Shown here piece after piece: positions 1 to 64,000 of a stretch of 64,000 nucleotides of DNA. Origin of the DNA: an uncultured Pseudomonadales bacterium (GTDB taxonomy: Bacteria; Pseudomonadota; Gammaproteobacteria; Pseudomonadales; Azotimanducaceae); the NCBI GenBank assembly GCA_938036875.1, contig CALHVX010000017.1:124001-188000 (forward strand), in the 5' to 3' direction. How positions within the stretch are numbered: position 1 is the stretch's first letter; each line of letters starts with the position of its first letter. The notes beneath the pieces were generated by a model, which saw nothing but the letters and a program-made list of their open reading frames with translations, did not search any database and was not told the origin of the DNA. The position numbers and the translations under genes are program-made.

Positions 1-528
1 TCGGATCTCACTTAGCGTTTCGTCAATTAGGCTTTGCACAACAACAGGATCAACCTTGGAATCCAACACCGAGCCCTGCATCTGCACTTGCGTCACTTGC
101 AGCCTGGGACTGGTCTGGGGATTGGGGTCACGCTCGTTGCGTGGACCAATGTTGTTAACCACCGCAGCCATGCTCTGCATAGCAACAAAACAAAGCACGA
201 CAATTAGGCTCAACAGCAGCCAATTGCGCCAGCCGCCCGCAGCTTGCGCTGCATCCGCTTTGGTCACGGCTGCAGCGTCTTTTTTGTCTTGCTCTAAGAA
301 GGTGCTGGTCAGGCTTGCACCAGCCAGCATGGACCCTGCTTGCGGCGACCGGTTGGGAACAACGTCGGCTCTACGTTGGGTATCATCAACTTGTCGGTCG
401 TTGCGAAAATTTTGAATCACCTCTCGGCGCGCACCCAAATAGTCTTTTGTCGCCACCTCTCCCGCCGCGTGTGCTCGTGCCAAACGACGCAGTCGGGCTG
501 TTGGTGCAGAAAGTGACATTAACGACAT
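1..528 (-). CDS. Membrane-anchored protein of unknown function, cut by the left edge
   Basis: The minus-strand frame is open from an ATG at 528 to the first base of the window, giving 176 codons with no stop, so the C-terminus lies outside. The start is 8 bases after the kinase stop and is preceded by an AGGGG/AAGG ribosome-binding stretch. A second in-frame ATG lies three codons in. Residues 10-45 are basic and helical (ARLRRLARAHAAGEV), followed by a polar linker. One hydrophobic helix at about residues 101-119 (WLLLSLIVVLCFVAM) predicts a cytoplasmic N-terminus and a periplasmic remainder. The family is not recognised. Its place as last visible gene of the FHA/PP2C/kinase operon suggests it is a substrate, anchor or output protein of that module; this is inference. 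Confidence 0.75.
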   Translation of the reverse strand, partial: MSLMSLSAPTARLRRLARAHAAGEVATKDYLGARREVIQNFRNDRQVDDTQRRADVVPNRSPQAGSMLAGASLTSTFLEQDKKDAAAVTKADAAQAAGGWRNWLLLSLIVVLCFVAMQSMAAVVNNIGPRNERDPNPQTSPRLQVTQVQMQGSVLDSKVDPVVVQSLIDETLSEIR

Positions 529-536
529 GCTTAGCC

Positions 537-3116
537 TTATCCCCTAGGAATTTCGCGCAAGATGCGCAATCCGGTGACCTCATCACCTGCCGTTGCCACA
601 TCGCTAATGCTATCGGCGGTGCAGCTGTCTAGCGGGTCTTGATAAGAACCGCCAGCGGCTTTTGCGCCATCGGCCGTCATCACCCACTCACGCACATTGC
701 CCAGCGCGTGGATTAATCCGTACTGACCCGCCTGCCCTGCATCTACCGCCAATGGTGCTAACCCTCTTTCTACACCGGCAAGTTGTACACGGCAATTACG
801 GTTAGGATCTGCAGCAGCTGCGACCGCTTGGTGCCACTCGTCCAGCGTTGGCAAACGGTAACGGTAACCCGTGCGTTCGGTGAGCCATTCAGTAAAAGCA
901 ATCGCCAAATTTAGTGGCATACCTACCGCCGGAAGCGATGTTTTTTGCTGAATCTCACATCGCTTAGTGGCCCCGCAAAATTGGTTAAACAACCCAATGC
1001 TCACCTCTTCTTTGCCAACCGCAAAGTCAGGCTGGCTATCAAGACCGGGGATAACAACCAGCTTGGGACCCAACAAGACCGCCCCTTGCGAATCGCTGCC
1101 TAGACTGTCTATACAATAACCACGACGACCTACCTGAGCCCCATTACCCACCAGATAAGTTTGAGCACAACTGTCTAGGCGCAGCGCGGTTAGGTTCGGC
1201 AACAATCCAAACTTTGCCAATGCATCAACCTGAAGTTTGGCGGCTCGGTCCTGATCAACCGAGCGCAATTGATTCACGCAACGAACCATCTCTGCATCAA
1301 CACGCTGCAGCCCCACCGCTTGTTGAGATGGGAAAGCCCGAACCAGCTCGCGATAGCGACCGTGCACGGCACCAACGTCAAGCCGCAGACAAGAACCGGA
1401 AAACAAGCCGCTAAGCGACTGGGAAAACTGGGCTTGTTGAACCAAGGTTTGTGCCTGCTCGGCAGATTCTTGCTCATCGTCGCGCGCACCTACGAGATCA
1501 ACGCTGAGTCGGTCGAGCACCGAGTACATGAACATACGCGGTGACAAACGCTTGAGCGCTTCTTCGGCTAAGTTTAGCTCGCGCTGCTCAATAGATTCAC
1601 TAACCATGGATTCCAAGACATCCACCGCCGCTAAGTTCAACTCAGCCCAACGGGGATGCTCAGGAAATTCAGACGCCGCTAACGAAAACGCGCCTTCCAG
1701 CTCCAGCAAATAGTCAATGGAAGGTTCCGGCTGCGCCAAGATATCCGTAATATTTGATTCAAGTCGTTGCTTCAAAAACTCAGCCGCTTGGTCAAGCGGA
1801 CCAAACTGCACCCCTTTGCGGTAACGACTCAAGGCCCTAGTCAAACGCGGTTCCGACACAACCGCATCGGTGTAAACCGCCAGCACGCGCTGAGAGAACC
1901 CTCGCGTTAGGGATTCAGAACCATCTAAGCCGCGTAGCGTCTGCATCTCAGCACGCAACGAGTTATGCCAGCTGGTGTTAAATTTAGGTTCAACCAGCAA
2001 CGCATCTAGCCTCACCGCCTGAGCATCCAACAAGGTGGTAGCTCGCACCTCCTGCTTCACCTCGGTAAGTTCCGCTTCGTCTTGCATCGAGTTAATCGCC
2101 AGTGCAAACACAACCGCAGCTGCAGCAATGATGCCAATACGACCTTGCCAGGCGGTAACTCGGTTGAACGCGTGTTGAACCTGAGCAGCATCTTGCGGTC
2201 GAGATACGCGCTCAAAAGCCAAGCACTTTTCTAACGCTTGCCATTTAAAACGTGATAGCCCTTTAGGGCGCTGCGCTTTGCGGCCTTCGGCCTGCGCCTC
2301 TTTAGCGGACAAACGATCGTACGGATGACGTCCAGTTAAGATCAGGTAAATCACCACACCAAGCGCATACAAGTCATCGCTAGTTTCTGGCGTCTGCCCT
2401 TGCAACATTTCTAAGCTGGCGTAAGCCGGCGTTAGCGCCGCCAGCCGCTGAGGGTCAAACAAGGTAGCGTCGCGCTCGTTTTGCCCCGCGTGATTGATTT
2501 GTACCGCACGTGCGATACCAAAATCCAAAATTTTGGCACGGTTATCATCCGAAACAAACACATTGCCCGGCTTGAAGTCCGCATGCACTACCCCGGCTTC
2601 GTGCGCATGGCGCAGCCCGGCAACCAAGCCATCAATGATTGACCAAGCCATTTCATCAGGTAAACCATCCGGGAACTGCTCAATCAATTTCGCCAACTCA
2701 CGACCCTGGAGCATCTCCATCGTCATAAACGGCAGATCACCATCTTTGTCAAAATCAAATATCGAAACAATGTTCGGGTGCGACAAGGTTTGTGACTTTG
2801 ACGCCTCTCTCTCCAACGCCATGAAGGCTTCAGGATGCTGACGGAAATCGTGATTTAAGACTTTGACCGCAACAAAGGGTTGCCGATCGCGAGCCTCAAC
2901 CTTGCGTAGGTCACGTGCTTTGTAAACGGTGCCCATACCACCGCTACCCAGTTTTTCTTCCAGCACAAAACGCTGTTTCAATATTTTGGGCGTCTCAACA
3001 AACTCATTTGCAGCATGCGAGCTACTTGACCCAGAACTGGGGTCCGGCGGTTTCATCGGACCGCTTGGTTCTCGCAAGATGGTGACGTCCGAATCGTTAC
3101 TCATGGCTGCAAGCAT
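537..3116 (-). CDS. Ser/Thr protein kinase with C-terminal FGE-sulfatase-like domain
   Basis: This is a Hanks-type kinase at about residues 45-315: the glycine loop is GSGGMGTVYKA, the ATP lysine sits in VAVKVL, the catalytic loop is HADFKPGN and the metal-binding motif DFG. The HxDFKPxN form, in place of HRDLKPxN, occurs in this bacterial kinase group and does not imply inactivity. A transmembrane helix near residues 325-342 (IGIIAAAAVVFALAI) is followed by a helical, probably periplasmic region. A formylglycine-generating-enzyme-like domain closes the protein (RYRLPTLDEW, LGNVREW, GGSY). Such C-terminal domains usually act in binding or recognition. The start may be ATG 3116 or ATG 3104 (MSND); both have weak ribosome-binding sites and overlap the phosphatase gene by 20 or 8 bases. 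It probably phosphorylates cell-envelope or FHA-bound targets and is opposed by the adjacent phosphatase. Confidence 0.88.
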   Translation of the reverse strand: MLAAMSNDSDVTILREPSGPMKPPDPSSGSSSSHAANEFVETPKILKQRFVLEEKLGSGGMGTVYKARDLRKVEARDRQPFVAVKVLNHDFRQHPEAFMALEREASKSQTLSHPNIVSIFDFDKDGDLPFMTMEMLQGRELAKLIEQFPDGLPDEMAWSIIDGLVAGLRHAHEAGVVHADFKPGNVFVSDDNRAKILDFGIARAVQINHAGQNERDATLFDPQRLAALTPAYASLEMLQGQTPETSDDLYALGVVIYLILTGRHPYDRLSAKEAQAEGRKAQRPKGLSRFKWQALEKCLAFERVSRPQDAAQVQHAFNRVTAWQGRIGIIAAAAVVFALAINSMQDEAELTEVKQEVRATTLLDAQAVRLDALLVEPKFNTSWHNSLRAEMQTLRGLDGSESLTRGFSQRVLAVYTDAVVSEPRLTRALSRYRKGVQFGPLDQAAEFLKQRLESNITDILAQPEPSIDYLLELEGAFSLAASEFPEHPRWAELNLAAVDVLESMVSESIEQRELNLAEEALKRLSPRMFMYSVLDRLSVDLVGARDDEQESAEQAQTLVQQAQFSQSLSGLFSGSCLRLDVGAVHGRYRELVRAFPSQQAVGLQRVDAEMVRCVNQLRSVDQDRAAKLQVDALAKFGLLPNLTALRLDSCAQTYLVGNGAQVGRRGYCIDSLGSDSQGAVLLGPKLVVIPGLDSQPDFAVGKEEVSIGLFNQFCGATKRCEIQQKTSLPAVGMPLNLAIAFTEWLTERTGYRYRLPTLDEWHQAVAAAADPNRNCRVQLAGVERGLAPLAVDAGQAGQYGLIHALGNVREWVMTADGAKAAGGSYQDPLDSCTADSISDVATAGDEVTGLRILREIPRG

Positions 3117-3888
3117 CAGGACTTAGGTGAGCAACCACAATGGATACGTTGTCGCGCGCTGGGCTGGCCAACGCAAGCTCTAACAGCCGATCCGCCATTA
3201 GTTGCGGGGAGCTACCACTCAAGCACTGGTGAATATCATCCAGCGCAACTTCTCGATAGAGCCCATCAGAGCAAAGTAAAAAAGTGTCGTGAGGTTCAAC
3301 ATCAAACACCGCAATGTCTAGGTGCAACTCCTGTTGGCTACCCACGGCTCGAGTGATGACGTTGGAGTCTGTTGCGAGCAACTCCGCTTCACTCATAGCC
3401 CCGGATTCAAACAGTTCAAAAGACGGGTTATGGTCACGGGTTACTTGCTCCAAACGACCTAGGCGGTAGCGATACAAACGGCTATCGCCAGCCCACAACG
3501 CAATACCCACCTGGGTATCCGCAACCAAGGCAACAACCGTGCTGCCAATTGTCGCTCCGTCACAATGCACACGCGCATGGGCACGTAACGCATCATTCAC
3601 CGTTAGTATTTCTGCTTCGATACCATCAACTCGATCCGCTAACGAACCTTCAATCGGCATCTTGGCTAATGCGTCGCAAATGGATTGAGAGGCAAAGTCA
3701 CCTAACGCATGGCCACCCATGCCATCGGCCACCACCCAAAGCCCAGCCTCGCTGCGCGCAAGTACCGCATCTTCATTTTTTTTCCGGCGTTTACCGCAAT
3801 GCGTTTGGGCTGCAGCAACCCAAGCCGTTGCCAACGGGCCAGCCGTCTGCTGCACCGTTTTTTTGGCATCCAAGCTTGCTTCCGTCAT
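3097..3888 (-). CDS. PP2C-family Ser/Thr protein phosphatase
   Basis: The 263-residue protein is almost entirely a PPM/PP2C domain. It shows the usual metal-binding blocks: RKKNEDA near residue 38, VVADGMGGH, LLCSDGLY and DNVSIVVA near the C-terminus. There is no signal peptide or membrane helix, so it acts in the cytoplasm. By family it removes phosphate from Ser/Thr residues using Mg2+/Mn2+. ATG 3888 overlaps the FHA stop as ATGA and has AGGAA upstream, and its own end overlaps the kinase start, so FHA, phosphatase and kinase are translationally coupled. It resembles PppA/Stp1-type phosphatases, but no type VI secretion gene is seen here. Confidence 0.93.
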   Translation of the reverse strand: MTEASLDAKKTVQQTAGPLATAWVAAAQTHCGKRRKKNEDAVLARSEAGLWVVADGMGGHALGDFASQSICDALAKMPIEGSLADRVDGIEAEILTVNDALRAHARVHCDGATIGSTVVALVADTQVGIALWAGDSRLYRYRLGRLEQVTRDHNPSFELFESGAMSEAELLATDSNVITRAVGSQQELHLDIAVFDVEPHDTFLLCSDGLYREVALDDIHQCLSGSSPQLMADRLLELALASPARDNVSIVVAHLSPDACSHE

Positions 3889-4241
3889 GATTCCTGCACA
3901 CCCGGCCGCAACAAACGAAAATGCACGGCATTGGCTTCGGTTGGTTGCTCACCAAGGCTGATCCAACCAGCACCCCAAAGCCGCATTTCACCTCGGTGCA
4001 CTAGGGTGACCTGCTCATCTTCTGTTTGAACGTAGGTGCCGTTGGTACTGTGATCAACCAACACGAAGTTTTGCGCTCGCTCCTCTACGTAAGCGTGAGT
4101 GCGCGAGGCGAAAGGAAAGTTAAGATGCAGCTGCGCGGAAGGTTCGCGACCCATAACGGCACGCGCCGGCGCTTGGCCTCCGACGGCTAGTTGTGTTTCT
4201 TGCCAACTCAAGACTAACTGTGAGTCTTCCTGCGTATCCAT
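3885..4241 (-). CDS. FHA-domain phosphothreonine-binding protein
   Basis: This short protein (118 residues from ATG 4241) is essentially one forkhead-associated domain, with the family motifs VMGREPSAQL (GRxxxxxL), FASRTHAYVE (SRxHA), LVDHSTNGTYV (D.STNGT) and a conserved C-terminal strand. FHA domains bind phosphothreonine peptides, so it is the reader that pairs with the kinase and phosphatase encoded next. The frame stays open upstream to 4358, but that extension crosses the repeat at 4269-4312 and reads as non-protein-like sequence, so the MDTQ start is preferred. The ribosome-binding site is weak. Confidence 0.85.
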   Translation of the reverse strand: MDTQEDSQLVLSWQETQLAVGGQAPARAVMGREPSAQLHLNFPFASRTHAYVEERAQNFVLVDHSTNGTYVQTEDEQVTLVHRGEMRLWGAGWISLGEQPTEANAVHFRLLRPGVQES

Positions 4242-4268
4242 GTTCTGTTCGACCCGACAGATTAGTTG

Positions 4269-4312
4269 CGCGCTGCGGCTGCGCGTAGCTCCCACAATGT
4301 AGCTCCTACAAT
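4269..4312. repeat. REP-like element: GC hairpin plus tandem 14-mer
   Basis: A short GC-rich inverted repeat (CGCGC, 7-base loop, GCGCG) at 4269-4285 abuts two tandem copies of a 14-mer. These are GTAGCTCCCACAAT (4285-4298) and GTAGCTCCTACAAT (4299-4312), differing at one base. On the minus strand the unit reads TTGTAGGAGCTAC, a form resembling the small dispersed repeats of pseudomonads. It lies just upstream of the FHA start. No second copy was noticed in the window, so the assignment as a dispersed repeat is provisional. Confidence 0.5.
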
Positions 4313-4456
4313 AGAGCACGCTCTGCGCTAGGGTTGAGAGCTTTGTCACAAAGCGCAAGCCAATCCAGTCTACTGGGAACTAGGCGACGCTGGAAGCAGC
4401 AGCGGGAACTGGGGGGTCGGGTGCTGGCCTGAGTGAAGGCGGATTAACGCCTGTTG

Positions 4457-5365
4457 CTAGTGCAAATAGGCAAACAAACGCCGGCGATATGCCGTGGCCA
4501 ATTCGTGACCTTTGCCCAACAAAGTAAAGATTCTGAGCATAGTGACCCGACCAATATCGTCTCGAAACTCACGATCGGTTTGCACGATGGTCATACATTG
4601 GTCTAGGGCTTGTTCATATTCACCCGCTACAACGCTGCGTACACAGATCGCGTAACAAGCCTCAAGATTCTTAGCATCGGCTGCCTGTTGCTGCATCAAG
4701 CTTTCTAGGTCCGGCAAGGTCAGCGCTTCATCGGCAAATTGCAGCCGCATTTCTGGACGCTCGCGCTGGTCCGCGCCTTCTGTGATTGATGCCAGCACCG
4801 TACGCGCCTCATCCAGAGTTCCCTGCTGAACCAACACGTCTGCAAGCTCAACCCGAAAGCCCATGTTGTTCGGCTCTTCATTGATGGCTTGCTGCAACAT
4901 GGCAATAGCGGTTGGGTAGTCTTTAGCGTCTAGAATCGCCTGCAGCTGCCCCTTTAAGGCATCAGCAGACGATAAGGTTAAACGGTCCAACAGCTCGCGG
5001 TAGGCACCATCGGCTTGAGGGCCATCCAGTTGATCGGCAATTTGGCCACCGGATACGACACGAATACTGGGCAAACCTTGAACACGCAAATGCTGCGCCA
5101 AGGTTTGGTCTTCAGATACGTCAACCAACCCCAACAGCGCTTTGCCTTGATAGGCAGGCATTAAGTCTTGCAGTTGCTGCCTAGCTGCAGCCGAAGGGGG
5201 TACTTGATCTGCCCAAAACAACAGCAGTACTGGAACCTGCTGGGAGCGCTCAACCACGTCACTTTGAAAGTTATCCGGCGAGACAGCGAATACTACGCCG
5301 CCACTTTGGCCAGGGGCTGAGGGATGAGACTGGTGGCCTTCAGGGCCTAAATTACTGCTGTCCAC
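4457..5365 (-). CDS. YbbN/CnoX-type thioredoxin-fold TPR co-chaperone lacking the CxxC site
   Basis: The 302-residue protein has an N-terminal thioredoxin fold (about residues 25-130) and a TPR-rich C-terminal half, the YbbN/CnoX architecture. Where thioredoxin has WCxxC this protein reads WADQVPPS, so both active-site cysteines are gone and disulphide reduction through that site is not possible. By family it is a holdase or co-chaperone that hands substrates to GroEL or DnaK in the cytoplasm. The start is GTG 5365, with no strong ribosome-binding site. It lies between the CPXCG gene and the FHA gene on the same strand, but the roughly 215-base gap before FHA suggests the signalling module has its own promoter. 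Confidence 0.88.
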   Translation of the reverse strand: MDSSNLGPEGHQSHPSAPGQSGGVVFAVSPDNFQSDVVERSQQVPVLLLFWADQVPPSAAARQQLQDLMPAYQGKALLGLVDVSEDQTLAQHLRVQGLPSIRVVSGGQIADQLDGPQADGAYRELLDRLTLSSADALKGQLQAILDAKDYPTAIAMLQQAINEEPNNMGFRVELADVLVQQGTLDEARTVLASITEGADQRERPEMRLQFADEALTLPDLESLMQQQAADAKNLEACYAICVRSVVAGEYEQALDQCMTIVQTDREFRDDIGRVTMLRIFTLLGKGHELATAYRRRLFAYLH

Positions 5366-5407
5366 TACGGTTCACTAGGTTCACAAGACCCGGCTATGGT
5401 ACACGAC

Positions 5408-5617
5408 TTAGGAAGCGTCATTCTCGTCTTGTGCCATCAGCTCAACGCCGCCGGTCCCCGTGATAGCTGCCGTAAAGTCGATAGGTCGACAGCAGACCTC
5501 ACAGTCTTCGATGAAGTTAGTACTGGTCTGCCCTTCCAAGGCACTAAGGTCCACTACAATGGAAATGGGCTCACCGCAGTAGGGGCAGTAGGTCGGTACT
5601 TCTTCGGTTATATACAT
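5408..5617 (-). CDS. CPXCG-motif cysteine-rich small protein
   Basis: This 69-residue protein carries YCPYCGEPI near the N-terminus and CEVCCRPI further on, which is the CPXCG-motif family with a likely zinc ribbon made from two CxxC pairs. Its function is unknown. It follows the MBL hydrolase by 19 bases and precedes ybbN by 42 bases, consistent with one transcript. The size is normal for the family. The C-terminus is acidic (AQDENDAS). Confidence 0.88.
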   Translation of the reverse strand: MYITEEVPTYCPYCGEPISIVVDLSALEGQTSTNFIEDCEVCCRPIDFTAAITGTGGVELMAQDENDAS

Positions 5618-5636
5618 GCGCCAAAGGGTCCAGAAA

Positions 5637-6464
5637 TTACGCTTGGCCGGAAAATGCTATCCACGGATGGCCATCCGCTTGGGTTGCGAACTCTAGCGAC
5701 TCAACCGTTGATCGCAGGGGTTCAAAAATAGAAGCGAGCTTCACCAGATCATTGTTTTGCTCGCTGACATGGCCGATCACAACGTGCAGTTTGGGGTGGG
5801 CAATGTGGCTAAGCAGCATGGCCGCTTGCTCGTTAGATAAATGTCCTAGATCTCCAGCCACCCGACGCTGGACAGACGGTGGATAACGTCCAGCAAACAA
5901 TAGGTCACGGTCGTGGTTAGCCTCCATCAGCAACCCATCTAGCTGCTGATAACTTTCAATCACATGAGGCGTGCAATGCCCAAGATCCGACAAAACGCCC
6001 AGACGAACTCCATTCGCGGAAAAAACAAACTGGGTTGGTTCTCGAGCATCATGGGGCACAGTAACGGGCAGCACATCCACCCCATCAACCTGCAGGATTT
6101 GGCCCGGGGTTAAGGTGTTAGCGTGCAAACCACCCTTAACGGATTTTCGCGTGCCATGACTAGCGAACACGGGTATCGAATATTTGTGGGCTAGGGCCGC
6201 AACCCCAGAAGCGTGATCAGAATGCTCATGGCTGACAAAGATGGCGTTTATATCCCCGGGACGTAAACCCAGGTTGCGCAGCCTTGCGGTAGTGCCACGC
6301 ATAGAAAATCCGCAATCAACCAAGAAGTTAGCGCCAGCTAGGCTTACCACCGTGCCGTTGCCTTTGCTGCCACTACCAATAGAGGCAATGCCCGCATCAC
6401 CTTGCAGCGCTAGCGCTTGCAGCTCTGTGTTATCAAAGAGCTGCCGTTCTGCCAACTCACTCAA
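5637..6464 (-). CDS. MBL-fold metallo-hydrolase (YycJ/WalJ-like) next to bamC
   Basis: This 275-residue metallo-beta-lactamase-fold hydrolase has the metal motif SHEHSDH, an upstream FLVDCG strand and a later IGHVSEQN segment. The YycJ/WalJ branch includes DNA- or nucleotide-directed hydrolases, but the substrate here cannot be read from sequence. The only well-placed start is TTG 6464, overlapping the bamC stop as TTGA, so it is translated by coupling to bamC. The same gene neighbours bamC in pseudomonads. It is cytoplasmic, with no signal peptide. Confidence 0.85.
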   Translation of the reverse strand: MSELAERQLFDNTELQALALQGDAGIASIGSGSKGNGTVVSLAGANFLVDCGFSMRGTTARLRNLGLRPGDINAIFVSHEHSDHASGVAALAHKYSIPVFASHGTRKSVKGGLHANTLTPGQILQVDGVDVLPVTVPHDAREPTQFVFSANGVRLGVLSDLGHCTPHVIESYQQLDGLLMEANHDRDLLFAGRYPPSVQRRVAGDLGHLSNEQAAMLLSHIAHPKLHVVIGHVSEQNNDLVKLASIFEPLRSTVESLEFATQADGHPWIAFSGQA

Positions 6465-7675
6465 CCGGCATACTCACGGACCAACACCAACACTTGCTGC
6501 GCACGCTCACGATCTGGCGCCTTCTCTTGCGCATCTAACACCGACAACCAATAGGCTTCACGCGGACTGCCTGGCACTTCGCGCAACTGCAACAAGTACT
6601 GCTCACCTTTGTTGCTACCTGAGAACAGGCGACTAAAGAAACCGGGCTCTTCACCAGTAAAGGTCTCTTCGGTTAGCTTAACTAAGTATCGCTGCTCACC
6701 GCGCTCGCTTTCTAGCACCTCAACTTCAGCGTTGCCTAACGCTTGCCCAACGCTAGCCCAAGCGCGCTCTAAGTCTAGATTCAAACGCAACACCGGCTCA
6801 CCGCTGTCATCACGTTCCATCACCGACTTAGGGTCTGTTTGAATATCGGCTGCAATCATGGACACCAATTGCTCAGACACCTTAGCCGCAATGTAAGCAC
6901 CCACTTCTTGCAACATATCCGCTTCTACTTGATCAACGCTAGATTTCACTTCAAGCAAATTGGCTTGGTACTTGGGCCGTGGAAGCTCCAGCGGTGCCTC
7001 TTCTACCGCCATCGGCGCCTCGAAGATACGGCTTAGATCAGGAATCACTGGCGCAGCCATCAGCGGAGCCGCTGGCTGACGCAAGTGGCGTAAATGGATT
7101 TCGGACGTACGGTCACGTAAACCACGTTCAACACGTACCAAGATGCGATCAATAGCAGCGGGCTTATCAGTATTGTTTTGCTCTAGCAAACGCCGCACCA
7201 AATCGCGATGTGCGGTGCCATCCACCAGCAGCCACTCCGTGTCGATACGACCGTCCCTGGGCACCTCGTTGATGACCTGCACACCGTTTTCTGCAAAGAA
7301 CTGCTTTAACTTTGGCCACACCGTCGTCGGCTCTTCAGGCACAACCAACCAACGCCGCTCACCGATCCGCTGCATGCGAACCTCTTCCGCTTTTTCATCA
7401 CCGTAAATGGCATCAGGCAAAGGTGGGCGGTCTGGGTAGTAGTTAGCATTGGTTTGTTCCGGCGTTTGCGGAATTGGGAAGGGATCGGATACAGCCTCTT
7501 GATCCAAACCCTCAGGCACCTGCAATTTGGAGCCCGCTTTGGCATCTAAATAATCATCGCGAGGGTTAACAAAGACCCCTTCGTCGTCACCAAACCAACC
7601 ACAGCCGGTCAACCCAGTACTAAGACCAATGCTAAGCAACGTTAGGGTTGCAATAAGTTGCGTTGGAAATTTCAT
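6461..7675 (-). CDS. bamC: Outer membrane protein assembly factor BamC
   Basis: This is a lipoprotein of the BAM complex that inserts beta-barrel proteins into the outer membrane. The N-terminus is a lipoprotein signal with lipobox LTGC (Cys25). The body shows the BamC features: an unstructured acidic stretch after the Cys, then two helix-grip domains, the first near residues 105-185 (RRWLVVPEEPTTVWP) and the second near 300-400. At 404 residues it is longer than E. coli BamC (344), mostly through the linker. It follows dapA by 4 bases, as in many gammaproteobacteria, and overlaps the MBL gene. Confidence 0.92.
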   Translation of the reverse strand: MKFPTQLIATLTLLSIGLSTGLTGCGWFGDDEGVFVNPRDDYLDAKAGSKLQVPEGLDQEAVSDPFPIPQTPEQTNANYYPDRPPLPDAIYGDEKAEEVRMQRIGERRWLVVPEEPTTVWPKLKQFFAENGVQVINEVPRDGRIDTEWLLVDGTAHRDLVRRLLEQNNTDKPAAIDRILVRVERGLRDRTSEIHLRHLRQPAAPLMAAPVIPDLSRIFEAPMAVEEAPLELPRPKYQANLLEVKSSVDQVEADMLQEVGAYIAAKVSEQLVSMIAADIQTDPKSVMERDDSGEPVLRLNLDLERAWASVGQALGNAEVEVLESERGEQRYLVKLTEETFTGEEPGFFSRLFSGSNKGEQYLLQLREVPGSPREAYWLSVLDAQEKAPDRERAQQVLVLVREYAG

Positions 7676-7679
7676 GAAG

Positions 7680-8567
7680 TTAAAGAGCTCCTAGGGTGCG
7701 CAAGCGAGCGGTTAGCTCCGCATGATGCGGGGCGGTGAGCTCAAGCAACGGCAAGCGTATACCGCTTTCAATTTTGCCCATGCTGTGTAGGGCCCACTTA
7801 GTTGGCGTGGGTGATGACTCCACAAACAAAATGTCATGAATCGGCTGCAGCTTGGCATCTAACGCCTGGGCTTTGGCGATGTCGCCACTCAAATATGCAT
7901 CAACAAAGTCAGCCATCATGCGAGGCAACACGTTGGCAGTCACCGAGATGGTGCCGCTGGCACCTTGCTCCAACATACGCAGGGTTTGTGCATCTTCGCC
8001 AGACAACAAGATAAAATCGTCTGCTACTTTGTCACGGATTGCGGTGATTCGTTCCGGATCGCCGCAAGCTTCCTTAATACCAATCACATTGGGTAAGGGT
8101 GCAATCTTGGCTACCGTTTCCGCTGTCATATCACAGCCGGTTCGAGGCGGAACGTTGTATAGCACCAAGGGGCCGTTACAGGCTTTAGCAATGGCTTCGT
8201 AGTGCGCCACCAACCCAGCTTGGGTTGGTCGGTTGTAGTAAGGGGTTACCAGCAAACAGGCATCGGCGCCAAACTTCTGCGCCGCCTGGGTTTGATGTAT
8301 GGCCTCAGAGGTTGAGTTCGCACCAGTGCCAGCGATGACGGGCACCTTGCCCGCCACCTGCTCAACCGTTCGCTTGATGACCGCCAAATGCTCGTCGACA
8401 TTGAGCGTCGCCGATTCACCAGTAGTCCCCATGGGCACAATGCCGTGAGTGCCTTCTTCAAGATGCCAGGCAATTAGACGATCTAACGCATCCCAATCTA
8501 CCTCGCCAGCCGCCTGCCCAGGGCCCTTCATCGGGGTGACCAACGCCACAATACTTCCCCTCAACAT
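7680..8567 (-). CDS. dapA: 4-hydroxy-tetrahydrodipicolinate synthase
   Basis: DapA condenses pyruvate with aspartate semialdehyde, the first committed step of lysine and diaminopimelate synthesis. The 295-residue protein shows the pyruvate site GTTGES (Thr48/Thr49), PYYNRP, Tyr137 in YNVPPRTGCD and the Schiff-base Lys165 in IGIKEACGD, matching E. coli Y133 and K161. The ATG start has AAGGGGATAG upstream. It is the first gene of the run into bamC. No lysine riboswitch is visible in the 109 bases before it. Confidence 0.97.
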   Translation of the reverse strand: MLRGSIVALVTPMKGPGQAAGEVDWDALDRLIAWHLEEGTHGIVPMGTTGESATLNVDEHLAVIKRTVEQVAGKVPVIAGTGANSTSEAIHQTQAAQKFGADACLLVTPYYNRPTQAGLVAHYEAIAKACNGPLVLYNVPPRTGCDMTAETVAKIAPLPNVIGIKEACGDPERITAIRDKVADDFILLSGEDAQTLRMLEQGASGTISVTANVLPRMMADFVDAYLSGDIAKAQALDAKLQPIHDILFVESSPTPTKWALHSMGKIESGIRLPLLELTAPHHAELTARLRTLGAL

Positions 8568-8676
8568 ATGCCCACTATCCCCTTAAAAGACGCCAAAAAG
8601 ATCACCACAATGACTAAGTTATTAACGCGCGCATGGTACGTCTAACATCGGGCTAGGTCTAACCCCAGTCCAATCT

Positions 8677-9762
8677 CTAGTCCAAATGCGTTGCGCTCGC
8701 TTCTGCCAAAGACTCATCCGGCCAAGCGTTGTAGATGGCTTTGACCAAGGTCGCCAGGGGAATCGCAAAAAACACGCCCCAAACGCCCCACAGCCCACCA
8801 AAGGCTAAAACCGCAACAATGATGGTTATGGGATGCAAATCGACGGCTTCTGAAAACAGCAGCGGCACCAACACGTTGCCATCCAACGCTTGTATAACGC
8901 CGTAAGCAATCATCACGTAGGTCAACTCTGCGGACCAGCCAAACTGGATGATGCCCACGATAAGCACGGGTACGGTGACTACCGCCGCACCAACAAACGG
9001 GATAAGGACCGACAGGCCAACCAACACCCCAAGCAGCGCCGCATAGTTCAGGCCGAGGAAAGACAAGGTGATAAAGGTTGCTGACCCAACGATCAATATC
9101 TCGATGAACTTGCCACGCACGTAGTTGGCCAGCTGCGCGTTCATTTCGATCCCTACCGCGGTAAGCACCGGGCGCCGTTCTGGCAGCAACGAGCCAAAAA
9201 ACTCTTTGAGTTGGTGCCTATCTTTGAGGAAGAAAAACACCGAAATGGGGACCAAAACCACGTAGATCAACAAGCCAACAAGCGACGGTACCCCGCCGAC
9301 CACCAGCTCCAAAGCGGTGGTGCTGGCAGACCCGACCTGTCCAGCAGCGGATTCCATCCAGCTAGCCGTTTGTTCTGGTGTCACCATATCTGGGAAGGCT
9401 TCGAGCAGCTGGCGCGACGCCTCTTGCAGCCGTTCAACGATATTCGGCAAGGCGGCAACCAGTGCTTGGGTCTGGCGCACCAACAAGGGCACCAAGATCA
9501 CCAGTAAAGCCACCATGACGCTTAAAAATAGGACAAACGCAATGCTAACCGCAGCCAGCTCCGGAACTTTGAAAGCCTTCAAGCGCTCGACCAACCCCAC
9601 CAGCAAAAACGCAATCACCAGGCCGGTCAACACGGGGGCCAAAACCCCGCCGAGGGTGAACAAAAGGACAAAAATGACAACACAGAAGACCACCAAATAA
9701 ATGGCTTCTTCGTTGGAAAAGTGCCGGTTTATCCAGCTACCGATGACTTCAAGAAAACGCAT
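8677..9762 (-). CDS. AI-2E family transporter (PerM-like)
   Basis: This 361-residue inner-membrane protein has about seven to eight hydrophobic helices, with paired helices at residues 20-60, one near 68-90 and the rest after 150. The family segments VVLVPISVFFFLKDR and LDGNVLVPLLFSE fit AI-2E/PerM. Named members export autoinducer-2 or act in Na+/H+ exchange, so the substrate is not predictable. Its ATG overlaps the stop of the TusA-like gene by one base (TAATG), so the two are coupled, a pairing also found in pseudomonads. Confidence 0.9.
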   Translation of the reverse strand: MRFLEVIGSWINRHFSNEEAIYLVVFCVVIFVLLFTLGGVLAPVLTGLVIAFLLVGLVERLKAFKVPELAAVSIAFVLFLSVMVALLVILVPLLVRQTQALVAALPNIVERLQEASRQLLEAFPDMVTPEQTASWMESAAGQVGSASTTALELVVGGVPSLVGLLIYVVLVPISVFFFLKDRHQLKEFFGSLLPERRPVLTAVGIEMNAQLANYVRGKFIEILIVGSATFITLSFLGLNYAALLGVLVGLSVLIPFVGAAVVTVPVLIVGIIQFGWSAELTYVMIAYGVIQALDGNVLVPLLFSEAVDLHPITIIVAVLAFGGLWGVWGVFFAIPLATLVKAIYNAWPDESLAEASATHLD

Positions 9763-10049
9763 TAACCAACCTTTTTTTGCAGCAAGTAGACAAAAACCTC
9801 CGGTTCACCGGCCTCGGTTTGGCTATTCAGCAGAAGATGGCCACTTTGTTTGGCAAAAACCTCGAAGTCCCGGACCGAACCAGGATCGGTTGCTTGAACC
9901 TGCAGCAAAGCGCCTGCTTCCAGCTTATTCAGGGCTTGCTTAGCCTTCAGCAGTGGCATTGGGCAATTTAGGCCCCGAACATCGAGCTGGGTTGCTTGCG
10001 CGGCTAATTTTGCCTGCGTAGGGGAATCGTTGTCACGTTCTGTGGTCAT
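9762..10049 (-). CDS. TusA-family sulfurtransferase-like protein
   Basis: This small cytoplasmic protein (95 residues from ATG 10049, MTTERD) has the TusA fold and its hallmark LNCPMPLLKAKQAL, whose cysteine carries persulfide sulfur in this family. Family roles include tRNA thiolation and sulfur relay. It is the perM-linked paralogue, so it is not necessarily the mnm5s2U relay TusA. The frame extends upstream to 10088, but that part looks non-conserved. Confidence 0.88.
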   Translation of the reverse strand: MTTERDNDSPTQAKLAAQATQLDVRGLNCPMPLLKAKQALNKLEAGALLQVQATDPGSVRDFEVFAKQSGHLLLNSQTEAGEPEVFVYLLQKKVG

Positions 10050-10162
10050 ACTCAGGGTTACCAGCGGCCTTGTTCTCAGTGGCCTCAATACAAATATCTC
10101 GCTAGGAAACGCGAGGGGGCCAGAGTGTTAATCTATGAACTCCTATAGTACGCGTAACCGCT

Positions 10163-11728
10163 ATGCCGCACAGCGCTAGATCAATAGCTAAATCAAGAGA
10201 TAGCTCAAGAATCATGCCCATTCAGGCTGACGCCAACCCTAGGGCCTACTGCCGTTGCGCCTTCCCCGCGGTGCTGAACCAATGCCTGTGGATGGCAGCC
10301 TGCCTGACCTTAGCTATCCTATTGGCCATAACTACCCCCGCAGCTCAAGCGGAGTTACCGGATGCCTTGCCAGAGCTTGGGGATGCCTCATCGAGCATTA
10401 TCTCACCCCAGCTAGAGCGCAAGATCGGTCGCGACTTCCTGAAGCAGATCAACGCTGGATTACCCACCATTGAGGACCCCCTGCTCAAGCACTACACCCT
10501 GCGGCACATGACCAAGTTGGCGCAGCATTCGGAGCTGGACGACAAGCTGCTAAGCGTTGCACTCATTGATAGCGATCAAATCAACGCCTTTGCCGCGCCT
10601 GGTGGTGTCATCGGCATCAACCTAGGGTTGATGCTCGCCGCAGAGGATGTCCACGAATATTCCGCGGTGCTGGCCCACGAGCTTGCACACCTCAGCCAAC
10701 GGCACTTTGCCCGAGGGATTGAGGAGCAGCGCTCTCAAGCGCTACCAAACCTGGCAGGCCTACTAGCGGCAGTCATGATCGGGGCACTGGGTGGCGGCGA
10801 AGCAGGCATTGCCGCTATCTCCACCGCTCAAGCCGCCGCTCAAGCAAACCAACTGCGTTATTCACGTGGTCGCGAGCAAGAGGCCGACCGCATTGGCTTG
10901 AATACCTTAGTCAACGCCGATATGGACCCTAACGCCATGGGTCGTATGTTTGAGCGCATGCAACGCCAGTACCGTTTCAGCAGGCGTCCACCGGAATTTT
11001 TGCTGACCCACCCGCTAACCGAATCGCGGATCGCAGACGCCCGTGGCCAAGCGCAACGCTATCCATCCATCGCCTACGACGATTCCGAAGAATTTCACCT
11101 GATGCGCGTGCGGGCACAGGTTTACTACGCACAGTCGCCACAGAATATTGCCAAGCAGTTTCGCCGCACCCTACGGAGCGAGCCGAACAATCGAGTTGCG
11201 CAATATGGGCTAGCACTAGCGCTAGCAGAAGCAGGCGAAGCCACGGAAGCTTTGGTTATTGCGGACCAACTCTTTGGCAACCAGCCCGATCTGTTGCTGA
11301 GCGTGGCTGCCTACGCCGACCTGTTGATCAAATCTGAGAAGATCGACCAAGCGCTACGTTTGCTGTCCCATCAATTGGTTCTTAACCCGGACAACCGCCC
11401 GCTCGCCATGCTTTACGCGGATGGGTTAGCCAAAGCCGAGGAGTACGACCAAGCGCAGGCCGTGCTCGCCCGCCAAAGTGTGGTCAATGCAAACGATGCG
11501 GACGTTTGGTACAACTTGGCCGAAGTGGCCGGGCAAGCGGGCGACATTTTGGCGGTGCACCAAGCGCGTGCAGAGTACTTTGTACTACACGGGTCTTACC
11601 AGCGCGCCATCCAACATCTGGAGTACGCCCGGCGCTTAGTGCGTGGCAAGGCAAACCAGCCAGAGTTAGCGCGCCTCGAGCAGCGAATCATAGATCTGCG
11701 CACCAGACTCCGCGCAGCCCGGAGTTAG
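10163..11728 (+). CDS. bepA: Periplasmic M48 metalloprotease/chaperone BepA-like
   Basis: BepA degrades or assists outer-membrane proteins such as LptD that stall at the BAM complex. The protein has an N-terminal hydrophobic signal segment ending near TPAAQA, then an M48 peptidase domain with the zinc site HELAH (His172 from the first ATG) and the third ligand in EQEADRIG. TPR helices fill the C-terminal 200 residues. At 521 residues it is longer than E. coli BepA (487) because of the N-terminus. ATG 10214 (MPIQ) is an equally good start and gives a more ordinary signal peptide. It is divergent from the TusA-like/perM pair. Confidence 0.9.
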   Translation: MPHSARSIAKSRDSSRIMPIQADANPRAYCRCAFPAVLNQCLWMAACLTLAILLAITTPAAQAELPDALPELGDASSSIISPQLERKIGRDFLKQINAGLPTIEDPLLKHYTLRHMTKLAQHSELDDKLLSVALIDSDQINAFAAPGGVIGINLGLMLAAEDVHEYSAVLAHELAHLSQRHFARGIEEQRSQALPNLAGLLAAVMIGALGGGEAGIAAISTAQAAAQANQLRYSRGREQEADRIGLNTLVNADMDPNAMGRMFERMQRQYRFSRRPPEFLLTHPLTESRIADARGQAQRYPSIAYDDSEEFHLMRVRAQVYYAQSPQNIAKQFRRTLRSEPNNRVAQYGLALALAEAGEATEALVIADQLFGNQPDLLLSVAAYADLLIKSEKIDQALRLLSHQLVLNPDNRPLAMLYADGLAKAEEYDQAQAVLARQSVVNANDADVWYNLAEVAGQAGDILAVHQARAEYFVLHGSYQRAIQHLEYARRLVRGKANQPELARLEQRIIDLRTRLRAARS

Positions 11729-11743
11729 CCTTACGCCGGCGAG

Positions 11744-12784
11744 CTAACCAGCTTTAAAGGCCAACATACGATTGAGCGGCAACATGGCACGCTCACCAAT
11801 CTCAGGGTCCACCCGGATCTCGTTGGTCGACATGTTGTCATCGGACCGTAGGCACTCCGCCAGCTTGCTAAGCTCGTTCATCGCCATCCAAGGACAATGG
11901 GCGCAACTGCGGCAATCTGCCCCATCACCCGCGGTTGGGCACTCTAAGAACCGCTTGTCTGGGCTCTCTTGGCGCAGGCGATGAAAGATTCCACGATCGG
12001 TAGCGACGATGAACGTATCGTGGGGTAGCTCTTTGGAGTATTTGATGATTTGGCTGGTTGAGCCTACGCCATCGGCCAACTCAATGACCGCCGCAGGCGA
12101 TTCTGGATGGACCAACACCCCAGCTTCTGGATACAGCGCCTTCATATCAAACAAGGCTTTGCTCTTGAACTCTTCATGCACAACACAAGCACCGTTCCAC
12201 AGCAGCATGTCTGCACCGGTTTGCACCTGGATGTAGTTACCCAAGTGCTTATCTGGTGCCCACAGCACCTTTTCACCTTTGGCCTTTAGATGCTCAACAA
12301 TGGGTAAGGCGACGCTGCTGGTCACTACCCAGTCAGATAGTGCTTTAACCTGTACCGAGGTGTTGGCGTAAACCACAACGGTGCGGTCTGGGTTGGCTTT
12401 GCAGAACGCCTCAAATTCATCCGGAGGGCAACCCAAGTCCAGGGAACATTCCGCTTTTAAGGTCGGCATGATCACCCGCTTTTCTGGTGACAATATCTTG
12501 GCTGTCTCACCCATAAATCGAACCCCGGCGACAACCAGGGTTGCAGCGTCATGCTCTTTGCCGAAACGTGCCATCTCTAAGGAGTCAGAAACACAACCAC
12601 CAGTGGCCATGGCCAAATCTTGGACATCGGAATCCACGTAGTAGTGGGCGATCAGGGCTGCTTTGCGCTGGCTCAGCAAATCCGAGATCTCCTCCATAAG
12701 TAGGTCTCGCTGTGCTGGTGCCAGTACCTCTGGCTCATACAGGGGTACCTTGTCAGATGGCAGGCAGTAATTGGCTTCGGTCAT
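11744..12784 (-). CDS. nadA: Quinolinate synthase
   Basis: NadA condenses iminoaspartate with dihydroxyacetone phosphate to quinolinate in de novo NAD synthesis and carries a 4Fe-4S cluster. The 346-residue length matches E. coli (347). Visible signatures are [13 protein letters not shown] near the N-terminus, cluster cysteines in [11 protein letters not shown] and GACVVHEE, and [19 protein letters not shown] near residue 285. It converges with bepA, leaving only 15 bases between the stops, and is divergent from the ATP-grasp gene. Confidence 0.97.
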
Positions 12785-12839
12785 GTTTGTGCTCTCAACG
12801 CGCTATGCTTCCCCAAATTCTAACCCGCAACCGCTTGTT

Positions 12840-13736
12840 ATGCCGAATTTGTCGCCATCCATTCTTTTCTTGCTCTCCCACCCTGAAACCACGGCTAACG
12901 ATAACCACCAGCGACTACCCGCCGCGTTTGCCCAAGCCGGTTGGGATGTGGCTATCGCCAGCCACCGCAGTTTGCGGCTTGCAGACGGGGTTTTGGAGTG
13001 CAGCGCGGGCAAGGTTGCCCAGTTCAGCCGGATTTGGTTGCTGGGTTTTGGCGATGCGGCCAGCTTCTTTGACCGCATGCAGTTGCTATTGACCTTACCC
13101 GCCCAGCGTTTTGTGGTCACACCCACCGCGCTGCTGTGTTTGCACGGCAAGTTCCAGCACTTAACCCACTCACCTACCACCTACGTCAGCAACAACTTGG
13201 CGTATTTGCTAAGCCAATTAGTCCCTGGCGAGCGGTGGGTCGTGAAACCTACGGCCGGCAGCAATGCAGACGGGGTACGGTTTGTGGATACAGTCCAAGG
13301 TGCAGAGCAGGCGTTGGCGCCATTGCTCACCAACCATCGGTACGCCATATTGCAACGTTACGTGCCTGCGATAGAGGCGGGTGAAGTCAGAGTGTTGTGT
13401 GCCGCTGGCACACCCATTGCCAGCTACTTACGCGAGCCTGCCGCCAACGGCCTGACCAATCTAAGCCAAGGCGCACAAGCTAAGCGACTAACACCCAAAC
13501 CCGAAACCTTAAGCCTGGCGAGCGAGATCGCAACCGACTTGCTGGCCCAAGGGGTTGCCTATTGCGCCGTTGATATCGCTGGGGACCAGCTTATTGAAAC
13601 CAATATCGCCAACCCAGGAGGTCTGGGGACCCTGGCCGCCTTAACCGGCCACAACATAGCACCCAAAGTGGAAGCTGCGCTTAGTGCATGGTGGGCTCGT
13701 CACCCACAACCGGAGGCACAGACCCCGCAGCAATAA
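12840..13736 (+). CDS. Glutathione synthetase-like ATP-grasp protein
   Basis: Its 298 residues align with the GshB layout: a Rossmann-like N-terminal part, then an ATP-grasp domain with VVKPTAGSNADGVRF, ILQRYVPAIEAGEVRVL, a phosphate loop LTNLSQGAQ and the metal-ligating end VDIAGDQLIETNIANPGG. GshB joins gamma-glutamylcysteine to glycine. The N-terminal half departs strongly from E. coli GshB, so it may be a divergent GshB or a related ligase. ATG 12840 is preferred over the more upstream frame, which would run into the divergent nadA start. No clear ribosome-binding site is seen. Confidence 0.75.
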   Translation: MPNLSPSILFLLSHPETTANDNHQRLPAAFAQAGWDVAIASHRSLRLADGVLECSAGKVAQFSRIWLLGFGDAASFFDRMQLLLTLPAQRFVVTPTALLCLHGKFQHLTHSPTTYVSNNLAYLLSQLVPGERWVVKPTAGSNADGVRFVDTVQGAEQALAPLLTNHRYAILQRYVPAIEAGEVRVLCAAGTPIASYLREPAANGLTNLSQGAQAKRLTPKPETLSLASEIATDLLAQGVAYCAVDIAGDQLIETNIANPGGLGTLAALTGHNIAPKVEAALSAWWARHPQPEAQTPQQ

Positions 13737-13941
13737 GCAGGTTCAGCTCATCAAGTCGGTCTTGTCGCTCATCGATGTCTTCGATGAGCTGCCTAACAAC
13801 GCGTTGCTGCTGAGGGTGGTCTAGCAAACGATGGGTTTCAAGATTTTCTTTTAAACGCTCAAGCTCACCTTCAAGGGCCGTTGCCACCGCCTTGAGCTCA
13901 CGCATATCTGGCTGATGCTCGTTGTTGTCTTGGTCATCCAT
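13681..13941 (-). CDS. Small coiled-coil protein of unknown function
   Basis: This 86-residue, highly charged protein is largely one predicted coiled coil: heptad-like leucines run through LKAVATALEGELERLKENL and IDERQDRLDELNLLI. It has no cysteine, signal or membrane helix. It ends 56 bases inside the 3' end of the ATP-grasp gene on the other strand, so the two messages are antisense there. Helical periodicity and a separate start support a real gene, though the family is not recognised. It resembles SlyX-type proteins only in general character. Confidence 0.6.
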   Translation of the reverse strand: MDDQDNNEHQPDMRELKAVATALEGELERLKENLETHRLLDHPQQQRVVRQLIEDIDERQDRLDELNLLIAAGSVPPVVGDEPTMH

Positions 13942-14019
13942 CGCAATCTACTCTGTTGCTAGCCTGTCATTAACCACAGCTGATCAACCAAGCCTTAACA
14001 CCAAAGCCTAACATCCAAA

Positions 14020-14775
14020 TTAGGCAGTACCGCCATCAACCCGGAGCAGAGCGCCAGTGGTGAACGCGGCGGCATCAGATGCCAAGTACAAGGCAGCACC
14101 AACAATCTCGTTGGGTTGGCCGCCACGTTGCAACGCTAGGGTCGCTTTTGCGTTGGCGTTAAAGGCCTCTAAATCCCAGGCCTTGGAGATATCCGTTAGG
14201 AAGGGACCGGCAATAATGCAGTTGGACCTAACCTTGGGCCCATAAGCGAAGGCAAAGCTGCGGGTAATGGCGTTCAACCCAGCCTTAGCGGCGCCGTAGG
14301 GCTCTGACCCCGGGCTTGGGTTTAACGATGCAGTAGAGCTGATGTTGATGATGCAGCCGCCAGCACCCGCCGCCATACGCTCGCCGATCAAGGTACCCAG
14401 TCGAAATGGTCCTTTAAAGTTCACGCCCATGACCTTATCGAAGAGCTCTTCAGAGATATCGGTTAGCTTCTCGTATAAGGGTGACATGCCCGCGTTGTTG
14501 ATCAAGATATCCACCTTGCCAAATTCTGCGTAAGCCGCATCCGCAAGCTTCGCTAAATCATCCCAATGCCCAACGTGACAACCGTAGGGCAAGGCTTTGC
14601 GTCCCATCGCCCGAACTTCTTCGGCAACTTGCTCGCAACCTTCCAATTTGCGCGAGGCGATAATCACATCAGCCCCACGCTCGGCGAGCGCTAACACCAT
14701 CTGCCGACCTAAGCCCCGCGAGCCTCCGGTGACCAAAGCCACTTTGCCCGTAAAATCTAAAAGTTCGTCTGTCAT
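14020..14775 (-). CDS. Short-chain dehydrogenase/reductase (SDR)
   Basis: This is a classical SDR of 251 residues: cofactor loop TGGSRGLGRQ, NNAG motif INNAGMSP, catalytic Ser in NISSTASL and YGAAK (Tyr-x3-Lys). The residues after strand 2 (IASRK) suggest NADP(H). The substrate is unknown. It is divergent from the CoA-transferase gene, sharing a 97-base intergenic region, which hints at joint use in one catabolic route. GGAAAACAG precedes the ATG at a plausible distance. Confidence 0.9.
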   Translation of the reverse strand: MTDELLDFTGKVALVTGGSRGLGRQMVLALAERGADVIIASRKLEGCEQVAEEVRAMGRKALPYGCHVGHWDDLAKLADAAYAEFGKVDILINNAGMSPLYEKLTDISEELFDKVMGVNFKGPFRLGTLIGERMAAGAGGCIINISSTASLNPSPGSEPYGAAKAGLNAITRSFAFAYGPKVRSNCIIAGPFLTDISKAWDLEAFNANAKATLALQRGGQPNEIVGAALYLASDAAAFTTGALLRVDGGTA

Positions 14776-14872
14776 AGTCTGTTTTCCAGCAACCGCAAAA
14801 TTGATCCATGTGTCAGTGCAGCCGTAGACTGGACCGCAGCAGAATCATAACAATCCTAAGGGGCAACGCGAT

Positions 14873-16135
14873 ATGGGCAAGCTAGATGGACAAAGGGTAA
14901 CGACAACCAAGACTGGGCCGCTTGCCGGGTTCCGAGTGGTTGACCTATCCGCGGTAGTTTCTGGGCCGCTCACCGCCGCCCTGCTGTGCGATCAGGGTGC
15001 CGATGTCATTAAAGTGGAAAAGACAACGGGCGACATCCAGCGCCATGTGGGTAGCAAAAGAAACGGATTCTCTGGCTTCTTTCATGTGCTCAATCGCGGC
15101 AAACGCTCCATCGGTGCTGACATCAGCACCGATGCCGGTCGCGATATTGTGCATCGCTTGGTCAGCAACGCGGATGTGGTCATTCAAAACTTCCGCCCCG
15201 GTGTGGTGGATCGCTTGGGTATCGGCTTCCAAGCCCTGAGCAAAATCAACCCAGCGCTAGTGTATCTATCCATCAGCGGGTTCGGTCCAGATGGACCAAA
15301 CGCCAAAGACCGTGCCTACGATCCAATCATCCAGGCCTACTCAGGCATCGCTTCGGTGCAAGGTCGCATTCACCCAGAACACAGCGACAAACCCGAACAG
15401 GTCAACATGTTGTTACTAGACAAGCTGACCGCCCAAGCTGGCTGCCAAGCCATTACTGCAGCCCTGCTAGAACGCAGCAACAGCGGCCAGGGTCAACATA
15501 TCGAGCTGTCCATGTTAGACACGGCCATCGCATTTTCTTGGGCCGACGTTGCTGCGGACCTGATCTTGCAGACGGATGCAAGCAACCCAGCCACAGCACC
15601 CGACACCGTAGAGCAACGCCCGCCCATCGGCGCATCTGGCAGCGTGCAAGAATTTACCGACGGTTGGGGTGCCATCATGACCTTGTCCCAAGCCGAGTTT
15701 GAAGGCATGTGTATCGCCTACCAATTACCGCATTTACTAAAAGACCCACGATTTTCATCTTTGGATGCGCGCATGAACAACCGCGAGGCGGCGCGAGAAT
15801 TGATGCAAGGTGAAGTGGCAGATGCTGCGCGCAAGCTTAGCGTAGCCCAAGCCCAACAGCTGATGCGCGAGCACCAAGTTCCGTTTGCTCGGGTTCGATC
15901 GCTGCCTGAGCTACCTGATGACCCGCAAGTACAAAACAACCAAATGTTCAGACGCTTAGAACACCCCGTTGCCGGTCCGTTGCTTGATGCGCGGCCTGCG
16001 CCACGTTTTAGCCGTACGCCGGCTGCTCCAGGTGCTGCCGCTCCAACCGTTGGACAACACACCCAAGAAATATTAGCCGAGCTTGGTTTAGCTGACCAAA
16101 CGGCCAGCTACTACAAAGAGGGGATTGTTGTTTAG
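14873..16135 (+). CDS. CaiB/BaiF family III CoA-transferase
   Basis: This 420-residue family III CoA-transferase begins, after a short tail, with PLAGFRVVDLSAVVSGPL. It continues with LCDQGADVIKVE, RNGFSGFFHVLNRGKRS, DVVIQNFRPGVVDRLG and YLSISGFGPDGPNAKDRAYD, all standard CaiB/BaiF blocks. The Asp of the LLDKLTAQAG helix is the likely catalytic aspartate. It moves CoA between carboxylic acids, activating one at the expense of another acyl-CoA. AAGGGG lies upstream of the ATG. Its stop overlaps that of the convergent phosphoesterase. Confidence 0.92.
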   Translation: MGKLDGQRVTTTKTGPLAGFRVVDLSAVVSGPLTAALLCDQGADVIKVEKTTGDIQRHVGSKRNGFSGFFHVLNRGKRSIGADISTDAGRDIVHRLVSNADVVIQNFRPGVVDRLGIGFQALSKINPALVYLSISGFGPDGPNAKDRAYDPIIQAYSGIASVQGRIHPEHSDKPEQVNMLLLDKLTAQAGCQAITAALLERSNSGQGQHIELSMLDTAIAFSWADVAADLILQTDASNPATAPDTVEQRPPIGASGSVQEFTDGWGAIMTLSQAEFEGMCIAYQLPHLLKDPRFSSLDARMNNREAARELMQGEVADAARKLSVAQAQQLMREHQVPFARVRSLPELPDDPQVQNNQMFRRLEHPVAGPLLDARPAPRFSRTPAAPGAAAPTVGQHTQEILAELGLADQTASYYKEGIVV

Positions 16136-16746
16136 CTGCCCGGGGATTTCAGGTGCGCCTGCTTCCAGGGCGGTATCGCATCAAAATCAAAGGGGGCAAT
16201 ACCTTCATCGGTGATTTGCCAAATGCTGGCATCTGCTTTGCCAGCATCTAGCTCTAAAAAGCCAATGGTGCCGTAGCAGGTATCGTAGTTATGTGGGTAG
16301 GTAGGCGAGCCCGGGTTAACACAAAACACGTCTGCAATTTGCGCGATGCATTCTCTATGTGTATCGCCAGAGACAATGACGTCTGGGCGTTGCTCCGGGA
16401 AAAACCGTTCGATCCAACGATCTAAGGTAAAATTGGGTGGACGCTCGGGCACTGGCACATAGTGGGTGATGCCAACCCACAAGCCTTCTAAATTTAAAAG
16501 CCAAGCATCTTTCACGCGCGGATCATCTGGCTGAATGTCGCGCCCACCGCTACCGTCTTCGCCGTTACCCCGAGCACAGTACACGGGGGCAATTTGCTCC
16601 AACTGGTCCAACACCCAAAACTCGTGCACATCCCCACCATGAAAAATCATGTCCACACCCGCAAAGGCCTCAAACACCTGAGGCCACAACAACTTGCCCG
16701 CCTCAGGGAGATGAGTATCCGAAATCAAACCAATTTTTAGTGCCAT
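16132..16746 (-). CDS. YfcE-like metallophosphoesterase
   Basis: This 204-residue calcineurin-type phosphoesterase of the YfcE/MJ0936 group has metal-binding blocks GLISDTHLPEAGK, FHGGDVHE, ARGNGEDG, GITHYVP and VIVSGDTHRE. The last two deviate from the common THGH and GHTH forms, so metal geometry or substrate may differ. It is 15 bases downstream of the amidohydrolase, and its AGGAG ribosome-binding site overlaps that gene's stop codon. It is probably a small soluble phosphodiesterase acting with the operon's catabolic enzyme. Confidence 0.85.
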   Translation of the reverse strand: MALKIGLISDTHLPEAGKLLWPQVFEAFAGVDMIFHGGDVHEFWVLDQLEQIAPVYCARGNGEDGSGGRDIQPDDPRVKDAWLLNLEGLWVGITHYVPVPERPPNFTLDRWIERFFPEQRPDVIVSGDTHRECIAQIADVFCVNPGSPTYPHNYDTCYGTIGFLELDAGKADASIWQITDEGIAPFDFDAIPPWKQAHLKSPGS

Positions 16747-16761
16747 CGCTCGTCGCTGCTC

Positions 16762-18642
16762 CTAAGGCTGCTTGTTGTTTGCCGTTAAGGCTCGCCCAGC
16801 CCCTTTGCGCCCAAAATCTGCGGTGAAGTTCTGGCCATCCCACAGTTGCTGACCTGCCACAAAAGTCCCAGCAACAACGCCACCGGAACGATTGACCAAC
16901 TGCTCGCACCCAAACTCGTCACGATGAATCAACTCAATGTTGGCATCACCGTCATAGCTGCGCAGCTGTTCAGGGTTGAGCAAGGTTAGATCCGCTGCTG
17001 CACCCACTTCGATGGAACCCGCGGCTAAACCAAAAAATGCCGCAGGTTCTGACGTTAACCTGCGCAGCATAGTGCTAAACAAGGCTTCCGAGTCTTCTAG
17101 ACCAATGCGCAAGGCGCGCAGATTACCGTCGTAAAAGGCCATATTGGTCACGTGCGCGCCACTGTCGTTGAAGCCTGGCAACAAGACCGGGTCGAGCAAC
17201 AATTGTTTAATCACCTTTGGGTCGCGGTTAGCGTTGACGTAGTGCCAAATCAAGTCACGGTCAAAATGACGCAATAGGGCAACAAAGAACTCGCCGTCGC
17301 AGCGCACTGCTGCGCCTATCTCGTTGAACGCGCGGTTTTGCTCTGATAACTCAGGACCTTGGTACTGGGCTTCGGATGCACACCAAACCAGATAGTCTGT
17401 GTAAACCTCCGCCATGCTCCGCCCTGCCCACTGAGGTACCGGCGAACGGTAAACCACCATGTCGGCCAAATCTCGAGTCAAAAATTCGGTTTCCATCCGC
17501 AAACGACGACGCAAGTGACCAAGATTCCAACCGGACTTACCCCTTGCCCACATCTCACGAAACGCTTCCACATATTCCGGTTGGGATAGCACTGCAACCC
17601 TGGCCGCGCGATCGTCCAACTCGGTCTCGATCAGCTGCCGCATCAGCGGATTTGCTTCGGCCAACGGGCTTACCGCCCCTTCAGACCAAATCTTGAACGG
17701 AGCGGCCAAGGCTTGCATGCGAAAGTGACCGTCCGCCAGGCTTGAGTTCAGCAAACGTGAGAACAACAACGCCCGGGCTTTAGTGCTGCGGTTGTTGACC
17801 GAATCGATAGCAGCAAGCGCCGTGATCTTTAGCGGCTTGCCATGCAGGCGTGCGCTGGTTAGCGCAAACAAGCGCAGGGTCAACGCACTATCATCGGTCG
17901 CCGGGGTCATTTGCCAAACCCGGTTGTGTTCACGCACAACATCGGTCAACTGTTTGTATTCCGGATATTTGGCGTACTGGGTCGGAATACGTTTCGCTAG
18001 GTTCGGCTGGTTCGCTAAAAAATGCAGAGGCAACCCGTCCGTGGAAAACCCAACGTAACCCTGGTGCATGCCTTGCTCAAGCAATTCGGTCATACGACTG
18101 AGTTCAGCCGTTGTGGGTTGCCGATTGATGCTTGCATCTAACCCCATCACGGCAATGCGTAGCATTGAATGGGGAATCAAAGGGGCAACGTTTGGTCCTA
18201 AGGGCAACTCGTTGAGGTGGGCTAGATACTCAGCGCTGGTCTGCCAGGTGGCACGTTCAGCCACTTGTTGCAGCACCGACTTCGGAATGTTCTCAACCCG
18301 GGCAAAGCAGTCCACGATAGGATCTTGCTGGCCGTCCCTTAGTGCGCCGTAGGCCAAACCTATAGAGCAATTGCCAACCACCACCGAGGTAGTGCCGTGG
18401 CGTACTACTTCAGGTAGACCTGGGATCAGCTCAACCTCTAGGTCTTCATGGGTGTGGATATCAATCAAACCGGGCACTAAAAATTGGTTTTCCGCTTCTA
18501 TGCAAGTGCGGGCCTGAGCGATGGGCAGCTGCTGACCAATAGCGCTGATACGACCATCGGAAACGGCAACATCGGCCATAACGCCTGGGCCACCGCTACC
18601 ATCAAATAGCTTGGCACCGCGAATCAGTAAATCCCAACCCAT
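16762..18642 (-). CDS. Amidohydrolase of the N-acyl-D-amino-acid deacylase group
   Basis: This 626-residue amidohydrolase has the entry strand LLIRGAKLFDGSG, the zinc motif DIHTHED, a later GYVGFSTDGLPLHFL block and the C-terminal catalytic region GFNDSGAHVTNM followed by LTSEPAAFFGL, as in D-aminoacylases. These hydrolyse N-acyl-D-amino acids or related amides. It is longer than the best-studied D-aminoacylases (about 480), as are many proteobacterial members of unknown substrate. No signal peptide is seen. It lies 2 bases after the MFS gene, so transport and hydrolysis appear coupled. Confidence 0.88.
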   Translation of the reverse strand: MGWDLLIRGAKLFDGSGGPGVMADVAVSDGRISAIGQQLPIAQARTCIEAENQFLVPGLIDIHTHEDLEVELIPGLPEVVRHGTTSVVVGNCSIGLAYGALRDGQQDPIVDCFARVENIPKSVLQQVAERATWQTSAEYLAHLNELPLGPNVAPLIPHSMLRIAVMGLDASINRQPTTAELSRMTELLEQGMHQGYVGFSTDGLPLHFLANQPNLAKRIPTQYAKYPEYKQLTDVVREHNRVWQMTPATDDSALTLRLFALTSARLHGKPLKITALAAIDSVNNRSTKARALLFSRLLNSSLADGHFRMQALAAPFKIWSEGAVSPLAEANPLMRQLIETELDDRAARVAVLSQPEYVEAFREMWARGKSGWNLGHLRRRLRMETEFLTRDLADMVVYRSPVPQWAGRSMAEVYTDYLVWCASEAQYQGPELSEQNRAFNEIGAAVRCDGEFFVALLRHFDRDLIWHYVNANRDPKVIKQLLLDPVLLPGFNDSGAHVTNMAFYDGNLRALRIGLEDSEALFSTMLRRLTSEPAAFFGLAAGSIEVGAAADLTLLNPEQLRSYDGDANIELIHRDEFGCEQLVNRSGGVVAGTFVAGQQLWDGQNFTADFGRKGAGRALTANNKQP

Positions 18643-18644
18643 CC

Positions 18645-20006
18645 CTACAACCCCTCATCAACCCGTCGAATGCTCGGTGAAAACAACAACAGCAGCGCTA
18701 CGGCGACCAAAAATGCACCCCCCGACGCCATAATGCCCCCAGCCACACTGGTGTATTCAGCAATATAGCTGATAGGAATAAGACCCAGGGGCATCAAACC
18801 GTGGGACATCATATCAATGCTCAAGATACGTCCACGCATATGGTCGTCTACCTGCATCTGGAGCAAGCCGCGATTCAACGACATGTTCCAAGCGCTAACC
18901 CAGCCGGTGAGCGCCATCACCAGCAATGCGGCTAAGGTGGTTGTGGTAAACCCAAACAACAAGGTTAGACCAGCCCAAGCAAAGGCACTCACCAACAGCC
19001 ACAACGCCTTGCGCTTCAGCCCGCCCATGGTGGCGAGCATCAACGAACCGATGATTGCGCCCAAACCCATTGCAGACACTAGGTAACCCAAGTCTTCCGG
19101 TCCTCCGCCCAGGATGTCTTGGTTAAACGCGGGCAGCAAGGTGTTTACCGTCATACCAAAAAGAAAGGGCACTATGCCAAGCAAGATCAGACCGAACACC
19201 GGTGGATGCGCCCAGACATAGCGCAGCGCATCCGCTACATCGGTCCAAGGCGACTTGTCATCGGGCGGCTGCACCTGCCCAGGCTTGGATACACCCAGCA
19301 TGGTTAGGCCGCTAATGAGGTACAGACCGGCGATTACAAAATACAGGATGCCAACGCCGTAGGTAGATGACGTGTCCCCATCAGCAAAGTAGGCAATCAG
19401 CAGCCCAGCCAAAGCCGGGCCTACAATCCGCGACAGATTCCAGGAAGTGGTGGTGAGCGCCATGGCCGTGAAGATCAAGCGCTCGGGGATCAGCTCGGGG
19501 ACAAAGGCCTGGCGGGCTGGCATCGACAACGCAAGGATCGAACCGTTAAAGAAGCCAAACCAAATGAAATGCCAGAAGGTCACCTGATCGTTGAAGATAA
19601 TGAGGGCCATGATCAGGGTCGCAATGGCGTTCAGCAGTTGTGCTAGCACAATCACCCGACGTTTCGGTATTCGGTCCGCTAGCACCCCACCCCACAGGGC
19701 AAACAACACCGTAGGCAACATAAACGAGATGGTGACCCAACCTAGATCCAGCGGTGATGAGGTTAAGGTGTAGACCAGCCAGCCGCGCGCGATGATCTGC
19801 ATGTTCATGGCAAACGAAGAGCCAAGGCTGCCGATCCACAACCATCGAAAGTCGGGAATCTCCAATGCAGAAAATATGTCGCGAGAGGCCAAATGAGAGC
19901 CGACTAGTAGGGATTTATAAGCATACCACGCAACAAGGTTAGCCTCGGCAGCAAAGCTTAACCAACATCTGAGGTGCGGCGGTGTTGCACGGAGTGCACC
20001 GCTCAA
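18645..20006 (-). CDS. MFS transporter, EntS/MFS_3-like
   Basis: This 12-helix major facilitator has its first helix at FRWLWIGSLGSSFAMNM and the cytoplasmic loop GVLADRIPKRRVI between helices 2 and 3. It resembles the EntS/MFS_3 exporter branch, so efflux is as likely as uptake. The first 38 residues from ATG 20006 look unlike the family and leave only 34 bases to the divergent kinase. A TTG at 19892 (LASRD) may be the real start. It is the first gene of the MFS-amidohydrolase-phosphoesterase operon. Confidence 0.87.
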   Translation of the reverse strand: MSGALRATPPHLRCWLSFAAEANLVAWYAYKSLLVGSHLASRDIFSALEIPDFRWLWIGSLGSSFAMNMQIIARGWLVYTLTSSPLDLGWVTISFMLPTVLFALWGGVLADRIPKRRVIVLAQLLNAIATLIMALIIFNDQVTFWHFIWFGFFNGSILALSMPARQAFVPELIPERLIFTAMALTTTSWNLSRIVGPALAGLLIAYFADGDTSSTYGVGILYFVIAGLYLISGLTMLGVSKPGQVQPPDDKSPWTDVADALRYVWAHPPVFGLILLGIVPFLFGMTVNTLLPAFNQDILGGGPEDLGYLVSAMGLGAIIGSLMLATMGGLKRKALWLLVSAFAWAGLTLLFGFTTTTLAALLVMALTGWVSAWNMSLNRGLLQMQVDDHMRGRILSIDMMSHGLMPLGLIPISYIAEYTSVAGGIMASGGAFLVAVALLLLFSPSIRRVDEGL

Positions 20007-20040
20007 CTAGGCTGCCTTAGTCAAGAAATGGGGGCCAACG

Positions 20041-22803
20041 TTGGCCGAGCAATTGTTACATCGCACGGGCAAAACGCAAAGAGACAGGCCCAAAGCAGAC
20101 CTAGCTACCCGCTTTATCGTCCACTGTTTACTCATCTCTACGCTGGGTTTAAGCAGCCACGCCACTTTTGCACAAAATTCAGATAATTTCGGCTTAGGCC
20201 AGCTAACACAAGAGCAACTGCTCGAGGCCGAGGCCGATCCCGAGACCGATGCCAACAAACGCGCAGAGCTTACCTTGTGGTTAGCCTATCGACTACGCAG
20301 CGACAGCCAAAGCAGCCAGTCCTGGCATCAAAAAAGCCAAACCATGCTGAGCAACTCCGATACCTACCACCCAGATCTACGCCTGGTTGGCCAGTTGCTC
20401 ACCTGCGATCTGCGGCAACGAGACGGTTTAATGCCCCAGTCGACCTGCTTGGCGCTGCACTCTCAAGTAGACGCCATGTCGAAGCCTCAGCTAACCGCCA
20501 TCGCCTGGCATCTGCTGAGCAATCTATACCTGCGTTCTGGTCAACTGGTTCAAGCATTGGAGTTCAACCAGCGAGCACTGATGGCAGCCGAGCGCTCGGG
20601 CCTACGGTCGGAGTTGTCAGAGATCCACAACTCCCGCGGTGTTACCTACCTGGAGTTAGGGCTGCCAATTCAAGCATTCGCACATTTTGAGTTAGCTCAC
20701 CAATATCTAGCAGACACACAAAACCCTTCAATCGGTCGTATTCTGGCGTTTAACCTTGGGGTCAGCCAACTTCGCGCCAAGCTCTACGAAGAGGCCAAGC
20801 AAACCTTCGTTGCCGCCCTACCCTGGGTTAGCGAAAGCGGCAGCACGAACTGGATGACCATTGCGTTGACCTATCTAGCACGAGCCGATATTGGGCTTGG
20901 CGATCCAGATGCTGCGATTAGTCGCCTGCAACCACATCTGCTGGCACATGCCAAGGACATCGATAGCAACACCCATCTCAATGCCGAGGCAGCGTTGGCA
21001 GAGGCCCTCTTGGCCCAAGGCAAAGTCGACCAAGCACTGGCAAAACTTAAGCTAGCGTTGCAACAAGCAAAAGCAAGCAACAACAAATCTCGAGCAGATC
21101 AACTGCAATTGATTCTAGCCCGAGCGCACAACCACGCTGGCAATCCAATGGCCGCACTGGACACCTTGGAAAAGCTAAAGCCTAACCTTGACCAAGAAGC
21201 ACCAACCGACAGCCTGACTCAAGCGCTAAGAATTAGCGCCTCTAGCCACGCCGCTTTAGGCGACTACGCCGCAGCGTTTGCCGAGCAAGCTCAAGCTCAA
21301 GAGGCAGAACGCCTAACAGAAAACAGTAGCTTCAAAACTCAGCTATCGCTTTTGCACGCAAAGCTAGACCGAGATACCAAGGCACACGAGTTGATGCTCT
21401 CGCAACAGCGCGAACGCGAGCTTTTCATGCAGACCCGGCTAAGCCAAACCGTGCTGGTCGGCTCCTTGTTGCTTGGTGGGCTGTTGGTCTTAGTTGTCTA
21501 TTTGCTGCTATCTAGAATTTTCCAAAAACGGCTGGCTGAGCGTGAGCGTTATGCTAGCTCACGCTTGGAAGCCCAAGTTGTGGAGCGTACCCAAGCCCTT
21601 GAATCCACCATGGCAGCACGGCTCAACGTTGAGGAAGATCGGCGGCTGCTTCAGCAAAGCTTGTTTGAAGGCGAAAAACTTCGGGCGCTGGGGCAGTTAA
21701 CCGGGGGCGTTGCGCATGATTTTAACAACCTAATGACGGTGGTCACCCTGAGTGCAGAGCTCCTCAAAGATGACCTAACAGAAGATCAAACCCGGGCTGA
21801 GCAATCGGTCAATGATATTTTACGTGCCGCTGAGTCTGCCGCCGACATCACCTCTGGCCTGCTGGCTTACGCTCGCAAGCAGCCGCTCAAGCCTGAGCGC
21901 TTAGAGTTGCAGGAATTTACCAACGAGTTGCTGCCAATCTTCCAACGTAGCCTGGACGAAAATATAACCTTGCGCATCAACGCTCCCCAGCGCTGCCAGG
22001 TAGCCGTTGACCGCTCTCAGCTCACCACCTGCTTGCTCAATCTATTGTTAAATGCCAAAGAAGCGCTAACGGAAGGCGGCGCTATTGTGATCACGGTAGA
22101 AGCGGCGCCTACAGAGCAAGGTGAGTTTGTGCGCATATCGGTGACCGACAATGGGCGTGGCATGCGCGCTAATGAGCTTAAGCTTGCAACCGATCCATTT
22201 TTTACCACCAAAGCCACCAACCAAGGATCCGGGCTTGGGCTTAGCATGGTGTTTGGGTTCGTTAAGCAATCCGGTGGCGACCTAAATATTACCAGCACCG
22301 AAAATTTAGGAACCGAGGTCACCATTTCGCTGCCAACCGTGGACGTGGATAGCGAGCCCGAAAACGACCTGCTGGTGACCCAACCCATGGCCCTACCCGC
22401 ACATGCCAAAGTCTTAGTCGTGGAAGACCAAAAAGAAGTGCGGGATGTACTCCAACGGCTGCTGGAATCACTTGGGCTCGACGTATCCATCGCCATCAGC
22501 GGCGATGCTGGCAAGCAAATGTTAATCGACAACCAGGTACCTGACCTACTCATCACCGACATCGTGATGCCCGGTGATACCTCCGGTTACGAGCTTGCCG
22601 CCTTTGCACAGCAGCGCTGCCCAAACTTGGCCATTTTAATCATCTCTGGCTACTCAGAATCCCATGACAACGAATGGCCGTTCCTACACAAGCCCTTTTC
22701 GCTTAACGAGCTGCGGGACAAAGTCACCCGGCTGCTGGCAGCTCAAGCCAGAAACACCACTACCCCAGCGGTGACGCCGCTGCCGTCACACGCCTCAGGC
22801 TAA
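20041..22803 (+). CDS. Hybrid sensor histidine kinase with periplasmic TPR sensor
   Basis: This 920-residue protein has a signal segment ending near SHATFA, then a long periplasmic TPR-like helical region (about 60-440) and one transmembrane helix near 470-492. A coiled coil and the kinase core follow: HisKA with LTGGVAHDFNN (His559), HATPase motifs NLLLNAKEAL, VTDNGRGM and GSGLGLSMVFG. A C-terminal receiver has phospho-acceptor Asp840 in LLITDIVMPG and Lys in LHKPF. The TTG start has GGGGG 7 bases upstream. No DNA-binding regulator is beside it. It is divergent from the MFS operon, whose substrate or envelope state it may sense; this is inference. Confidence 0.9.
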   Translation: MAEQLLHRTGKTQRDRPKADLATRFIVHCLLISTLGLSSHATFAQNSDNFGLGQLTQEQLLEAEADPETDANKRAELTLWLAYRLRSDSQSSQSWHQKSQTMLSNSDTYHPDLRLVGQLLTCDLRQRDGLMPQSTCLALHSQVDAMSKPQLTAIAWHLLSNLYLRSGQLVQALEFNQRALMAAERSGLRSELSEIHNSRGVTYLELGLPIQAFAHFELAHQYLADTQNPSIGRILAFNLGVSQLRAKLYEEAKQTFVAALPWVSESGSTNWMTIALTYLARADIGLGDPDAAISRLQPHLLAHAKDIDSNTHLNAEAALAEALLAQGKVDQALAKLKLALQQAKASNNKSRADQLQLILARAHNHAGNPMAALDTLEKLKPNLDQEAPTDSLTQALRISASSHAALGDYAAAFAEQAQAQEAERLTENSSFKTQLSLLHAKLDRDTKAHELMLSQQRERELFMQTRLSQTVLVGSLLLGGLLVLVVYLLLSRIFQKRLAERERYASSRLEAQVVERTQALESTMAARLNVEEDRRLLQQSLFEGEKLRALGQLTGGVAHDFNNLMTVVTLSAELLKDDLTEDQTRAEQSVNDILRAAESAADITSGLLAYARKQPLKPERLELQEFTNELLPIFQRSLDENITLRINAPQRCQVAVDRSQLTTCLLNLLLNAKEALTEGGAIVITVEAAPTEQGEFVRISVTDNGRGMRANELKLATDPFFTTKATNQGSGLGLSMVFGFVKQSGGDLNITSTENLGTEVTISLPTVDVDSEPENDLLVTQPMALPAHAKVLVVEDQKEVRDVLQRLLESLGLDVSIAISGDAGKQMLIDNQVPDLLITDIVMPGDTSGYELAAFAQQRCPNLAILIISGYSESHDNEWPFLHKPFSLNELRDKVTRLLAAQARNTTTPAVTPLPSHASG

Positions 22804-23672
22804 GCATAAGAAAACACATAGCCTGCATCGCTGCTCACGACATAGCCGGCGGTTGGCGTGGCAAAGTGGGTTCCAATGATCAACGTCTGCGTGTCGCTAT
22901 AACGAGCCAAAAAAGCGTTGCGAGTGGTAACACCCAAGTTGCCATCAACATCCGCTAGCGATGCCCACTGCGGGTGCAAAATTTGGCAGGGATGATGGAT
23001 CATGTCGCCGGTGATCACCGCGGATTGGCCTTGGGATTCAATGCCTACGCTCACGTGCCCGGGCGTATGCCCTGGTGTCGAAATCAAACGAACGGCGTTG
23101 GTTACTTGGTGGTTAGCAGGCACCAGATCCGCTAAGCCCGCAGCAAAAATGGGTTGCACCGAATCTTCCACCACCGGGCCATACTCTTGCTCTTGGGTTT
23201 GCCAGTGAGCCCACTCTTGTTGTGCATACAGATAACGTGCGTTGCCAAAAGTTGGTTGCCAAGCGTCATTCTGCCAACGCGTATTCCAGCCAACATGGTC
23301 CACATGCATGTGTGTGCACAACACCACATCCACCGCATCGGGATCAAAACCCAAGGCTTGAAAGCGTTCCAAAAAATTCGTTTGCATTTGATGCCAGCGG
23401 GGATAAACACGCTCTTTGTCGTTACCGATGCAGGTGTCCACCACAATCAACTTGTCGTCTGCTTCAACCACCAACGCATGCATACTGAGGATTATGCGAC
23501 CCTGCTCATCGATAAAGGGTTGTAGCCAGGGTACCGCCAGCATCAACTCGGGTGTTGCCTGAGGCAATAAATGTGGACCCAGTGAGGCGGTCGTTAGCTC
23601 TACTATTCGCGTAATTTTTACACCGCCAACCTGCCATGTCAGAGGTTGCATCAGCCGTTGTGTAGGGTTCAT
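22800..23672 (-). CDS. MBL-fold metallo-hydrolase (lactonase/hydrolase type)
   Basis: This 290-residue metallo-beta-lactamase-fold enzyme has the metal motif CTHMHVDHVG, the second histidine region STPGHTPGHVSV and ITGDMIHHP. This pattern is typical of the lactonase/glyoxalase-like hydrolases often annotated as class B beta-lactamase-related; the substrate is not predictable. ATG 23672 has AGGTGGA 5 bases upstream and is preferred to the in-frame GTG at 23681. Its stop overlaps the stop of the convergent hybrid kinase, leaving no room for a terminator. Confidence 0.88.
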   Translation of the reverse strand: MNPTQRLMQPLTWQVGGVKITRIVELTTASLGPHLLPQATPELMLAVPWLQPFIDEQGRIILSMHALVVEADDKLIVVDTCIGNDKERVYPRWHQMQTNFLERFQALGFDPDAVDVVLCTHMHVDHVGWNTRWQNDAWQPTFGNARYLYAQQEWAHWQTQEQEYGPVVEDSVQPIFAAGLADLVPANHQVTNAVRLISTPGHTPGHVSVGIESQGQSAVITGDMIHHPCQILHPQWASLADVDGNLGVTTRNAFLARYSDTQTLIIGTHFATPTAGYVVSSDAGYVFSYA

Positions 23673-23763
23673 CTTGTCCACCTAGCGTCATATGGTTATC
23701 GCATGTTGTCAGAGACGGTGGACCGGGTAAAATGCGCTAACCACCCTCAGTTCAGGAACAGCC

Positions 23764-24546
23764 ATGCAGTTTGGAGATGTTAGCGTTAGCCATCATGGTC
23801 ATGTTGCCGTGCTCGAGATGCAACGCCCCCCCAACAATTTTTTTGATGTCCATCTGATCAACCACCTCGCGGATGCATTTGATGCACTCGATGAAGATGA
23901 CAACATTCGGGCACTGGTTCTAGCCTCTCAAGGCAAGCACTTTTGCGCGGGGAACAACTTTGCTGATGCGAGCGGGCAAGAAGAACGAAAAAAACGCACC
24001 ATTGCCAGCGGCAACCCGCTGTACACCGCTGGGGTCCGACTTTTCAAAAACGCCAAACCTGTGATTGGCGCTATCCAAGGGGCAGCGGTTGGTGGCGGCT
24101 TTGGTCTGGCCGTCATGCCCGATTTTCGCGTGGCTTGTCCCGAGGCGCGCTTCACCGCCAACTTCGTCAAGCTCGGTTTTCATCCTGGCTTTGGCCTCAC
24201 GCACACCTTGCCAAAAATTATTGGTGAACAAAAAGCGAACCTGCTGTTTCTCACCGGGCGTCGAATCGGCGGCGAGCAAGCCCAAGCTTGGGGCCTGGTG
24301 GACAAACTGGTTTCAGCAGAAACTTTGCGCGAGCAAGCCATTGCCTTTGCTGCCGAGATTGCTGAAAACGCACCGCTTGCACTCAAGAGCGTTCGCGCCA
24401 CCATGCGCCAAGGCATTGCCGATGCTGTGCAGCGGCAAACAGACCATGAATACGGTGAGCAATTTCGCTTACAGCAAACCAATGACCACAAAGAAGGTGT
24501 GTTGGCGGTGGCAGAACGCCGGCCAGGCAAGTTCACGGCAAGCTAA
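23764..24546 (+). CDS. Crotonase-fold protein lacking the usual catalytic glutamates
   Basis: This 260-residue enoyl-CoA hydratase/isomerase-family protein has oxyanion-hole segments GKHFCAGNNF and GAAVGGGFGLA. Aligned without gaps to classical hydratase, the two catalytic Glu positions are Gly (in GGGFGLA) and Phe (in TANFVKLG). It is therefore unlikely to hydrate enoyl-CoA by the standard mechanism. Related family members share the ANFxxLGFHPGFG block. Isomerase, hydrolase or C-C lyase chemistry on a CoA ester is possible. AGGAA precedes the ATG. Its neighbours are the MBL hydrolase and the GPH transporter/SDR operon. Confidence 0.9.
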   Translation: MQFGDVSVSHHGHVAVLEMQRPPNNFFDVHLINHLADAFDALDEDDNIRALVLASQGKHFCAGNNFADASGQEERKKRTIASGNPLYTAGVRLFKNAKPVIGAIQGAAVGGGFGLAVMPDFRVACPEARFTANFVKLGFHPGFGLTHTLPKIIGEQKANLLFLTGRRIGGEQAQAWGLVDKLVSAETLREQAIAFAAEIAENAPLALKSVRATMRQGIADAVQRQTDHEYGEQFRLQQTNDHKEGVLAVAERRPGKFTAS

Positions 24547-24556
24547 TCAGGCTCAG

Positions 24557-25963
24557 TTAAGCCGTGTTAGCAACGGCTGGTATCTGAGTGTTATTGCGCT
24601 CATCCAGTTGCCTGCGGATCTCGGTGCATTCTTCTTCGTTGAGCGAAAAACGCCGAAACATGAGTGCCGCCATCAAGTAGCACGCGAGGGGCAGCAAGCC
24701 ATACAAACCAACCATGGTGAGCTGTACCTTCATGGTCTGCTCCACATTGGGCACAAACCCGGCCAAACTTAGTGCTATGCCGGTCAACATCAACATCGCC
24801 CCGAGCGCACACTTGTACACAAAATTCCAAGCGGCAAAGTAGGACCCTTCTTTACGCTCACCGGTATGCAGCTCATCAAAATCAATCACGTCACCTTGAA
24901 TGGACGGGCTGATGGTACCCCCAGCACCCGCTGCAAAACCCGCAGACGCTGCCAGAACAAAGATCAGCCACAATCGCGCTGTTAGGCTATCTAAGAACGG
25001 CAGCGCAAACATGCCACCAAAAGACACCCCAGATAGCAGCAGCGAGATAATCCACAAGCGGCGTTTGCCAAAGCGACGCGACAAAGGAATCCAAAAAGGT
25101 ACCGACAGGCTGGATGGTGCCATGTAGGCCAAAACCATCAATGGCGCCATATAAGCTGCACCCACCACATATTGCGCGACGTATAGAGTGAGCACACCAA
25201 TCGCCGCTGAGCCAATGTGCTCTACAAAGGTCACACCAATCAGCAAACGCGCGTGGCGGTTATTCCAGACATCTTTGAACGCTGCATAAGGTCGGGATTG
25301 CATTGGGGCTTGGCTGTGCTGGGGTTCGCGCAATGCCGGCAGAGATATCAAAATGAGTACAGCCATCACCCCACCGGCAACCAAGGCTAGTTGGAATGCG
25401 GTAGCGCGGACTTCTTGCGGACCTTGGGACTCCGCAGAGATCAACAGGTACATACTGGCTAAGGACAAAATGCAGCCAAAGGTATAGGCCGCATGACGCA
25501 CACCAAACAGCCGGCTACGCTCATGGTAGTCCGTAGTTAGTTCAGCACCGAGCGACAGATGGGGCACAAAGAAGATGGTCATGGCGGAGTAGTACCCCAC
25601 AATGCCTACGGCCATCCAGAGCGTTAAGCCAGCGCCGGTGAGGCTGGCCGGCGGCGCAAAGACCATCAAAAAAGCGCCTATGATGGGAACAATGCTTCCG
25701 AGCAGCCAAGTTCGACGACGACCAAACTGGTGTGTGGTCTTGTCGCTTAAGTAACCGACCAACGGATCGGATACCGCATCCCATAACCGCGACAAACCAA
25801 AGATCAAACCCATAACACCCGGCGCTATGAGCAGCACGTCGGTTGAAAACTTCATGACGTACAGTCCAAGCAGCAGGTACATGTAGCCTGCACCCACCGC
25901 TGGGGCGCCGTAGGCCCAGACAACTTTTGTCGGAACCCGGGCGGTATTCCTGTTGGCGCTCAA
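24557..25963 (-). CDS. GPH-type MFS transporter (MelB-like)
   Basis: This 468-residue, 12-helix carrier of the glycoside-pentoside-hexuronide:cation symporter type shows the family block DAVSDPLVGYLSDKT after helix 2 and FGRRRTWLLGS. Typical substrates are sugars or conjugates taken up with Na+ or H+, but many marine homologues sit in catabolic clusters with SDRs and have unknown substrates. The only usable start is TTG 25963, two bases after the stop of the upstream SDR, so it is translated by coupling. It ends 10 bases from the convergent crotonase. Confidence 0.88.
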   Translation of the reverse strand: MSANRNTARVPTKVVWAYGAPAVGAGYMYLLLGLYVMKFSTDVLLIAPGVMGLIFGLSRLWDAVSDPLVGYLSDKTTHQFGRRRTWLLGSIVPIIGAFLMVFAPPASLTGAGLTLWMAVGIVGYYSAMTIFFVPHLSLGAELTTDYHERSRLFGVRHAAYTFGCILSLASMYLLISAESQGPQEVRATAFQLALVAGGVMAVLILISLPALREPQHSQAPMQSRPYAAFKDVWNNRHARLLIGVTFVEHIGSAAIGVLTLYVAQYVVGAAYMAPLMVLAYMAPSSLSVPFWIPLSRRFGKRRLWIISLLLSGVSFGGMFALPFLDSLTARLWLIFVLAASAGFAAGAGGTISPSIQGDVIDFDELHTGERKEGSYFAAWNFVYKCALGAMLMLTGIALSLAGFVPNVEQTMKVQLTMVGLYGLLPLACYLMAALMFRRFSLNEEECTEIRRQLDERNNTQIPAVANTA

Positions 25964-25965
25964 GG

Positions 25966-26742
25966 TTAAGCGTTCTTGATCGTCAACCCACCATCAACGG
26001 GTAAGGTTACCCCGGTAATAAAGCTTGCTGCAGGCAGCACCAAGCTCAAGGTGCCATGTGCCACTTCTTCTGGTTCAGCGTAGCGTTTAAGGGCAACTCG
26101 CCGACGGGCAAAAATTAGTTTTTGTTCATCTGGAATGGCATCCGTCATGCCGGTTCGAATCGGCCCAGGGCAAACACAATTCACCGTAATACCTTCGCCT
26201 CCCAACTCCACCGCCAAGGAGCGGGTCAAGCCAATCACACCCGTTTTCGCGGACGTGTACTGACTGCCAAACTTGGTTGCGCCCAAACCCTCGGTCGAAG
26301 CGATGTTGACAATGCGCGGGTGCTCCGCATCACGTAAGTGCGGCAAACAAGCCCGGATGGTGTGTACGTGCGCATCCAGCAGCACCGCAAAGGTTTTGCT
26401 CCAATGGCTTAGGTAATCTGGATGATCAATGGGGGTGCTGCTGGAGATACCTGCGTTGTTCACCAATATATCAATGCCGCCAAAGTGTGCGGCAATCTCT
26501 TCAATGGTTTTGGCAATAGCACCAGCATCCGCCAAATCTAGAGTCCAACCACGCGCTGTCGAGCCATCTTTCTCTATGCCATCAACCACCGCTTGCAAAG
26601 GTTCGGCATTCAGGTCAATGGCGGCAACCTTGGCGCCTTGGTCCGCAAAGAGTTCAGCCGTTGCACGACCCATACCGCTGGCGGCGCCGGTGACAATGGC
26701 AACCTTCCCTTCAATGGACCGACTTAACTTAGATAGCGACAT
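25966..26742 (-). CDS. Short-chain dehydrogenase/reductase (SDR)
   Basis: This 258-residue classical SDR has TGAASGMGRAT (cofactor), an acidic residue after strand 2 in AAIDLNAEP suggesting NAD(H), NNAGISS, catalytic Ser in NIASTEGL and YTSAK. The longer open frame to 26856 is rejected because a strong ribosome-binding site lies directly before ATG 26742. It is coupled to the GPH transporter (2-base gap) and follows another SDR by 40 bases, so the three probably form one operon acting on one substrate. Confidence 0.92.
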   Translation of the reverse strand: MSLSKLSRSIEGKVAIVTGAASGMGRATAELFADQGAKVAAIDLNAEPLQAVVDGIEKDGSTARGWTLDLADAGAIAKTIEEIAAHFGGIDILVNNAGISSSTPIDHPDYLSHWSKTFAVLLDAHVHTIRACLPHLRDAEHPRIVNIASTEGLGATKFGSQYTSAKTGVIGLTRSLAVELGGEGITVNCVCPGPIRTGMTDAIPDEQKLIFARRRVALKRYAEPEEVAHGTLSLVLPAASFITGVTLPVDGGLTIKNA

Positions 26743-26744
26743 AA

Positions 26745-26752
26745 CCCCTCCC
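26745..26752 (-). promoter_or_regulatory. Ribosome-binding site fixing the SDR start at 26742
   Basis: GGGAGGGG on the minus strand ends two bases before ATG 26742. It is among the strongest Shine-Dalgarno matches in the window and rules against the 38-codon upstream extension. Confidence 0.75.
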
Positions 26753-26782
26753 AGAAGAAATGAAAAACAAGCAGCCAAAAAG

Positions 26783-27637
26783 CTAGGCTGAACCCCCTTC
26801 AAGCATACCCGAGAACACATCCAGATTGGGACCACGGCGCAAATGGTGACCACCATCCACCGGGAGGTTTACGCCGGTAATCCAGCTTGCCTGAGGCCCA
26901 CAAAGGAAGCGCACGGCCTGGGCAATGTCAGACACAACCCCCGTTCGTCCTATAGGCATGCAGGCTAAGTAGTCTTGATGCACTTCATCCGTGGCAAACA
27001 AGCCAACCGCAATATCGGTGTCCACCAACCCTGGGCAGACACTGTTAACCCGTATGCCAGCGCTACCCAATTCATCCGCAAGGTTACGCACCAGCATGTC
27101 TATGCCCGCTTTGCTGACGCAATACGCACTCATAAACCGATGGGAGCGCAATCCCGCAATAGAGGAGATCGCACACATAGCGCCGCCACCATTATTACGA
27201 ATGGCCTGACCTGCCTGTTTAAAGGTGAAGAAGGTACCATCCAGATTCGTTTGCATAATTTGCTGCCACTCATCAGAGGTAGTCTGCAACGATGGGCTTA
27301 ACCCGCCAACGCCTGCATTAGCCACCGCAATGGTGAGTGGATGCCGCGCGTTGGCAGCTTTAACACTCTCAGCAACCGAGGCTTCATTCGACACATCGCA
27401 AGGCTCGCTGAAGACCTCAACGCCATTGGCGATCGCCTGGGGCTGCAAGTGAGCAACCGCCGCGGCCAGCTTGTCCTTGTTGCGTCCTAATATGGTGACA
27501 TGCACCCCATCTGCCAGCAGCCCTTCAGCGCAAGCGAGGCCAATACCGCTACCACCACCAGTGATCAGTGCATGTCCATTGGTTGTGCTCACACGATGAG
27601 TTGAGTTGGTCTGATCGGCAGTTGCTGTACCTGACAT
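26783..27637 (-). CDS. Short-chain dehydrogenase/reductase (SDR)
   Basis: This 284-residue classical SDR from ATG 27637 has CGGAGA upstream; the track frame to 27673 is not needed. Motifs are TGGGSGIGLAC, VANAGVGG in place of NNAG, catalytic Ser in AISSIAGL and YCVSK. The residues after strand 2 (LGRNKDK) favour NADP(H). It has an about 20-residue Thr/Ser-rich N-terminal tail before the fold. It heads the SDR-SDR-transporter operon and is divergent from qmcA. Substrate unknown. Confidence 0.9.
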   Translation of the reverse strand: MSGTATADQTNSTHRVSTTNGHALITGGGSGIGLACAEGLLADGVHVTILGRNKDKLAAAVAHLQPQAIANGVEVFSEPCDVSNEASVAESVKAANARHPLTIAVANAGVGGLSPSLQTTSDEWQQIMQTNLDGTFFTFKQAGQAIRNNGGGAMCAISSIAGLRSHRFMSAYCVSKAGIDMLVRNLADELGSAGIRVNSVCPGLVDTDIAVGLFATDEVHQDYLACMPIGRTGVVSDIAQAVRFLCGPQASWITGVNLPVDGGHHLRRGPNLDVFSGMLEGGSA

Positions 27638-27744
27638 AGTGGTCTCCGAGTTAATAAAAAATGCTGATAACACCAGTATACGGCAGCAAATTTGCGGTGT
27701 TGTATACTCAGGCTTCGCTAGCCAATCGCAAACAGGAAGTTCCT

Positions 27745-28653
27745 ATGGGTTTTGAAATTAGCACCATCATCTTGTTGGTCTTGGCGGTGGTTGTAGCCAG
27801 CGCCATCGTTAAAATTGTGCCTCAGGGCGAAAACTGGACAATCGAACGTTTCGGCAAATACACCCGGACCTTGCCATCCGGCTTAGGTATTTTGGTGCCT
27901 TTCATTGAACGCGTTGGCCGCAAGCAAAACATGATGGAGCAGGTGCTCGATGTGGCCGGCCAAGAGGTCATCACCAACGACAACGCAACCGTGATCACCG
28001 ATGCCGTCTGCTTCTTCCAAATCTCCGATGCCGCCGCGGCCAGCTACGAAGTGAACAACCTCGAGTACGCCCTGCAAAACCTGGTTATGACCAACATACG
28101 TGCCGTCATCGGCTCCATGGCCCTAGACGAAACCTTATCCATGCGTGACAAGATCAACCGCCAGGTGCTCGAAAAGGTCGACGAAGCCACGCGTCCTTGG
28201 GGGCTCAAAGTGACGCGCATCGAGATCAAGGACATTAAGCCACCGCAAGATTTGGTGGATGCCATGGCCAAACAGATGAAAGCAGAGCGCGAAAAGCGGG
28301 CCACTATCTTAGAAGCCGAAGGTTATCGAGAGGCAGAAATTGCTCGCGCCCAAGGTGAGAAGCAGTCGGCGGTACTCGAAGCAGAGGGCCGGCGCGAGTC
28401 GGCGTTTCGAGATGCAGAGGCTCGCGAACGTTTGGCGGAAGCAGAGGCCAAAGCTACCGAAACCGTTTCCATCGCTATTCGCAACGGTGACCGCCAGGCC
28501 ATCAATTACTTTATCGCCCAGAAATACACCGAAGCCGTGCAAGCCATTGGCACCTCCAACAACTCCAAAGTGGTGCTAATGCCCTTTGAAGCCGGCAGCT
28601 TGCTGGGCTCCATCGAAGGCATTCGTGAGGTGCTTAAGGACGACAGAGGATGA
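27745..28653 (+). CDS. SPFH/Band-7 membrane protein QmcA-like (paraslipin)
   Basis: This 302-residue protein has an N-terminal membrane helix (about residues 5-23), then an SPFH/prohibitin domain ([40 protein letters not shown]) and an Ala/Glu-rich coiled coil with [17 protein letters not shown]. These flotillin-like proteins form large membrane assemblies and modulate FtsH or other membrane-protein turnover. ATG 27745 has AGGAAG upstream. It overlaps nfeD by ATGA, the classic QmcA-NfeD (YbbK-YbbL type) pair. Confidence 0.93.
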
Positions 28654-29093
28654 GCTTCCCACCCCTCTACCTATGGTTGAGTGTAGGCATTGTGCTGCTC
28701 ATCATCGAGATGCTTGGGTTTACCGGCTTCTTTCTCGGCATGGCGGCTGCCGCCTTTGTCACCTCGGCTTACGTTTGGCTAGCGGCACCCGCCGACATTT
28801 GGTCCGGTATCTGGGTCTTCGCCCCGCTCGCCGTACTGTTTTCCTGGGCCTATTGGCATTTCTTTCGAGATTTCAACAGCGTCACCGATGCCCCGGAGCT
28901 GAATCAGCGCAAGGCTAAGTTAGTGGGCAAAAGTTTTGAGTTGACCCAGGATATCCATGCGAACCCGACTGGGTACTTTCTTGGCGATACTCGCTGGCAA
29001 GTAGCCAGCCAGGAAGAAACCATCAGCGCAGGCACCAGGGTAGTGGTGCAACGCGTACGTGATGATGGGGTTTTGATCGTTGCTGCCAGCTAG
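28650..29093 (+). CDS. NfeD family membrane protein
   Basis: This short NfeD of 147 residues has three or four membrane helices in the first 75 residues ([47 protein letters not shown]) and a C-terminal OB-fold-like domain ([28 protein letters not shown]). It is the usual partner of the SPFH protein encoded immediately upstream, with a 4-base overlap. It ends before the hairpin that separates it from tRNA-Lys. Confidence 0.92.
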
Positions 29094-29115
29094 CTAGCAC
29101 AGCAGCGAGAAACAC

Positions 29116-29146
29116 CTACTGCTAGCCTGACAGGCTAGAAGTAGGG
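29116..29146. terminator. Bidirectional hairpin between nfeD and tRNA-Lys
   Basis: This inverted repeat has arms CCTACT/AGTAGG and CTAGCC/GGCTAG, one internal mismatch and a 5-base loop. It sits between the convergent nfeD stop and tRNA-Lys 3' end. T-tracts are poor on both sides (TGTTTCTC on the minus strand), so termination may be partial or the hairpin may act in 3'-end protection. Confidence 0.65.
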
Positions 29147-29158
29147 TCTGGAAAAAGT

Positions 29159-29234
29159 TGGTGGGCCGTCCGAGACTTGAACTCGGGACCAACAGGTTAA
29201 AAGCCCGGTGCTCTACCAACTGAGCTAACGGCCC
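29159..29234 (-). tRNA. tRNA-Lys (anticodon TTT), CCA encoded
   Basis: This is a complete cloverleaf: a 7-bp acceptor GGGCCGT/ACGGCCC, a D-arm with GCTCAGTTGGTAGAGC, anticodon loop CTTTTAA with anticodon TTT, and a T-arm with GTTCAAGT. The discriminator is A, followed by an encoded CCA at the 3' end. The first anticodon-stem pair (C27:U43) is mismatched; the other four pair. Its position after queE-queC is the pseudomonad order. Confidence 0.97.
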
Positions 29235-29255
29235 AACGCTTTGCAGCGAGCGCGA

Positions 29256-29284
29256 ATTGTATGTATCCGGCCCGTGCTTGCCAA
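29256..29284 (-). promoter_or_regulatory. Sigma-70-type promoter of tRNA-Lys
   Basis: On the minus strand TTGGCA (29284-29279) and TACAAT (29261-29256) are separated by 17 bases, near the consensus for both boxes. Transcription would begin about 15 bases before the tRNA. The following TCGCGCTCGC is a G+C-rich discriminator, the hallmark of stable-RNA promoters under stringent (ppGpp/DksA) control in enterics. Confidence 0.75.
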
Positions 29285-29338
29285 CCCTTAGAGGCAAGTT
29301 ACAGTCGAAATTTAGTATTTTCCGGCTTACAACTGCGC

Positions 29339-30043
29339 TCAGGCGTACCGAGTTGGGTCTTTTACCCCGCAAGCCACAAATCCTTGATGCCGAATACGGC
29401 AGCTATCGCAGCGGCCGCAGGCCTGAGCATGCAGGTCAGGTTGGTAGCAAGACAAGGTGAGCGCGAAATCCACGCCCAGTTGAAGGCCGGTCTGAATAAT
29501 CTCAGCCTTGGTCATGGCGACCAAAGGCGCTTCAATCTGCAGACGCTCCGAGGCATCTTGCGCTTCCACAGCCGCTTTGGTTGCCAAATTGGCCATATCT
29601 TCAAAGGCCTGCAGGAACTCGGGACGACAATCTGGATAGCCTGAGTAATCCACCGCGTTGGCACCGATAAAGATGTGACGTGCCTGGAGGGTTTCAGCCC
29701 AAGCCAGGGCCAAGGATAAAAAGACGGTGTTACGCGCAGGCACATAAGTAACCGGAATTGCGCCAGCCTCATCCACCGGCGCATCGAGCGCCGCTTCTGG
29801 GACAGCCAGCGACGCATCGGTCAGTGCAGACCCGCCAAACATAGAGAGATCAATGGGCATGACCCGGTGCGCCAACGCGCCTAGATGTTGAGCCACTTGG
29901 CTCGCCGCTTCTAGCTCTAGCTGGTGACGCTGGCCGTAAGCAAAGGACAGCGCATAACAGTCGAACCCTCGATCGCGTGCAATGGCTAGAGTGGTTGCGG
30001 AATCCAACCCGCCAGACACTAAAACAACCGCTGCCTGGCTCAT
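29339..30043 (-). CDS. queC: 7-cyano-7-deazaguanine synthase
   Basis: QueC converts 7-carboxy-7-deazaguanine to preQ0 with ATP and ammonia, on the way to queuosine in tRNA. It has the PP-loop [16 protein letters not shown] at the N-terminus, the [18 protein letters not shown] block and a zinc site with cysteines in [17 protein letters not shown] near the C-terminus. The start at ATG 30043 makes an ATGA overlap with queE and gives 234 residues, matching the family (231 in E. coli). The upstream frame to 30064 is not needed. Confidence 0.96.
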
Positions 30044-30741
30044 CGTCCTGGCTCCGCGCCCCAAAGCAGCTTGTGCAGCTGAACTTGCATCCGCACTTTT
30101 AGCCGGTCTTCAACAATCCAATCCGCCAAATCGCGTGCCGGCAACTCATCAACGCTGGGCGAAAACCAAACCACACCAACCCGACCGGCAAGCTGCAACT
30201 CATCACACTTCAACTTGGCCCAGTCATAGTCGCTGCGATTGCACAGGACAAATTTAATCTGATCGTGAGGGCCGCAATGCGCCAGGTTGCTCCACAAGTT
30301 ACGACTCACCTCCCCAGATCCAGGCGTTTTTAGATCCATTACCTTGCTGACTCGGCTATCAACTGCAGCCACATCCAATGCGCCACTAGTCTCCAGCGAC
30401 ACTCGCAGACCAGCATCACACAAGGCCACCATCAACGGGAGAACATTGGGCTGGGCAAGCGGCTCGCCACCGGTCACGGTGACATGGTCAACGCCATAAG
30501 CCACTACCTGAGCGCAGATATCAGCCAGACTACGTTGCTCTCCGCCATGAAACGCATATTCAGTATCACAATATTGGCAGCGCAACGGACAACCGGTGAG
30601 GCGCACAAACACCGTGGGGTAACCGGCGGTCGCGGCTTCCCCTTGCAAGGATAGGAAGATTTCGGTGATGCGCAGCTGGCTGGCGTCAAGCATGTCATCG
30701 GACCCACAGGCAGCCGCCTGCGCGTTAACCGTTGTGGTCAC
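30040..30741 (-). CDS. queE: 7-carboxy-7-deazaguanine synthase
   Basis: QueE is the radical-SAM enzyme that contracts 6-carboxy-tetrahydropterin to 7-carboxy-7-deazaguanine. The cluster motif [10 protein letters not shown] is the CxxxCxxC form typical of radical SAM proteins. [12 protein letters not shown] at residue 25 and [11 protein letters not shown] are the other family marks. It is 233 residues long. Its ATG overlaps the cpoB stop as ATGA and its stop overlaps queC. The other queuosine genes (queD, queF, tgt) are not in the window. Confidence 0.95.
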
Positions 30742-31649
30742 TGCATCTCTTTGGCGTAATCAGCAGCCAACTTTGCCGCATTGCTGTTAGCAAACTCGCC
30801 GCGCACGCGGTTTAGATACTGCAACGCGCGATCTTTGTCCCCTTGTCGGTGATAGACCACGCCAATTTTGTACAGCGCATCTGGCACCTTGGCATGGTTT
30901 GGGTAGAGATCAATCACCTGTACAAATTGCTGTCGAGCTTTTGCGTCATTGCTCTTCGCAAGATAAAGCTCACCCAACCAATAAAACGCATGCCCGTTGT
31001 AGGAGCCACCGGGGTAATCCACCACCAAACGATTGAACGCCAGTATCGATTGATCAAACTGTCGTGCCTTCATAAGGCCAATCGCATCGCTGTAGGCTTT
31101 ACGTTCCTTGGCATCCGCTGCACCGCTATTGGCTGCAGGTTGTGGGTTGTTGGCGCCTGGATCGGTACCAGCATTTGACCCAGAGTCACTTCCAGGCACT
31201 GGAACATATAACTCGCCATCACGCAGTGCAGGCTGCCCAACTCCTGGGTTAGTCGCCTGCGTGGGTGTGCGTGCTGGGGCGCGGGTTGCTCCACCGCTAG
31301 AGCGCGCAACGCCTGCGACACCTTGCATACGCCGGTCTAAATCTAGGTATTGGGATTTCTGATCTTTGCGCAACCGGCTCAGCTGGTGCGCCTGCTCTTC
31401 AACCAGTCCGCGCAAGTCTTGCACCTCTTGCTGCAGCGTCTGCAATTGGAAGTAAAGCTCGGAGAGGCGCGCAGTGGAAACACCACCCGACGCTGGCTGA
31501 GCCAAGGGTTGAACCGCGGTCGCAGCCCCCCGGCCAGTGGACTCCTCCACCGGCACTGCGGCTACCGCACAGGCCGAAAGAGAAAACGACGCACCGACTA
31601 GGGTGCCTAGAGCCACATGCCTAAGCGCTGTGTTGAAGATCCTAATCAT
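30738..31649 (-). CDS. cpoB: Tol-Pal system protein YbgF/CpoB
   Basis: CpoB coordinates peptidoglycan synthesis with outer-membrane constriction through TolA and PBP1B. The 303-residue protein has a signal peptide, a trimerising coiled coil at about residues 55-100 (ELYFQLQTLQQEVQDLRGLVEEQ), a long Ala/Gly/Pro/Ser linker and three TPRs at the C-terminus (YWLGELYLAKSNDAKARQQF). The signal ends in LSAC, which fits both a lipobox and a signal-peptidase-I site; E. coli CpoB is soluble, so lipidation here is open. Confidence 0.95.
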   Translation of the reverse strand: MIRIFNTALRHVALGTLVGASFSLSACAVAAVPVEESTGRGAATAVQPLAQPASGGVSTARLSELYFQLQTLQQEVQDLRGLVEEQAHQLSRLRKDQKSQYLDLDRRMQGVAGVARSSGGATRAPARTPTQATNPGVGQPALRDGELYVPVPGSDSGSNAGTDPGANNPQPAANSGAADAKERKAYSDAIGLMKARQFDQSILAFNRLVVDYPGGSYNGHAFYWLGELYLAKSNDAKARQQFVQVIDLYPNHAKVPDALYKIGVVYHRQGDKDRALQYLNRVRGEFANSNAAKLAADYAKEMQ

Positions 31650-31658
31650 CGATCTAAC

Positions 31659-32201
31659 CTAGCGGTACAACATAACCGCACGGCGATTACGGCCCCAGGC
31701 CGATTCCGCGTGGCCTGCATCTTCTGGACGCTCTTCACCGAAGCTCACGGTTTCGAGCTGCGAGCCGGGGACCCCAGCAGAAACCAAGAAACGGCGAACT
31801 GAGTTAGCCCGACGCTCACCTAAGGCTAGGTTGTACTCACGGGTACCACGTTCGTCGCAATGGCCTTCAATAATGACTCGACGCCCAGGATTGTCTCGTA
31901 AAAACGAGGCATGCATCTCTAGTGCGGCTAGGTCATCTGGGCCTAGGTTGGCACGGTCATAAGCGTAGTAAAAGGTGCGAGGTAGCAAACGTGAGGTGCC
32001 CGGAAAGTAAGGGTTGCCGTTGCTATCCACGGATGCAGAAGAAACCGGTGTGGTATCAACAGGCGGGGGCGTGCGATCCGGTGTTTGCGTTGGTCCCACA
32101 GAAGGTTCAACCGGTTCGGTGCGCGTGCCTGAGGTACAGCCCGCCGCCACAACCAATACCAAACTCGCAAGCGCTAGGCTACGTATCCACTGGTAAAACA
32201 T
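31659..32201 (-). CDS. pal: Peptidoglycan-associated lipoprotein Pal
   Basis: Pal is the outer-membrane lipoprotein that ties the envelope to peptidoglycan. From ATG 32201 it has a lipoprotein signal with lipobox VAAGC, a Thr/Pro-rich linker and the OmpA-like domain with IIEGHCDERGTREYNLALGERRA, which binds meso-diaminopimelate. It is 180 residues long (E. coli 173). The frame continues upstream to 32318, but AAGGAGA directly before MFYQW sets the start. Confidence 0.97.
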   Translation of the reverse strand: MFYQWIRSLALASLVLVVAAGCTSGTRTEPVEPSVGPTQTPDRTPPPVDTTPVSSASVDSNGNPYFPGTSRLLPRTFYYAYDRANLGPDDLAALEMHASFLRDNPGRRVIIEGHCDERGTREYNLALGERRANSVRRFLVSAGVPGSQLETVSFGEERPEDAGHAESAWGRNRRAVMLYR

Positions 32202-32210
32202 GATTCTATA

Positions 32211-32217
32211 TCTCCTT
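32211..32217 (-). promoter_or_regulatory. Ribosome-binding site fixing the pal start
   Basis: AAGGAGA on the minus strand lies 9 bases before ATG 32201. It excludes the 39-codon upstream extension, which lacks any signal sequence. Confidence 0.75.
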
Positions 32218-32332
32218 GGCAGCACCTTAATTTGGCTCGTAAGCCTATGCCGCATACCCAAATTTTGTTCGCTATTAACTTCCGCTCTAGCTGCAGCCAC
32301 CGCCGTGGTGTTACCCACAACAGAACCAACAG

Positions 32333-33664
32333 TTAACGCGTTCCGAGATCACCCATGTAGGGTGACCAAGCTGGCTCGCGAACATCACCAGCTGACGAAG
32401 GCAGCCGATATTTTACACGACCGTCCATTGAAACTACGGCAAGTATACCTTTGCCCTGAGATTGCGTCGCATAAATTAGCATGCTGCCGTTAGGCGCTAA
32501 TGAGGGCGATTCATCCAACGAGGTTGAGGTTAAAACCCGAACATCGTCACGCTCAATATCCATCCAAGCGATATGAAACACACCGTTTCGACGGTGCACA
32601 AAAATGAGATGCTTGCCGTCTTCCAGCATGCGTGCGCGGGCATTGTAGTCCCCTTCAAAGGTTAGGCGCTCGACAAAATTATTCGCCATATCCAGTTGGT
32701 AGATCTGGGGCTTACCGCCACGATCTGAGGTAAATAGCAGGTGTTTACCATCAGGACTCCAGCTCGGCTCGGTATCAATAGAGTGATGCCGGGTGATACG
32801 TCGCAATCGGCGATCAGCCAGCGACATCACGTAGATTTCCGGATTGCCATCACGCGACAGCACCATGGCTATTTGCTTGCCATCTGGCGAGAAAACCGGG
32901 GAGCTGTTGATACCCTTAAACGCCGTCAGCTGTTCACGCGCGCCGGTCTTGATGTTTTGCAACATGATGGCAGGACGACCTGTTTCAAACGACACGTAAG
33001 CCACCTGCTGGCCATCTGGCGCCCAAGTTGGAGACATAATGGGTTGGTCAGACAAGAACAGATTCCGAGCTTGAGCACCATCCGCATCCGCAATCTCTAA
33101 CGCATAGGTGGCGTTAGATTTCGCCGCATTTTCGCCCAGGACGTAAACAATCTTGGTGTTAAAGGCGCCACGGATGCCCGTAATGCTCTCGTACACCTTG
33201 TCCGCAATCTGGTGTGCTGCCGACCGCCATTGGTCAGCACTGGGGGATACTGCCGCCGCCACAACCTCGCGCTCGTTGAACACATCAAACAGTTGATAGT
33301 CCACGGTGAAACCACCCCGGCCATTCGCCCGGCCTCGACCGATGAGCAGATATTCCACGCCCAAAATGCGCCAGTCCCGGAAGAACACCTGCTTACGATC
33401 CGTTGGGTAAGACAACATGTTGCCTTGCTCTAAGGGGGCAAATTGACCGCTGCGCGCCAAATCCGCGCTAATAATGTCCGCTAGCGGTGGCGCACCATTG
33501 AGGTCCGCGCCTTGCAAGAAGGGCACTACCGCAATCTTCGTTTGTTTATCGTAGCCTTTGTCGATAATGATGGTATCTAGGCTTTCTGCCTGGGCAGCCA
33601 ACATCCAACCGCCGAGCAAGCCGACAACCAATATTGGCGCTAAAGTCCGCAACAACTGCTTCAC
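32333..33664 (-). CDS. tolB: Tol-Pal system beta-propeller protein TolB
   Basis: TolB is the periplasmic partner of Pal and TolA. The 443-residue protein has a signal peptide ending near LAAQA, an N-terminal alpha/beta domain (IAVVPFLQG) and a six-bladed propeller with repeated [19 protein letters not shown] and [12 protein letters not shown] blades. The ATG overlaps the tolA stop. The gap of about 130 bases to pal is open enough for a secondary promoter, but none is clear. Confidence 0.97.
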
Positions 33665-34425
33665 CGTAACAAATCCTCTGGTTTAAATAACAAGGTGAAC
33701 TTACGAAAATGTCGTTCAAACAACTCCGACTCTGTAGGGACCACAAACTGCCCTACTTTGTTCACCGCACTCTGCGCGGATCGGTCGAATGCACCGTTAC
33801 CGCTAGAATCTACAATACTCACACTGACCACATCGCCGGTGGGCACCAGCTCTACCAGCAAGGTCACCTGCATACCCTGGCGTGCGCTAGGTGGTCGTGA
33901 CCAGTTACCAACCACCGCCTGATAGATACCCATTCGAAAGGACTGGGCCGCAGCGGCATCCACAGCAGCATCGCTAGCATCAGCCACTTCATCTAGCATG
34001 GCCTGCTCATCGTCCAGCGCATCCATAAACGACTGGTCAGCTAGCGCCTGCAAGCGCTCGGCTTTGGCCTGCGCCTCCTGCTCTTGCTTCTTCTTCAACG
34101 CCGCTTTGCGCTTGGCTGCAGCATCTACTTTGGGCTTTGCAGGTTCAGCCTTGGGTTTAGGTTCAGGCTTAGGTAGCGGTTTCGGTTCGGGCTTTGGTTG
34201 TACTACCGGTGCCGGCGTCAACATTGGTTTTGGGATCGGTTTGGGTTTGGTTTTAGAGCGTTTGGGCTCCAGAACAATTAATTTGGATTGCACAATCTGC
34301 GGCTTGATCACCTTGGTGGTGATCGCTTCAGGGTTAAACCCACGCACCAAAGCCAGCGCTGCCAAAGCGTGGATAGCCACGGCAAGCAGCAACGGCAATA
34401 TGTACATGCGCAGTGCAAAAACCAT
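33661..34425 (-). CDS. tolA: Cell envelope integrity protein TolA
   Basis: TolA links the TolQR motor to TolB-Pal across the periplasm. It has an N-terminal membrane helix ([18 protein letters not shown]), a Pro/Lys-rich KPxPKP stretch, an Ala/Lys helix and a C-terminal TolA/TonB-like domain ([27 protein letters not shown]). At 254 residues it is much shorter than E. coli TolA (421) because the helical domain II is short. It overlaps tolB by ATGA. Confidence 0.94.
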
Positions 34426-34431
34426 AACCGG

Positions 34432-34869
34432 TTACCCGCCTGCTAACTCCGGTGGATCGGTGATCAAACCAACGCTTTGCGCGCCCGCCTTTTGCAGCAC
34501 GGACATAACCCGGATCACCTCACCGTAATCGAGTGACTCATCAGCTTTGACGTAAACCGCCACTTCAGGCCGAGCACGAAGAATTTTGCCCGCTTGATCT
34601 TCTAAGGAGTAGATGGTGACTCGAGTCCCTTCATCCTCAGCATTATCAATGCCTAAGTTAAGGAATATGGCGCTATCCGCACGCACCGAGATCACCAACG
34701 GATCTTCCGTTGGATCATCAATGGTCGCAGACGGTGCATTGGGTAGGTCCACGTTTACCCCTTGAGTTAACAAGGGGGCTGTAGCCATAAAGATCACCAG
34801 CAGCACCAACATCACATCGATGTAAGGCACCACGTTAATCTCGGACATGGGTTTTCGACGGTTCGCCAT
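34432..34869 (-). CDS. tolR: Tol-Pal system protein TolR
   Basis: TolR is the ExbD-like component of the proton-driven motor. It is 145 residues long, with the basic start RRKPMSEINVVPYIDVMLVLLVIFM including the helix Asp needed for proton transfer (YIDVML). The periplasmic domain ends in VGLITDPPE. It is six bases upstream of tolA and 60 bases downstream of tolQ. Confidence 0.97.
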   Translation of the reverse strand: MANRRKPMSEINVVPYIDVMLVLLVIFMATAPLLTQGVNVDLPNAPSATIDDPTEDPLVISVRADSAIFLNLGIDNAEDEGTRVTIYSLEDQAGKILRARPEVAVYVKADESLDYGEVIRVMSVLQKAGAQSVGLITDPPELAGG

Positions 34870-34929
34870 CCTCAGCGCCTCAACTAATGCCTAGCTTAAT
34901 GCGTAAGCTGTTACCCGAACGTAAAAGGC

Positions 34930-35634
34930 TCACTGCGGCGAACCCGGTGTATTCGATTTGCCGCGGCTATGAGCAGCACGATGTAAAATGCTGATGAACT
35001 CATCGCTAAAGGCTTCGTAACGTTTCATCAGCACCTCAACTCGAGCGGAGAAGCGGTTGTAGCCAATGACCGCAGGAATAGCAGCAAATAGTCCCATGGC
35101 GGTAGCCACCAACGCCTCAGAGATACCGGGTGCAACAGACGCCAAGGTCGCTTGGGTCATATTAGCCAGGCCTCGGAACGAATTCATGATGCCCCAAACC
35201 GTACCAAACAAGCCTACGTACGGGCTGGTGGAACCGACGGTCGCCAAAAACGGCAAGGTTGCTTCCAAGCGCCCTTCTTCGCGGTTCAAGGTCACTCGCG
35301 TAGCCCGCTGCACCGCCTGCATGATAGCGTCTGCGTCTGCATTGGGCTGTTCCGCCATACGTGAATACTCTTTAAAACCAGCCACAAACATGGACTCGAT
35401 GCCGGTGAGATCGTCTTTGCCATCAAGCTCGTTGTAGAGGGCGCGCAAATCGATGCCGGACCAAAAATGGTCTTCAAATTCATCCACATTGCGGGCCACA
35501 CGATTGAGGAAGAACCAGCGCTGGAAAATCATCATCCAGGACACCACTGACGCCAACGCCAGCAACCCCATAACAACCTGCACCAACAGGCTGGCATTAA
35601 CCACTAGTTCCCAAACGGATAACTGTTCAGACAA
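34930..35634 (-). CDS. tolQ: Tol-Pal system protein TolQ
   Basis: TolQ is the ExbB/MotA-like stator subunit. It is 234 residues long with three membrane helices: near 13-37 (SLLVQVVMGLLALASVVSWMM), 135-160 (ATVGSTSPYVGLFGTVWGIM) and 170-195 (ISEALVATAMGLFAAIPAVIGY). All carry the family residues. It starts the tol genes here; the thioesterase gene ybgC that usually precedes it is absent. Confidence 0.97.
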   Translation of the reverse strand: MSEQLSVWELVVNASLLVQVVMGLLALASVVSWMMIFQRWFFLNRVARNVDEFEDHFWSGIDLRALYNELDGKDDLTGIESMFVAGFKEYSRMAEQPNADADAIMQAVQRATRVTLNREEGRLEATLPFLATVGSTSPYVGLFGTVWGIMNSFRGLANMTQATLASVAPGISEALVATAMGLFAAIPAVIGYNRFSARVEVLMKRYEAFSDEFISILHRAAHSRGKSNTPGSPQ

Positions 35635-35698
35635 GATAGCTCCTTAAAAAATTAAGCACGACCAAGCGCAATGGGAAAAGGACACAGGGCAACTATTG

Positions 35699-36760
35699 CT
35701 AGCTGCTAACGCCGTCCTGAAGAAGGTTGCTAGCAGTGGCTTGAGCGATGCTCGCAGGCGCCGCCAAGCCGAAGTGTGTGTAGGTTTTTAACGTCGCCAC
35801 TCGACCACGTGGTGTTCGCATTAAATAGCCCTGTTGAATGAGATAAGGTTCTAACACGTCTTCAATGGTGTCCTTTTCTTCACTAATGGCAGCGGCCAAC
35901 GAGTCGAGCCCAACCGGACCACCATCGAACTTTTCCATAATAGCGTTAAGCAACCGCCGATCCATAGTATCAAACCCGTGTGCATCCACGTGCAACATGT
36001 CCAAAGCCGCATCAGCAACTTGCGCTGTCACTACACCGTCAGCGCGCACTTCCGCATAATCTCGTACGCGCCGCAAGAGCCTATTGGCAATTCGTGGTGT
36101 TCCTCGAGAACGCTTGGCCACTTCTTGCGCACCAGCCTCATCTGCCTGCAAAGACAGCTTTTCTGCTGATCTGCGCACGATGTTGGTTAGCTCTTCGACC
36201 CTGTAAAACTCCAATCGTTGCACAATGCCAAAACGATCTCGCAGGGGTGAGGTCAACAAACCTGCGCGTGTGGTGGCACCAACCAGGGTGAACGGCGGTA
36301 GATCAAGCTTTAGCGAACGTGCCGCCGGGCCTTCGCCGATCAAAATGTCAATTTTGAAATCTTCTAAGGCTGGGTACAAAATTTCTTCGACCACCGGACT
36401 CAGCCGATGTATTTCGTCAATAAAGAGTACATCGTGAGCATCTAGGTTGGTTAGCAGCGCTGCTAAGTCACCCGGCCGCTCTAACACCGGACCCGAGGTA
36501 GATTTAAGCGTGGAGCCCATCTCATTGGCAATAATGTGTGCCAACGTGGTTTTACCTAATCCGGGCGGGCCAAAGATAAGGGTATGATCCAGGGCTTCAC
36601 CACGTCGCTTGGCCGCCTCCATAAAGATGCCAAGCTGCTCTTTCACCGCACTTTGGCCAACGTACTCAGACAAGCGTTGGGGACGCAGCGCTCGATCTAG
36701 CGTTATCTCCGACTCCGTGACTGGGCTTGCCGCGATTAAGCGATCGGGTTCAATGCTCAT
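35699..36760 (-). CDS. ruvB: Holliday junction branch migration helicase RuvB
   Basis: RuvB is the AAA+ motor that drives branch migration with RuvA. The 353-residue protein shows Walker [14 protein letters not shown], Walker [10 protein letters not shown], sensor 1 GATTRAG, arginine finger region SPLRDRFG and the winged-helix end with [17 protein letters not shown] 36760 overlaps the ruvA stop by one base (TAATG). It is slightly longer than E. coli RuvB (336). Confidence 0.98.
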
Positions 36761-37434
36761 TAGCCTGCTTCCGATTGGCGATAGAAGTAGCGTAGGGCGA
36801 GGCGCACCAACTCTTCGGTATCTGCCTCAACCCCTTCAGGGGAGCCGCAGACCGATTCCAACACTGGCGCCACTTCGCTAGCTTTGTAGCCTAAGCCGAC
36901 CAAAGCGGTTAAGGCTTCACTTTGCGCCGCGCCAACGCTCACAACCACCGAGCTAGTGCCACCAGCAACGCCCGCCGTGGCTGCAGGAAACAGGGCTGCC
37001 AGCGATTCCATCTTATCTTTGAGCTCCATCAGCAGGCGTTCAGCGGTCTTACGCCCAACCCCAGAAATTTTGGTCAACGCAGAGATGTCTTTGCCTGCCA
37101 CCGCGCGCGCCAGCTCTGGCAAGCTCAGCGCCGACAAAACACTCAAAGCAAGCTTAGGACCAACGCTGTTGATGCGAATCAAGGCCCGAAACAGCTCTCG
37201 TTCGTTTTGCGAAGCGAAGCCGTACAGGAGCTGAGCATCTTCTCGCACCACCATGTGCGTATGCAGTGTCACTTCTGGGCCTGGCTCAGCAGCACTGGGC
37301 GCACCAGCAGACAAGGTGCCCAGAGAACTTAGCGCGGTTGTTGTGACTTCAACCTCATAGCCAACACCGCCCACATTGACGATGACAACTGAACCATTGA
37401 TGTCGACCAAGCGGCCGTTAAGTAGCGCGATCAT
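36760..37434 (-). CDS. ruvA: Holliday junction DNA helicase subunit RuvA
   Basis: RuvA binds four-way junctions as a tetramer. From ATG 37434 the protein begins [13 protein letters not shown], the standard RuvA start, followed by helix-hairpin-helix motifs ([32 protein letters not shown]) and the C-terminal RuvB-binding domain. It is 224 residues long (E. coli 203). The open frame to 37659 is an antisense-like read-through of ruvC. It overlaps ruvC by 17 bases. Confidence 0.97.
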
Positions 37435-37915
37435 AACCAACAGTATTGACGTGACAAATGGCAATCGCAAGCGCATCCGATGCATCTTCCGACGGCGCCG
37501 CAGGTAAGTTGAGCAACACCCGAACCATGTGTTGAACCTGAACCTTACTGGCTCCACCGGTGCCCACCACCACCTGTTTGACCCGACGCGCCGCGTACTC
37601 CGCAACGGGCAAGTCGTGGGCAACCGCCGCTGCAATGGCCACACCACGTGCTTGCCCAAGCTTTAACGCGGATTGCGGATTACGCGCCAGAAACACCTCT
37701 TCGATTGATAGCATCTGGGGCTCATATTGGACAATCAACTGGGTGACGCCTCGGTAAATTTCTGCGAGACGTTCAGGGAAGGCTTTGGCTTTAGGTTTGA
37801 CGCAGCCGCTAGCCACATAAATCGGCGGAGCGCTACGTTTGCTTTCCACACAATCCACCAAACCATAGCCCGTGATACGTGAGCCTGGATCAATACCAAG
37901 CACTCGAGTCGGCAC
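37418..37915 (-). CDS. ruvC: Holliday junction resolvase RuvC
   Basis: RuvC is the endonuclease that cuts Holliday junctions. The acidic catalytic residues are visible in [24 protein letters not shown] and [13 protein letters not shown], as in the E. coli Asp7/Glu66/Asp138/Asp141 set. The length of 165 is close to E. coli (173). It lies about 50 bases after yebC and overlaps ruvA. Confidence 0.97.
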
Positions 37916-37967
37916 TAGCTAACCCAATAAAGTTGGATAGTGATAAAGATAGGAGCGGTTGTCTGGA

Positions 37968-38702
37968 TCAGACCACACCTACGGGGAACTCAGCATTGCT
38001 ATAGACGTTTTGCACGTCGTCTAGATCTTCAAGCACATCCACCAACTTCATAACGGTTTCGGCAGCATCAGCATCACAAGCGCTGGTTGTGCTCGGAAAC
38101 ATGCCAACCTCGGCGTTGTCTGGGGTTAAACCCTGCTCGGTTAACGCATCCACAACCTTGCCGAGCACCTCCCAAGGGGTGTAGATCGCTAAGGCACCAT
38201 CGTCTTCGGTGTCCATGTCTTCGGCGCCAGCCTCTAGCGCCACTTCCATAACCTGGTCTTCATCAACGCCTGGGGCAAAGTTAATCATACCCAGCTTGTT
38301 AAAGAGGTAGGCCACCGAGCCATCCGTACCCAAGTTACCGCCATACTTAGAAAAGGCATGCCTGACTTCAGCCACCGTACGATTGCGATTGTCGGTCATC
38401 ACTTCAACCAACACTGCCACGCCACCCGGGCCATAACCCTCGTAGGTCAGCTCTTCTACGTTGCTATCGTCACCGTCGCCGGCGCCACGCGCAACCGCAC
38501 GGTCAATGGTATCTCGGGGCATGTTGGCCCCAAGCGCTTTATCGATTGCAGCCCGCAACCGTGGATTATCGGCCGGCTCACCGCCACCCAACCGGGCTGC
38601 CACGGTGACCTCTCGAATAATTTTGGTCCACAGCTTGCCCCGCTTAGCATCTTGCGCCGCTTTGCGGTGTTTGATGTTGGCCCATTTACTGTGTCCTGCC
38701 AT
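37968..38702 (-). CDS. yebC: YebC/PmpR-type protein (TACO1 family)
   Basis: From ATG 38702 this 244-residue protein starts [21 protein letters not shown] and follows the YebC sequence throughout ([29 protein letters not shown]). Family members help translation through proline stretches or act as regulators. The 66-codon upstream extension runs into aspS and is rejected. Stop/start with aspS is TAATG. Its place between aspS and ruvC is standard. Confidence 0.96.
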
Positions 38703-40468
38703 TACTTCGCTTCTCTCTCCAATGTACGGATATGTAGGTCGCGCAATTGATGGACATCCACCGGGCTTGGCGCCGCGGTCATTATACAGGCTGCGGTTTG
38801 CGTCTTGGGAAACGCAATCACATCGCGAATCGCCGCGGTCCCCGTCATCAGCATCACCAAACGGTCCAAACCCAGGGCTATGCCGCCATGGGGTGGACAA
38901 CCATAGGATAACGCATCCAGCAAGAAACCAAATTTAGACTGGGCCTCTTGCCCCATGTTGAGCGCCTGGAATACAGCATCCTGCATTTTGGGGTCGTGAA
39001 TTCGCAACGAGCCACCACCCAATTCATAACCATTGAGCACCACGTCGTAGGCTGCAGCGTAAGTGTTGATCGGGTCTGCAAGCAGCGCTTCAGGGGTTCC
39101 TTTGGGCTGCGTAAACGGATGGTGCATGGCTTTGAACCGGCCTTCTCGATCCGCCTCAAACATCGGCCAATCCACCACCCAACAAGGTGCCCAACCCGGC
39201 GCAAGCAGGTCAAGGTCACGTCCAAGCTCATTGCGAAGCGCACCCAATGCGTCGTTTACAACGTTGGCTTTATCCGCACCGAAGAACACTAGGTCACCAT
39301 CTTGTGCACCCACGCGCTCTAAGATTTGCTGAACGGCCGCTTCCGGCAAGAACTTAATAATGGGTGACTGCAAACCGGCCATGCCGTCTGCCAAGGTATT
39401 GACCTTTATGTACGCCAAGCCTTTAGCACCATAACGCCCTACAAACTCTGTGTAGCCATCAATCACCCGTCGGGACAAGCTGGCACCGCCGGTGGCCTTC
39501 AAGGCCACAACCCGACCCTGGGCATCTTTGGCCGGTCCGCTAAAGACTTTGAACTCAACGTCTTGCAACAAATCCGCTACGTCCACAAATTCCAGTGGGT
39601 TGCGTAGGTCTGGCTTGTCGCTACCAAAGCGCGCCATCGCATCATCAAAGGTCAAGATAGGGAAATCCGGCAGCTGCACATCCAGCACCGCACTAAACAC
39701 CTGCCGCATCAAGCCTTCGGTGAGCTGCATGATGTCTTCAGCACTAACAAAAGACGCTTCGATATCAATCTGGGTGAATTCTGGCTGCCGGTCGTGACGC
39801 AGGTCTTCATCCCGATAGCAGCGGGCGACCTGATAGTACTTCTCCAAGCCAGCCATCATCAGCAGTTGCTTAAAAACCTGGGGCGACTGGGGCAATGCAT
39901 AGAACTCACCCGGGTGGGTACGAGAGGGTACCAAGTAGTCGCGCGCACCCTCTGGAGTAGCCCGGGTCAAGGTTGGCGTTTCTACATCAACAAACTCGGC
40001 CTCTTCTAGGTAACGGCGGATATTGCTGGTAACGGCTGCGCGAATGCGCAGACGCTCTTGCATCTCGGGACGCCTGAGGTCCAAGTAGCGGTAGCGCAGG
40101 CGGACGTCTTCGCCTGCATCGGAAAACTCATCCAGCATAAAGGGTGGGGTCGCCGCTTGGTTAAGAACCTCAAGTTGGGTTCCTAGCACCTCAATCTCAC
40201 CGGTAGGCATCTCCGGATTGACCTTGCCGGCCTCGCGCGCCCGAACTTTGCCCGTGATCTTCAGGACAAACTCGCTGCGAACGGTCTCTGCCATGGCAAA
40301 GCTATCTTGGGTATCTGGATCAAACACCACCTGCACAATGCCTCGAACATCGCGCATATCCAAAAAAATGACGCCGCCATGGTCACGCCGACGGTGCACC
40401 CAACCACATAAGGTGACTTCTGAGCTGATATCGGCGGCGGTAAGTTGGCCACAGTAGTGACTGCGCAT
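38702..40468 (-). CDS. aspS: Aspartyl-tRNA synthetase
   Basis: AspRS charges tRNA-Asp. The 588-residue protein has the OB-fold anticodon domain ([10 protein letters not shown] start, [15 protein letters not shown]-like [13 protein letters not shown]) and class II motifs 2 ([19 protein letters not shown]) and 3 (GLDRLVMLM), with the bacterial insertion domain between. Length matches E. coli (590). Whether it also charges tRNA-Asn cannot be read without gatCAB or asnS in view. Confidence 0.98.
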
Positions 40469-40552
40469 GGTGTATCCCTATTGAGTTGGATCGAGTTGGA
40501 TCTGGTTATAGTTGGCTAGATGACGCAATCAACGCGACTTTTCCAGCTTGGG

Positions 40553-40882
40553 CTAATCGGAGCTGCTGGATTTAGCCGATTTTTCGCTTTTGCTGCTGGA
40601 TGAACTGCTGGAACCAGCGCTCGACGAAGCGCTCGAACTATCGGACTTCTTAGTCGATGAGGAGCTACCTTTGTCATCGCCGGAAACGTTCTTGCGCGCG
40701 CCACTTTTGAAGTCAGTTTCGTACCAACCCCCACCTTTGAGGCGAAAACCAGCCGCAGAGATCTTCTTAACCAGGCTTTCTTTGCTGCAATTTGGGCAGG
40801 TGGTTAAAACATCTTCACTGATTTTTTGTATGGTCTCGAACTCGTGTTCGCAATCCGTACATTGATATTCATAAATTGGCAT
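40553..40882 (-). CDS. FmdB-type zinc ribbon protein with Ser-rich tail
   Basis: The N-terminal 40 residues are a zinc ribbon: MPIYEYQCTDCEHEFE plus CPNC, the FmdB/CxxC regulatory family. After the conserved FRLKGGGWYETDF the last 45 residues are almost only Ser, Lys and Asp, a disordered tail. At 109 residues it sits upstream of aspS as in pseudomonads. GAGGGAAG precedes the ATG. Its function is unknown. Confidence 0.9.
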   Translation of the reverse strand: MPIYEYQCTDCEHEFETIQKISEDVLTTCPNCSKESLVKKISAAGFRLKGGGWYETDFKSGARKNVSGDDKGSSSSTKKSDSSSASSSAGSSSSSSSKSEKSAKSSSSD

Positions 40883-41415
40883 TGACTTCCCTCACCACCG
40901 ACTTGCTATGTCTTGTTGAACAGCCGCTATGTTAATTCAATCGGCTTGCTAGCAACCCCTACTTTAGCGGTCACCACCTGTTAACCCTAGCGAAAACCGC
41001 AATTTTTGCAGGGTTTCGCTGAAATTCTACAAAAAAAATTACGCCGTTAGTATGTTACTTCCCGGTTCAACTGCAAGCCTCAAGAAGCTGAATTTTCAGG
41101 TAAACCTCGGTTTCACGCGGCGCATGATCCTGGGGTAGCTGCGAAAAATCAATAAAAAACCTGTATTTCCTGTGTTTTTTGGTTGATCGGGCTATGTGAG
41201 TACGCTATAAAGCGCCGCAACGGGTTATGAAATTAATTTGCACTAGCAAATTTATTGGTAACTCACTGTGACTAGGGCAAACCCCAACGCCAACCCGGTT
41301 AGATATAGGTTGGTAGTTTGGTCCAAGATCTTTGGCTGGCAACAGCAATAGATCGTGCGACCAAGCTAACGTGCGGAATGACCTAGAAAACCTAATGATT
41401 GAAGGGATAACTTGA
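40883..41415. other. 533-base intergenic region between fmdB and the HU gene
   Basis: This is the longest gene-free stretch in the window. It holds the divergent promoter regions of fmdB-aspS (minus) and HU (plus). Visible items are an imperfect inverted repeat at 40989-41020 (AGCGAAAACC with inner GCAA/TTGC, then GGGTTTCGCT), an A8 run at 41031-41038, and the HU promoter at 41183-41211. A leader of about 200 bases follows. No convincing small ORF was found here; the minus-strand frame at 41205-41825 is mainly the shadow of HU. Confidence 0.6.
41183..41211 (+). promoter_or_regulatory. Sigma-70-type promoter of the HU gene
   Basis: TTGATC and TATAAA are separated by exactly 17 bases, four and five of six consensus positions. 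Transcription would start near 41218, giving a leader of about 200 bases before the HU ATG at 41416, which itself has GAAGGG upstream. Confidence 0.7.
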
Positions 41416-41835
41416 ATGCCAGCCAAAAAGAAAGCTCCTAAGCGTAAAGCCGCACCAAAGAAAAAAGCTGCTCGTAAAACGAAAGCAAAAGCAAAAGCTG
41501 CTGCTCCTGCGCGCAAAATCACGGCAATCCGCGACAAAATGACCAAAACCGCCATCCTGAACGAAATCTCTGAAAAGACAGAGCTTTCTCGTAAGCAGGT
41601 TGATGGCGTTTTGGGCGAGCTAGAGATCCTCATCGAACGCCACATCAAAAAAGGCGGCTGTGGTGAGTTCACTCTTCCTGGTTTGCTGAAAATTCGCTCT
41701 GTGAAGCGTCCAGCAACCAAGAAACGCATGGGTCGTAACCCAGCAACTGGCGAAGAGATTGTGATTGGGCCAAAGCCGGCTTCAATTCGCGCTCGGGTAA
41801 CCGCGTTGAAGAAACTGAAGGACATGGTTGGTTAA
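41416..41835 (+). CDS. HU-family DNA-binding protein with Lys/Ala-rich N-terminal tail
   Basis: This 139-residue protein has a HU fold at residues about 40-137: MTKTAILNEISEKTELSRKQV, GCGEFTLPGLLKI and the DNA-bending arm GRNPATGEEI. The preceding 37 residues are nearly all Lys, Ala, Pro and Arg (KKKAPKRKAAPKKKAARK), resembling histone H1 tails, and should contact DNA non-specifically. Ordinary HU has about 90 residues. Codon use in the tail is A-rich. It is a single-gene unit with its own promoter and strong terminator, so it is probably abundant. Confidence 0.93.
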   Translation: MPAKKKAPKRKAAPKKKAARKTKAKAKAAAPARKITAIRDKMTKTAILNEISEKTELSRKQVDGVLGELEILIERHIKKGGCGEFTLPGLLKIRSVKRPATKKRMGRNPATGEEIVIGPKPASIRARVTALKKLKDMVG

Positions 41836-41855
41836 ACCCAACCCCTTTGGGATCG

Positions 41856-41893
41856 AAAAGGCCGCTGGTTATCACCAAGCGGCCTTTTTTTTT
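41856..41893 (+). terminator. Intrinsic terminator of the HU gene
   Basis: A perfect 11-bp stem (AAAAGGCCGCT at 41856-41866 with AGCGGCCTTTT at 41878-41888) encloses an 11-base loop and runs into a T-tract ending at 41893. It is the clearest rho-independent terminator in the window, 20 bases after the HU stop. Confidence 0.93.
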
Positions 41894-42047
41894 GCTTTAA
41901 ACAACGGCTCAAACAAAGATTTCTATGCGTTTTTCCCTGCAAACACCGTCTATTGGTGCTTGCTACTGGCTCTTGGGTTAGCACCCCCGCAGGGTTCGCG
42001 CTAACCTTGCGTCTCCAGCACCGTTCATCACCAACATTAGGATCCAC

Positions 42048-43748
42048 ATGCGCCAAAGCCAACTCCTCATTCCTACGCAAAAAGAGACCCCCGCGGATGC
42101 TGATGTCGCGAGCCATCAGCTTATGCTCAGAGCCGGGATGCTGCGTCAGGTCGCTGCCGGGGTCTACACTTGGCTGCCTTTGGGGCTGCGGGTTATCCGC
42201 AAGGTAGAGGCGATCATTCGCGAAGAGCTCACCCGCAGCGGTGCTCAAGAAGTATTGATGCCCGTGGTGCAGCCCGCTGAGCTTTGGCAAGAGTCGGGTC
42301 GCTGGGACAAAATGGGGCCTGAGATGTTACGTATGCAAGATCGCCATTCGCGCGACTTCTGCCTCGCTCCAACCCACGAAGAAGTGGTGACCGAACTCTT
42401 CCGGCGCGAGATACAGAGTTATAAGCAGCTGCCGGTTAACTTTTTTCAGATTCAAACCAAGTTTCGAGACGAGATCCGCCCTCGTTTTGGCGTGATGCGC
42501 GCCCGGGAGTTCACTATGAAAGATGGCTACTCATTTCATGCAGACGAAGCCTCCTTTCAAGAAACCTACACCAAGATGTTCGACTGCTATCACCGCATAT
42601 TGGGGCGCATGCAGCTAGATTTCAGGGCCGTGGAAGCTGACAGCGGCAACATTGGCGGCGCTATGTCTCACGAGTTCCACGTGCTGGCTGACTCAGGTGA
42701 AGATACCATCGTGTATGCCACCGACGGAGATTATGCCGCCAACCTAGAGCGTGCGGTTGCCGCAGCACCCGGCGCACCAACAGCCGCTACCGAGAAGCTC
42801 ACCAAGGTCCCCACGCCTAACTCGAAAACTATAGACGCAGTTGCAGAGCGCCTGGGCGTTAGCGCCGAACAATGCTTGAAAACCCTGATCGTTGAGGGTG
42901 ATGAAGGATTGGTGGCGCTGGTTTTACGCGGCGACCATCAGCTGAACGAGATCAAAGCGGGCAACATCGACGGCGTGACCGCCCCCCTGCGTATGGCTAA
43001 AGAGGCCGATATCGTCAAGGCCACAGGCGCGCATCTAGGCTCCATCGGTCCTGTGAACCTAGATCTCCCCATTTATGTGGATAGCGCAGCGGCCGCTGTG
43101 GCGGATTTTATTTGCGGCGCCAACGAAGACGATCACCACTTCACCGGCGCAAACTGGCAGCGTGACGCGCAAGCGAAGGCGGTTGTGGATCTACGTAATG
43201 TAGAGCCAGGCGATGCGGCGCCAGACGGCCAAGGCCAGCTCGAGTTCTTACGCGGCATTGAGGTGGGGCACATATTCCAACTTGGCACCGTCTACTCTGA
43301 GCCTATGCAAGCTGAGGTGCTCGGGGCCGATGGGGTTGGCGTTGCGCCCATCATGGGTTGCTATGGCATGGGTGTGACCCGATTGGTTGCCGCCATTATT
43401 GAGCAAAATCATGATGAGCTCGGCATACATTGGCCCACACCTGTTGCACCCTTCACCTTACATTTGCTGGCGCTGAACTACAGCAAGTCCGAAGCGGTGC
43501 AAGCGGCGGCGGATCGTCTTTACGAGCAAGCCCTGGCCCTCAACATCGACGTTTTGTTTGACGAGCGCGATAATCGGCCCGGGGCGAAGTTCGCTGATGC
43601 CGACCTGATTGGTATTCCGTACCGCATTGTTGTGGGCGAGCGCGGTTTAAAAGAAGGCAACGTGGAGTACAAGAGTCGTGGTGATGCCAAAGCTGAAAAC
43701 CAACCGCTGGACGGCGTGCTAGACCATGTTTTGGCACAGCTGGGCTAA
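42048..43748 (+). CDS. proS: Prolyl-tRNA synthetase (bacterial, with editing domain)
   Basis: ProRS charges tRNA-Pro. The 566-residue protein is the long bacterial form: class II motif 1-2 region (RDEIRPRFGVMRAREFTMKDGYSFH), an inserted editing domain at about residues 225-385 that hydrolyses mischarged Ala-tRNA, motif 3 (GCYGMGVTRLVAAI) and an anticodon-binding C-terminus. E. coli has 572. AGGAT lies upstream of the ATG. It follows the HU terminator, so it has its own promoter. Confidence 0.97.
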   Translation: MRQSQLLIPTQKETPADADVASHQLMLRAGMLRQVAAGVYTWLPLGLRVIRKVEAIIREELTRSGAQEVLMPVVQPAELWQESGRWDKMGPEMLRMQDRHSRDFCLAPTHEEVVTELFRREIQSYKQLPVNFFQIQTKFRDEIRPRFGVMRAREFTMKDGYSFHADEASFQETYTKMFDCYHRILGRMQLDFRAVEADSGNIGGAMSHEFHVLADSGEDTIVYATDGDYAANLERAVAAAPGAPTAATEKLTKVPTPNSKTIDAVAERLGVSAEQCLKTLIVEGDEGLVALVLRGDHQLNEIKAGNIDGVTAPLRMAKEADIVKATGAHLGSIGPVNLDLPIYVDSAAAAVADFICGANEDDHHFTGANWQRDAQAKAVVDLRNVEPGDAAPDGQGQLEFLRGIEVGHIFQLGTVYSEPMQAEVLGADGVGVAPIMGCYGMGVTRLVAAIIEQNHDELGIHWPTPVAPFTLHLLALNYSKSEAVQAAADRLYEQALALNIDVLFDERDNRPGAKFADADLIGIPYRIVVGERGLKEGNVEYKSRGDAKAENQPLDGVLDHVLAQLG

Positions 43749-43755
43749 CCGGTTT

Positions 43756-44421
43756 ATGCCCAAGCCTGGGCTGAGGGCGCTCTTCCAACCCCTCGGCAAA
43801 GCTCTGTTAGTTATCCTGTTGCTATGTGGTGGCTTTGCCCACAGCAAACCACGCGACATCGACCCCGCGCTGCTGGATAAGTTAGTCGAACGCATGGCGG
43901 AACCCTACGAAGCCATTGACCGCTACGATGCGGAGGTCTGGCTGTTGGTATCGGATCAACGGCTAGGGCGCTACGTCAAAAACCCTCAGCAACGTCTAGG
44001 CATTTTGCAGGCGGTGTATCGCGAAGCCCTCCATCACAACCTAGATCCAGATTTGGTCTTAGCGCTGATTCAAATCGAAAGCCACTTTGACCGATTTGCC
44101 GTCTCTAGCGCTGGCGCGCAAGGGATGATGCAAATCATGCCTTTCTGGCGACTCGAAATTGGCCGACCACAAGATAACCTCACCGACCTAGCCACCAATA
44201 TTCGGTACGGCACCGCGATCCTCGCTCATTACTTAGAAGTGTCTAAGGATGACCTGGTTGATGCCCTAGGGCGCTACAACGGCAGCCGGGGTAAATTGAA
44301 GTATCCAGAGAAAGTGATCACAGCTTGGCGCAAACGCTGGCGCAACAAAAGCGCTGAAGACTTGCCACACCTAATGGCCTCCTGCGCTAACTATCCTTTG
44401 CGGGCTTGTCGCTACCTGTAG
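43756..44421 (+). CDS. Lytic transglycosylase with SLT domain
   Basis: The protein (221 residues from ATG 43756) has a signal or membrane-anchor segment (LGKALLVILLLCGGFAHS) and a Slt70-type domain with LALIQIESHFDRFAVSSAGAQG; the Glu of IES is the catalytic acid. MMQIMPF and AILAHYLE follow as in the family. It cleaves peptidoglycan to 1,6-anhydro products in the periplasm. It starts 7 bases after proS, and its 3' end overlaps the convergent TlpA-like gene by 35 bases. Confidence 0.93.
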   Translation: MPKPGLRALFQPLGKALLVILLLCGGFAHSKPRDIDPALLDKLVERMAEPYEAIDRYDAEVWLLVSDQRLGRYVKNPQQRLGILQAVYREALHHNLDPDLVLALIQIESHFDRFAVSSAGAQGMMQIMPFWRLEIGRPQDNLTDLATNIRYGTAILAHYLEVSKDDLVDALGRYNGSRGKLKYPEKVITAWRKRWRNKSAEDLPHLMASCANYPLRACRYL

Positions 44422-44908
44422 GCGGCAGCTCCGCCACGCCTTCGGCATCGGTTGCCCCACTGAGGCCCATGGCATCTAGCAGCGCAACCAATGTTTGGGG
44501 GCCTCGACGCACCTCAACCAACTCACCCGATGGGCTTACCAGCAAGGTGGTGGGCAAAATCGACGGTTGCTCAACCTCCCAACGGGGACCTGGATCGGCA
44601 CTAAGCACCGGAAACTCGATGGCCATGGTGGCAACAGACTTCGCTAGATTAGGCCCTTGCACACCATCAAAATTGACCCCAACAACACTGACACCCTCAA
44701 CATGGTGCAACTCATTGAGCTCAGGAATTTCAACGCGGCAGGGGGCACACCACTCGGCCCAGTAATTGACGACCAACCACTGACCTGACCAGCGGTCAAA
44801 GTCACCACGGCTACCATCAGCAAAGAGCAGCGGCGGCTCTTCGCAGCCACCAAGCAACAGCGTGCTTAGCAGCAGCCCCAACCGAACCTTTCCTAACCAT
44901 CGCTTCAT
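44387..44908 (-). CDS. TlpA-like thioredoxin-fold lipoprotein
   Basis: This 173-residue periplasmic thioredoxin-fold protein has the lipobox LLGGC (Cys22), then the active site WAEWCAPC in the NYWAEWCAPCRVEIPELN block and the cis-Pro region ILPTTLLVS. It is the TlpA/ResA-like family, a membrane-tethered disulphide reductant. Unlike the YbbN homologue in this window, it keeps both cysteines. It is convergent with the transglycosylase and divergent from arsC. Confidence 0.92.
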   Translation of the reverse strand: MKRWLGKVRLGLLLSTLLLGGCEEPPLLFADGSRGDFDRWSGQWLVVNYWAEWCAPCRVEIPELNELHHVEGVSVVGVNFDGVQGPNLAKSVATMAIEFPVLSADPGPRWEVEQPSILPTTLLVSPSGELVEVRRGPQTLVALLDAMGLSGATDAEGVAELPPTGSDKPAKDS

Positions 44909-45069
44909 CTATCTACCCGCCATATCAAACAATGAATTTCTTACGCCGTGGATTCTAGGGAAGCCGGCAGGAATTGGATACACTAGTTGCGTTATCCGCC
45001 TCCATTAAAGCAACAACAAAAAGACTAACAACGCTTCAGCCCGACAAGAACAACCCAATGAGGATAAAC

Positions 45070-45441
45070 ATGACCCAGATAACCCTGTACCACAATCCCG
45101 GTTGCTCCAAGTCTCGAGCAACCCTTGCGTTGCTCGAAGAGTATCAGCGCAACCACACGGCAGAGCTTGAAGTGATCAAGTACCTCAACAATCCACTGAC
45201 ACCAACCCAGCTAGCAACGCTCGTTGAGCAACTGGGCATAACCACTCATGAGTTGCTTCGCTCTAAAGAAGCCGCTTACACATCCAAGGGGTTGAACGCA
45301 GATATGCCCGCAGCCATGCTTCTTCAAGCCATGAGTGAGGCACCAATTCTCATGGAGCGACCCATTGTGGTATGCCAGGGCAAAGCCGCCATTGGACGTC
45401 CACCCGAGCAAGTGCTCAACATCTTGCCCAGCGCCCAATAG
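45070..45441 (+). CDS. ArsC-family reductase-like protein (YfgD/arsenate reductase type)
   Basis: From ATG 45070 (MTQITLY, with GAGG upstream) this 123-residue protein has LYHNPGCSKSRATLALLEE with the family cysteine at residue 12, and ends in PIVVCQGKAAIGRPPEQVL. Fold and Cys suit a glutaredoxin-coupled arsenate reductase. The copy linked to wrbA is the YfgD type, where arsenate is not proven as the natural substrate. It is 11 bases before wrbA, in the common arsC-wrbA-DUF2069 order. Confidence 0.9.
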   Translation: MTQITLYHNPGCSKSRATLALLEEYQRNHTAELEVIKYLNNPLTPTQLATLVEQLGITTHELLRSKEAAYTSKGLNADMPAAMLLQAMSEAPILMERPIVVCQGKAAIGRPPEQVLNILPSAQ

Positions 45442-45452
45442 GACACCCAAGC

Positions 45453-46046
45453 ATGCGCCCCTACATTTTAATTTTGTATTACTCGCAAACCGGTGGCACC
45501 GCCAACCTAGCGGAGCACATCAGCCGAGGCGTTCAGGCACAAGGTGATTTTGATGTGCGTCTACGCTGCGTCCCTGATGTGGTGACCGCCATCGATGAAA
45601 CGCTACCCCCGGTTCCCGAGGCAGGTGCCGCCTACTGCAGCAAAGAAGATTTGGCTGGTTGCAGTGGTCTTGCACTGGGCACCCCGACACGCTTCGGCAA
45701 CATCGCAGCCCCGCTCAAACACTTTATCGATAGCACAGCAGATCTATGGATGCGTGGAGCGCTCGAAGGACGGCCCGCCAGCGTTTTTTGCTCAACCGCC
45801 AGTCACCACGGCGGCCAAGAATCAACCTTGCTAAGCATGCTGATCCCACTGCTGCACCATGGCATGATCTACGTTGGCCTGCCCTATTCAAACGCCGAGC
45901 TAAACAGCACCACCACCGGCGGTACACCTTATGGGGTAACCCATGTGGCCGGCAGCAGCCATACCCCCCAGCTGTCTGCGGATGAACAAAGCTTAGCCCA
46001 GGCCCAAGGGCAACGGCTGGCACAGATCGCCGCCAAGCTAATCTAA
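45453..46046 (+). CDS. wrbA: WrbA-type NAD(P)H:quinone oxidoreductase
   Basis: This 197-residue flavodoxin-like protein has the FMN phosphate loop YSQTGGTANLAEHI, GTPTRFGNIAAPLKHFID and the family tail with TPYGVTHVAGS. WrbA reduces quinones by two electrons, avoiding semiquinones. The start ATG 45453 follows arsC by 11 bases; the longer frame from 45372 overlaps arsC out of phase and is rejected. It is coexpressed with the DUF2069 gene 28 bases on. Confidence 0.93.
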   Translation: MRPYILILYYSQTGGTANLAEHISRGVQAQGDFDVRLRCVPDVVTAIDETLPPVPEAGAAYCSKEDLAGCSGLALGTPTRFGNIAAPLKHFIDSTADLWMRGALEGRPASVFCSTASHHGGQESTLLSMLIPLLHHGMIYVGLPYSNAELNSTTTGGTPYGVTHVAGSSHTPQLSADEQSLAQAQGQRLAQIAAKLI

Positions 46047-46074
46047 CAAGAAGATCTAAAGAGAAATCAACGTT

Positions 46075-46485
46075 ATGCCAGATGAGATGGACCCCGCAGT
46101 ACAGTACGCCAGGCGCGCCAAAGCATCCCAGACTTTGCGGCTTCTCATCATCTTCATTTTGATCGGGAGTTTGTTCGCCATTACCGGTGTGCGGCAGTTC
46201 ATGTTGGACCCTATCCACAAGGTAGAGCTCGATGTTATGTGGTTCTTGCTGCAAGTGGCGCCGCTGCTAGCCATATTGCCAGGGCTGCTCAGCGGCACGC
46301 GCAAAGGTTTTATGTACTGCGCGCTGGCAAGTCTGTTCTATTTTGTGCACGGCGTTATGCTTTCAACCAATCCAGAGCTGCAACGTTTGGGCATCTTGGA
46401 AGCAGGCTTAGCCATGGTGCTAGCCACCGTTGCCACCTTGGCGGGAAAGGCGGCTAAAGACGATTCAGTTAACCCACAGCCATAA
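46075..46485 (+). CDS. DUF2069 membrane protein
   Basis: This 136-residue integral membrane protein has four hydrophobic segments: LRLLIIFILIGSLFAITG, MWFLLQVAPLLAILPG, GFMYCALASLFYFVHG and LGILEAGLAMVLATVATL. It matches the DUF2069 family linked to wrbA throughout the gammaproteobacteria. Its function is unknown. The N-terminus is short and basic, so it probably sits inside. AAGAGAAATC precedes the ATG. Confidence 0.9.
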   Translation: MPDEMDPAVQYARRAKASQTLRLLIIFILIGSLFAITGVRQFMLDPIHKVELDVMWFLLQVAPLLAILPGLLSGTRKGFMYCALASLFYFVHGVMLSTNPELQRLGILEAGLAMVLATVATLAGKAAKDDSVNPQP

Positions 46486-46520
46486 TCCGATGGGTTAGTG
46501 AGGTTCTGTCGCGCACCGTT

Positions 46521-46871
46521 TTAATGAACAATGGGGGGCGCTGCTTCCAACTCAAGCTCTGAACTGGTTTCAGACTCATCGTCCATCACTTGCACCGCAT
46601 AACGGCGAGTGGAAATTTCGCCGTTTAGCAGCCTTGGCAGCTCACGTAGAAAAACATCCATGTGCTCAGTTTTAAAGTGCGCCATGAGCGCCTCCATGTT
46701 TTCCCACTCTTGAAACAACAGCAACGTGTGTGCATCGCTAACGCTAGCGTAGAAGTCATAGGACAAGCAGCCGGGCTCACTCTGGGTCGCAGCCGCCATG
46801 TCTCGAGCCAAGGACAAGGCTTCGTCCATCGACTCTGGCTTTAGCGGTATGGTGCCATGAACAATAATCAC
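46521..46871 (-). CDS. Antibiotic biosynthesis monooxygenase (ABM) domain protein
   Basis: This 116-residue protein has a dimeric alpha-beta barrel ABM domain in its first 90 residues (IIVHGTIPLKPESMDEAL, SEPGCLSYDFYAS, LFQEWENMEAL, FLRELPRLL), followed by an acidic tail. Homologues act as quinol monooxygenases or are of unknown function. It is convergent with the DUF2069 gene and 11 bases downstream of prpE on the same strand, so it is probably cotranscribed with it. Confidence 0.85.
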   Translation of the reverse strand: MIIVHGTIPLKPESMDEALSLARDMAAATQSEPGCLSYDFYASVSDAHTLLLFQEWENMEALMAHFKTEHMDVFLRELPRLLNGEISTRRYAVQVMDDESETSSELELEAAPPIVH

Positions 46872-46882
46872 CGGCGGCCCCC

Positions 46883-48778
46883 TTAAGAAACAATAACCTT
46901 GGTTGCGCGTAACCGTTCTTCTATCTCTGGGATGATGCTGGCATCGTCAATGGTAGACGGCACTTTGTACTCATCGCCATCGATAAGCTTGCGCAAAACC
47001 TGGCGCAATATCTTGCCCGACCGAGTCTTGGGCAATCGCGTCACCACTACTGCTCGCTTGAAGTTGGCAAAAGCACCAACCTGGGCCCGAACCATTTTGA
47101 TCAGCTCCTGCTGTAGCTCATCATCGGTAATGTTGACCCCATCTTTAAGCAACACCAAACCTAAAGGCGCTTGCCCCTTGTCCACATCCGCAATACCCAC
47201 CACCGCACACTCAGCAACCGCTGGATGGTTAGCCACCACCTCTTCCATCTCACCAGTCGACAACCGGTGCCCGGCCACATTGATCACGTCATCAATGCGC
47301 CCCATGATGTAGACGTAACCATCTTCATCACGATAGCCACCGTCGCCCGTAAGATAAAACCCAGGATAACGAGCAAAGTAGGATTCTTGGTAGCGGTCGT
47401 GATCACCCCACACGGTTGGCAAGGCGCTTGGTGGCAACGGCTCTTTCAGCACAACCGCCCCCTCAACACCAGGTCCAACCTCTTGGCCATCCTCGTCAAA
47501 GATGCGTAAGTCGTAACCCGGCACTGGCAAGGTTGGTGAGCCTGGTTTGCAATCCATCAACTCAAGACCGGCCATATTGGCGCAAATTGACCAGCCGGTT
47601 TCGGTTTGCCACCAGTGATCGATCACCGGAATTTTGAGGTGCTCACACAACCAGTGGTAGGTTGGCGGGTCTAAGCGCTCGCCAGCCACAAACTGGTACT
47701 TTAATGACGAGATGTCGTACTGGGCTTTGAGCTCACAATCTGGGTCTTCTTTCTTTATCGCGCGAAAGGCCGTTGGTGCCACAAAGAAGCTCTTCACTTT
47801 ATGGTCTTGAATGACCCGCCAATATACCCCCGCATCCGGACTACGTACCGGCTTACCCTCAAACAACACCGAGGTGCAACCACGCAGCAGGGGGCCGTAC
47901 ACTATGTAGGAATGACCTACTACCCAGCCCACGTCCGAGGCCGCCCAGAACACATCGCCAATATCACAATCGTAGATAGACGCCATGCTGTAGTGCAGCG
48001 CCACGGCGTGACCACCGTTATCTCGCAACACACCTTTGGGCTTACCCGTTGTGCCCGAGGTATAGAGTATGTACAGCGGATCTGTTGCTTTTAGGACCAC
48101 TGCATCCGCAGGTTCAGCAGCATCGACCCACTGGTTCCAGTCGAGGTCACGACCATCATCCGTGAGCTGTGCAGCACATTGCTCACGCTGCAATACAACC
48201 ACCTGGTTCGGCTTGTGCTCGGCCAAGCGTATGGCCTCATCAATCAACGGCTTGTAGGCAATGACATTGGTGAACTCGATGCCACAAGAGGCTGCAAGGA
48301 CAACCTTGGGTTGCGAATCATCCAATCGGGTCGCTAGCTCCGGTGCTGCAAAGCCACCAAAGACCACCGAATGCACCGCGCCAATACGAGCGCAGGCCAG
48401 CATAGCAACCGCCGCTTCTGGCACCATGGGCATGTAGATAACAACCCTATCGCCTTTGCCAACGCCTAAATCACGCAAACCACCCGCCACCTTGGCGACT
48501 TGGTGCAGCAACTGTGCGTAGGTAATCTTGGCGCTGGTACCAGCGGCGGGTGAATCGTAGATAAAGGCAACCTGATCACCCCGGCCTTCCTCAACATGAC
48601 GATCAACCGCCAGCCAACAAGTATTCATCTCACCGTCGGCAAACCAGCGCGTAACCCCGTTGGCGTCTTTGCTGAGAATGGTTGTGGGCGCTTTCTTCCA
48701 AGGCAAAGCCGCGGCTTGGTCACCCCAAAATCCCGCAGGATCGGTTAGCGAATACTGATATTGACTAGCGTAATCCAT
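46883..48778 (-). CDS. prpE: Propionyl-CoA synthetase
   Basis: PrpE activates propionate to propionyl-CoA through an adenylate. The 631-residue ANL-family enzyme shows the P-loop YTSGTTGKPKG, the PrpE form of the following segment (VLRDNGGHAVAL), WWQTETGWSI and the acylation-site Lys in TRSGKILRQVL near the C-terminus. AGGTAAAAG lies upstream. No prpBCD or methylmalonyl pathway gene is visible, but the next gene upstream is an alpha-methylacyl-CoA racemase type, suggesting propionate or branched-chain acyl-CoA metabolism. Confidence 0.93.
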   Translation of the reverse strand: MDYASQYQYSLTDPAGFWGDQAAALPWKKAPTTILSKDANGVTRWFADGEMNTCWLAVDRHVEEGRGDQVAFIYDSPAAGTSAKITYAQLLHQVAKVAGGLRDLGVGKGDRVVIYMPMVPEAAVAMLACARIGAVHSVVFGGFAAPELATRLDDSQPKVVLAASCGIEFTNVIAYKPLIDEAIRLAEHKPNQVVVLQREQCAAQLTDDGRDLDWNQWVDAAEPADAVVLKATDPLYILYTSGTTGKPKGVLRDNGGHAVALHYSMASIYDCDIGDVFWAASDVGWVVGHSYIVYGPLLRGCTSVLFEGKPVRSPDAGVYWRVIQDHKVKSFFVAPTAFRAIKKEDPDCELKAQYDISSLKYQFVAGERLDPPTYHWLCEHLKIPVIDHWWQTETGWSICANMAGLELMDCKPGSPTLPVPGYDLRIFDEDGQEVGPGVEGAVVLKEPLPPSALPTVWGDHDRYQESYFARYPGFYLTGDGGYRDEDGYVYIMGRIDDVINVAGHRLSTGEMEEVVANHPAVAECAVVGIADVDKGQAPLGLVLLKDGVNITDDELQQELIKMVRAQVGAFANFKRAVVVTRLPKTRSGKILRQVLRKLIDGDEYKVPSTIDDASIIPEIEERLRATKVIVS

Positions 48779-48819
48779 CTTTTACCTACTGATTGAACCT
48801 ACAGATTGAATCGACTTAA

Positions 48820-49956
48820 TTAGCCTACTTGAGTGACAACATTTGCCGCATTCAAAGCGGCGATCTCAGCGGCAGTAAAACCAAAGCTGGACAACACTTC
48901 GTTGCTGTCTTGCCCGGGAATGCGCGCGCCGTGCTGCACTTGTGCGGGCGTACGATCAAAGCGCGGTGCCGGCGCTTGCTGCATGATGCCATCCACTTCT
49001 AGGAAGGAATCACGGGCTTTGGCGTGGGCATGGTTCGGCGCTTCCCAGATAGAAAGTACCGGCGCAAAGCACACGTCGGTGCCTTCCATGATGGCGCACC
49101 ATTCATCACGGGTTTTGGTTTTGAACACTTCGGTGAGCTTGGCCTTCAAGCGCGGCCATTCAGCGGGGTTCATCTGCGGGGCAAATTCAGCAGGGTCAAG
49201 CTCCGCCTTCTCGATCAACAACGCGTAAAACTGAGGCTCAATACTACCGATGCAAATATGTTTGCCGTCGCCGGTTTCGTAGGTGTCGTAAAAGTGTGCA
49301 CCGCCGTCCAGCAGGTTGGTTCCGCGCTGCTCGGTGAAGCCACCACCAGCACTCATGCTAAAGAACATGGCCATCAAAGCCGCGGCACCATCAACCATCG
49401 CCGCATCAACCACCTGGCCTTTGCCCGATTTTTGCGCTTCTAAAAGTGCACACACCAAACCGTAAGCCAGCAGCATGCCGCCGCCACCAAAATCACCCAC
49501 CAAATTCAGCGGTGGGACCGGTCGTTCACCCGCACGACCGATAGCGTGCAATGCGCCAGACAAGCCGATGTAGTTGATGTCATGACCCGCCGCTTGGGCC
49601 ATAGGGCCTTCTTGACCCCAACCAGTCATACGGCCGTAAACCAACTTAGGGTTTTTAGCCATGCAGTCTTTGGGCCCTAAGCCTAAGCGCTCGGTAACAC
49701 CGGGGCGAAAGCCTTCAAACAACGCATCCGCACTCTCAACCAAGCGCAATACTGTAGCTACCCCTTCCGGGCTCTTAAGATCTACCGCAATAGACTTACG
49801 GTTGCGCTGCAGCACATCTTTTGGGGCCTTGGGGCTACCACCAGTCCGATCGACGCGAATCACTTCGGCGCCCATATCCGATAACATCATGCCGCAAAAC
49901 GGCCCTGGCCCAATGCCAGCCAATTCAATAATCCGATAACCCGATAGTGGTCCCAT
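48820..49956 (-). CDS. Alpha-methylacyl-CoA racemase-like CoA-transferase (family III)
   Basis: This 378-residue CaiB/BaiF protein is closer to AMACR than the gene at 14.9 kb: [85 protein letters not shown]. The HDINY segment, with the AMACR catalytic His and the later Asp ([10 protein letters not shown]), supports epimerisation of 2-methylacyl-CoA in branched-chain fatty acid degradation. AAGGGGAAG precedes the ATG. It is 41 bases before prpE on the same strand. Confidence 0.92.
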
Positions 49957-50131
49957 AGTGCTTCCCCTTAATAGTCAAAAGTCGATGTGAAAAATAAACG
50001 CGAAAAATGGAGGCTAATGATCAAATCCATAATACTACCCTAGGTGCGTATCTGAACCCCGCGTCTAGAGGGCGGGTTGAGAGAAAATTCCCAGGCCCAA
50101 GAGAATGAACACCCAATGGAGCAAAACCGGG

Positions 50132-51943
50132 TTAGGAAGCGGCGCTATCCACAGGTGTTTCTGGGGTTGCACCGTCAGCAAACTGAATCCGGGCAAAGTG
50201 GGCATAGAGCTCGTTGTCGGCCATCAGCTCGTTGTGCGTGCCCATCCCCTGTATCACACCGTCAGCCAGCACCATAATTCGGTCCGCCTCGCGTACGGTG
50301 GAAAGCCGGTGGGCAATCACCAACATACTGCAAGAGCCTTTGAGCCCCAAGATGGACTCACGGATGCGCGACTCGCTCTGCGCATCCAGCGCACTGGTAG
50401 CCTCATCCAACAGCAACACCTTGGGCGAACCAACCAAGGCTCGAGCAATGGCTAAGCGCTGCCGTTGGCCGCCAGACAAGCCAACGCCAGCCTCCGCTAA
50501 GGGGGTATCCAAACCTTGGGGTAGCGCATCCACAAATTCTGCGGCGTTGGAGAGCTGCAATGCTCGCCGTAAATCTAGCTCGCTTGCTTGTGGGTCGGCA
50601 TAAGCCAAGTTGTCGCGCAGAGTGCCTGCAAAAAGCACCGGGTCTTGGGGCACAAACCCAATACGGCTGCGTAAGGAGTTTAAGTCCACCTGTGTTAGCT
50701 CATGCCCATCTAGCGCAATGGAGCCGGAAGAGGGATCGTAAAAACGTTGCAGCAAATCAAATAGGGTACTTTTGCCAGCACCAGAGGTTCCTACCAACGC
50801 CACCATCTCACCTGGCTCCAGCACAAAGCTCAAACCCTGCAACACCGGCATATCTGGTCGCAACGGGTAGGCAAATTTAACGTCTTGAACCTCCAGTCGA
50901 CAGGGTGCATCCACGCTTAAAACAGTAGCCGGCTGCTCAACAGGCAACTCATTCGGGGCCCGCAGCAGCTCAACCAAACGTTCAGTGGCACCAGCTGCTC
51001 GTTGCAAATCAGCGTAAACCTCGCTGATTGCACCAACGCTGCCGGCGACGATGAAGGCATAGAAAATAAAGGCCGCGAGCTCTCCGGCGCTGGTGTTGCC
51101 ACTTAGCACATCCTGTCCGCCAACCCAGAGCATGACCGCAATCGCCCCAAACACTAGCAGCATCACGGCCCCAACCAACCAGGCACGCTGCGCAACTCGG
51201 CGCACAGACACAGAAAAAGCAGACTCGACCCGCTCTGCAAACAAGCGTTCGTCTTCTGTTTCGTGGTTAAACGCCTGCACGATCTTGATCTGGCGCAGGC
51301 TTTCACCTACCTGGGTACCAACCGTCGCCAACCGGTCCTGGCTAGTGCGAGACAGCGAGCGTACCCGCCGACCAAAAGCGATCAACGGCAATACGACCAA
51401 AGGCACGCTGGCGAGCACTATCAGCGACAACTTAACGTTGGTGACAAACAGCAGGATCAGCCCGCCAACAAACATGAGCATATTGCGCAACGCAATGGAC
51501 ACCGACGAGCCGATAACCGTTTGCAGCAAGGTGGTGTCCGTGGTGATCCGAGACTGAATTTCTGTGGGTGAATTTTTCTCGAAAAAACCCGGATGCAGAC
51601 GTATCAGGTGATTGAACACAGCCAAGCGAATATCCGCACTGACCCGCTCACCCACCCACGAGACATAGTAAAAACGCACAAAGGTGCCAACGGTCAAAAG
51701 CACAACCAAACCGGTAAATACCATAAGGCTCTGCGCTAGCATCTCAGATGAGCCTTCGGAAAAGCCACGGTCGATGACAATGCGCATCCCCTGCCCCATG
51801 GACAAGGTCACCCCGGCGGTGACTATTAGGGCTAGGCTCGCCACCACCACCTGCAGTTTGTAGGGCGCTAGAAAGGTCAGCGCACCACGCAGGCTGCCAA
51901 AATCTTTGGAGGTGGCCCGATCCAGGCCGTCATCGTTACTCAT
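50132..51943 (-). CDS. ABC exporter, fused membrane and ATPase domains (MsbA-like)
   Basis: From ATG 51943 this 603-residue half-transporter has six membrane helices in residues 25-300 (LQVVVASLALIVTAGVTLS first) and one nucleotide-binding domain: Walker A LVGTSGAGKSTLF, signature LSGGQRQRLAIARAL, Walker B LLLDEATSALD and the H-loop IAHRLSTVREA. It should work as a homodimer exporting a lipid, peptide or drug. It resembles the MsbA/BmrA group, but no lipid A genes flank it. The 22-codon extension to 52009 is rejected. Confidence 0.93.
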   Translation of the reverse strand: MSNDDGLDRATSKDFGSLRGALTFLAPYKLQVVVASLALIVTAGVTLSMGQGMRIVIDRGFSEGSSEMLAQSLMVFTGLVVLLTVGTFVRFYYVSWVGERVSADIRLAVFNHLIRLHPGFFEKNSPTEIQSRITTDTTLLQTVIGSSVSIALRNMLMFVGGLILLFVTNVKLSLIVLASVPLVVLPLIAFGRRVRSLSRTSQDRLATVGTQVGESLRQIKIVQAFNHETEDERLFAERVESAFSVSVRRVAQRAWLVGAVMLLVFGAIAVMLWVGGQDVLSGNTSAGELAAFIFYAFIVAGSVGAISEVYADLQRAAGATERLVELLRAPNELPVEQPATVLSVDAPCRLEVQDVKFAYPLRPDMPVLQGLSFVLEPGEMVALVGTSGAGKSTLFDLLQRFYDPSSGSIALDGHELTQVDLNSLRSRIGFVPQDPVLFAGTLRDNLAYADPQASELDLRRALQLSNAAEFVDALPQGLDTPLAEAGVGLSGGQRQRLAIARALVGSPKVLLLDEATSALDAQSESRIRESILGLKGSCSMLVIAHRLSTVREADRIMVLADGVIQGMGTHNELMADNELYAHFARIQFADGATPETPVDSAAS

Positions 51944-52073
51944 GGTCCCATTATGCCAGCCAGCCGACCCTTTAGCTGTAGCAGCCCAAAACAATAAAGC
52001 ACCCGTCACCGCTTGATCTTGAGTATCACGCTGAGCAACACTAAATCTTCAGCCTTTAACCTAAAGAGCCCTT

Positions 52074-52748
52074 ATGCCCACGGAACTGCTCGAGTGCCTA
52101 GAAGTTGCCTCAGATCCCTCTAAAGACAGCGTTGGTACCGTCATTTGGATGCACGGTCTTGGTGCAGACGCTACCGACTTTGAGCCCCTAGTCCCCATGT
52201 TGGACCTAGACAAACCGCTGCGCTTTGTCTTCCCCAACGCGCCAGAGCGCGCGGTTACCGTCAACGGCGGCATGGTGATGCGGGCGTGGTACGACATTGA
52301 CCCGTCCTCGCCGCTAGCCGGTGATGATGACATTCGGGAGTCTGCAGCCCAGATTGTTGATTTGATCCAACGTGAAGTTGACCAGGGCTGCCCCGCTGAC
52401 CGCATTGTGTTGGCCGGCTTCTCTCAAGGTGGCGTCATTGCGCTACATCAGGGCTTGCGTCATATGGATGAGCTAGCTGGCATTATGGCGCTGTCAACCT
52501 ACATTCATGACCACGAGCATCTGCTCGATGAGATTAGCTTCGCCAATGCGTCCATCCCCATCTTCATGGCCCATGGTATGAGCGATGCCATGATCCCTAT
52601 CGCCCGCGCGGTGACCTCGCGCCAGGCCCTTGAGCAACTTAACTACAAGGTGCAATGGCAACAATACGGCATGGGGCATCAAGTTTGCCCCGAAGAGATT
52701 GCGGATATTGCAGGATGGCTAAACCAGGTCTACGCCGCCAAATCGTGA
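52074..52748 (+). CDS. Carboxylesterase/phospholipase family alpha/beta-hydrolase
   Basis: This 224-residue esterase of the acyl-protein-thioesterase/EstB group starts with the oxyanion block VIWMHGLGADATDF. The nucleophile Ser is in GFSQGGVIAL, Asp in HGMSDAMIPI and His in GMGHQVCPEE. It hydrolyses short ester or thioester substrates in the cytoplasm. It overlaps miaE by four bases (GTGA) and is divergent from the ABC exporter. This esterase-miaE pairing is seen in pseudomonads. Confidence 0.92.
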   Translation: MPTELLECLEVASDPSKDSVGTVIWMHGLGADATDFEPLVPMLDLDKPLRFVFPNAPERAVTVNGGMVMRAWYDIDPSSPLAGDDDIRESAAQIVDLIQREVDQGCPADRIVLAGFSQGGVIALHQGLRHMDELAGIMALSTYIHDHEHLLDEISFANASIPIFMAHGMSDAMIPIARAVTSRQALEQLNYKVQWQQYGMGHQVCPEEIADIAGWLNQVYAAKS

Positions 52749-53332
52749 CCTCAATCCCCGACCAGCTAGACCTAGCACCAACCGCTGGGCTTTGGGTTGA
52801 AACGGTCATGGCCGATTTTCCGAGTTTTTTGCAAGATCACGCCTCCTGCGAGAAAAAAGCCTCGGGCATGGCGCTAAGCGTAGCCTCCCACTATCCAGAT
52901 CGGCCACACTTGCTTAACGCGATGGCCGATTTAGCGGTAGAAGAGCTCACCCACTACCGAGAGGTCGTGCGCCTGCTGATTGCGCGCGGCTTGCAACCTA
53001 GCTCAGATGCCAAAGACAACTACGTGCGCGGCTTCAATGCGGCAATCCGCAAAGGGTCTGAAGAATATCTGCTGGACCGCTTGCTTGTTGCGGCGGTTAT
53101 TGAAGCACGCGGACACGAACGTTTTGGCTTGATCGCCAGTGCTTTGCCCGAGGGGGCTGACCGCCGATTTTACCAGGCCATCACTGCTAGCGAAGGTAGA
53201 CATTGGCACCTCTTTGTTGAGCTCGCCATTGCGGAATCAAACCCCAACTGGGTGCAACCTAGGCTCGCAGAGCTCGTGGCTTTAGAGGCAGATCTAATGG
53301 CAGCTCAGCCCCTTGCCCCGCGATTGCATTGA
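52745..53332 (+). CDS. miaE: tRNA-(ms2io6A)-hydroxylase
   Basis: MiaE hydroxylates 2-methylthio-N6-isopentenyladenosine at tRNA position 37 using a di-iron centre. The ferritin-like ligands appear in AVEELTHYREV, EARGHERFGLI and SEGRHWHLFVE. GTG 52745, overlapping the esterase stop, gives 195 residues, the family size, while the longer frames run back into the esterase. Its presence implies miaA and miaB elsewhere in the genome. Confidence 0.94.
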   Translation: MTSIPDQLDLAPTAGLWVETVMADFPSFLQDHASCEKKASGMALSVASHYPDRPHLLNAMADLAVEELTHYREVVRLLIARGLQPSSDAKDNYVRGFNAAIRKGSEEYLLDRLLVAAVIEARGHERFGLIASALPEGADRRFYQAITASEGRHWHLFVELAIAESNPNWVQPRLAELVALEADLMAAQPLAPRLH

Positions 53333-53370
53333 ACCGCTTGCGTAGTTTGAGCCCCTTTGTTTGAGCACTT

Positions 53371-54624
53371 GTGGTGAGTAACATCGCCAAATATTTGCAG
53401 CATTACGCGGAGCCAACCGCCAAACAACTGCTCGTCCACACCTCAGCGCTTAACTTAAGGTTAGCTCCCTACCAAAACGTCGTTGTTGTCCCTTGCTATA
53501 GCGAATCTCCCCGAGCGCTGGAGCAGGTGTTTGCAAACCTCAGCCAACCGCAACCCAAGCCAAACCTCGTAGTTGCGGTTGTTAACGCGCCCGCTGATGC
53601 AACAGCAGATAAACTTCAGCGAACTCGACAACATCTAACAGCACTGCAGTCTCAACTGACTAATGTGCAGTTAATCACCGATACGTTGGGGAGTAGCCTT
53701 GCTCAGCCCATTCAGCTCGGATGCTGGCAACCCTGCGCCAACCTGGGGTTGCTGGTTGTGGATCGTTGCAGTGCTGAACCTCTATTGCTCAACCCAAAAC
53801 AAGGTGTGGGTCTGGCTCGCAAGCTTGGCGCAGATTTGGCTTTGTGGTTCATCCACCAAGGTTATGTACAACAACCTTGGATCTACAGCACCGATGCCGA
53901 CGCTGTGCTGCCGCCGGACTACTTTAACCACCAACCTAAAGGTGCCGCCGCACTGACCTTACCTTTTGTGCATCAAGCAAGCGATCCAGAGCTTCACCGG
54001 CGCAGCCAAGTTTACGAGGCACATATGCGTGGCTACGCCTCACGCTTGGCAGTAGCAGGCTCGCCTTACGGGTATCTAAGTCTAGGTAGCGCATTGGCCT
54101 GCAGCGCCGAGCACTACGCTCAAGTTCGCGGCTTTCCTAAACGTAACGCCGGCGAAGACTTTTACTTGCTAAATAAGCTGGTGAAAACGGGTGCTGTGGT
54201 TAGCCCCAGCTCAACGCCCATACAGCTCAACGCCCGCTATTCTGATCGCGTGCCTTTTGGCACTGGTCCGGCCTTAACAAACTGGCCAGCCGACGGGCAA
54301 ACGTTTACCACCTACCCAGATCAGGCTTTCCGTTTGCTGGCTGAGTTAATCGATCTATTCGATCGCTGCTCAGCGCCCCAGGAGCCAGGCATTGGTTTAC
54401 CCTTTGCGGAAGGCTTAGCCCAACTAACCAGCCCTATTCCAGCTACCGTTGCTGCCCTGGACCCGAAGCAGGAGCTAGGCAAACTATTTGTAAAAAACGC
54501 TCCCGCAAAAGTGAAGCAAAAAGCGGCCCATGACTGGTTCGATGCGTTAAAAACATTGCGTTTCATACGTTTAATCAGCAAACGCTTTCCGCCATTAGCG
54601 CTCCACTCCGCCGAGGTTCACTAA
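53371..54624 (+). CDS. GT2-like glycosyltransferase
   Basis: This 417-residue protein has a GT-A fold: the nucleotide-sugar strand NVVVVPCYSESP, GVGLARKLGADLAL, the metal-binding STDADAVLPPDYF (a DxD motif) and a catalytic-base region RNAGEDFYLLNKL. There is no membrane helix, so it is soluble. The donor and acceptor are unknown. The start is one of two tandem GTG codons with little ribosome-binding sequence. It lies after miaE and before two unrecognised genes on the same strand. Confidence 0.82.
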   Translation: MVSNIAKYLQHYAEPTAKQLLVHTSALNLRLAPYQNVVVVPCYSESPRALEQVFANLSQPQPKPNLVVAVVNAPADATADKLQRTRQHLTALQSQLTNVQLITDTLGSSLAQPIQLGCWQPCANLGLLVVDRCSAEPLLLNPKQGVGLARKLGADLALWFIHQGYVQQPWIYSTDADAVLPPDYFNHQPKGAAALTLPFVHQASDPELHRRSQVYEAHMRGYASRLAVAGSPYGYLSLGSALACSAEHYAQVRGFPKRNAGEDFYLLNKLVKTGAVVSPSSTPIQLNARYSDRVPFGTGPALTNWPADGQTFTTYPDQAFRLLAELIDLFDRCSAPQEPGIGLPFAEGLAQLTSPIPATVAALDPKQELGKLFVKNAPAKVKQKAAHDWFDALKTLRFIRLISKRFPPLALHSAEVH

Positions 54625-54757
54625 CCGTTGATGACCTAGCCAACACCCAAAAGGAGGCGCAGCTCGCAACTTCAGACATTATGGAACAACTACCCTAGTG
54701 AGCGGCGCCGCCCGGCTTTAAGATACAGCTTGTTTGCTCCCCACTGGAATTGGGACT

Positions 54758-55348
54758 ATGGATTACGAACAGTCAGACAACCCGGATTTAGCCTGGGACT
54801 TAGATTTTTCGAACCGTCAGCGTGCACAAGACTTTGTCATGCAGTTCGAATCTACCTTGTGCGTCTATTCGCCTTCGGTTCAACAGGTGTACACCACTTA
54901 CAATATGTACTTTCCTAAAGACTGGGATCGTAAGCTGGTGATACTGCCCGACCCTTCAGCCTTCCACGACACGTTCAACTTCATCGCTCACGATGCGGTG
55001 GTTGCCACGGGCCTGTACATCATTCCAGGCGAACTCATCGAGAAAGACGGGCTGTATCTAGCCAATGTTGATGAGAATCGCGCTATGGGCGACCGACAGG
55101 TACCATTTGAGCCAGGTATTAAAACCATCATGGCCAACCGCCCGGACGACGATCCATTCTTGCCGGTACTGGCCAAAGGGGATCTGCGTGAGTTTGAGCA
55201 AAGCTGGCCGGTGCTGCACCTTCACCGCATCAAGCCATCCGTTCTTAAAGAACTATCTGAGTTCGACCGAGCCTCACTGCGCTCGGTGGTTTCGGAAAAG
55301 ATGGAGTCTTTGTTCCTCATGCAAACTGCTAGCGCGCTTTCCTACTAG
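54758..55348 (+). CDS. Unrecognised soluble protein
   Basis: This 196-residue protein from ATG 54758 has no signal peptide, cysteine pair or membrane helix beyond short hydrophobic strands. It is acidic in the N-terminal third (MDYEQSDNPDLAWDLDF) and rich in Phe/Tyr/Pro-containing segments such as VLILPDPSAFHDTFNF-like VILPDPSAFHDT. A helical tail (LKELSEFDRASLRSVVSEKMESLF) ends it. No family is recognised. It stands between the GT2-like gene and a membrane protein, with gaps of 133 and 36 bases. Confidence 0.72.
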   Translation: MDYEQSDNPDLAWDLDFSNRQRAQDFVMQFESTLCVYSPSVQQVYTTYNMYFPKDWDRKLVILPDPSAFHDTFNFIAHDAVVATGLYIIPGELIEKDGLYLANVDENRAMGDRQVPFEPGIKTIMANRPDDDPFLPVLAKGDLREFEQSWPVLHLHRIKPSVLKELSEFDRASLRSVVSEKMESLFLMQTASALSY

Positions 55349-55384
55349 CTACCCTAGTACCCCCAGATTCAAAGCAGCCTGCAA

Positions 55385-56242
55385 GTGAGCGGGGCTCTTA
55401 AATCAAGCCGCGGCGCTCGCCTGGCTTGGTCAGCAGGTTTGTTGGTCTTGCTTGCGGTGGCTATCTTCGGCCCCGTTGATCGCTACGCCACCCAACTGGC
55501 AGACGGCCTGTTTAGCAAAGCCCTGACGACTTACGCCATCACTCGTAGCTTAAACGGGGTGATCTCCGTTGCCCAAGGGACCGAGATAGCCGTGCAACCG
55601 GTGGGTGTAGGTCTGACCATCAGTGCGGGAGAAATTCTCGATCCACTAAACGATCTAGTTGAACGCTTCTCAGTGCTGGTGCTGGCCGCCTGCGCCTCAT
55701 TAGGCGTGCAGTTACTGCTAACGGAGATGTTCTCAACCCTCTGGATCTCTATTGCGCTCGCCATTCTCGTCGGTCTCGCGCTGCTGGCGTTGTGGAGTGA
55801 GCGGCTTCCGGGCAGAACCACACTCATCAAGTTAGGTGTTGCCTCCCTTGGGGTAAGATTCTTGTTCGTCGGCGTCACCTTGCTTGGTGCATTGCTGAAT
55901 CAAGCGTTTCTCAGCGAACGCCAAGAGCAAGCGTTGCACACCATCAACACCGTCACTATGAGCCTCAAAGAGGAGGACGGCACCCCGCAGCTACCAACAG
56001 CGCCGGCACCGGAAGTCGGCTTGATCGAAAGTCTGGACAATTTTTTTACTGGGCAACGGCAAAAACTGGATATCCAGGCCCGCCTAGATGCCATGGCAAG
56101 CCAAGCTGAACAGGCGATAGCCGCTCTAATCAACCTGATCGTCGTTTTTGTCATGCAAACCATCGTGTTACCACTGGGATTACTCTGGTTGGCCCTACAC
56201 CTGTTCAAACTCCTCTGGCGCGCGACTCCAAACGGGCACTAA
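55385..56242 (+). CDS. Unrecognised inner-membrane protein
   Basis: This 285-residue protein has about five hydrophobic segments (LAWSAGLLVLLAVAIFG, FSVLVLAACASLGVQLLL, LWISIALAILVGLALLALW, LGVASLGVRFLFVGVTLLG and a last one near residues 245-278). A charged loop of about 70 residues before the last segment may face the periplasm. The start is GTG with no clear ribosome-binding site. The family is not recognised; similar uncharacterised membrane proteins occur in marine gammaproteobacteria as far as I recall. It precedes argC on the same strand. Confidence 0.72.
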   Translation: MSGALKSSRGARLAWSAGLLVLLAVAIFGPVDRYATQLADGLFSKALTTYAITRSLNGVISVAQGTEIAVQPVGVGLTISAGEILDPLNDLVERFSVLVLAACASLGVQLLLTEMFSTLWISIALAILVGLALLALWSERLPGRTTLIKLGVASLGVRFLFVGVTLLGALLNQAFLSERQEQALHTINTVTMSLKEEDGTPQLPTAPAPEVGLIESLDNFFTGQRQKLDIQARLDAMASQAEQAIAALINLIVVFVMQTIVLPLGLLWLALHLFKLLWRATPNGH

Positions 56243-56348
56243 AGACCGCAGGATCGACAACCGGCATCGTCTAGCCTAGGAATAGTGCGCCCGGACAGTA
56301 AATTCCCTACAATTCGCGCCTGTTTATCCAGTCATTTGCAGCACACTC

Positions 56349-57296
56349 ATGAACAAGGTATTTATCGACGGCCAAGCCGGAACCACGGGTTTACAAATTG
56401 CCGAGCGCCTGGCGCTGCGTGAAGACCTTGAAGTGCTGGAGATTGATCCTGACGCGCGCAAAGACGACGCGGCGAGGCAAACCCTAATGGCGCAAGCCGA
56501 CGTCACCATCCTGTGCTTGCCGGATGCAGCTGTAGCACCCGCTTGCGAGCTAGCGGGCAGTTCTACACGACTATTGGATGCCAGCTCCGTACACCGAACC
56601 CACGCAGACTGGGTCTATGGACTACCAGAGTTCGGCCCCGAGCAACGCCATGCCATCCGCAATGCAAGCCGCGTTAGCAACCCTGGCTGCTACCCACAAG
56701 GTTATCTGCTTAGCGTACGCCCCTTAATACAAGCGGGGCTGCTACCGGCAGATGTCGCATTAAGCATGCATGCGGTTTCCGGCTATTCCGGCGGTGGGCG
56801 CGCTATGGTTGAACAATACCAAGCCTTCACGGAATTTGAGCGCGAGCTACTCAATACCCGCACTTACGGCCTGGGGCTCGATCACAAACACCTACCAGAG
56901 ATGTTCAAGTTTTCCGGCAGTAGCCGTGCGCCGGTGTTTGTGCCCAGCGTAGCGACCTACTATCAGGGCATGCTGACCCATATCCCTCTGCATCGGGACC
57001 AACTACCTAAGGTGCTGGACGCTCAGCAAATTGTTGATGCTTACACCGCTCGCTATGCCGAGGAGCCTTTTGTTGATGTACTACCGCTGCAAGCGCCCGA
57101 TGCAGCCAGCGAGGGGTTTTTGGATGCTACCACCAACAACGGCACCAATCGCATTGAACTGATGGTCTTTGCCAACGAGCAGCGTGTGTTGTTGGTTGCA
57201 CGCTACGACAACCTAGGAAAGGGCGCAGCAGGCGTTGCCGTGCAAAACTTAAACTTGATGCTGGGCTGCGAAGAAACATTAGGATTAGAACAATGA
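56349..57296 (+). CDS. argC: N-acetyl-gamma-glutamyl-phosphate reductase (short type)
   Basis: ArgC reduces N-acetylglutamyl phosphate to the semialdehyde in arginine synthesis. The 315-residue protein is the type 2 (short) form: VFIDGQAGTTGLQI at the NADP site, the catalytic Cys in SNPGCYPQGY and the HAVSGYSGGGRAM block. It begins a coupled operon: ATGA overlap with the aminotransferase, which overlaps rhlB. Confidence 0.95.
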   Translation: MNKVFIDGQAGTTGLQIAERLALREDLEVLEIDPDARKDDAARQTLMAQADVTILCLPDAAVAPACELAGSSTRLLDASSVHRTHADWVYGLPEFGPEQRHAIRNASRVSNPGCYPQGYLLSVRPLIQAGLLPADVALSMHAVSGYSGGGRAMVEQYQAFTEFERELLNTRTYGLGLDHKHLPEMFKFSGSSRAPVFVPSVATYYQGMLTHIPLHRDQLPKVLDAQQIVDAYTARYAEEPFVDVLPLQAPDAASEGFLDATTNNGTNRIELMVFANEQRVLLVARYDNLGKGAAGVAVQNLNLMLGCEETLGLEQ

Positions 57297-58564
57297 CGCT
57301 TGCACAGGATCCAACAGCACTGAAAGCCTTGCACGAAGAGCTAAGCCAGCAGCTAAAACAGCAGACGGCTAATCGGCTGTCTTTGGATTTAACCCGAGGC
57401 AAGCCCAGCGCTGAGCAACTGAGCTTGAGCAATGCGCTCGAAGATCAGATCCGCGGTGACTTCAAAAGCCGTGACGGCGTAGATACGCGCAACTACGGCG
57501 GTATTCGAGGTTTGAGCGAGGCACGCGAGTTGGGTGCAGAGCTGCTTGGCGTTGATGCGGCCCAAGTCATTGCGTTCGGTAACTCAAGCCTCGCCCTGAT
57601 GCACCTAGCGGCAACCACCGCACTGAACAAGGGCTTGTGGGGTAACGAGAGACGTTGGCACAACAGCCCCGGCGTCAAAATGTTGACGCCGGTACCTGGC
57701 TACGACCGCCACTTTAGCCTCTGCGAGCAATTGGGGATCGAGATGGTCTGTGTCCCGATGCTGGATACCGGCCCAGATATGGCGGTAGCCGCGAATTTAG
57801 CTGCTGCAGACCCCAGCATTAAAGGCATTTGGTGCGTCCCCAAATATTCAAACCCAACCGGTTGCATTTATAGCGACGCCACCGTCGCCAGCATGGCTGA
57901 ACTTCCTTCCAAAGCCGCTGCGGATGATTTTGTGGTGTTTTGGGACAATGCCTATGCCGTTCACGATCTTGTTCAACCCCCGGCAACGCTCGCTAGCCTC
58001 GCTGAGGCAGCCACCGCCGCTGGCAACGACGATCACATCTTACAGTTTGCCTCCACCTCCAAGATCACCTTCGCTGGTGCAGGGCTCAGCTTCATTGCCG
58101 CAAGCGACCTGGTCCTAAAGCAGCTAGAGCAGCAAATAGGCTTTTCTACTATTGGTCCAGACAAAGTGAACCAACTACGGCATGCTAGGTTCTTAGATGG
58201 GCGGCTCCAGGCTCACATGGCCGCACACGCAGAGCTGCTGCGACCAAAATTCGATTTGGTTCAGCAAAGCCTGAAGGAAGGCCTAGCTGGCTGGGATATC
58301 GCTACTTGGACAGTGCCCAAAGGAGGCTACTTTGTCTCCTTGGATACCCAAGACAACATGGCAAGCGCTGTGATTGCCAAAGCCAAAGCCGCAGGGCTGG
58401 CCCTAACGGCAGCTGGCGCGACCTACCCCTACGGGGCAGATCCAAACGATTGTAACGTGCGCATTGCGCCCACTTTTGCAAGCCTCGATGAGTTGCACGC
58501 AGCCATGCAGGTTTTCCTGTTATGCCTTAAGCTAACCGCCTTAGAAAAGAGACTTGCTATATGA
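57293..58564 (+). CDS. Aminotransferase of the aspartate subgroup Ic (MocR-type Aminotran family)
   Basis: This 423-residue PLP enzyme has LDLTRGKPSAEQLSLSN, NYGGIRGLSEAREL, WCVPKYSNPTGCIYS and the PLP lysine in FASTSKITFAGAGLSF, the marks of the type Ic aspartate aminotransferase group (PF12897), not of the E. coli AspC type. It transfers amino groups between aspartate and 2-oxoglutarate. The neighbouring argC suggests provision of aspartate or glutamate for arginine synthesis. Stop/start with rhlB is ATGA. Confidence 0.9.
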   Translation: MTLAQDPTALKALHEELSQQLKQQTANRLSLDLTRGKPSAEQLSLSNALEDQIRGDFKSRDGVDTRNYGGIRGLSEARELGAELLGVDAAQVIAFGNSSLALMHLAATTALNKGLWGNERRWHNSPGVKMLTPVPGYDRHFSLCEQLGIEMVCVPMLDTGPDMAVAANLAAADPSIKGIWCVPKYSNPTGCIYSDATVASMAELPSKAAADDFVVFWDNAYAVHDLVQPPATLASLAEAATAAGNDDHILQFASTSKITFAGAGLSFIAASDLVLKQLEQQIGFSTIGPDKVNQLRHARFLDGRLQAHMAAHAELLRPKFDLVQQSLKEGLAGWDIATWTVPKGGYFVSLDTQDNMASAVIAKAKAAGLALTAAGATYPYGADPNDCNVRIAPTFASLDELHAAMQVFLLCLKLTALEKRLAI

Positions 58565-59769
58565 CAACCGCCGCCGGCGAACCTGAAATCACCAAACCCG
58601 AAGCGCCGCTCAACGCTGACGCTCCCGCAACCGCTCGCTTTGATGAGTTCGCGTTGCCCGACCCCCTGTTAAAGGCGATTGAGGCGCTCAAGTTTGAGTT
58701 CACCACGCCCATTCAGGACGCTGTGCTGCCCTTTAGCCTGGCGGACTACGACGTCACCGGACAAGCCCAGACAGGCACCGGCAAAACGGCCGCCTTCTTG
58801 ATCTCGACCCTCACCCAACTTTGGGAAAACCCCAAGGCGAACCATAAGAAAGGGACCCCGCGCGCGCTGGTGCTGGCACCAACACGAGAACTCGCCATGC
58901 AGATTGAAGGCGACGCGCTGGACTTGGTCAAACACATGGACCTCGAGGTGCAATGTGTTGTGGGCGGCATCGACTTCCAAAAGCAACGCGATCGCCTTGA
59001 GCGCGAACCCGTTGATATCTTGGTAGCAACCCCCGGGCGCTTGCTGGATTTTGTGAACCGGCGTGACATCCATCTGCGTGAGGTCGAAGTGCTAGTCATC
59101 GACGAAGCCGATCGCATGCTAGACATGGGCTTCATCCCTGACGTGCGCCGAATTGTTTATCAAACCCCGCACAAGAAGCAGCGCCAAACTTTGTTCTTCA
59201 GCGCCACCTTCAACGAAGACGTCATGCGACTGGCAAGATCTTGGACCTTAGAACCCGAGCACGTGGTGATTGCACCGGAAACTGTCGCCACGGACACCGT
59301 TGACCAACGCTTCTGGATGGTTGGTGCATCTGAAAAGACCAGCTGTCTCATCGATTTTCTACTTCGCACCGAACCTGAACGGGTCATTATCTTCGCCAAC
59401 CGGCGCGATCAGACCCACAAGCTAGACAAAGCCTTAAAAGACAAAGGGCTGCAATCTGAGCCCCTAGCTGGTGATGTACCCCAACGCAAACGCACCAGTA
59501 CGCTAGCGCGCTTCAAAGAGGGGGATCTCAAGATATTGGTCGCAACCGACGTCGCCGGCCGTGGCATCCACGTTGATGGCGTCAGCCACGTGATCAACTT
59601 CCACTTGCCAGAAGATCCTGAAGATTACGTGCACCGAATTGGCCGGACCGGCCGTGCGGGTGCTGAAGGCGTCAGCATTAGCTTCGTGTCTGAAGACGAT
59701 GCATTCAATCTTCCCGGCATCGAAGAATACATAGGCAACAAAGTAGAGTGCACGCAACCTGATTTGTAG
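58561..59769 (+). CDS. rhlB: ATP-dependent RNA helicase RhlB
   Basis: This 402-residue DEAD-box helicase has Q motif region FEFTTPIQDAVLP, GQAQTGTGKTAAF, PTRELAMQI, TPGRLLDF, DEADRMLDMGF, SATF, TDVAGRGIH and HRIGRTGRAG. Its tail LPGIEEYIGNKVE matches the RhlB end (NLPAIETYIG) more than RhlE or DeaD. In RhlB this helicase works with RNase E in the RNA degradosome. It starts ATGA-coupled to the aminotransferase and ends 8 bases before the kinase. Confidence 0.9.
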   Translation: MTTAAGEPEITKPEAPLNADAPATARFDEFALPDPLLKAIEALKFEFTTPIQDAVLPFSLADYDVTGQAQTGTGKTAAFLISTLTQLWENPKANHKKGTPRALVLAPTRELAMQIEGDALDLVKHMDLEVQCVVGGIDFQKQRDRLEREPVDILVATPGRLLDFVNRRDIHLREVEVLVIDEADRMLDMGFIPDVRRIVYQTPHKKQRQTLFFSATFNEDVMRLARSWTLEPEHVVIAPETVATDTVDQRFWMVGASEKTSCLIDFLLRTEPERVIIFANRRDQTHKLDKALKDKGLQSEPLAGDVPQRKRTSTLARFKEGDLKILVATDVAGRGIHVDGVSHVINFHLPEDPEDYVHRIGRTGRAGAEGVSISFVSEDDAFNLPGIEEYIGNKVECTQPDL

Positions 59770-59777
59770 CAAGGTGA

Positions 59778-62165
59778 ATGCAAGATGGATACCTGAAGGC
59801 AATGATTCGGCAACCAGTGCCGCTAGCGCCTAAAACATGGCTGAAGCTCTTGTTCAGCCTACTGCTCTGCGTGCAAGCTGTTGGGACTCACGCGGAGCCA
59901 GTGAGAAGCTACGAGTTCTTAAGTTCAGAAGTAGGCGCCGGAGACATCCAAGCGGCTATTCGCTCCAATCAGTGGCAAACGCATGCCGGTACCCCAGCGC
60001 AAGGATTGCAAAGCGACCCCGTCTGGTTGAGATTTACCGCTCCCGCCGATGCGGAGGTATTTCTAACAAACGGTGTTTGGTTAAATCAATTTGACGTTTA
60101 CCTGGTAGCAGGCAAACGCCCTTTAAAGCATTACGTCAGCGGTAGATCGATGCCGCTGTCAGACAGACCAATACAACACCCGCAATTCGCATTCCCCATC
60201 CCCGCACACCCTAGCGATCAGTTAATAACGGTTTACATCTATCACTACCTAAAGGGTGAATCGGCACGCTATCCCGCCCAATTTCTCACTGCGCAAGAGC
60301 TCACGGCGTTAAACACCAAAACGCATTTGCAACACGGTATTTTTTACGGTTTTTTTGTCATCATGCTGCTCTACAACCTTGCTGTGTATTGGGCTGTACG
60401 AGACAAAACCCACCTGTACTTTGCTCTCAACGCCATCGGCATGATCGGCTTTCTGGCCGGTTCTGATGGCTTCAGCCGCTTCTATCTTTGGCCTAACCTA
60501 CCGGCATTAGAGGCCCTAACCCCGTTCTGGCTTGGGTTAGCCATGATCTCCATCTTGCAGTTTACCCAGCACTTCTTTGGTGCGAAAACCCAAGCCAAAC
60601 ATTGGCTTTGGCCTACCCGCGCCCTTCAATTCGCAGCCCTAGCCATTGCGTTGTTATCCATGTTCACCAATCTGCCCGCCGCGGGCGAGTGGATGACCAA
60701 CCTATTGGGAATTGAGGTTGCCTTTATGTTGGTCATGGCGCTGTACTTTGCTCTATCCGGCAACTTTGGGGCCATCGCTTTCCTCATCGCTAGCGCTGGG
60801 CCAGCCATAGTGACCGCCTACAATCTTTTAGAGTTCCATGGCGAGCAAGGCTTCTTGGAGGAAGGTCTCGACTGGATATTCTTCGCCGTTGCCTGGCAGC
60901 ACACGGTACTCGCTATCGCGTTGGCCATCCGTACCCGCCGCTACACAGAAGCAACTCGAAAAGCCGATTTGAAGTCTCGAGAGCTAACGGCACAAGTACG
61001 TCAACTGCAAGACTCTACCAACATGTACAAGGAGCATCAGGAGCTTCAACGGTCGGTTCAGCAAGCCCAAAAACTCAAGTCCATTGGCCAGCTCACGGGC
61101 GGTGTTGCCCATGACTTCAACAACATACTCGCCAGCATCATGGGTTTCTCGGAGCTTGCGTTGGACAAAGCAGCCACCGGCCCAGCCAGCGAGCAAATTC
61201 GTTACCTACAAGAGATCACGCATTCTGCGCAGCGAGGTGCGGAGCTGGTCAAACAACTTCTAATCTACAGTCGCAGCGGTAGCAAAGAGCCTAGAGATAT
61301 CAATCTGAGTGAAGCACTGACCCAAACCAAGGCCCTGCTTAGGGGTAGCTTGCCTTCCAGTGTCATTCTAAACATCAACCTTCCTAAGACCGATATCACT
61401 TGCCGACTAGATCCAGTGTTACTGCAGCAAACGCTGGTCAACTTGGCCTTAAATGCAGCGGAGGCGATGCAACAACGGGGCATCATCGACATCACCCTCG
61501 CCAACCAACAAGTCCAAAACCTGGTCTGCACCTCGTGCTTAGAACGCTTTGATGGCGAGTTTGCCGTCATCAAAGTAGAAGACAACGGTCCAGGGCTAAA
61601 AGACAATCCGCAAGATCTGTTTAACCCGTTCTTTACGAGCAAAACCGTTGGCGAAGGCAGCGGCATGGGCTTGTCAGTCGTCCATGGCATAGTGCATGAA
61701 CATCACGGTCATGTGCAGCTCAGCGACCGCGCCCAAAGCGGCGTGCGCGCCAGCCTCTATCTACCCCGACACAGCATCACCGACTCCATTGAAAGCGTGG
61801 CGAACTCAATTTTGCTGGTTGTTGAAGACAACTCCATGCGCTCATTCTTACAAGAGCTGCTGGTTAGCCAAGGCTACACCGTTACGGCAAAAGCCTCACC
61901 GAGTGAGGCGCTGGAGACTTTTTTAGTGAACCCGCGAGCTTTTGACTTGGTTATCAACGACCACCTGATGACCCAGCAAACGGGTCTTGATCTAGCCCAG
62001 GAGATGCGTCGCTTGCGCCCGGACTTGCCGGTTGCCATGACCACGGGCAACCCCAACGGTCTCAACCCCAACGAGCTGCAGCGTTCGGGTGTTGCCGCGG
62101 TGTTCGAAAAGCCGATCAAAGCGCACCTAGTGCTCGCCAAGGTGAAGGGGTTGCTTGGCGCTTGA
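59778..62165 (+). CDS. Hybrid sensor histidine kinase with 7TMR-DISM sensor
   Basis: This 795-residue protein has a signal segment (LFSLLLCVQAVGTHAEP), a periplasmic 7TMR-DISMED2 domain at about residues 45-180, and seven membrane helices at about 190-390 (IFYGFFVIMLLYNLAVYW onward). The kinase core follows: LTGGVAHDFNN with His445, NLALNAAEAM, EDNGPGL, GSGMGLSVV. A receiver with Asp728 in LVINDHLM and Lys in FEKPI closes it. The receiver is atypical in lacking LDLxMP. No response regulator is beside it. The start may be ATG 59778 or ATG 59802. Confidence 0.9.
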   Translation: MQDGYLKAMIRQPVPLAPKTWLKLLFSLLLCVQAVGTHAEPVRSYEFLSSEVGAGDIQAAIRSNQWQTHAGTPAQGLQSDPVWLRFTAPADAEVFLTNGVWLNQFDVYLVAGKRPLKHYVSGRSMPLSDRPIQHPQFAFPIPAHPSDQLITVYIYHYLKGESARYPAQFLTAQELTALNTKTHLQHGIFYGFFVIMLLYNLAVYWAVRDKTHLYFALNAIGMIGFLAGSDGFSRFYLWPNLPALEALTPFWLGLAMISILQFTQHFFGAKTQAKHWLWPTRALQFAALAIALLSMFTNLPAAGEWMTNLLGIEVAFMLVMALYFALSGNFGAIAFLIASAGPAIVTAYNLLEFHGEQGFLEEGLDWIFFAVAWQHTVLAIALAIRTRRYTEATRKADLKSRELTAQVRQLQDSTNMYKEHQELQRSVQQAQKLKSIGQLTGGVAHDFNNILASIMGFSELALDKAATGPASEQIRYLQEITHSAQRGAELVKQLLIYSRSGSKEPRDINLSEALTQTKALLRGSLPSSVILNINLPKTDITCRLDPVLLQQTLVNLALNAAEAMQQRGIIDITLANQQVQNLVCTSCLERFDGEFAVIKVEDNGPGLKDNPQDLFNPFFTSKTVGEGSGMGLSVVHGIVHEHHGHVQLSDRAQSGVRASLYLPRHSITDSIESVANSILLVVEDNSMRSFLQELLVSQGYTVTAKASPSEALETFLVNPRAFDLVINDHLMTQQTGLDLAQEMRRLRPDLPVAMTTGNPNGLNPNELQRSGVAAVFEKPIKAHLVLAKVKGLLGA

Positions 62166-62202
62166 ACTGGTAGACTGCAACGCAATCTACAAGGTTTAGC
62201 TC

Positions 62203-63276
62203 ATGACTTTCGAACGCGACAACATTGCAGCCATGCAGGGCTACAGCTACGGCGAGCAACCTAGCGACAACCTCACCATCAAGCTCAATACCAATGAAAG
62301 CCCGTTCCCGCCGAGCCCTGCAGTGCAGCAGGCGCTGACTAGCTTTGACGCCGCCAAACTGCGCATTTATCCAAACGCTACCGCGGACCCACTTAGGGAC
62401 AGCCTGGCTGCGGGTCACGGTGTTACACGAGACAACGTTGTGATGACCCATGGCGGCGATGAAGCGCTACGCTTAGCGCTCACCACTTTTGTGACACCAG
62501 GCGCCGCTTTTGGCATGGCCGATCCCAGCTACTCCTTGTATCCCGTGCTGGCCCAAGTGCAGGACGCACGAGTGATACCCGTCAGCTTGAACCATGAGTG
62601 GCAGTTGCCCGCAGATGCGGCACAAATCTGGAACCAGCAAGGGGTAGAGCTGACCTGCATAGTCAATCCACATGCCCCTTCAGGCAGGCTTGCGAGCGCC
62701 GCAGAGCTAGACACCCTCGCCGGCCAACTCAACGGGTTGCTGTTGATCGATGAAGCCTACGCAGACTTTGTAGATCCAGCAGAGCAATACCAATCAACCG
62801 AGTTGCTCAAAAAGCACAACAACATCTTAATCTTGCGCACCTTCAGCAAAGGCTACGGGCTGGCCGGTTTGCGGCTAGGCTACCTATTGGGCAATGCTGA
62901 GTTGATCCAGCCGGTGCTGGAAAAAACCCGCGACAGCTACAACATTGACCACATCAGCCAGGCTTTAGGTGCAGCCGCATATGCTGACCAAGCTTATGCA
63001 GAGCACACTTGGGCTGAAGTTCGCAACGCGCGAGCGCAGCTTGTTGCCGGTCTAGGGCAATTGGGTTTCACCATGCCGCCATCACAAACTAACTTCTTGT
63101 TGGTTACCCCGCCCACCGGAACCAGCGCAAAACGCCTGTACCAGGGCTTAAAAGCCAAAAAGATATTGGTGCGTTACTTCGACGCACCTGGGCTGGACGA
63201 CAAGCTCCGCATTACCATTGGCACCGATGAACAGAACCAGCAACTCATCGAAGCGATAGGTCAGCTCATCACCTGA
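62203..63276 (+). CDS. hisC: Histidinol-phosphate aminotransferase
   Basis: HisC exchanges the amino group of imidazole-acetol phosphate in histidine synthesis. The 357 residues equal the E. coli length (356). Visible are IKLNTNESPFPP, the PLP lysine in RTFSKGYGLAGLRLGY, NPHAPSG and LRITIGTDEQNQQ. AAGG precedes the ATG. No other his gene is in the window, so this may be one of several paralogues with other amino-acid substrates. Confidence 0.92.
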   Translation: MTFERDNIAAMQGYSYGEQPSDNLTIKLNTNESPFPPSPAVQQALTSFDAAKLRIYPNATADPLRDSLAAGHGVTRDNVVMTHGGDEALRLALTTFVTPGAAFGMADPSYSLYPVLAQVQDARVIPVSLNHEWQLPADAAQIWNQQGVELTCIVNPHAPSGRLASAAELDTLAGQLNGLLLIDEAYADFVDPAEQYQSTELLKKHNNILILRTFSKGYGLAGLRLGYLLGNAELIQPVLEKTRDSYNIDHISQALGAAAYADQAYAEHTWAEVRNARAQLVAGLGQLGFTMPPSQTNFLLVTPPTGTSAKRLYQGLKAKKILVRYFDAPGLDDKLRITIGTDEQNQQLIEAIGQLIT

Positions 63277-63305
63277 CCTGAGTACCAACCCATCCAGGAG
63301 ATCCA

Positions 63306-63776
63306 ATGGACCACTTTCTATCAGCAGCAGAGATTGCGGCTATGCCGGAACGCGAGCATCAGCATCAATTTAACCACAACGCGATTCGTCTAACTCGCGC
63401 TATCGGTGACCACTTGGGCTTAGAACGCATTGGCATCAGCCTGATCCGTCTCGAGCAAGGTCGTGACAGCACCCATCACCACTACCACGAAGCAGATGAG
63501 GAATTTATCTACATCATCAGCGGCCAAGGCATCGCCAAAATTGGTGATGAGCACAAAGCAGTGGGCCCAGGGGATTTCATGGCGTTCACAACCCCTTCAG
63601 CTGCTCACAGCATGCACAACCCACATGCGGAAGACTTGGTTTACCTAATGGGCGGAGAGCGTAATTTCCCCGACGTTGTACATTACCCAGACGACAACAA
63701 AACCATGATCAAAGCTGGCAATCGACGACAGTGGGTACCTCGAGATACTTTGACCGATGTGGTCCCTGTAAAATAG
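63306..63776 (+). CDS. Cupin-domain protein
   Basis: This 156-residue single-domain cupin has metal ligands in STHHHYHEADEEFIYIISG and AAHSMHNP, the two conserved motifs with His-x-His, Glu and a second His. Function cannot be told from fold alone; cupins include isomerases, dioxygenases and sugar epimerases. A GGAG-containing ribosome-binding site lies just upstream of the ATG. It is 29 bases after hisC and may be cotranscribed. Confidence 0.9.
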   Translation: MDHFLSAAEIAAMPEREHQHQFNHNAIRLTRAIGDHLGLERIGISLIRLEQGRDSTHHHYHEADEEFIYIISGQGIAKIGDEHKAVGPGDFMAFTTPSAAHSMHNPHAEDLVYLMGGERNFPDVVHYPDDNKTMIKAGNRRQWVPRDTLTDVVPVK

Positions 63777-63802
63777 TCGTTGCTAGGTAGAGAACGAGTG
63801 GA

Positions 63803-64000
63803 TTAACTCCATCGCTCTAGCTCTTCAGCCAGTAGCGCCAGCTCTTCGCGCCATTGTGCTTGCTTCAGCGGTTTTTGAAACTTAGGCTTGCGCGCAAGAT
63901 CTTCTTTAAGCTTGGTTTCTAGCTCATCGATTCGCAATAGCAATTGCATCTCAGGATCTTCAGCAGCCGAATCACCCTGAGCTTGCACACCAAGTGGCGC
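63803..64000 (-). CDS. Small helical protein or C-terminal end of a longer gene, cut by the right edge
   Basis: The minus-strand frame is open from a stop at 63803 to the window edge. A GTG at 63988 would give 61 residues, but no stop separates it from the edge, so the start may lie outside. The sequence is helical and charged (LLLRIDELETKLKEDLARKP, WREELALLAEELERW), resembling a coiled-coil tail. It is not recognised. It converges with the cupin gene. Confidence 0.55.
   Translation of the reverse strand, partial: APLGVQAQGDSAAEDPEMQLLLRIDELETKLKEDLARKPKFQKPLKQAQWREELALLAEELERWS

Follow-up and report, generated by a model that had tools for sequence, protein, structure and literature searches.

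Results

Within the window, the stretch of 64,000 nucleotides analyzed here, a block of genes (A to K) sits between nadA with an ATP-grasp gene on one side and tRNA-Lys(UUU)/queC on the other, where the tRNA (29159..29234, minus strand) forms a conserved outer boundary. The outer gene A (14020..14775, minus strand) encodes an SDR oxidoreductase (motifs TGGSRGLG and YGAAK) and is divergent from B (14873..16135, plus strand), a family III (CaiB) CoA-transferase with a fused start. Three minus strand genes follow: C, a YfcE-type metallophosphoesterase (16132..16746), D, a D-aminoacylase-fold amidohydrolase (16762..18642), and E, an MFS_3 transporter (18645..20006). Mid-block lies F (20041..22803, plus strand), a TPR-containing hybrid histidine kinase of 920 aa, followed by G (22800..23681, minus strand), an MBL-fold hydrolase of the lactonase/methyl parathion hydrolase group with the motif CTHMHVDH, and H (23764..24546, plus strand), a crotonase-fold protein. 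The block ends with I, an MFS_2/GPH-type symporter (24557..25963), and two further SDR oxidoreductases, J (25966 to about 26742, its start inferred from relatives) and K (26783..27637), all on the minus strand. Positions 11000-31000 of the window are free of Ns, the open reading frames of A-E and G-K are intact and the SDR motifs are retained. The ten genes named in the original prediction (three SDRs, a CoA-transferase, a crotonase, an MBL hydrolase, an amidohydrolase, a phosphoesterase and two MFS carriers) were all present, but F had been overlooked. Strand and spacing alone gave K-J-I and E-D-C as short operons with A, B, F, G and H as single genes.

No NCBIfam model naming a specific substrate reached its cut-off for A-E, G-K or x1, x3 and x4 (additional genes of fuller island forms, described below), and no thiolase or CoA ligase was found among A-K, x1, x3 and x4. 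PF02515 matched B across the whole protein (331.6 bits against a cut-off of 23.3, residues 17-397), and the best known-substrate model, succinate-glutarate CoA-transferase, reached 220.9 of 750 bits. The nearest NCBIfam model for K, which was compared with NCBIfam models only, was PRK05875, below its cut-off. Of the two carriers, I passed Pfam MFS_2 (267.8 bits against 27) and fell short of TIGR00792 (GPH; 205.7 of 231.35 bits), and E reached 162.3 of 324 bits with the EntS model.

Two glutamates are catalytic in enoyl-CoA hydratases. Both are absent from H, which has G114 and F134 in their place, as do 29/29 homologues of at least 50% identity. Among aligned structures 3pea has Glu at both positions; 6sl9 and 3hrx also lack them. 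We infer that H is not a standard enoyl-CoA hydratase.

The fold of D was that of D-aminoacylase by VIA-align (Z 40.6; rmsd 3.3 to 9gv8 over 469 aligned residues and 4.2 to 3gip over 462). In D-aminoacylases the metal ligands are an HxH motif and a Cys, followed by a later His pair and an Asp. H63, H65 and C92 of D were invariant in 20/20 sequences and aligned with solved deacylases. D493 was also invariant, and the stretch from about residue 205 to 510, where the later His pair and Asp ligands fall, was not alignable with the deacylases by sequence. In G the HxHxDH metal motif was invariant in 16/16, and the cut-offs of N-acyl homoserine lactonase models were not reached (YtnP 72 of 425 bits, AidB 68.7 of 360 bits).

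Fuller forms of the block, with G003, G049 and G069 as references, add an MFE-2-type SDR (x1), from which A is divergent in these forms, and a two-subunit acyl-CoA dehydrogenase (x3/x4). The nearest structures to x1 were MFE-2/17beta-HSD4, and those to x4 were 6wy8 and 4x28, the latter being the two-subunit FadE26/27. The nearest models for x3/x4 were IpdE2/PimD and PimC, below their cut-offs. No orthologue of x1, x3 or x4 was found in the assembly of the window genome among the candidates scored (the best 16 of 55 for x4, the best 20 of 87 for x1 and all 58 for x3). Other dehydrogenases are present in this genome, where 18 hits to x3 have 26-36% identity. The first 14 codons of B (MGKLDGQRVTTTKT; 14873..14914, plus strand) look like a deletion scar, with 5/7 first residues matching the start of x1 (MGMLDGK), and the start of B is apparently made of the first codons of a lost x1 fused in frame. 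G030 has B without x1 ahead of it, so the two genes are not linked in every genome. The window copy thus looks like a reduced form of the island from which the central oxidation genes were lost, leaving a scar. The original prediction, in which the block could import, hydrolyze, CoA-activate and oxidize one compound, possibly an N-acyl or cyclic acid, is only partly supported and needs amending: the window is without the MFE-2-type dehydrogenase and both acyl-CoA dehydrogenase subunits of fuller forms, and its crotonase is without the hydratase glutamates.

Upstream of B, at 14824..14831 (plus strand), lies the element GTAGACTG, which eight relatives carry ahead of x1. A second element, GTTGCAAAT, is found between G and H in relatives and is absent from the window; as a sign of decay this weighs little, since 5/13 relatives are also without it. 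Each conserved promoter element was present in part of the genomes only; these elements no more than hint at common regulation, and no regulator of the block was found.

In relatives the same families occurred in matching order adjoining nadA and/or tRNA-Lys/queC. Nine relatives had the site without the island, and the distance from the ATP-grasp gene to tRNA-Lys was 53-593 bp in 9/9 of these island-free nadA-to-queC loci. Two marks of a genomic island, an island-free site in relatives and a tRNA edge, were found, and the expectation of an accessory region between core blocks was borne out. No integrase or transposase was found among genes A-K, the extent of the scan.

A nadA tree of 58 genomes placed all 30 carriers of the block, or of pieces of it at nadA, in one clade of 33 (SH-aLRT 98, quick method), with 0/25 carriers outside that clade. 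Protein distances tracked nadA distances in 10/12 families; those of K and B did not follow nadA significantly (in 67 and 206 of 999 permutations the value was as high). Conserved synteny, the island-free sites and the single-clade tree together argue that the block is not a chance assortment. The original prediction named independent scattering in relatives, with no co-occurrence or common regulation, as the outcome that would count against it; this outcome was not seen, as the genes occur jointly in relatives and remain side by side.

Island content was variable. By tblastn or genome searches B was seen in 9/38 genomes and x3 in 13/38, counts lowered partly by contig ends and the loci sampled. 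D and alpha/beta hydrolases occupied one hydrolase slot and were mutually exclusive (10 and 11 genomes, both in none, n=38). F and SPFH-NfeD were seen in the window only. A lone I-like gene (44-47% identity) lay at nadA in G034, G058, G009 and G064, and in G012 and G044 x1 lay at nadA, on whose opposite side an H homologue followed at a distance of about 7 kb. Orthologues of I also occurred outside the island, as did paralogues of H and x1, again paired with each other. A CYP153-like P450 lay beside J in G020, G049 and G069; it was not counted as part of the island because these three carriers belong to one genus.

A plasmid origin of D was rejected, as the 117 matching plasmid records were all below 60% identity and only 4 had one place covering at least 80% of D. 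Spread beyond the family found no support among the 80 loci (80 of 298 relatives) covered by an MBL-profile scan of MBL neighborhoods: of these loci three, L096, L097 and L100, showed the island gene order, and all three come from records named Gammaproteobacteria or Pseudomonadales. No description of the block appeared in the titles and abstracts surveyed.

Discussion

The explanation that we favor, with moderate confidence, is a single inherited catabolic island, probably for CoA-dependent acid breakdown, that lies between nadA with its ATP-grasp gene and tRNA-Lys/queC. It would have been gained once, at the root of one clade, and its central oxidation genes would have been lost in the window genome. 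It is unlikely that the tRNA-Lys site is instead a hot spot gathering unrelated metabolic genes with no common pathway. The variable content, the single pieces at nadA and the genes confined to the window would all fit such a mosaic, but the same families keep the same order across many genera of one clade, the H and x1 paralogues are paired again elsewhere and the hydrolase slot is exclusive. A decaying window island left functionless by the loss of x1, x3 and x4 is a rather improbable account. It would explain the fused start of B, the absent orthologues and, with little weight, the missing GTTGCAAAT, yet all ten reading frames are open, the metal motif HxHxDH of G, residues H63/H65/C92/D493 of D and the SDR motifs are retained, and B stands in frame behind the element that precedes x1 in relatives.

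Two more specific roles are both very doubtful. For x1, x3/x4 and H the nearest named relatives include steroid side-chain enzymes, all below curated cut-offs, and steroid catabolism genes have been reported from OM60-clade marine bacteria (PMC4810484), which would suit a steroid or sterol side-chain degradation cluster. Against this, the ring-cleavage hydrolase HsaD was not found in the window genome; it was matched at E<=1e-70 in 8/117 genomes, and just one of these eight, G018, belongs to the island clade and holds no more than pieces of the block. A steroid-ring pathway is thus not supported, although the test was weak, as the model cut-off was reached by no genome and 0/14 control genomes matched, and side-chain breakdown without ring breakdown would be compatible with the absence of HsaD. 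The other role is detoxification or signal quenching, with G as an N-acyl homoserine lactonase or phosphotriesterase and E as an efflux pump. By fold, G comes closest to methyl parathion hydrolase and to quorum-quenching lactonases, and E resembles EntS, but G reaches no equivalog cut-off and the CoA-transferase, dehydrogenases and SDRs of the block would be left unexplained.

Under the favored reading of one inherited island, its role is probably the breakdown of an organic acid, perhaps an alicyclic or lactone-forming one. The two-subunit dehydrogenases and the MFE-2-type enzyme point to a substrate acid that is bulky, alicyclic or branched. In fuller islands, uptake of the organic acid or lactone would fall to symporter I (or to E). 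Lactone, ester or amide bonds would be opened by G and by whichever hydrolase holds the slot (D or an alpha/beta hydrolase), and the SDRs A, J and K would oxidize alcohol groups. B would then transfer CoA, x3/x4 would desaturate the bulky acyl-CoA, H would rearrange or hydrolyze the product, and x1 would oxidize the 3-hydroxyacyl-CoA. In the window genome either other loci supply the dehydrogenase steps or the pathway is truncated; the best reading of this copy is erosion or rerouting after a single acquisition. All genes of the block may act on one compound, which would fit, and an N-acyl or cyclic acid, as first proposed, stays a candidate only. More tentatively, the island could represent a new pathway fixed in one clade, in which an MBL lactonase-type enzyme and a swappable hydrolase slot (amidohydrolase or alpha/beta hydrolase) pass their products on to a CoA-transferase, a dehydrogenase of two subunits and a non-hydratase crotonase, and in which the in-frame fusion in the window would have rewired the island by placing B under the promoter of the lost x1.

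What began as an unordered set of enzymes now stands as a defined island shared across a clade; its edges are known, and fuller forms for reference and natural gene-loss variants make the substrate testable. The results also show that a pathway should not be read from the window by itself, where key oxidation genes are missing and an annotated hydratase is without hydratase residues.

The island shares features with several known systems. Like tRNA-flanked genomic islands it adjoins a tRNA gene and is absent from the same site in relatives; unlike them it has no integrase among A-K, is clade-wide and is mostly vertically inherited. D shares its fold (Z 39-41), HxH and GNC motif with D-aminoacylase, N-acyl-D-glutamate deacylase and the PpOngB deacetylases, but is about 150 residues longer at 22-25% identity. 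G shares fold and HxHxDH with the methyl parathion hydrolase and AHL- and dihydrocoumarin-lactonase MBL group, but is at 20-25% identity among its best fold matches. The x1, x3 and x4 proteins encoded in fuller islands resemble families of the steroid side-chain and pimelate degradation modules (FadE26-27/Hsd4A and PimCD). The island differs from these modules in that its x1, x3 and x4 score below curated cut-offs and were not found in the window genome, and in that it has a CoA-transferase rather than a ligase and adds hydrolases along with a carrier of GPH type.

Gene content and setting of the island

The island at 14020-27637 of the window carries genes A to K, all with open reading frames: an SDR (A), a CoA-transferase III (B), a metallophosphoesterase (C), an amidohydrolase (D), an MFS_3 protein (E), a TPR hybrid histidine kinase (F, 20041-22803), an MBL hydrolase (G), a crotonase (H), an MFS_2/GPH carrier (I) and two further SDRs (J and K). 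The original prediction had listed the other genes correctly but did not mention the kinase. Named from sequence and gene order, its neighbours are nadA and an ATP-grasp gene at one end and, at the opposite end, SPFH-NfeD genes, tRNA-Lys and queC-queE. The ATP-grasp gene (12771-13736, by eye) adjoins nadA and is retained at island-free sites too. The SPFH/stomatin-like and NfeD-like genes (27661-29093, by eye) lie between K and tRNA-Lys and are extra in the window, as K directly adjoins tRNA-Lys in relative G003. Elsewhere in the window, at 46883-49956, a second CaiB-like gene adjoins a propionyl-CoA synthetase-like gene (N-terminal sequence, by eye).

Gene order and inheritance among relatives

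We searched the genome of the window (G000, a 4.74 Mb draft, 96% complete) and 116 others from the same family and order, and fetched 120 stretches for locus comparison. The family is tentatively taken to be Halieaceae-like, within the Pseudomonadales. Starting at nadA and the ATP-grasp gene, the shared order was A (reverse); x1, B, x3 and x4 (forward); C, a hydrolase, E and G (reverse); H (forward); I, J and K (reverse); and then tRNA-Lys and queC-queE, with completeness differing among genomes. Here x1, x3 and x4 are genes of the fuller island forms, encoding an MFE-2/17beta-HSD4-type SDR (x1) and a two-subunit acyl-CoA dehydrogenase. The fullest island was that of G003 with 13 families. G049 and G069 carried A, x1, x3, x4, D, E, G, H, I and J, G020 carried the same set without G, and G031 and G055 carried A, x1, C, an alpha/beta hydrolase, E, G, H, I and J, with an additional x4 fragment in G031. 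In three genomes, all from a single genus (L039, L040, L041), a CYP153-like P450 adjoins J. Nine fetched nadA-to-queC loci were without any island family at 57% identity (G001, G002, G026, G027, G033, G060, G066, G070, G072). tRNA-Lys was present in 9/9 of these, 53-593 bp from the ATP-grasp match, and queC followed within 719 bp in six, while 2.8-4.3 kb of other DNA separated the two in G001, G027 and G060.

To assess inheritance we built a quick maximum-likelihood tree from 58 nadA proteins and scored as carriers those genomes with at least three island families in one fetched locus (at least 57% identity) or one or two at nadA. All 30 carriers (24 with at least three families and six with one or two at nadA), a count sensitive to contig breaks and choice of fetched loci, fell within one 33-row clade (SH-aLRT 98), and 0 of the 25 rows outside it were carriers. 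The non-carrier rows inside the clade (G032, G056, G036) each have x1 elsewhere, and G032 also has A elsewhere and G adjoining H. I-like genes at nadA (44-47%; G009, G034, G058, G064) and H-x1 paralogue pairs off nadA (G008, G024, G037, G051, G071) fell below threshold and were therefore scored as no island. Carrier state required three changes on the tree vs 19.7 on average after shuffling. For A, x1, C, E, G, H, J, I, D and x4, pairwise distances tracked those of nadA (r 0.58-0.83; at most 1/999 permutations as high), and for K (r 0.35, n=8, 67/999 as high) and B (r 0.35, n=6, 206/999 as high) they did not. These results fit a single acquisition followed by losses and mostly vertical descent. 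The original reading of an accessory block holds, given the island-free relatives, the conserved order and the confinement to one clade.

H paralogues (60-63%) also lie near x1 paralogues (67-70%) off the nadA island in seven genomes (L180, L181, L182, L183, L185, L186, L187), surrounded, where neighbours were listed, by hydrolase and transporter genes (by eye).

A reduced form of the island in G000

The x4 gene, encoding the large dehydrogenase subunit, had no G000 match at E<=1e-100 among the best candidates scored, and island copies in relatives showed 76-100% identity in the same search. No x3 orthologue was found in G000, the best of 18 matches having 36% identity as compared to 59-71% for island copies with the same query. 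Likewise no x1 orthologue was found, with a best identity of 55% among the best candidates scored as compared to 69-100% for island copies and 64-73% for x1 paralogues elsewhere in the family. Judged from sequence, the island in G000 lacks its putative central oxidation genes.

In seven relatives compared B starts near MSGPLTGF, directly preceded by the end of x1 in all except G030. B of the window has 14 additional residues, MGKLDGQRVTTTKT, of which five of the first seven are identical to the x1 start MGMLDGK. There is a small probability that this likeness, in a short start, arose by chance. The element GTAGACTG, which precedes B in the window, precedes x1 in eight relatives among 25 x1 starts listed (G005, G010, G011, G016, G043, G046, G054, G065). 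The simplest reading is that a deletion joined the x1 start to B, with x3 and x4 probably lost as well.

GTAGACTG occurred 33 times in the 1.99 Mb of fetched sequence, with overlapping stretches double-counted. A second element, GTTGCAAAT, precedes H in ten genomes and has nine further sites in the same sequence; it was present in 8/14 G-H intergenic regions and missing from six, the window included. Both look like conserved promoter parts in a subset of genomes. The missing window copy is not counted toward the island being a decaying, functionless remnant in G000. No common regulator of the island was found.

Individual proteins

F homologues were distant (32-37% identity) and found in 5/117 genomes at E<=1e-80, including a second G000 copy. 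One relative at 37% (G000 C135, 12889-15570) has one in-frame TGA. Both its sequence and its predicted fold (mean pLDDT 83.8) place G in the methyl parathion hydrolase/lactonase group, with HxHxDH intact, and G reached no cut-off of the equivalog models. B passes PF02515 and none of the substrate-specific models. The structural model of D (mean pLDDT 87.9) has a D-aminoacylase fold (Z 40.6), and HxH and Cys are kept in 20/20; for residues ~205-510 no alignment to solved sequences was obtained. Among 38 genomes D was present in ten, the alpha/beta hydrolases x8/abh2 that take its slot in 11 and both in none, counts that include related genomes, which are not independent cases. D homologues (42-50%) with no island genes nearby occur in G048, a member of the same family, and in eleven further families within the order (L044-L055); the island may therefore have recruited D.

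H aligns with crotonases of solved structure and has G114 and F134 in 29/29 homologues where 3pea has glutamates, which we take to be the hydratase residues. As both are replaced, the hydratase label for H is unsupported. The two aligned positions are likewise non-glutamate in 6sl9 and 3hrx.

Proposed pathway and comparison with steroid catabolism

The island most likely serves to break down a bulky acid or lactone, which would be taken up, hydrolysed, linked to CoA by transfer and degraded by beta-oxidation-like steps; we infer both the substrate and the sequence in which these steps occur. All that is demonstrated for the pathway is the gene families and their co-inheritance. The original suggestion that they handle one compound fits but is unproven.

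The island could alternatively be read as a steroid-ring pathway. HsaD matched 8/117 genomes at E<=1e-70, none above the model cut-off, in a search of undemonstrated sensitivity because 0/14 control genomes matched. G000 was not among the eight, and only one of them (G018, with island pieces) lies inside the island clade. Steroid catabolism genes are reported from the OM60 clade (PMC4810484) and favour the steroid reading; on the HsaD results we consider a steroid-ring pathway unlikely.
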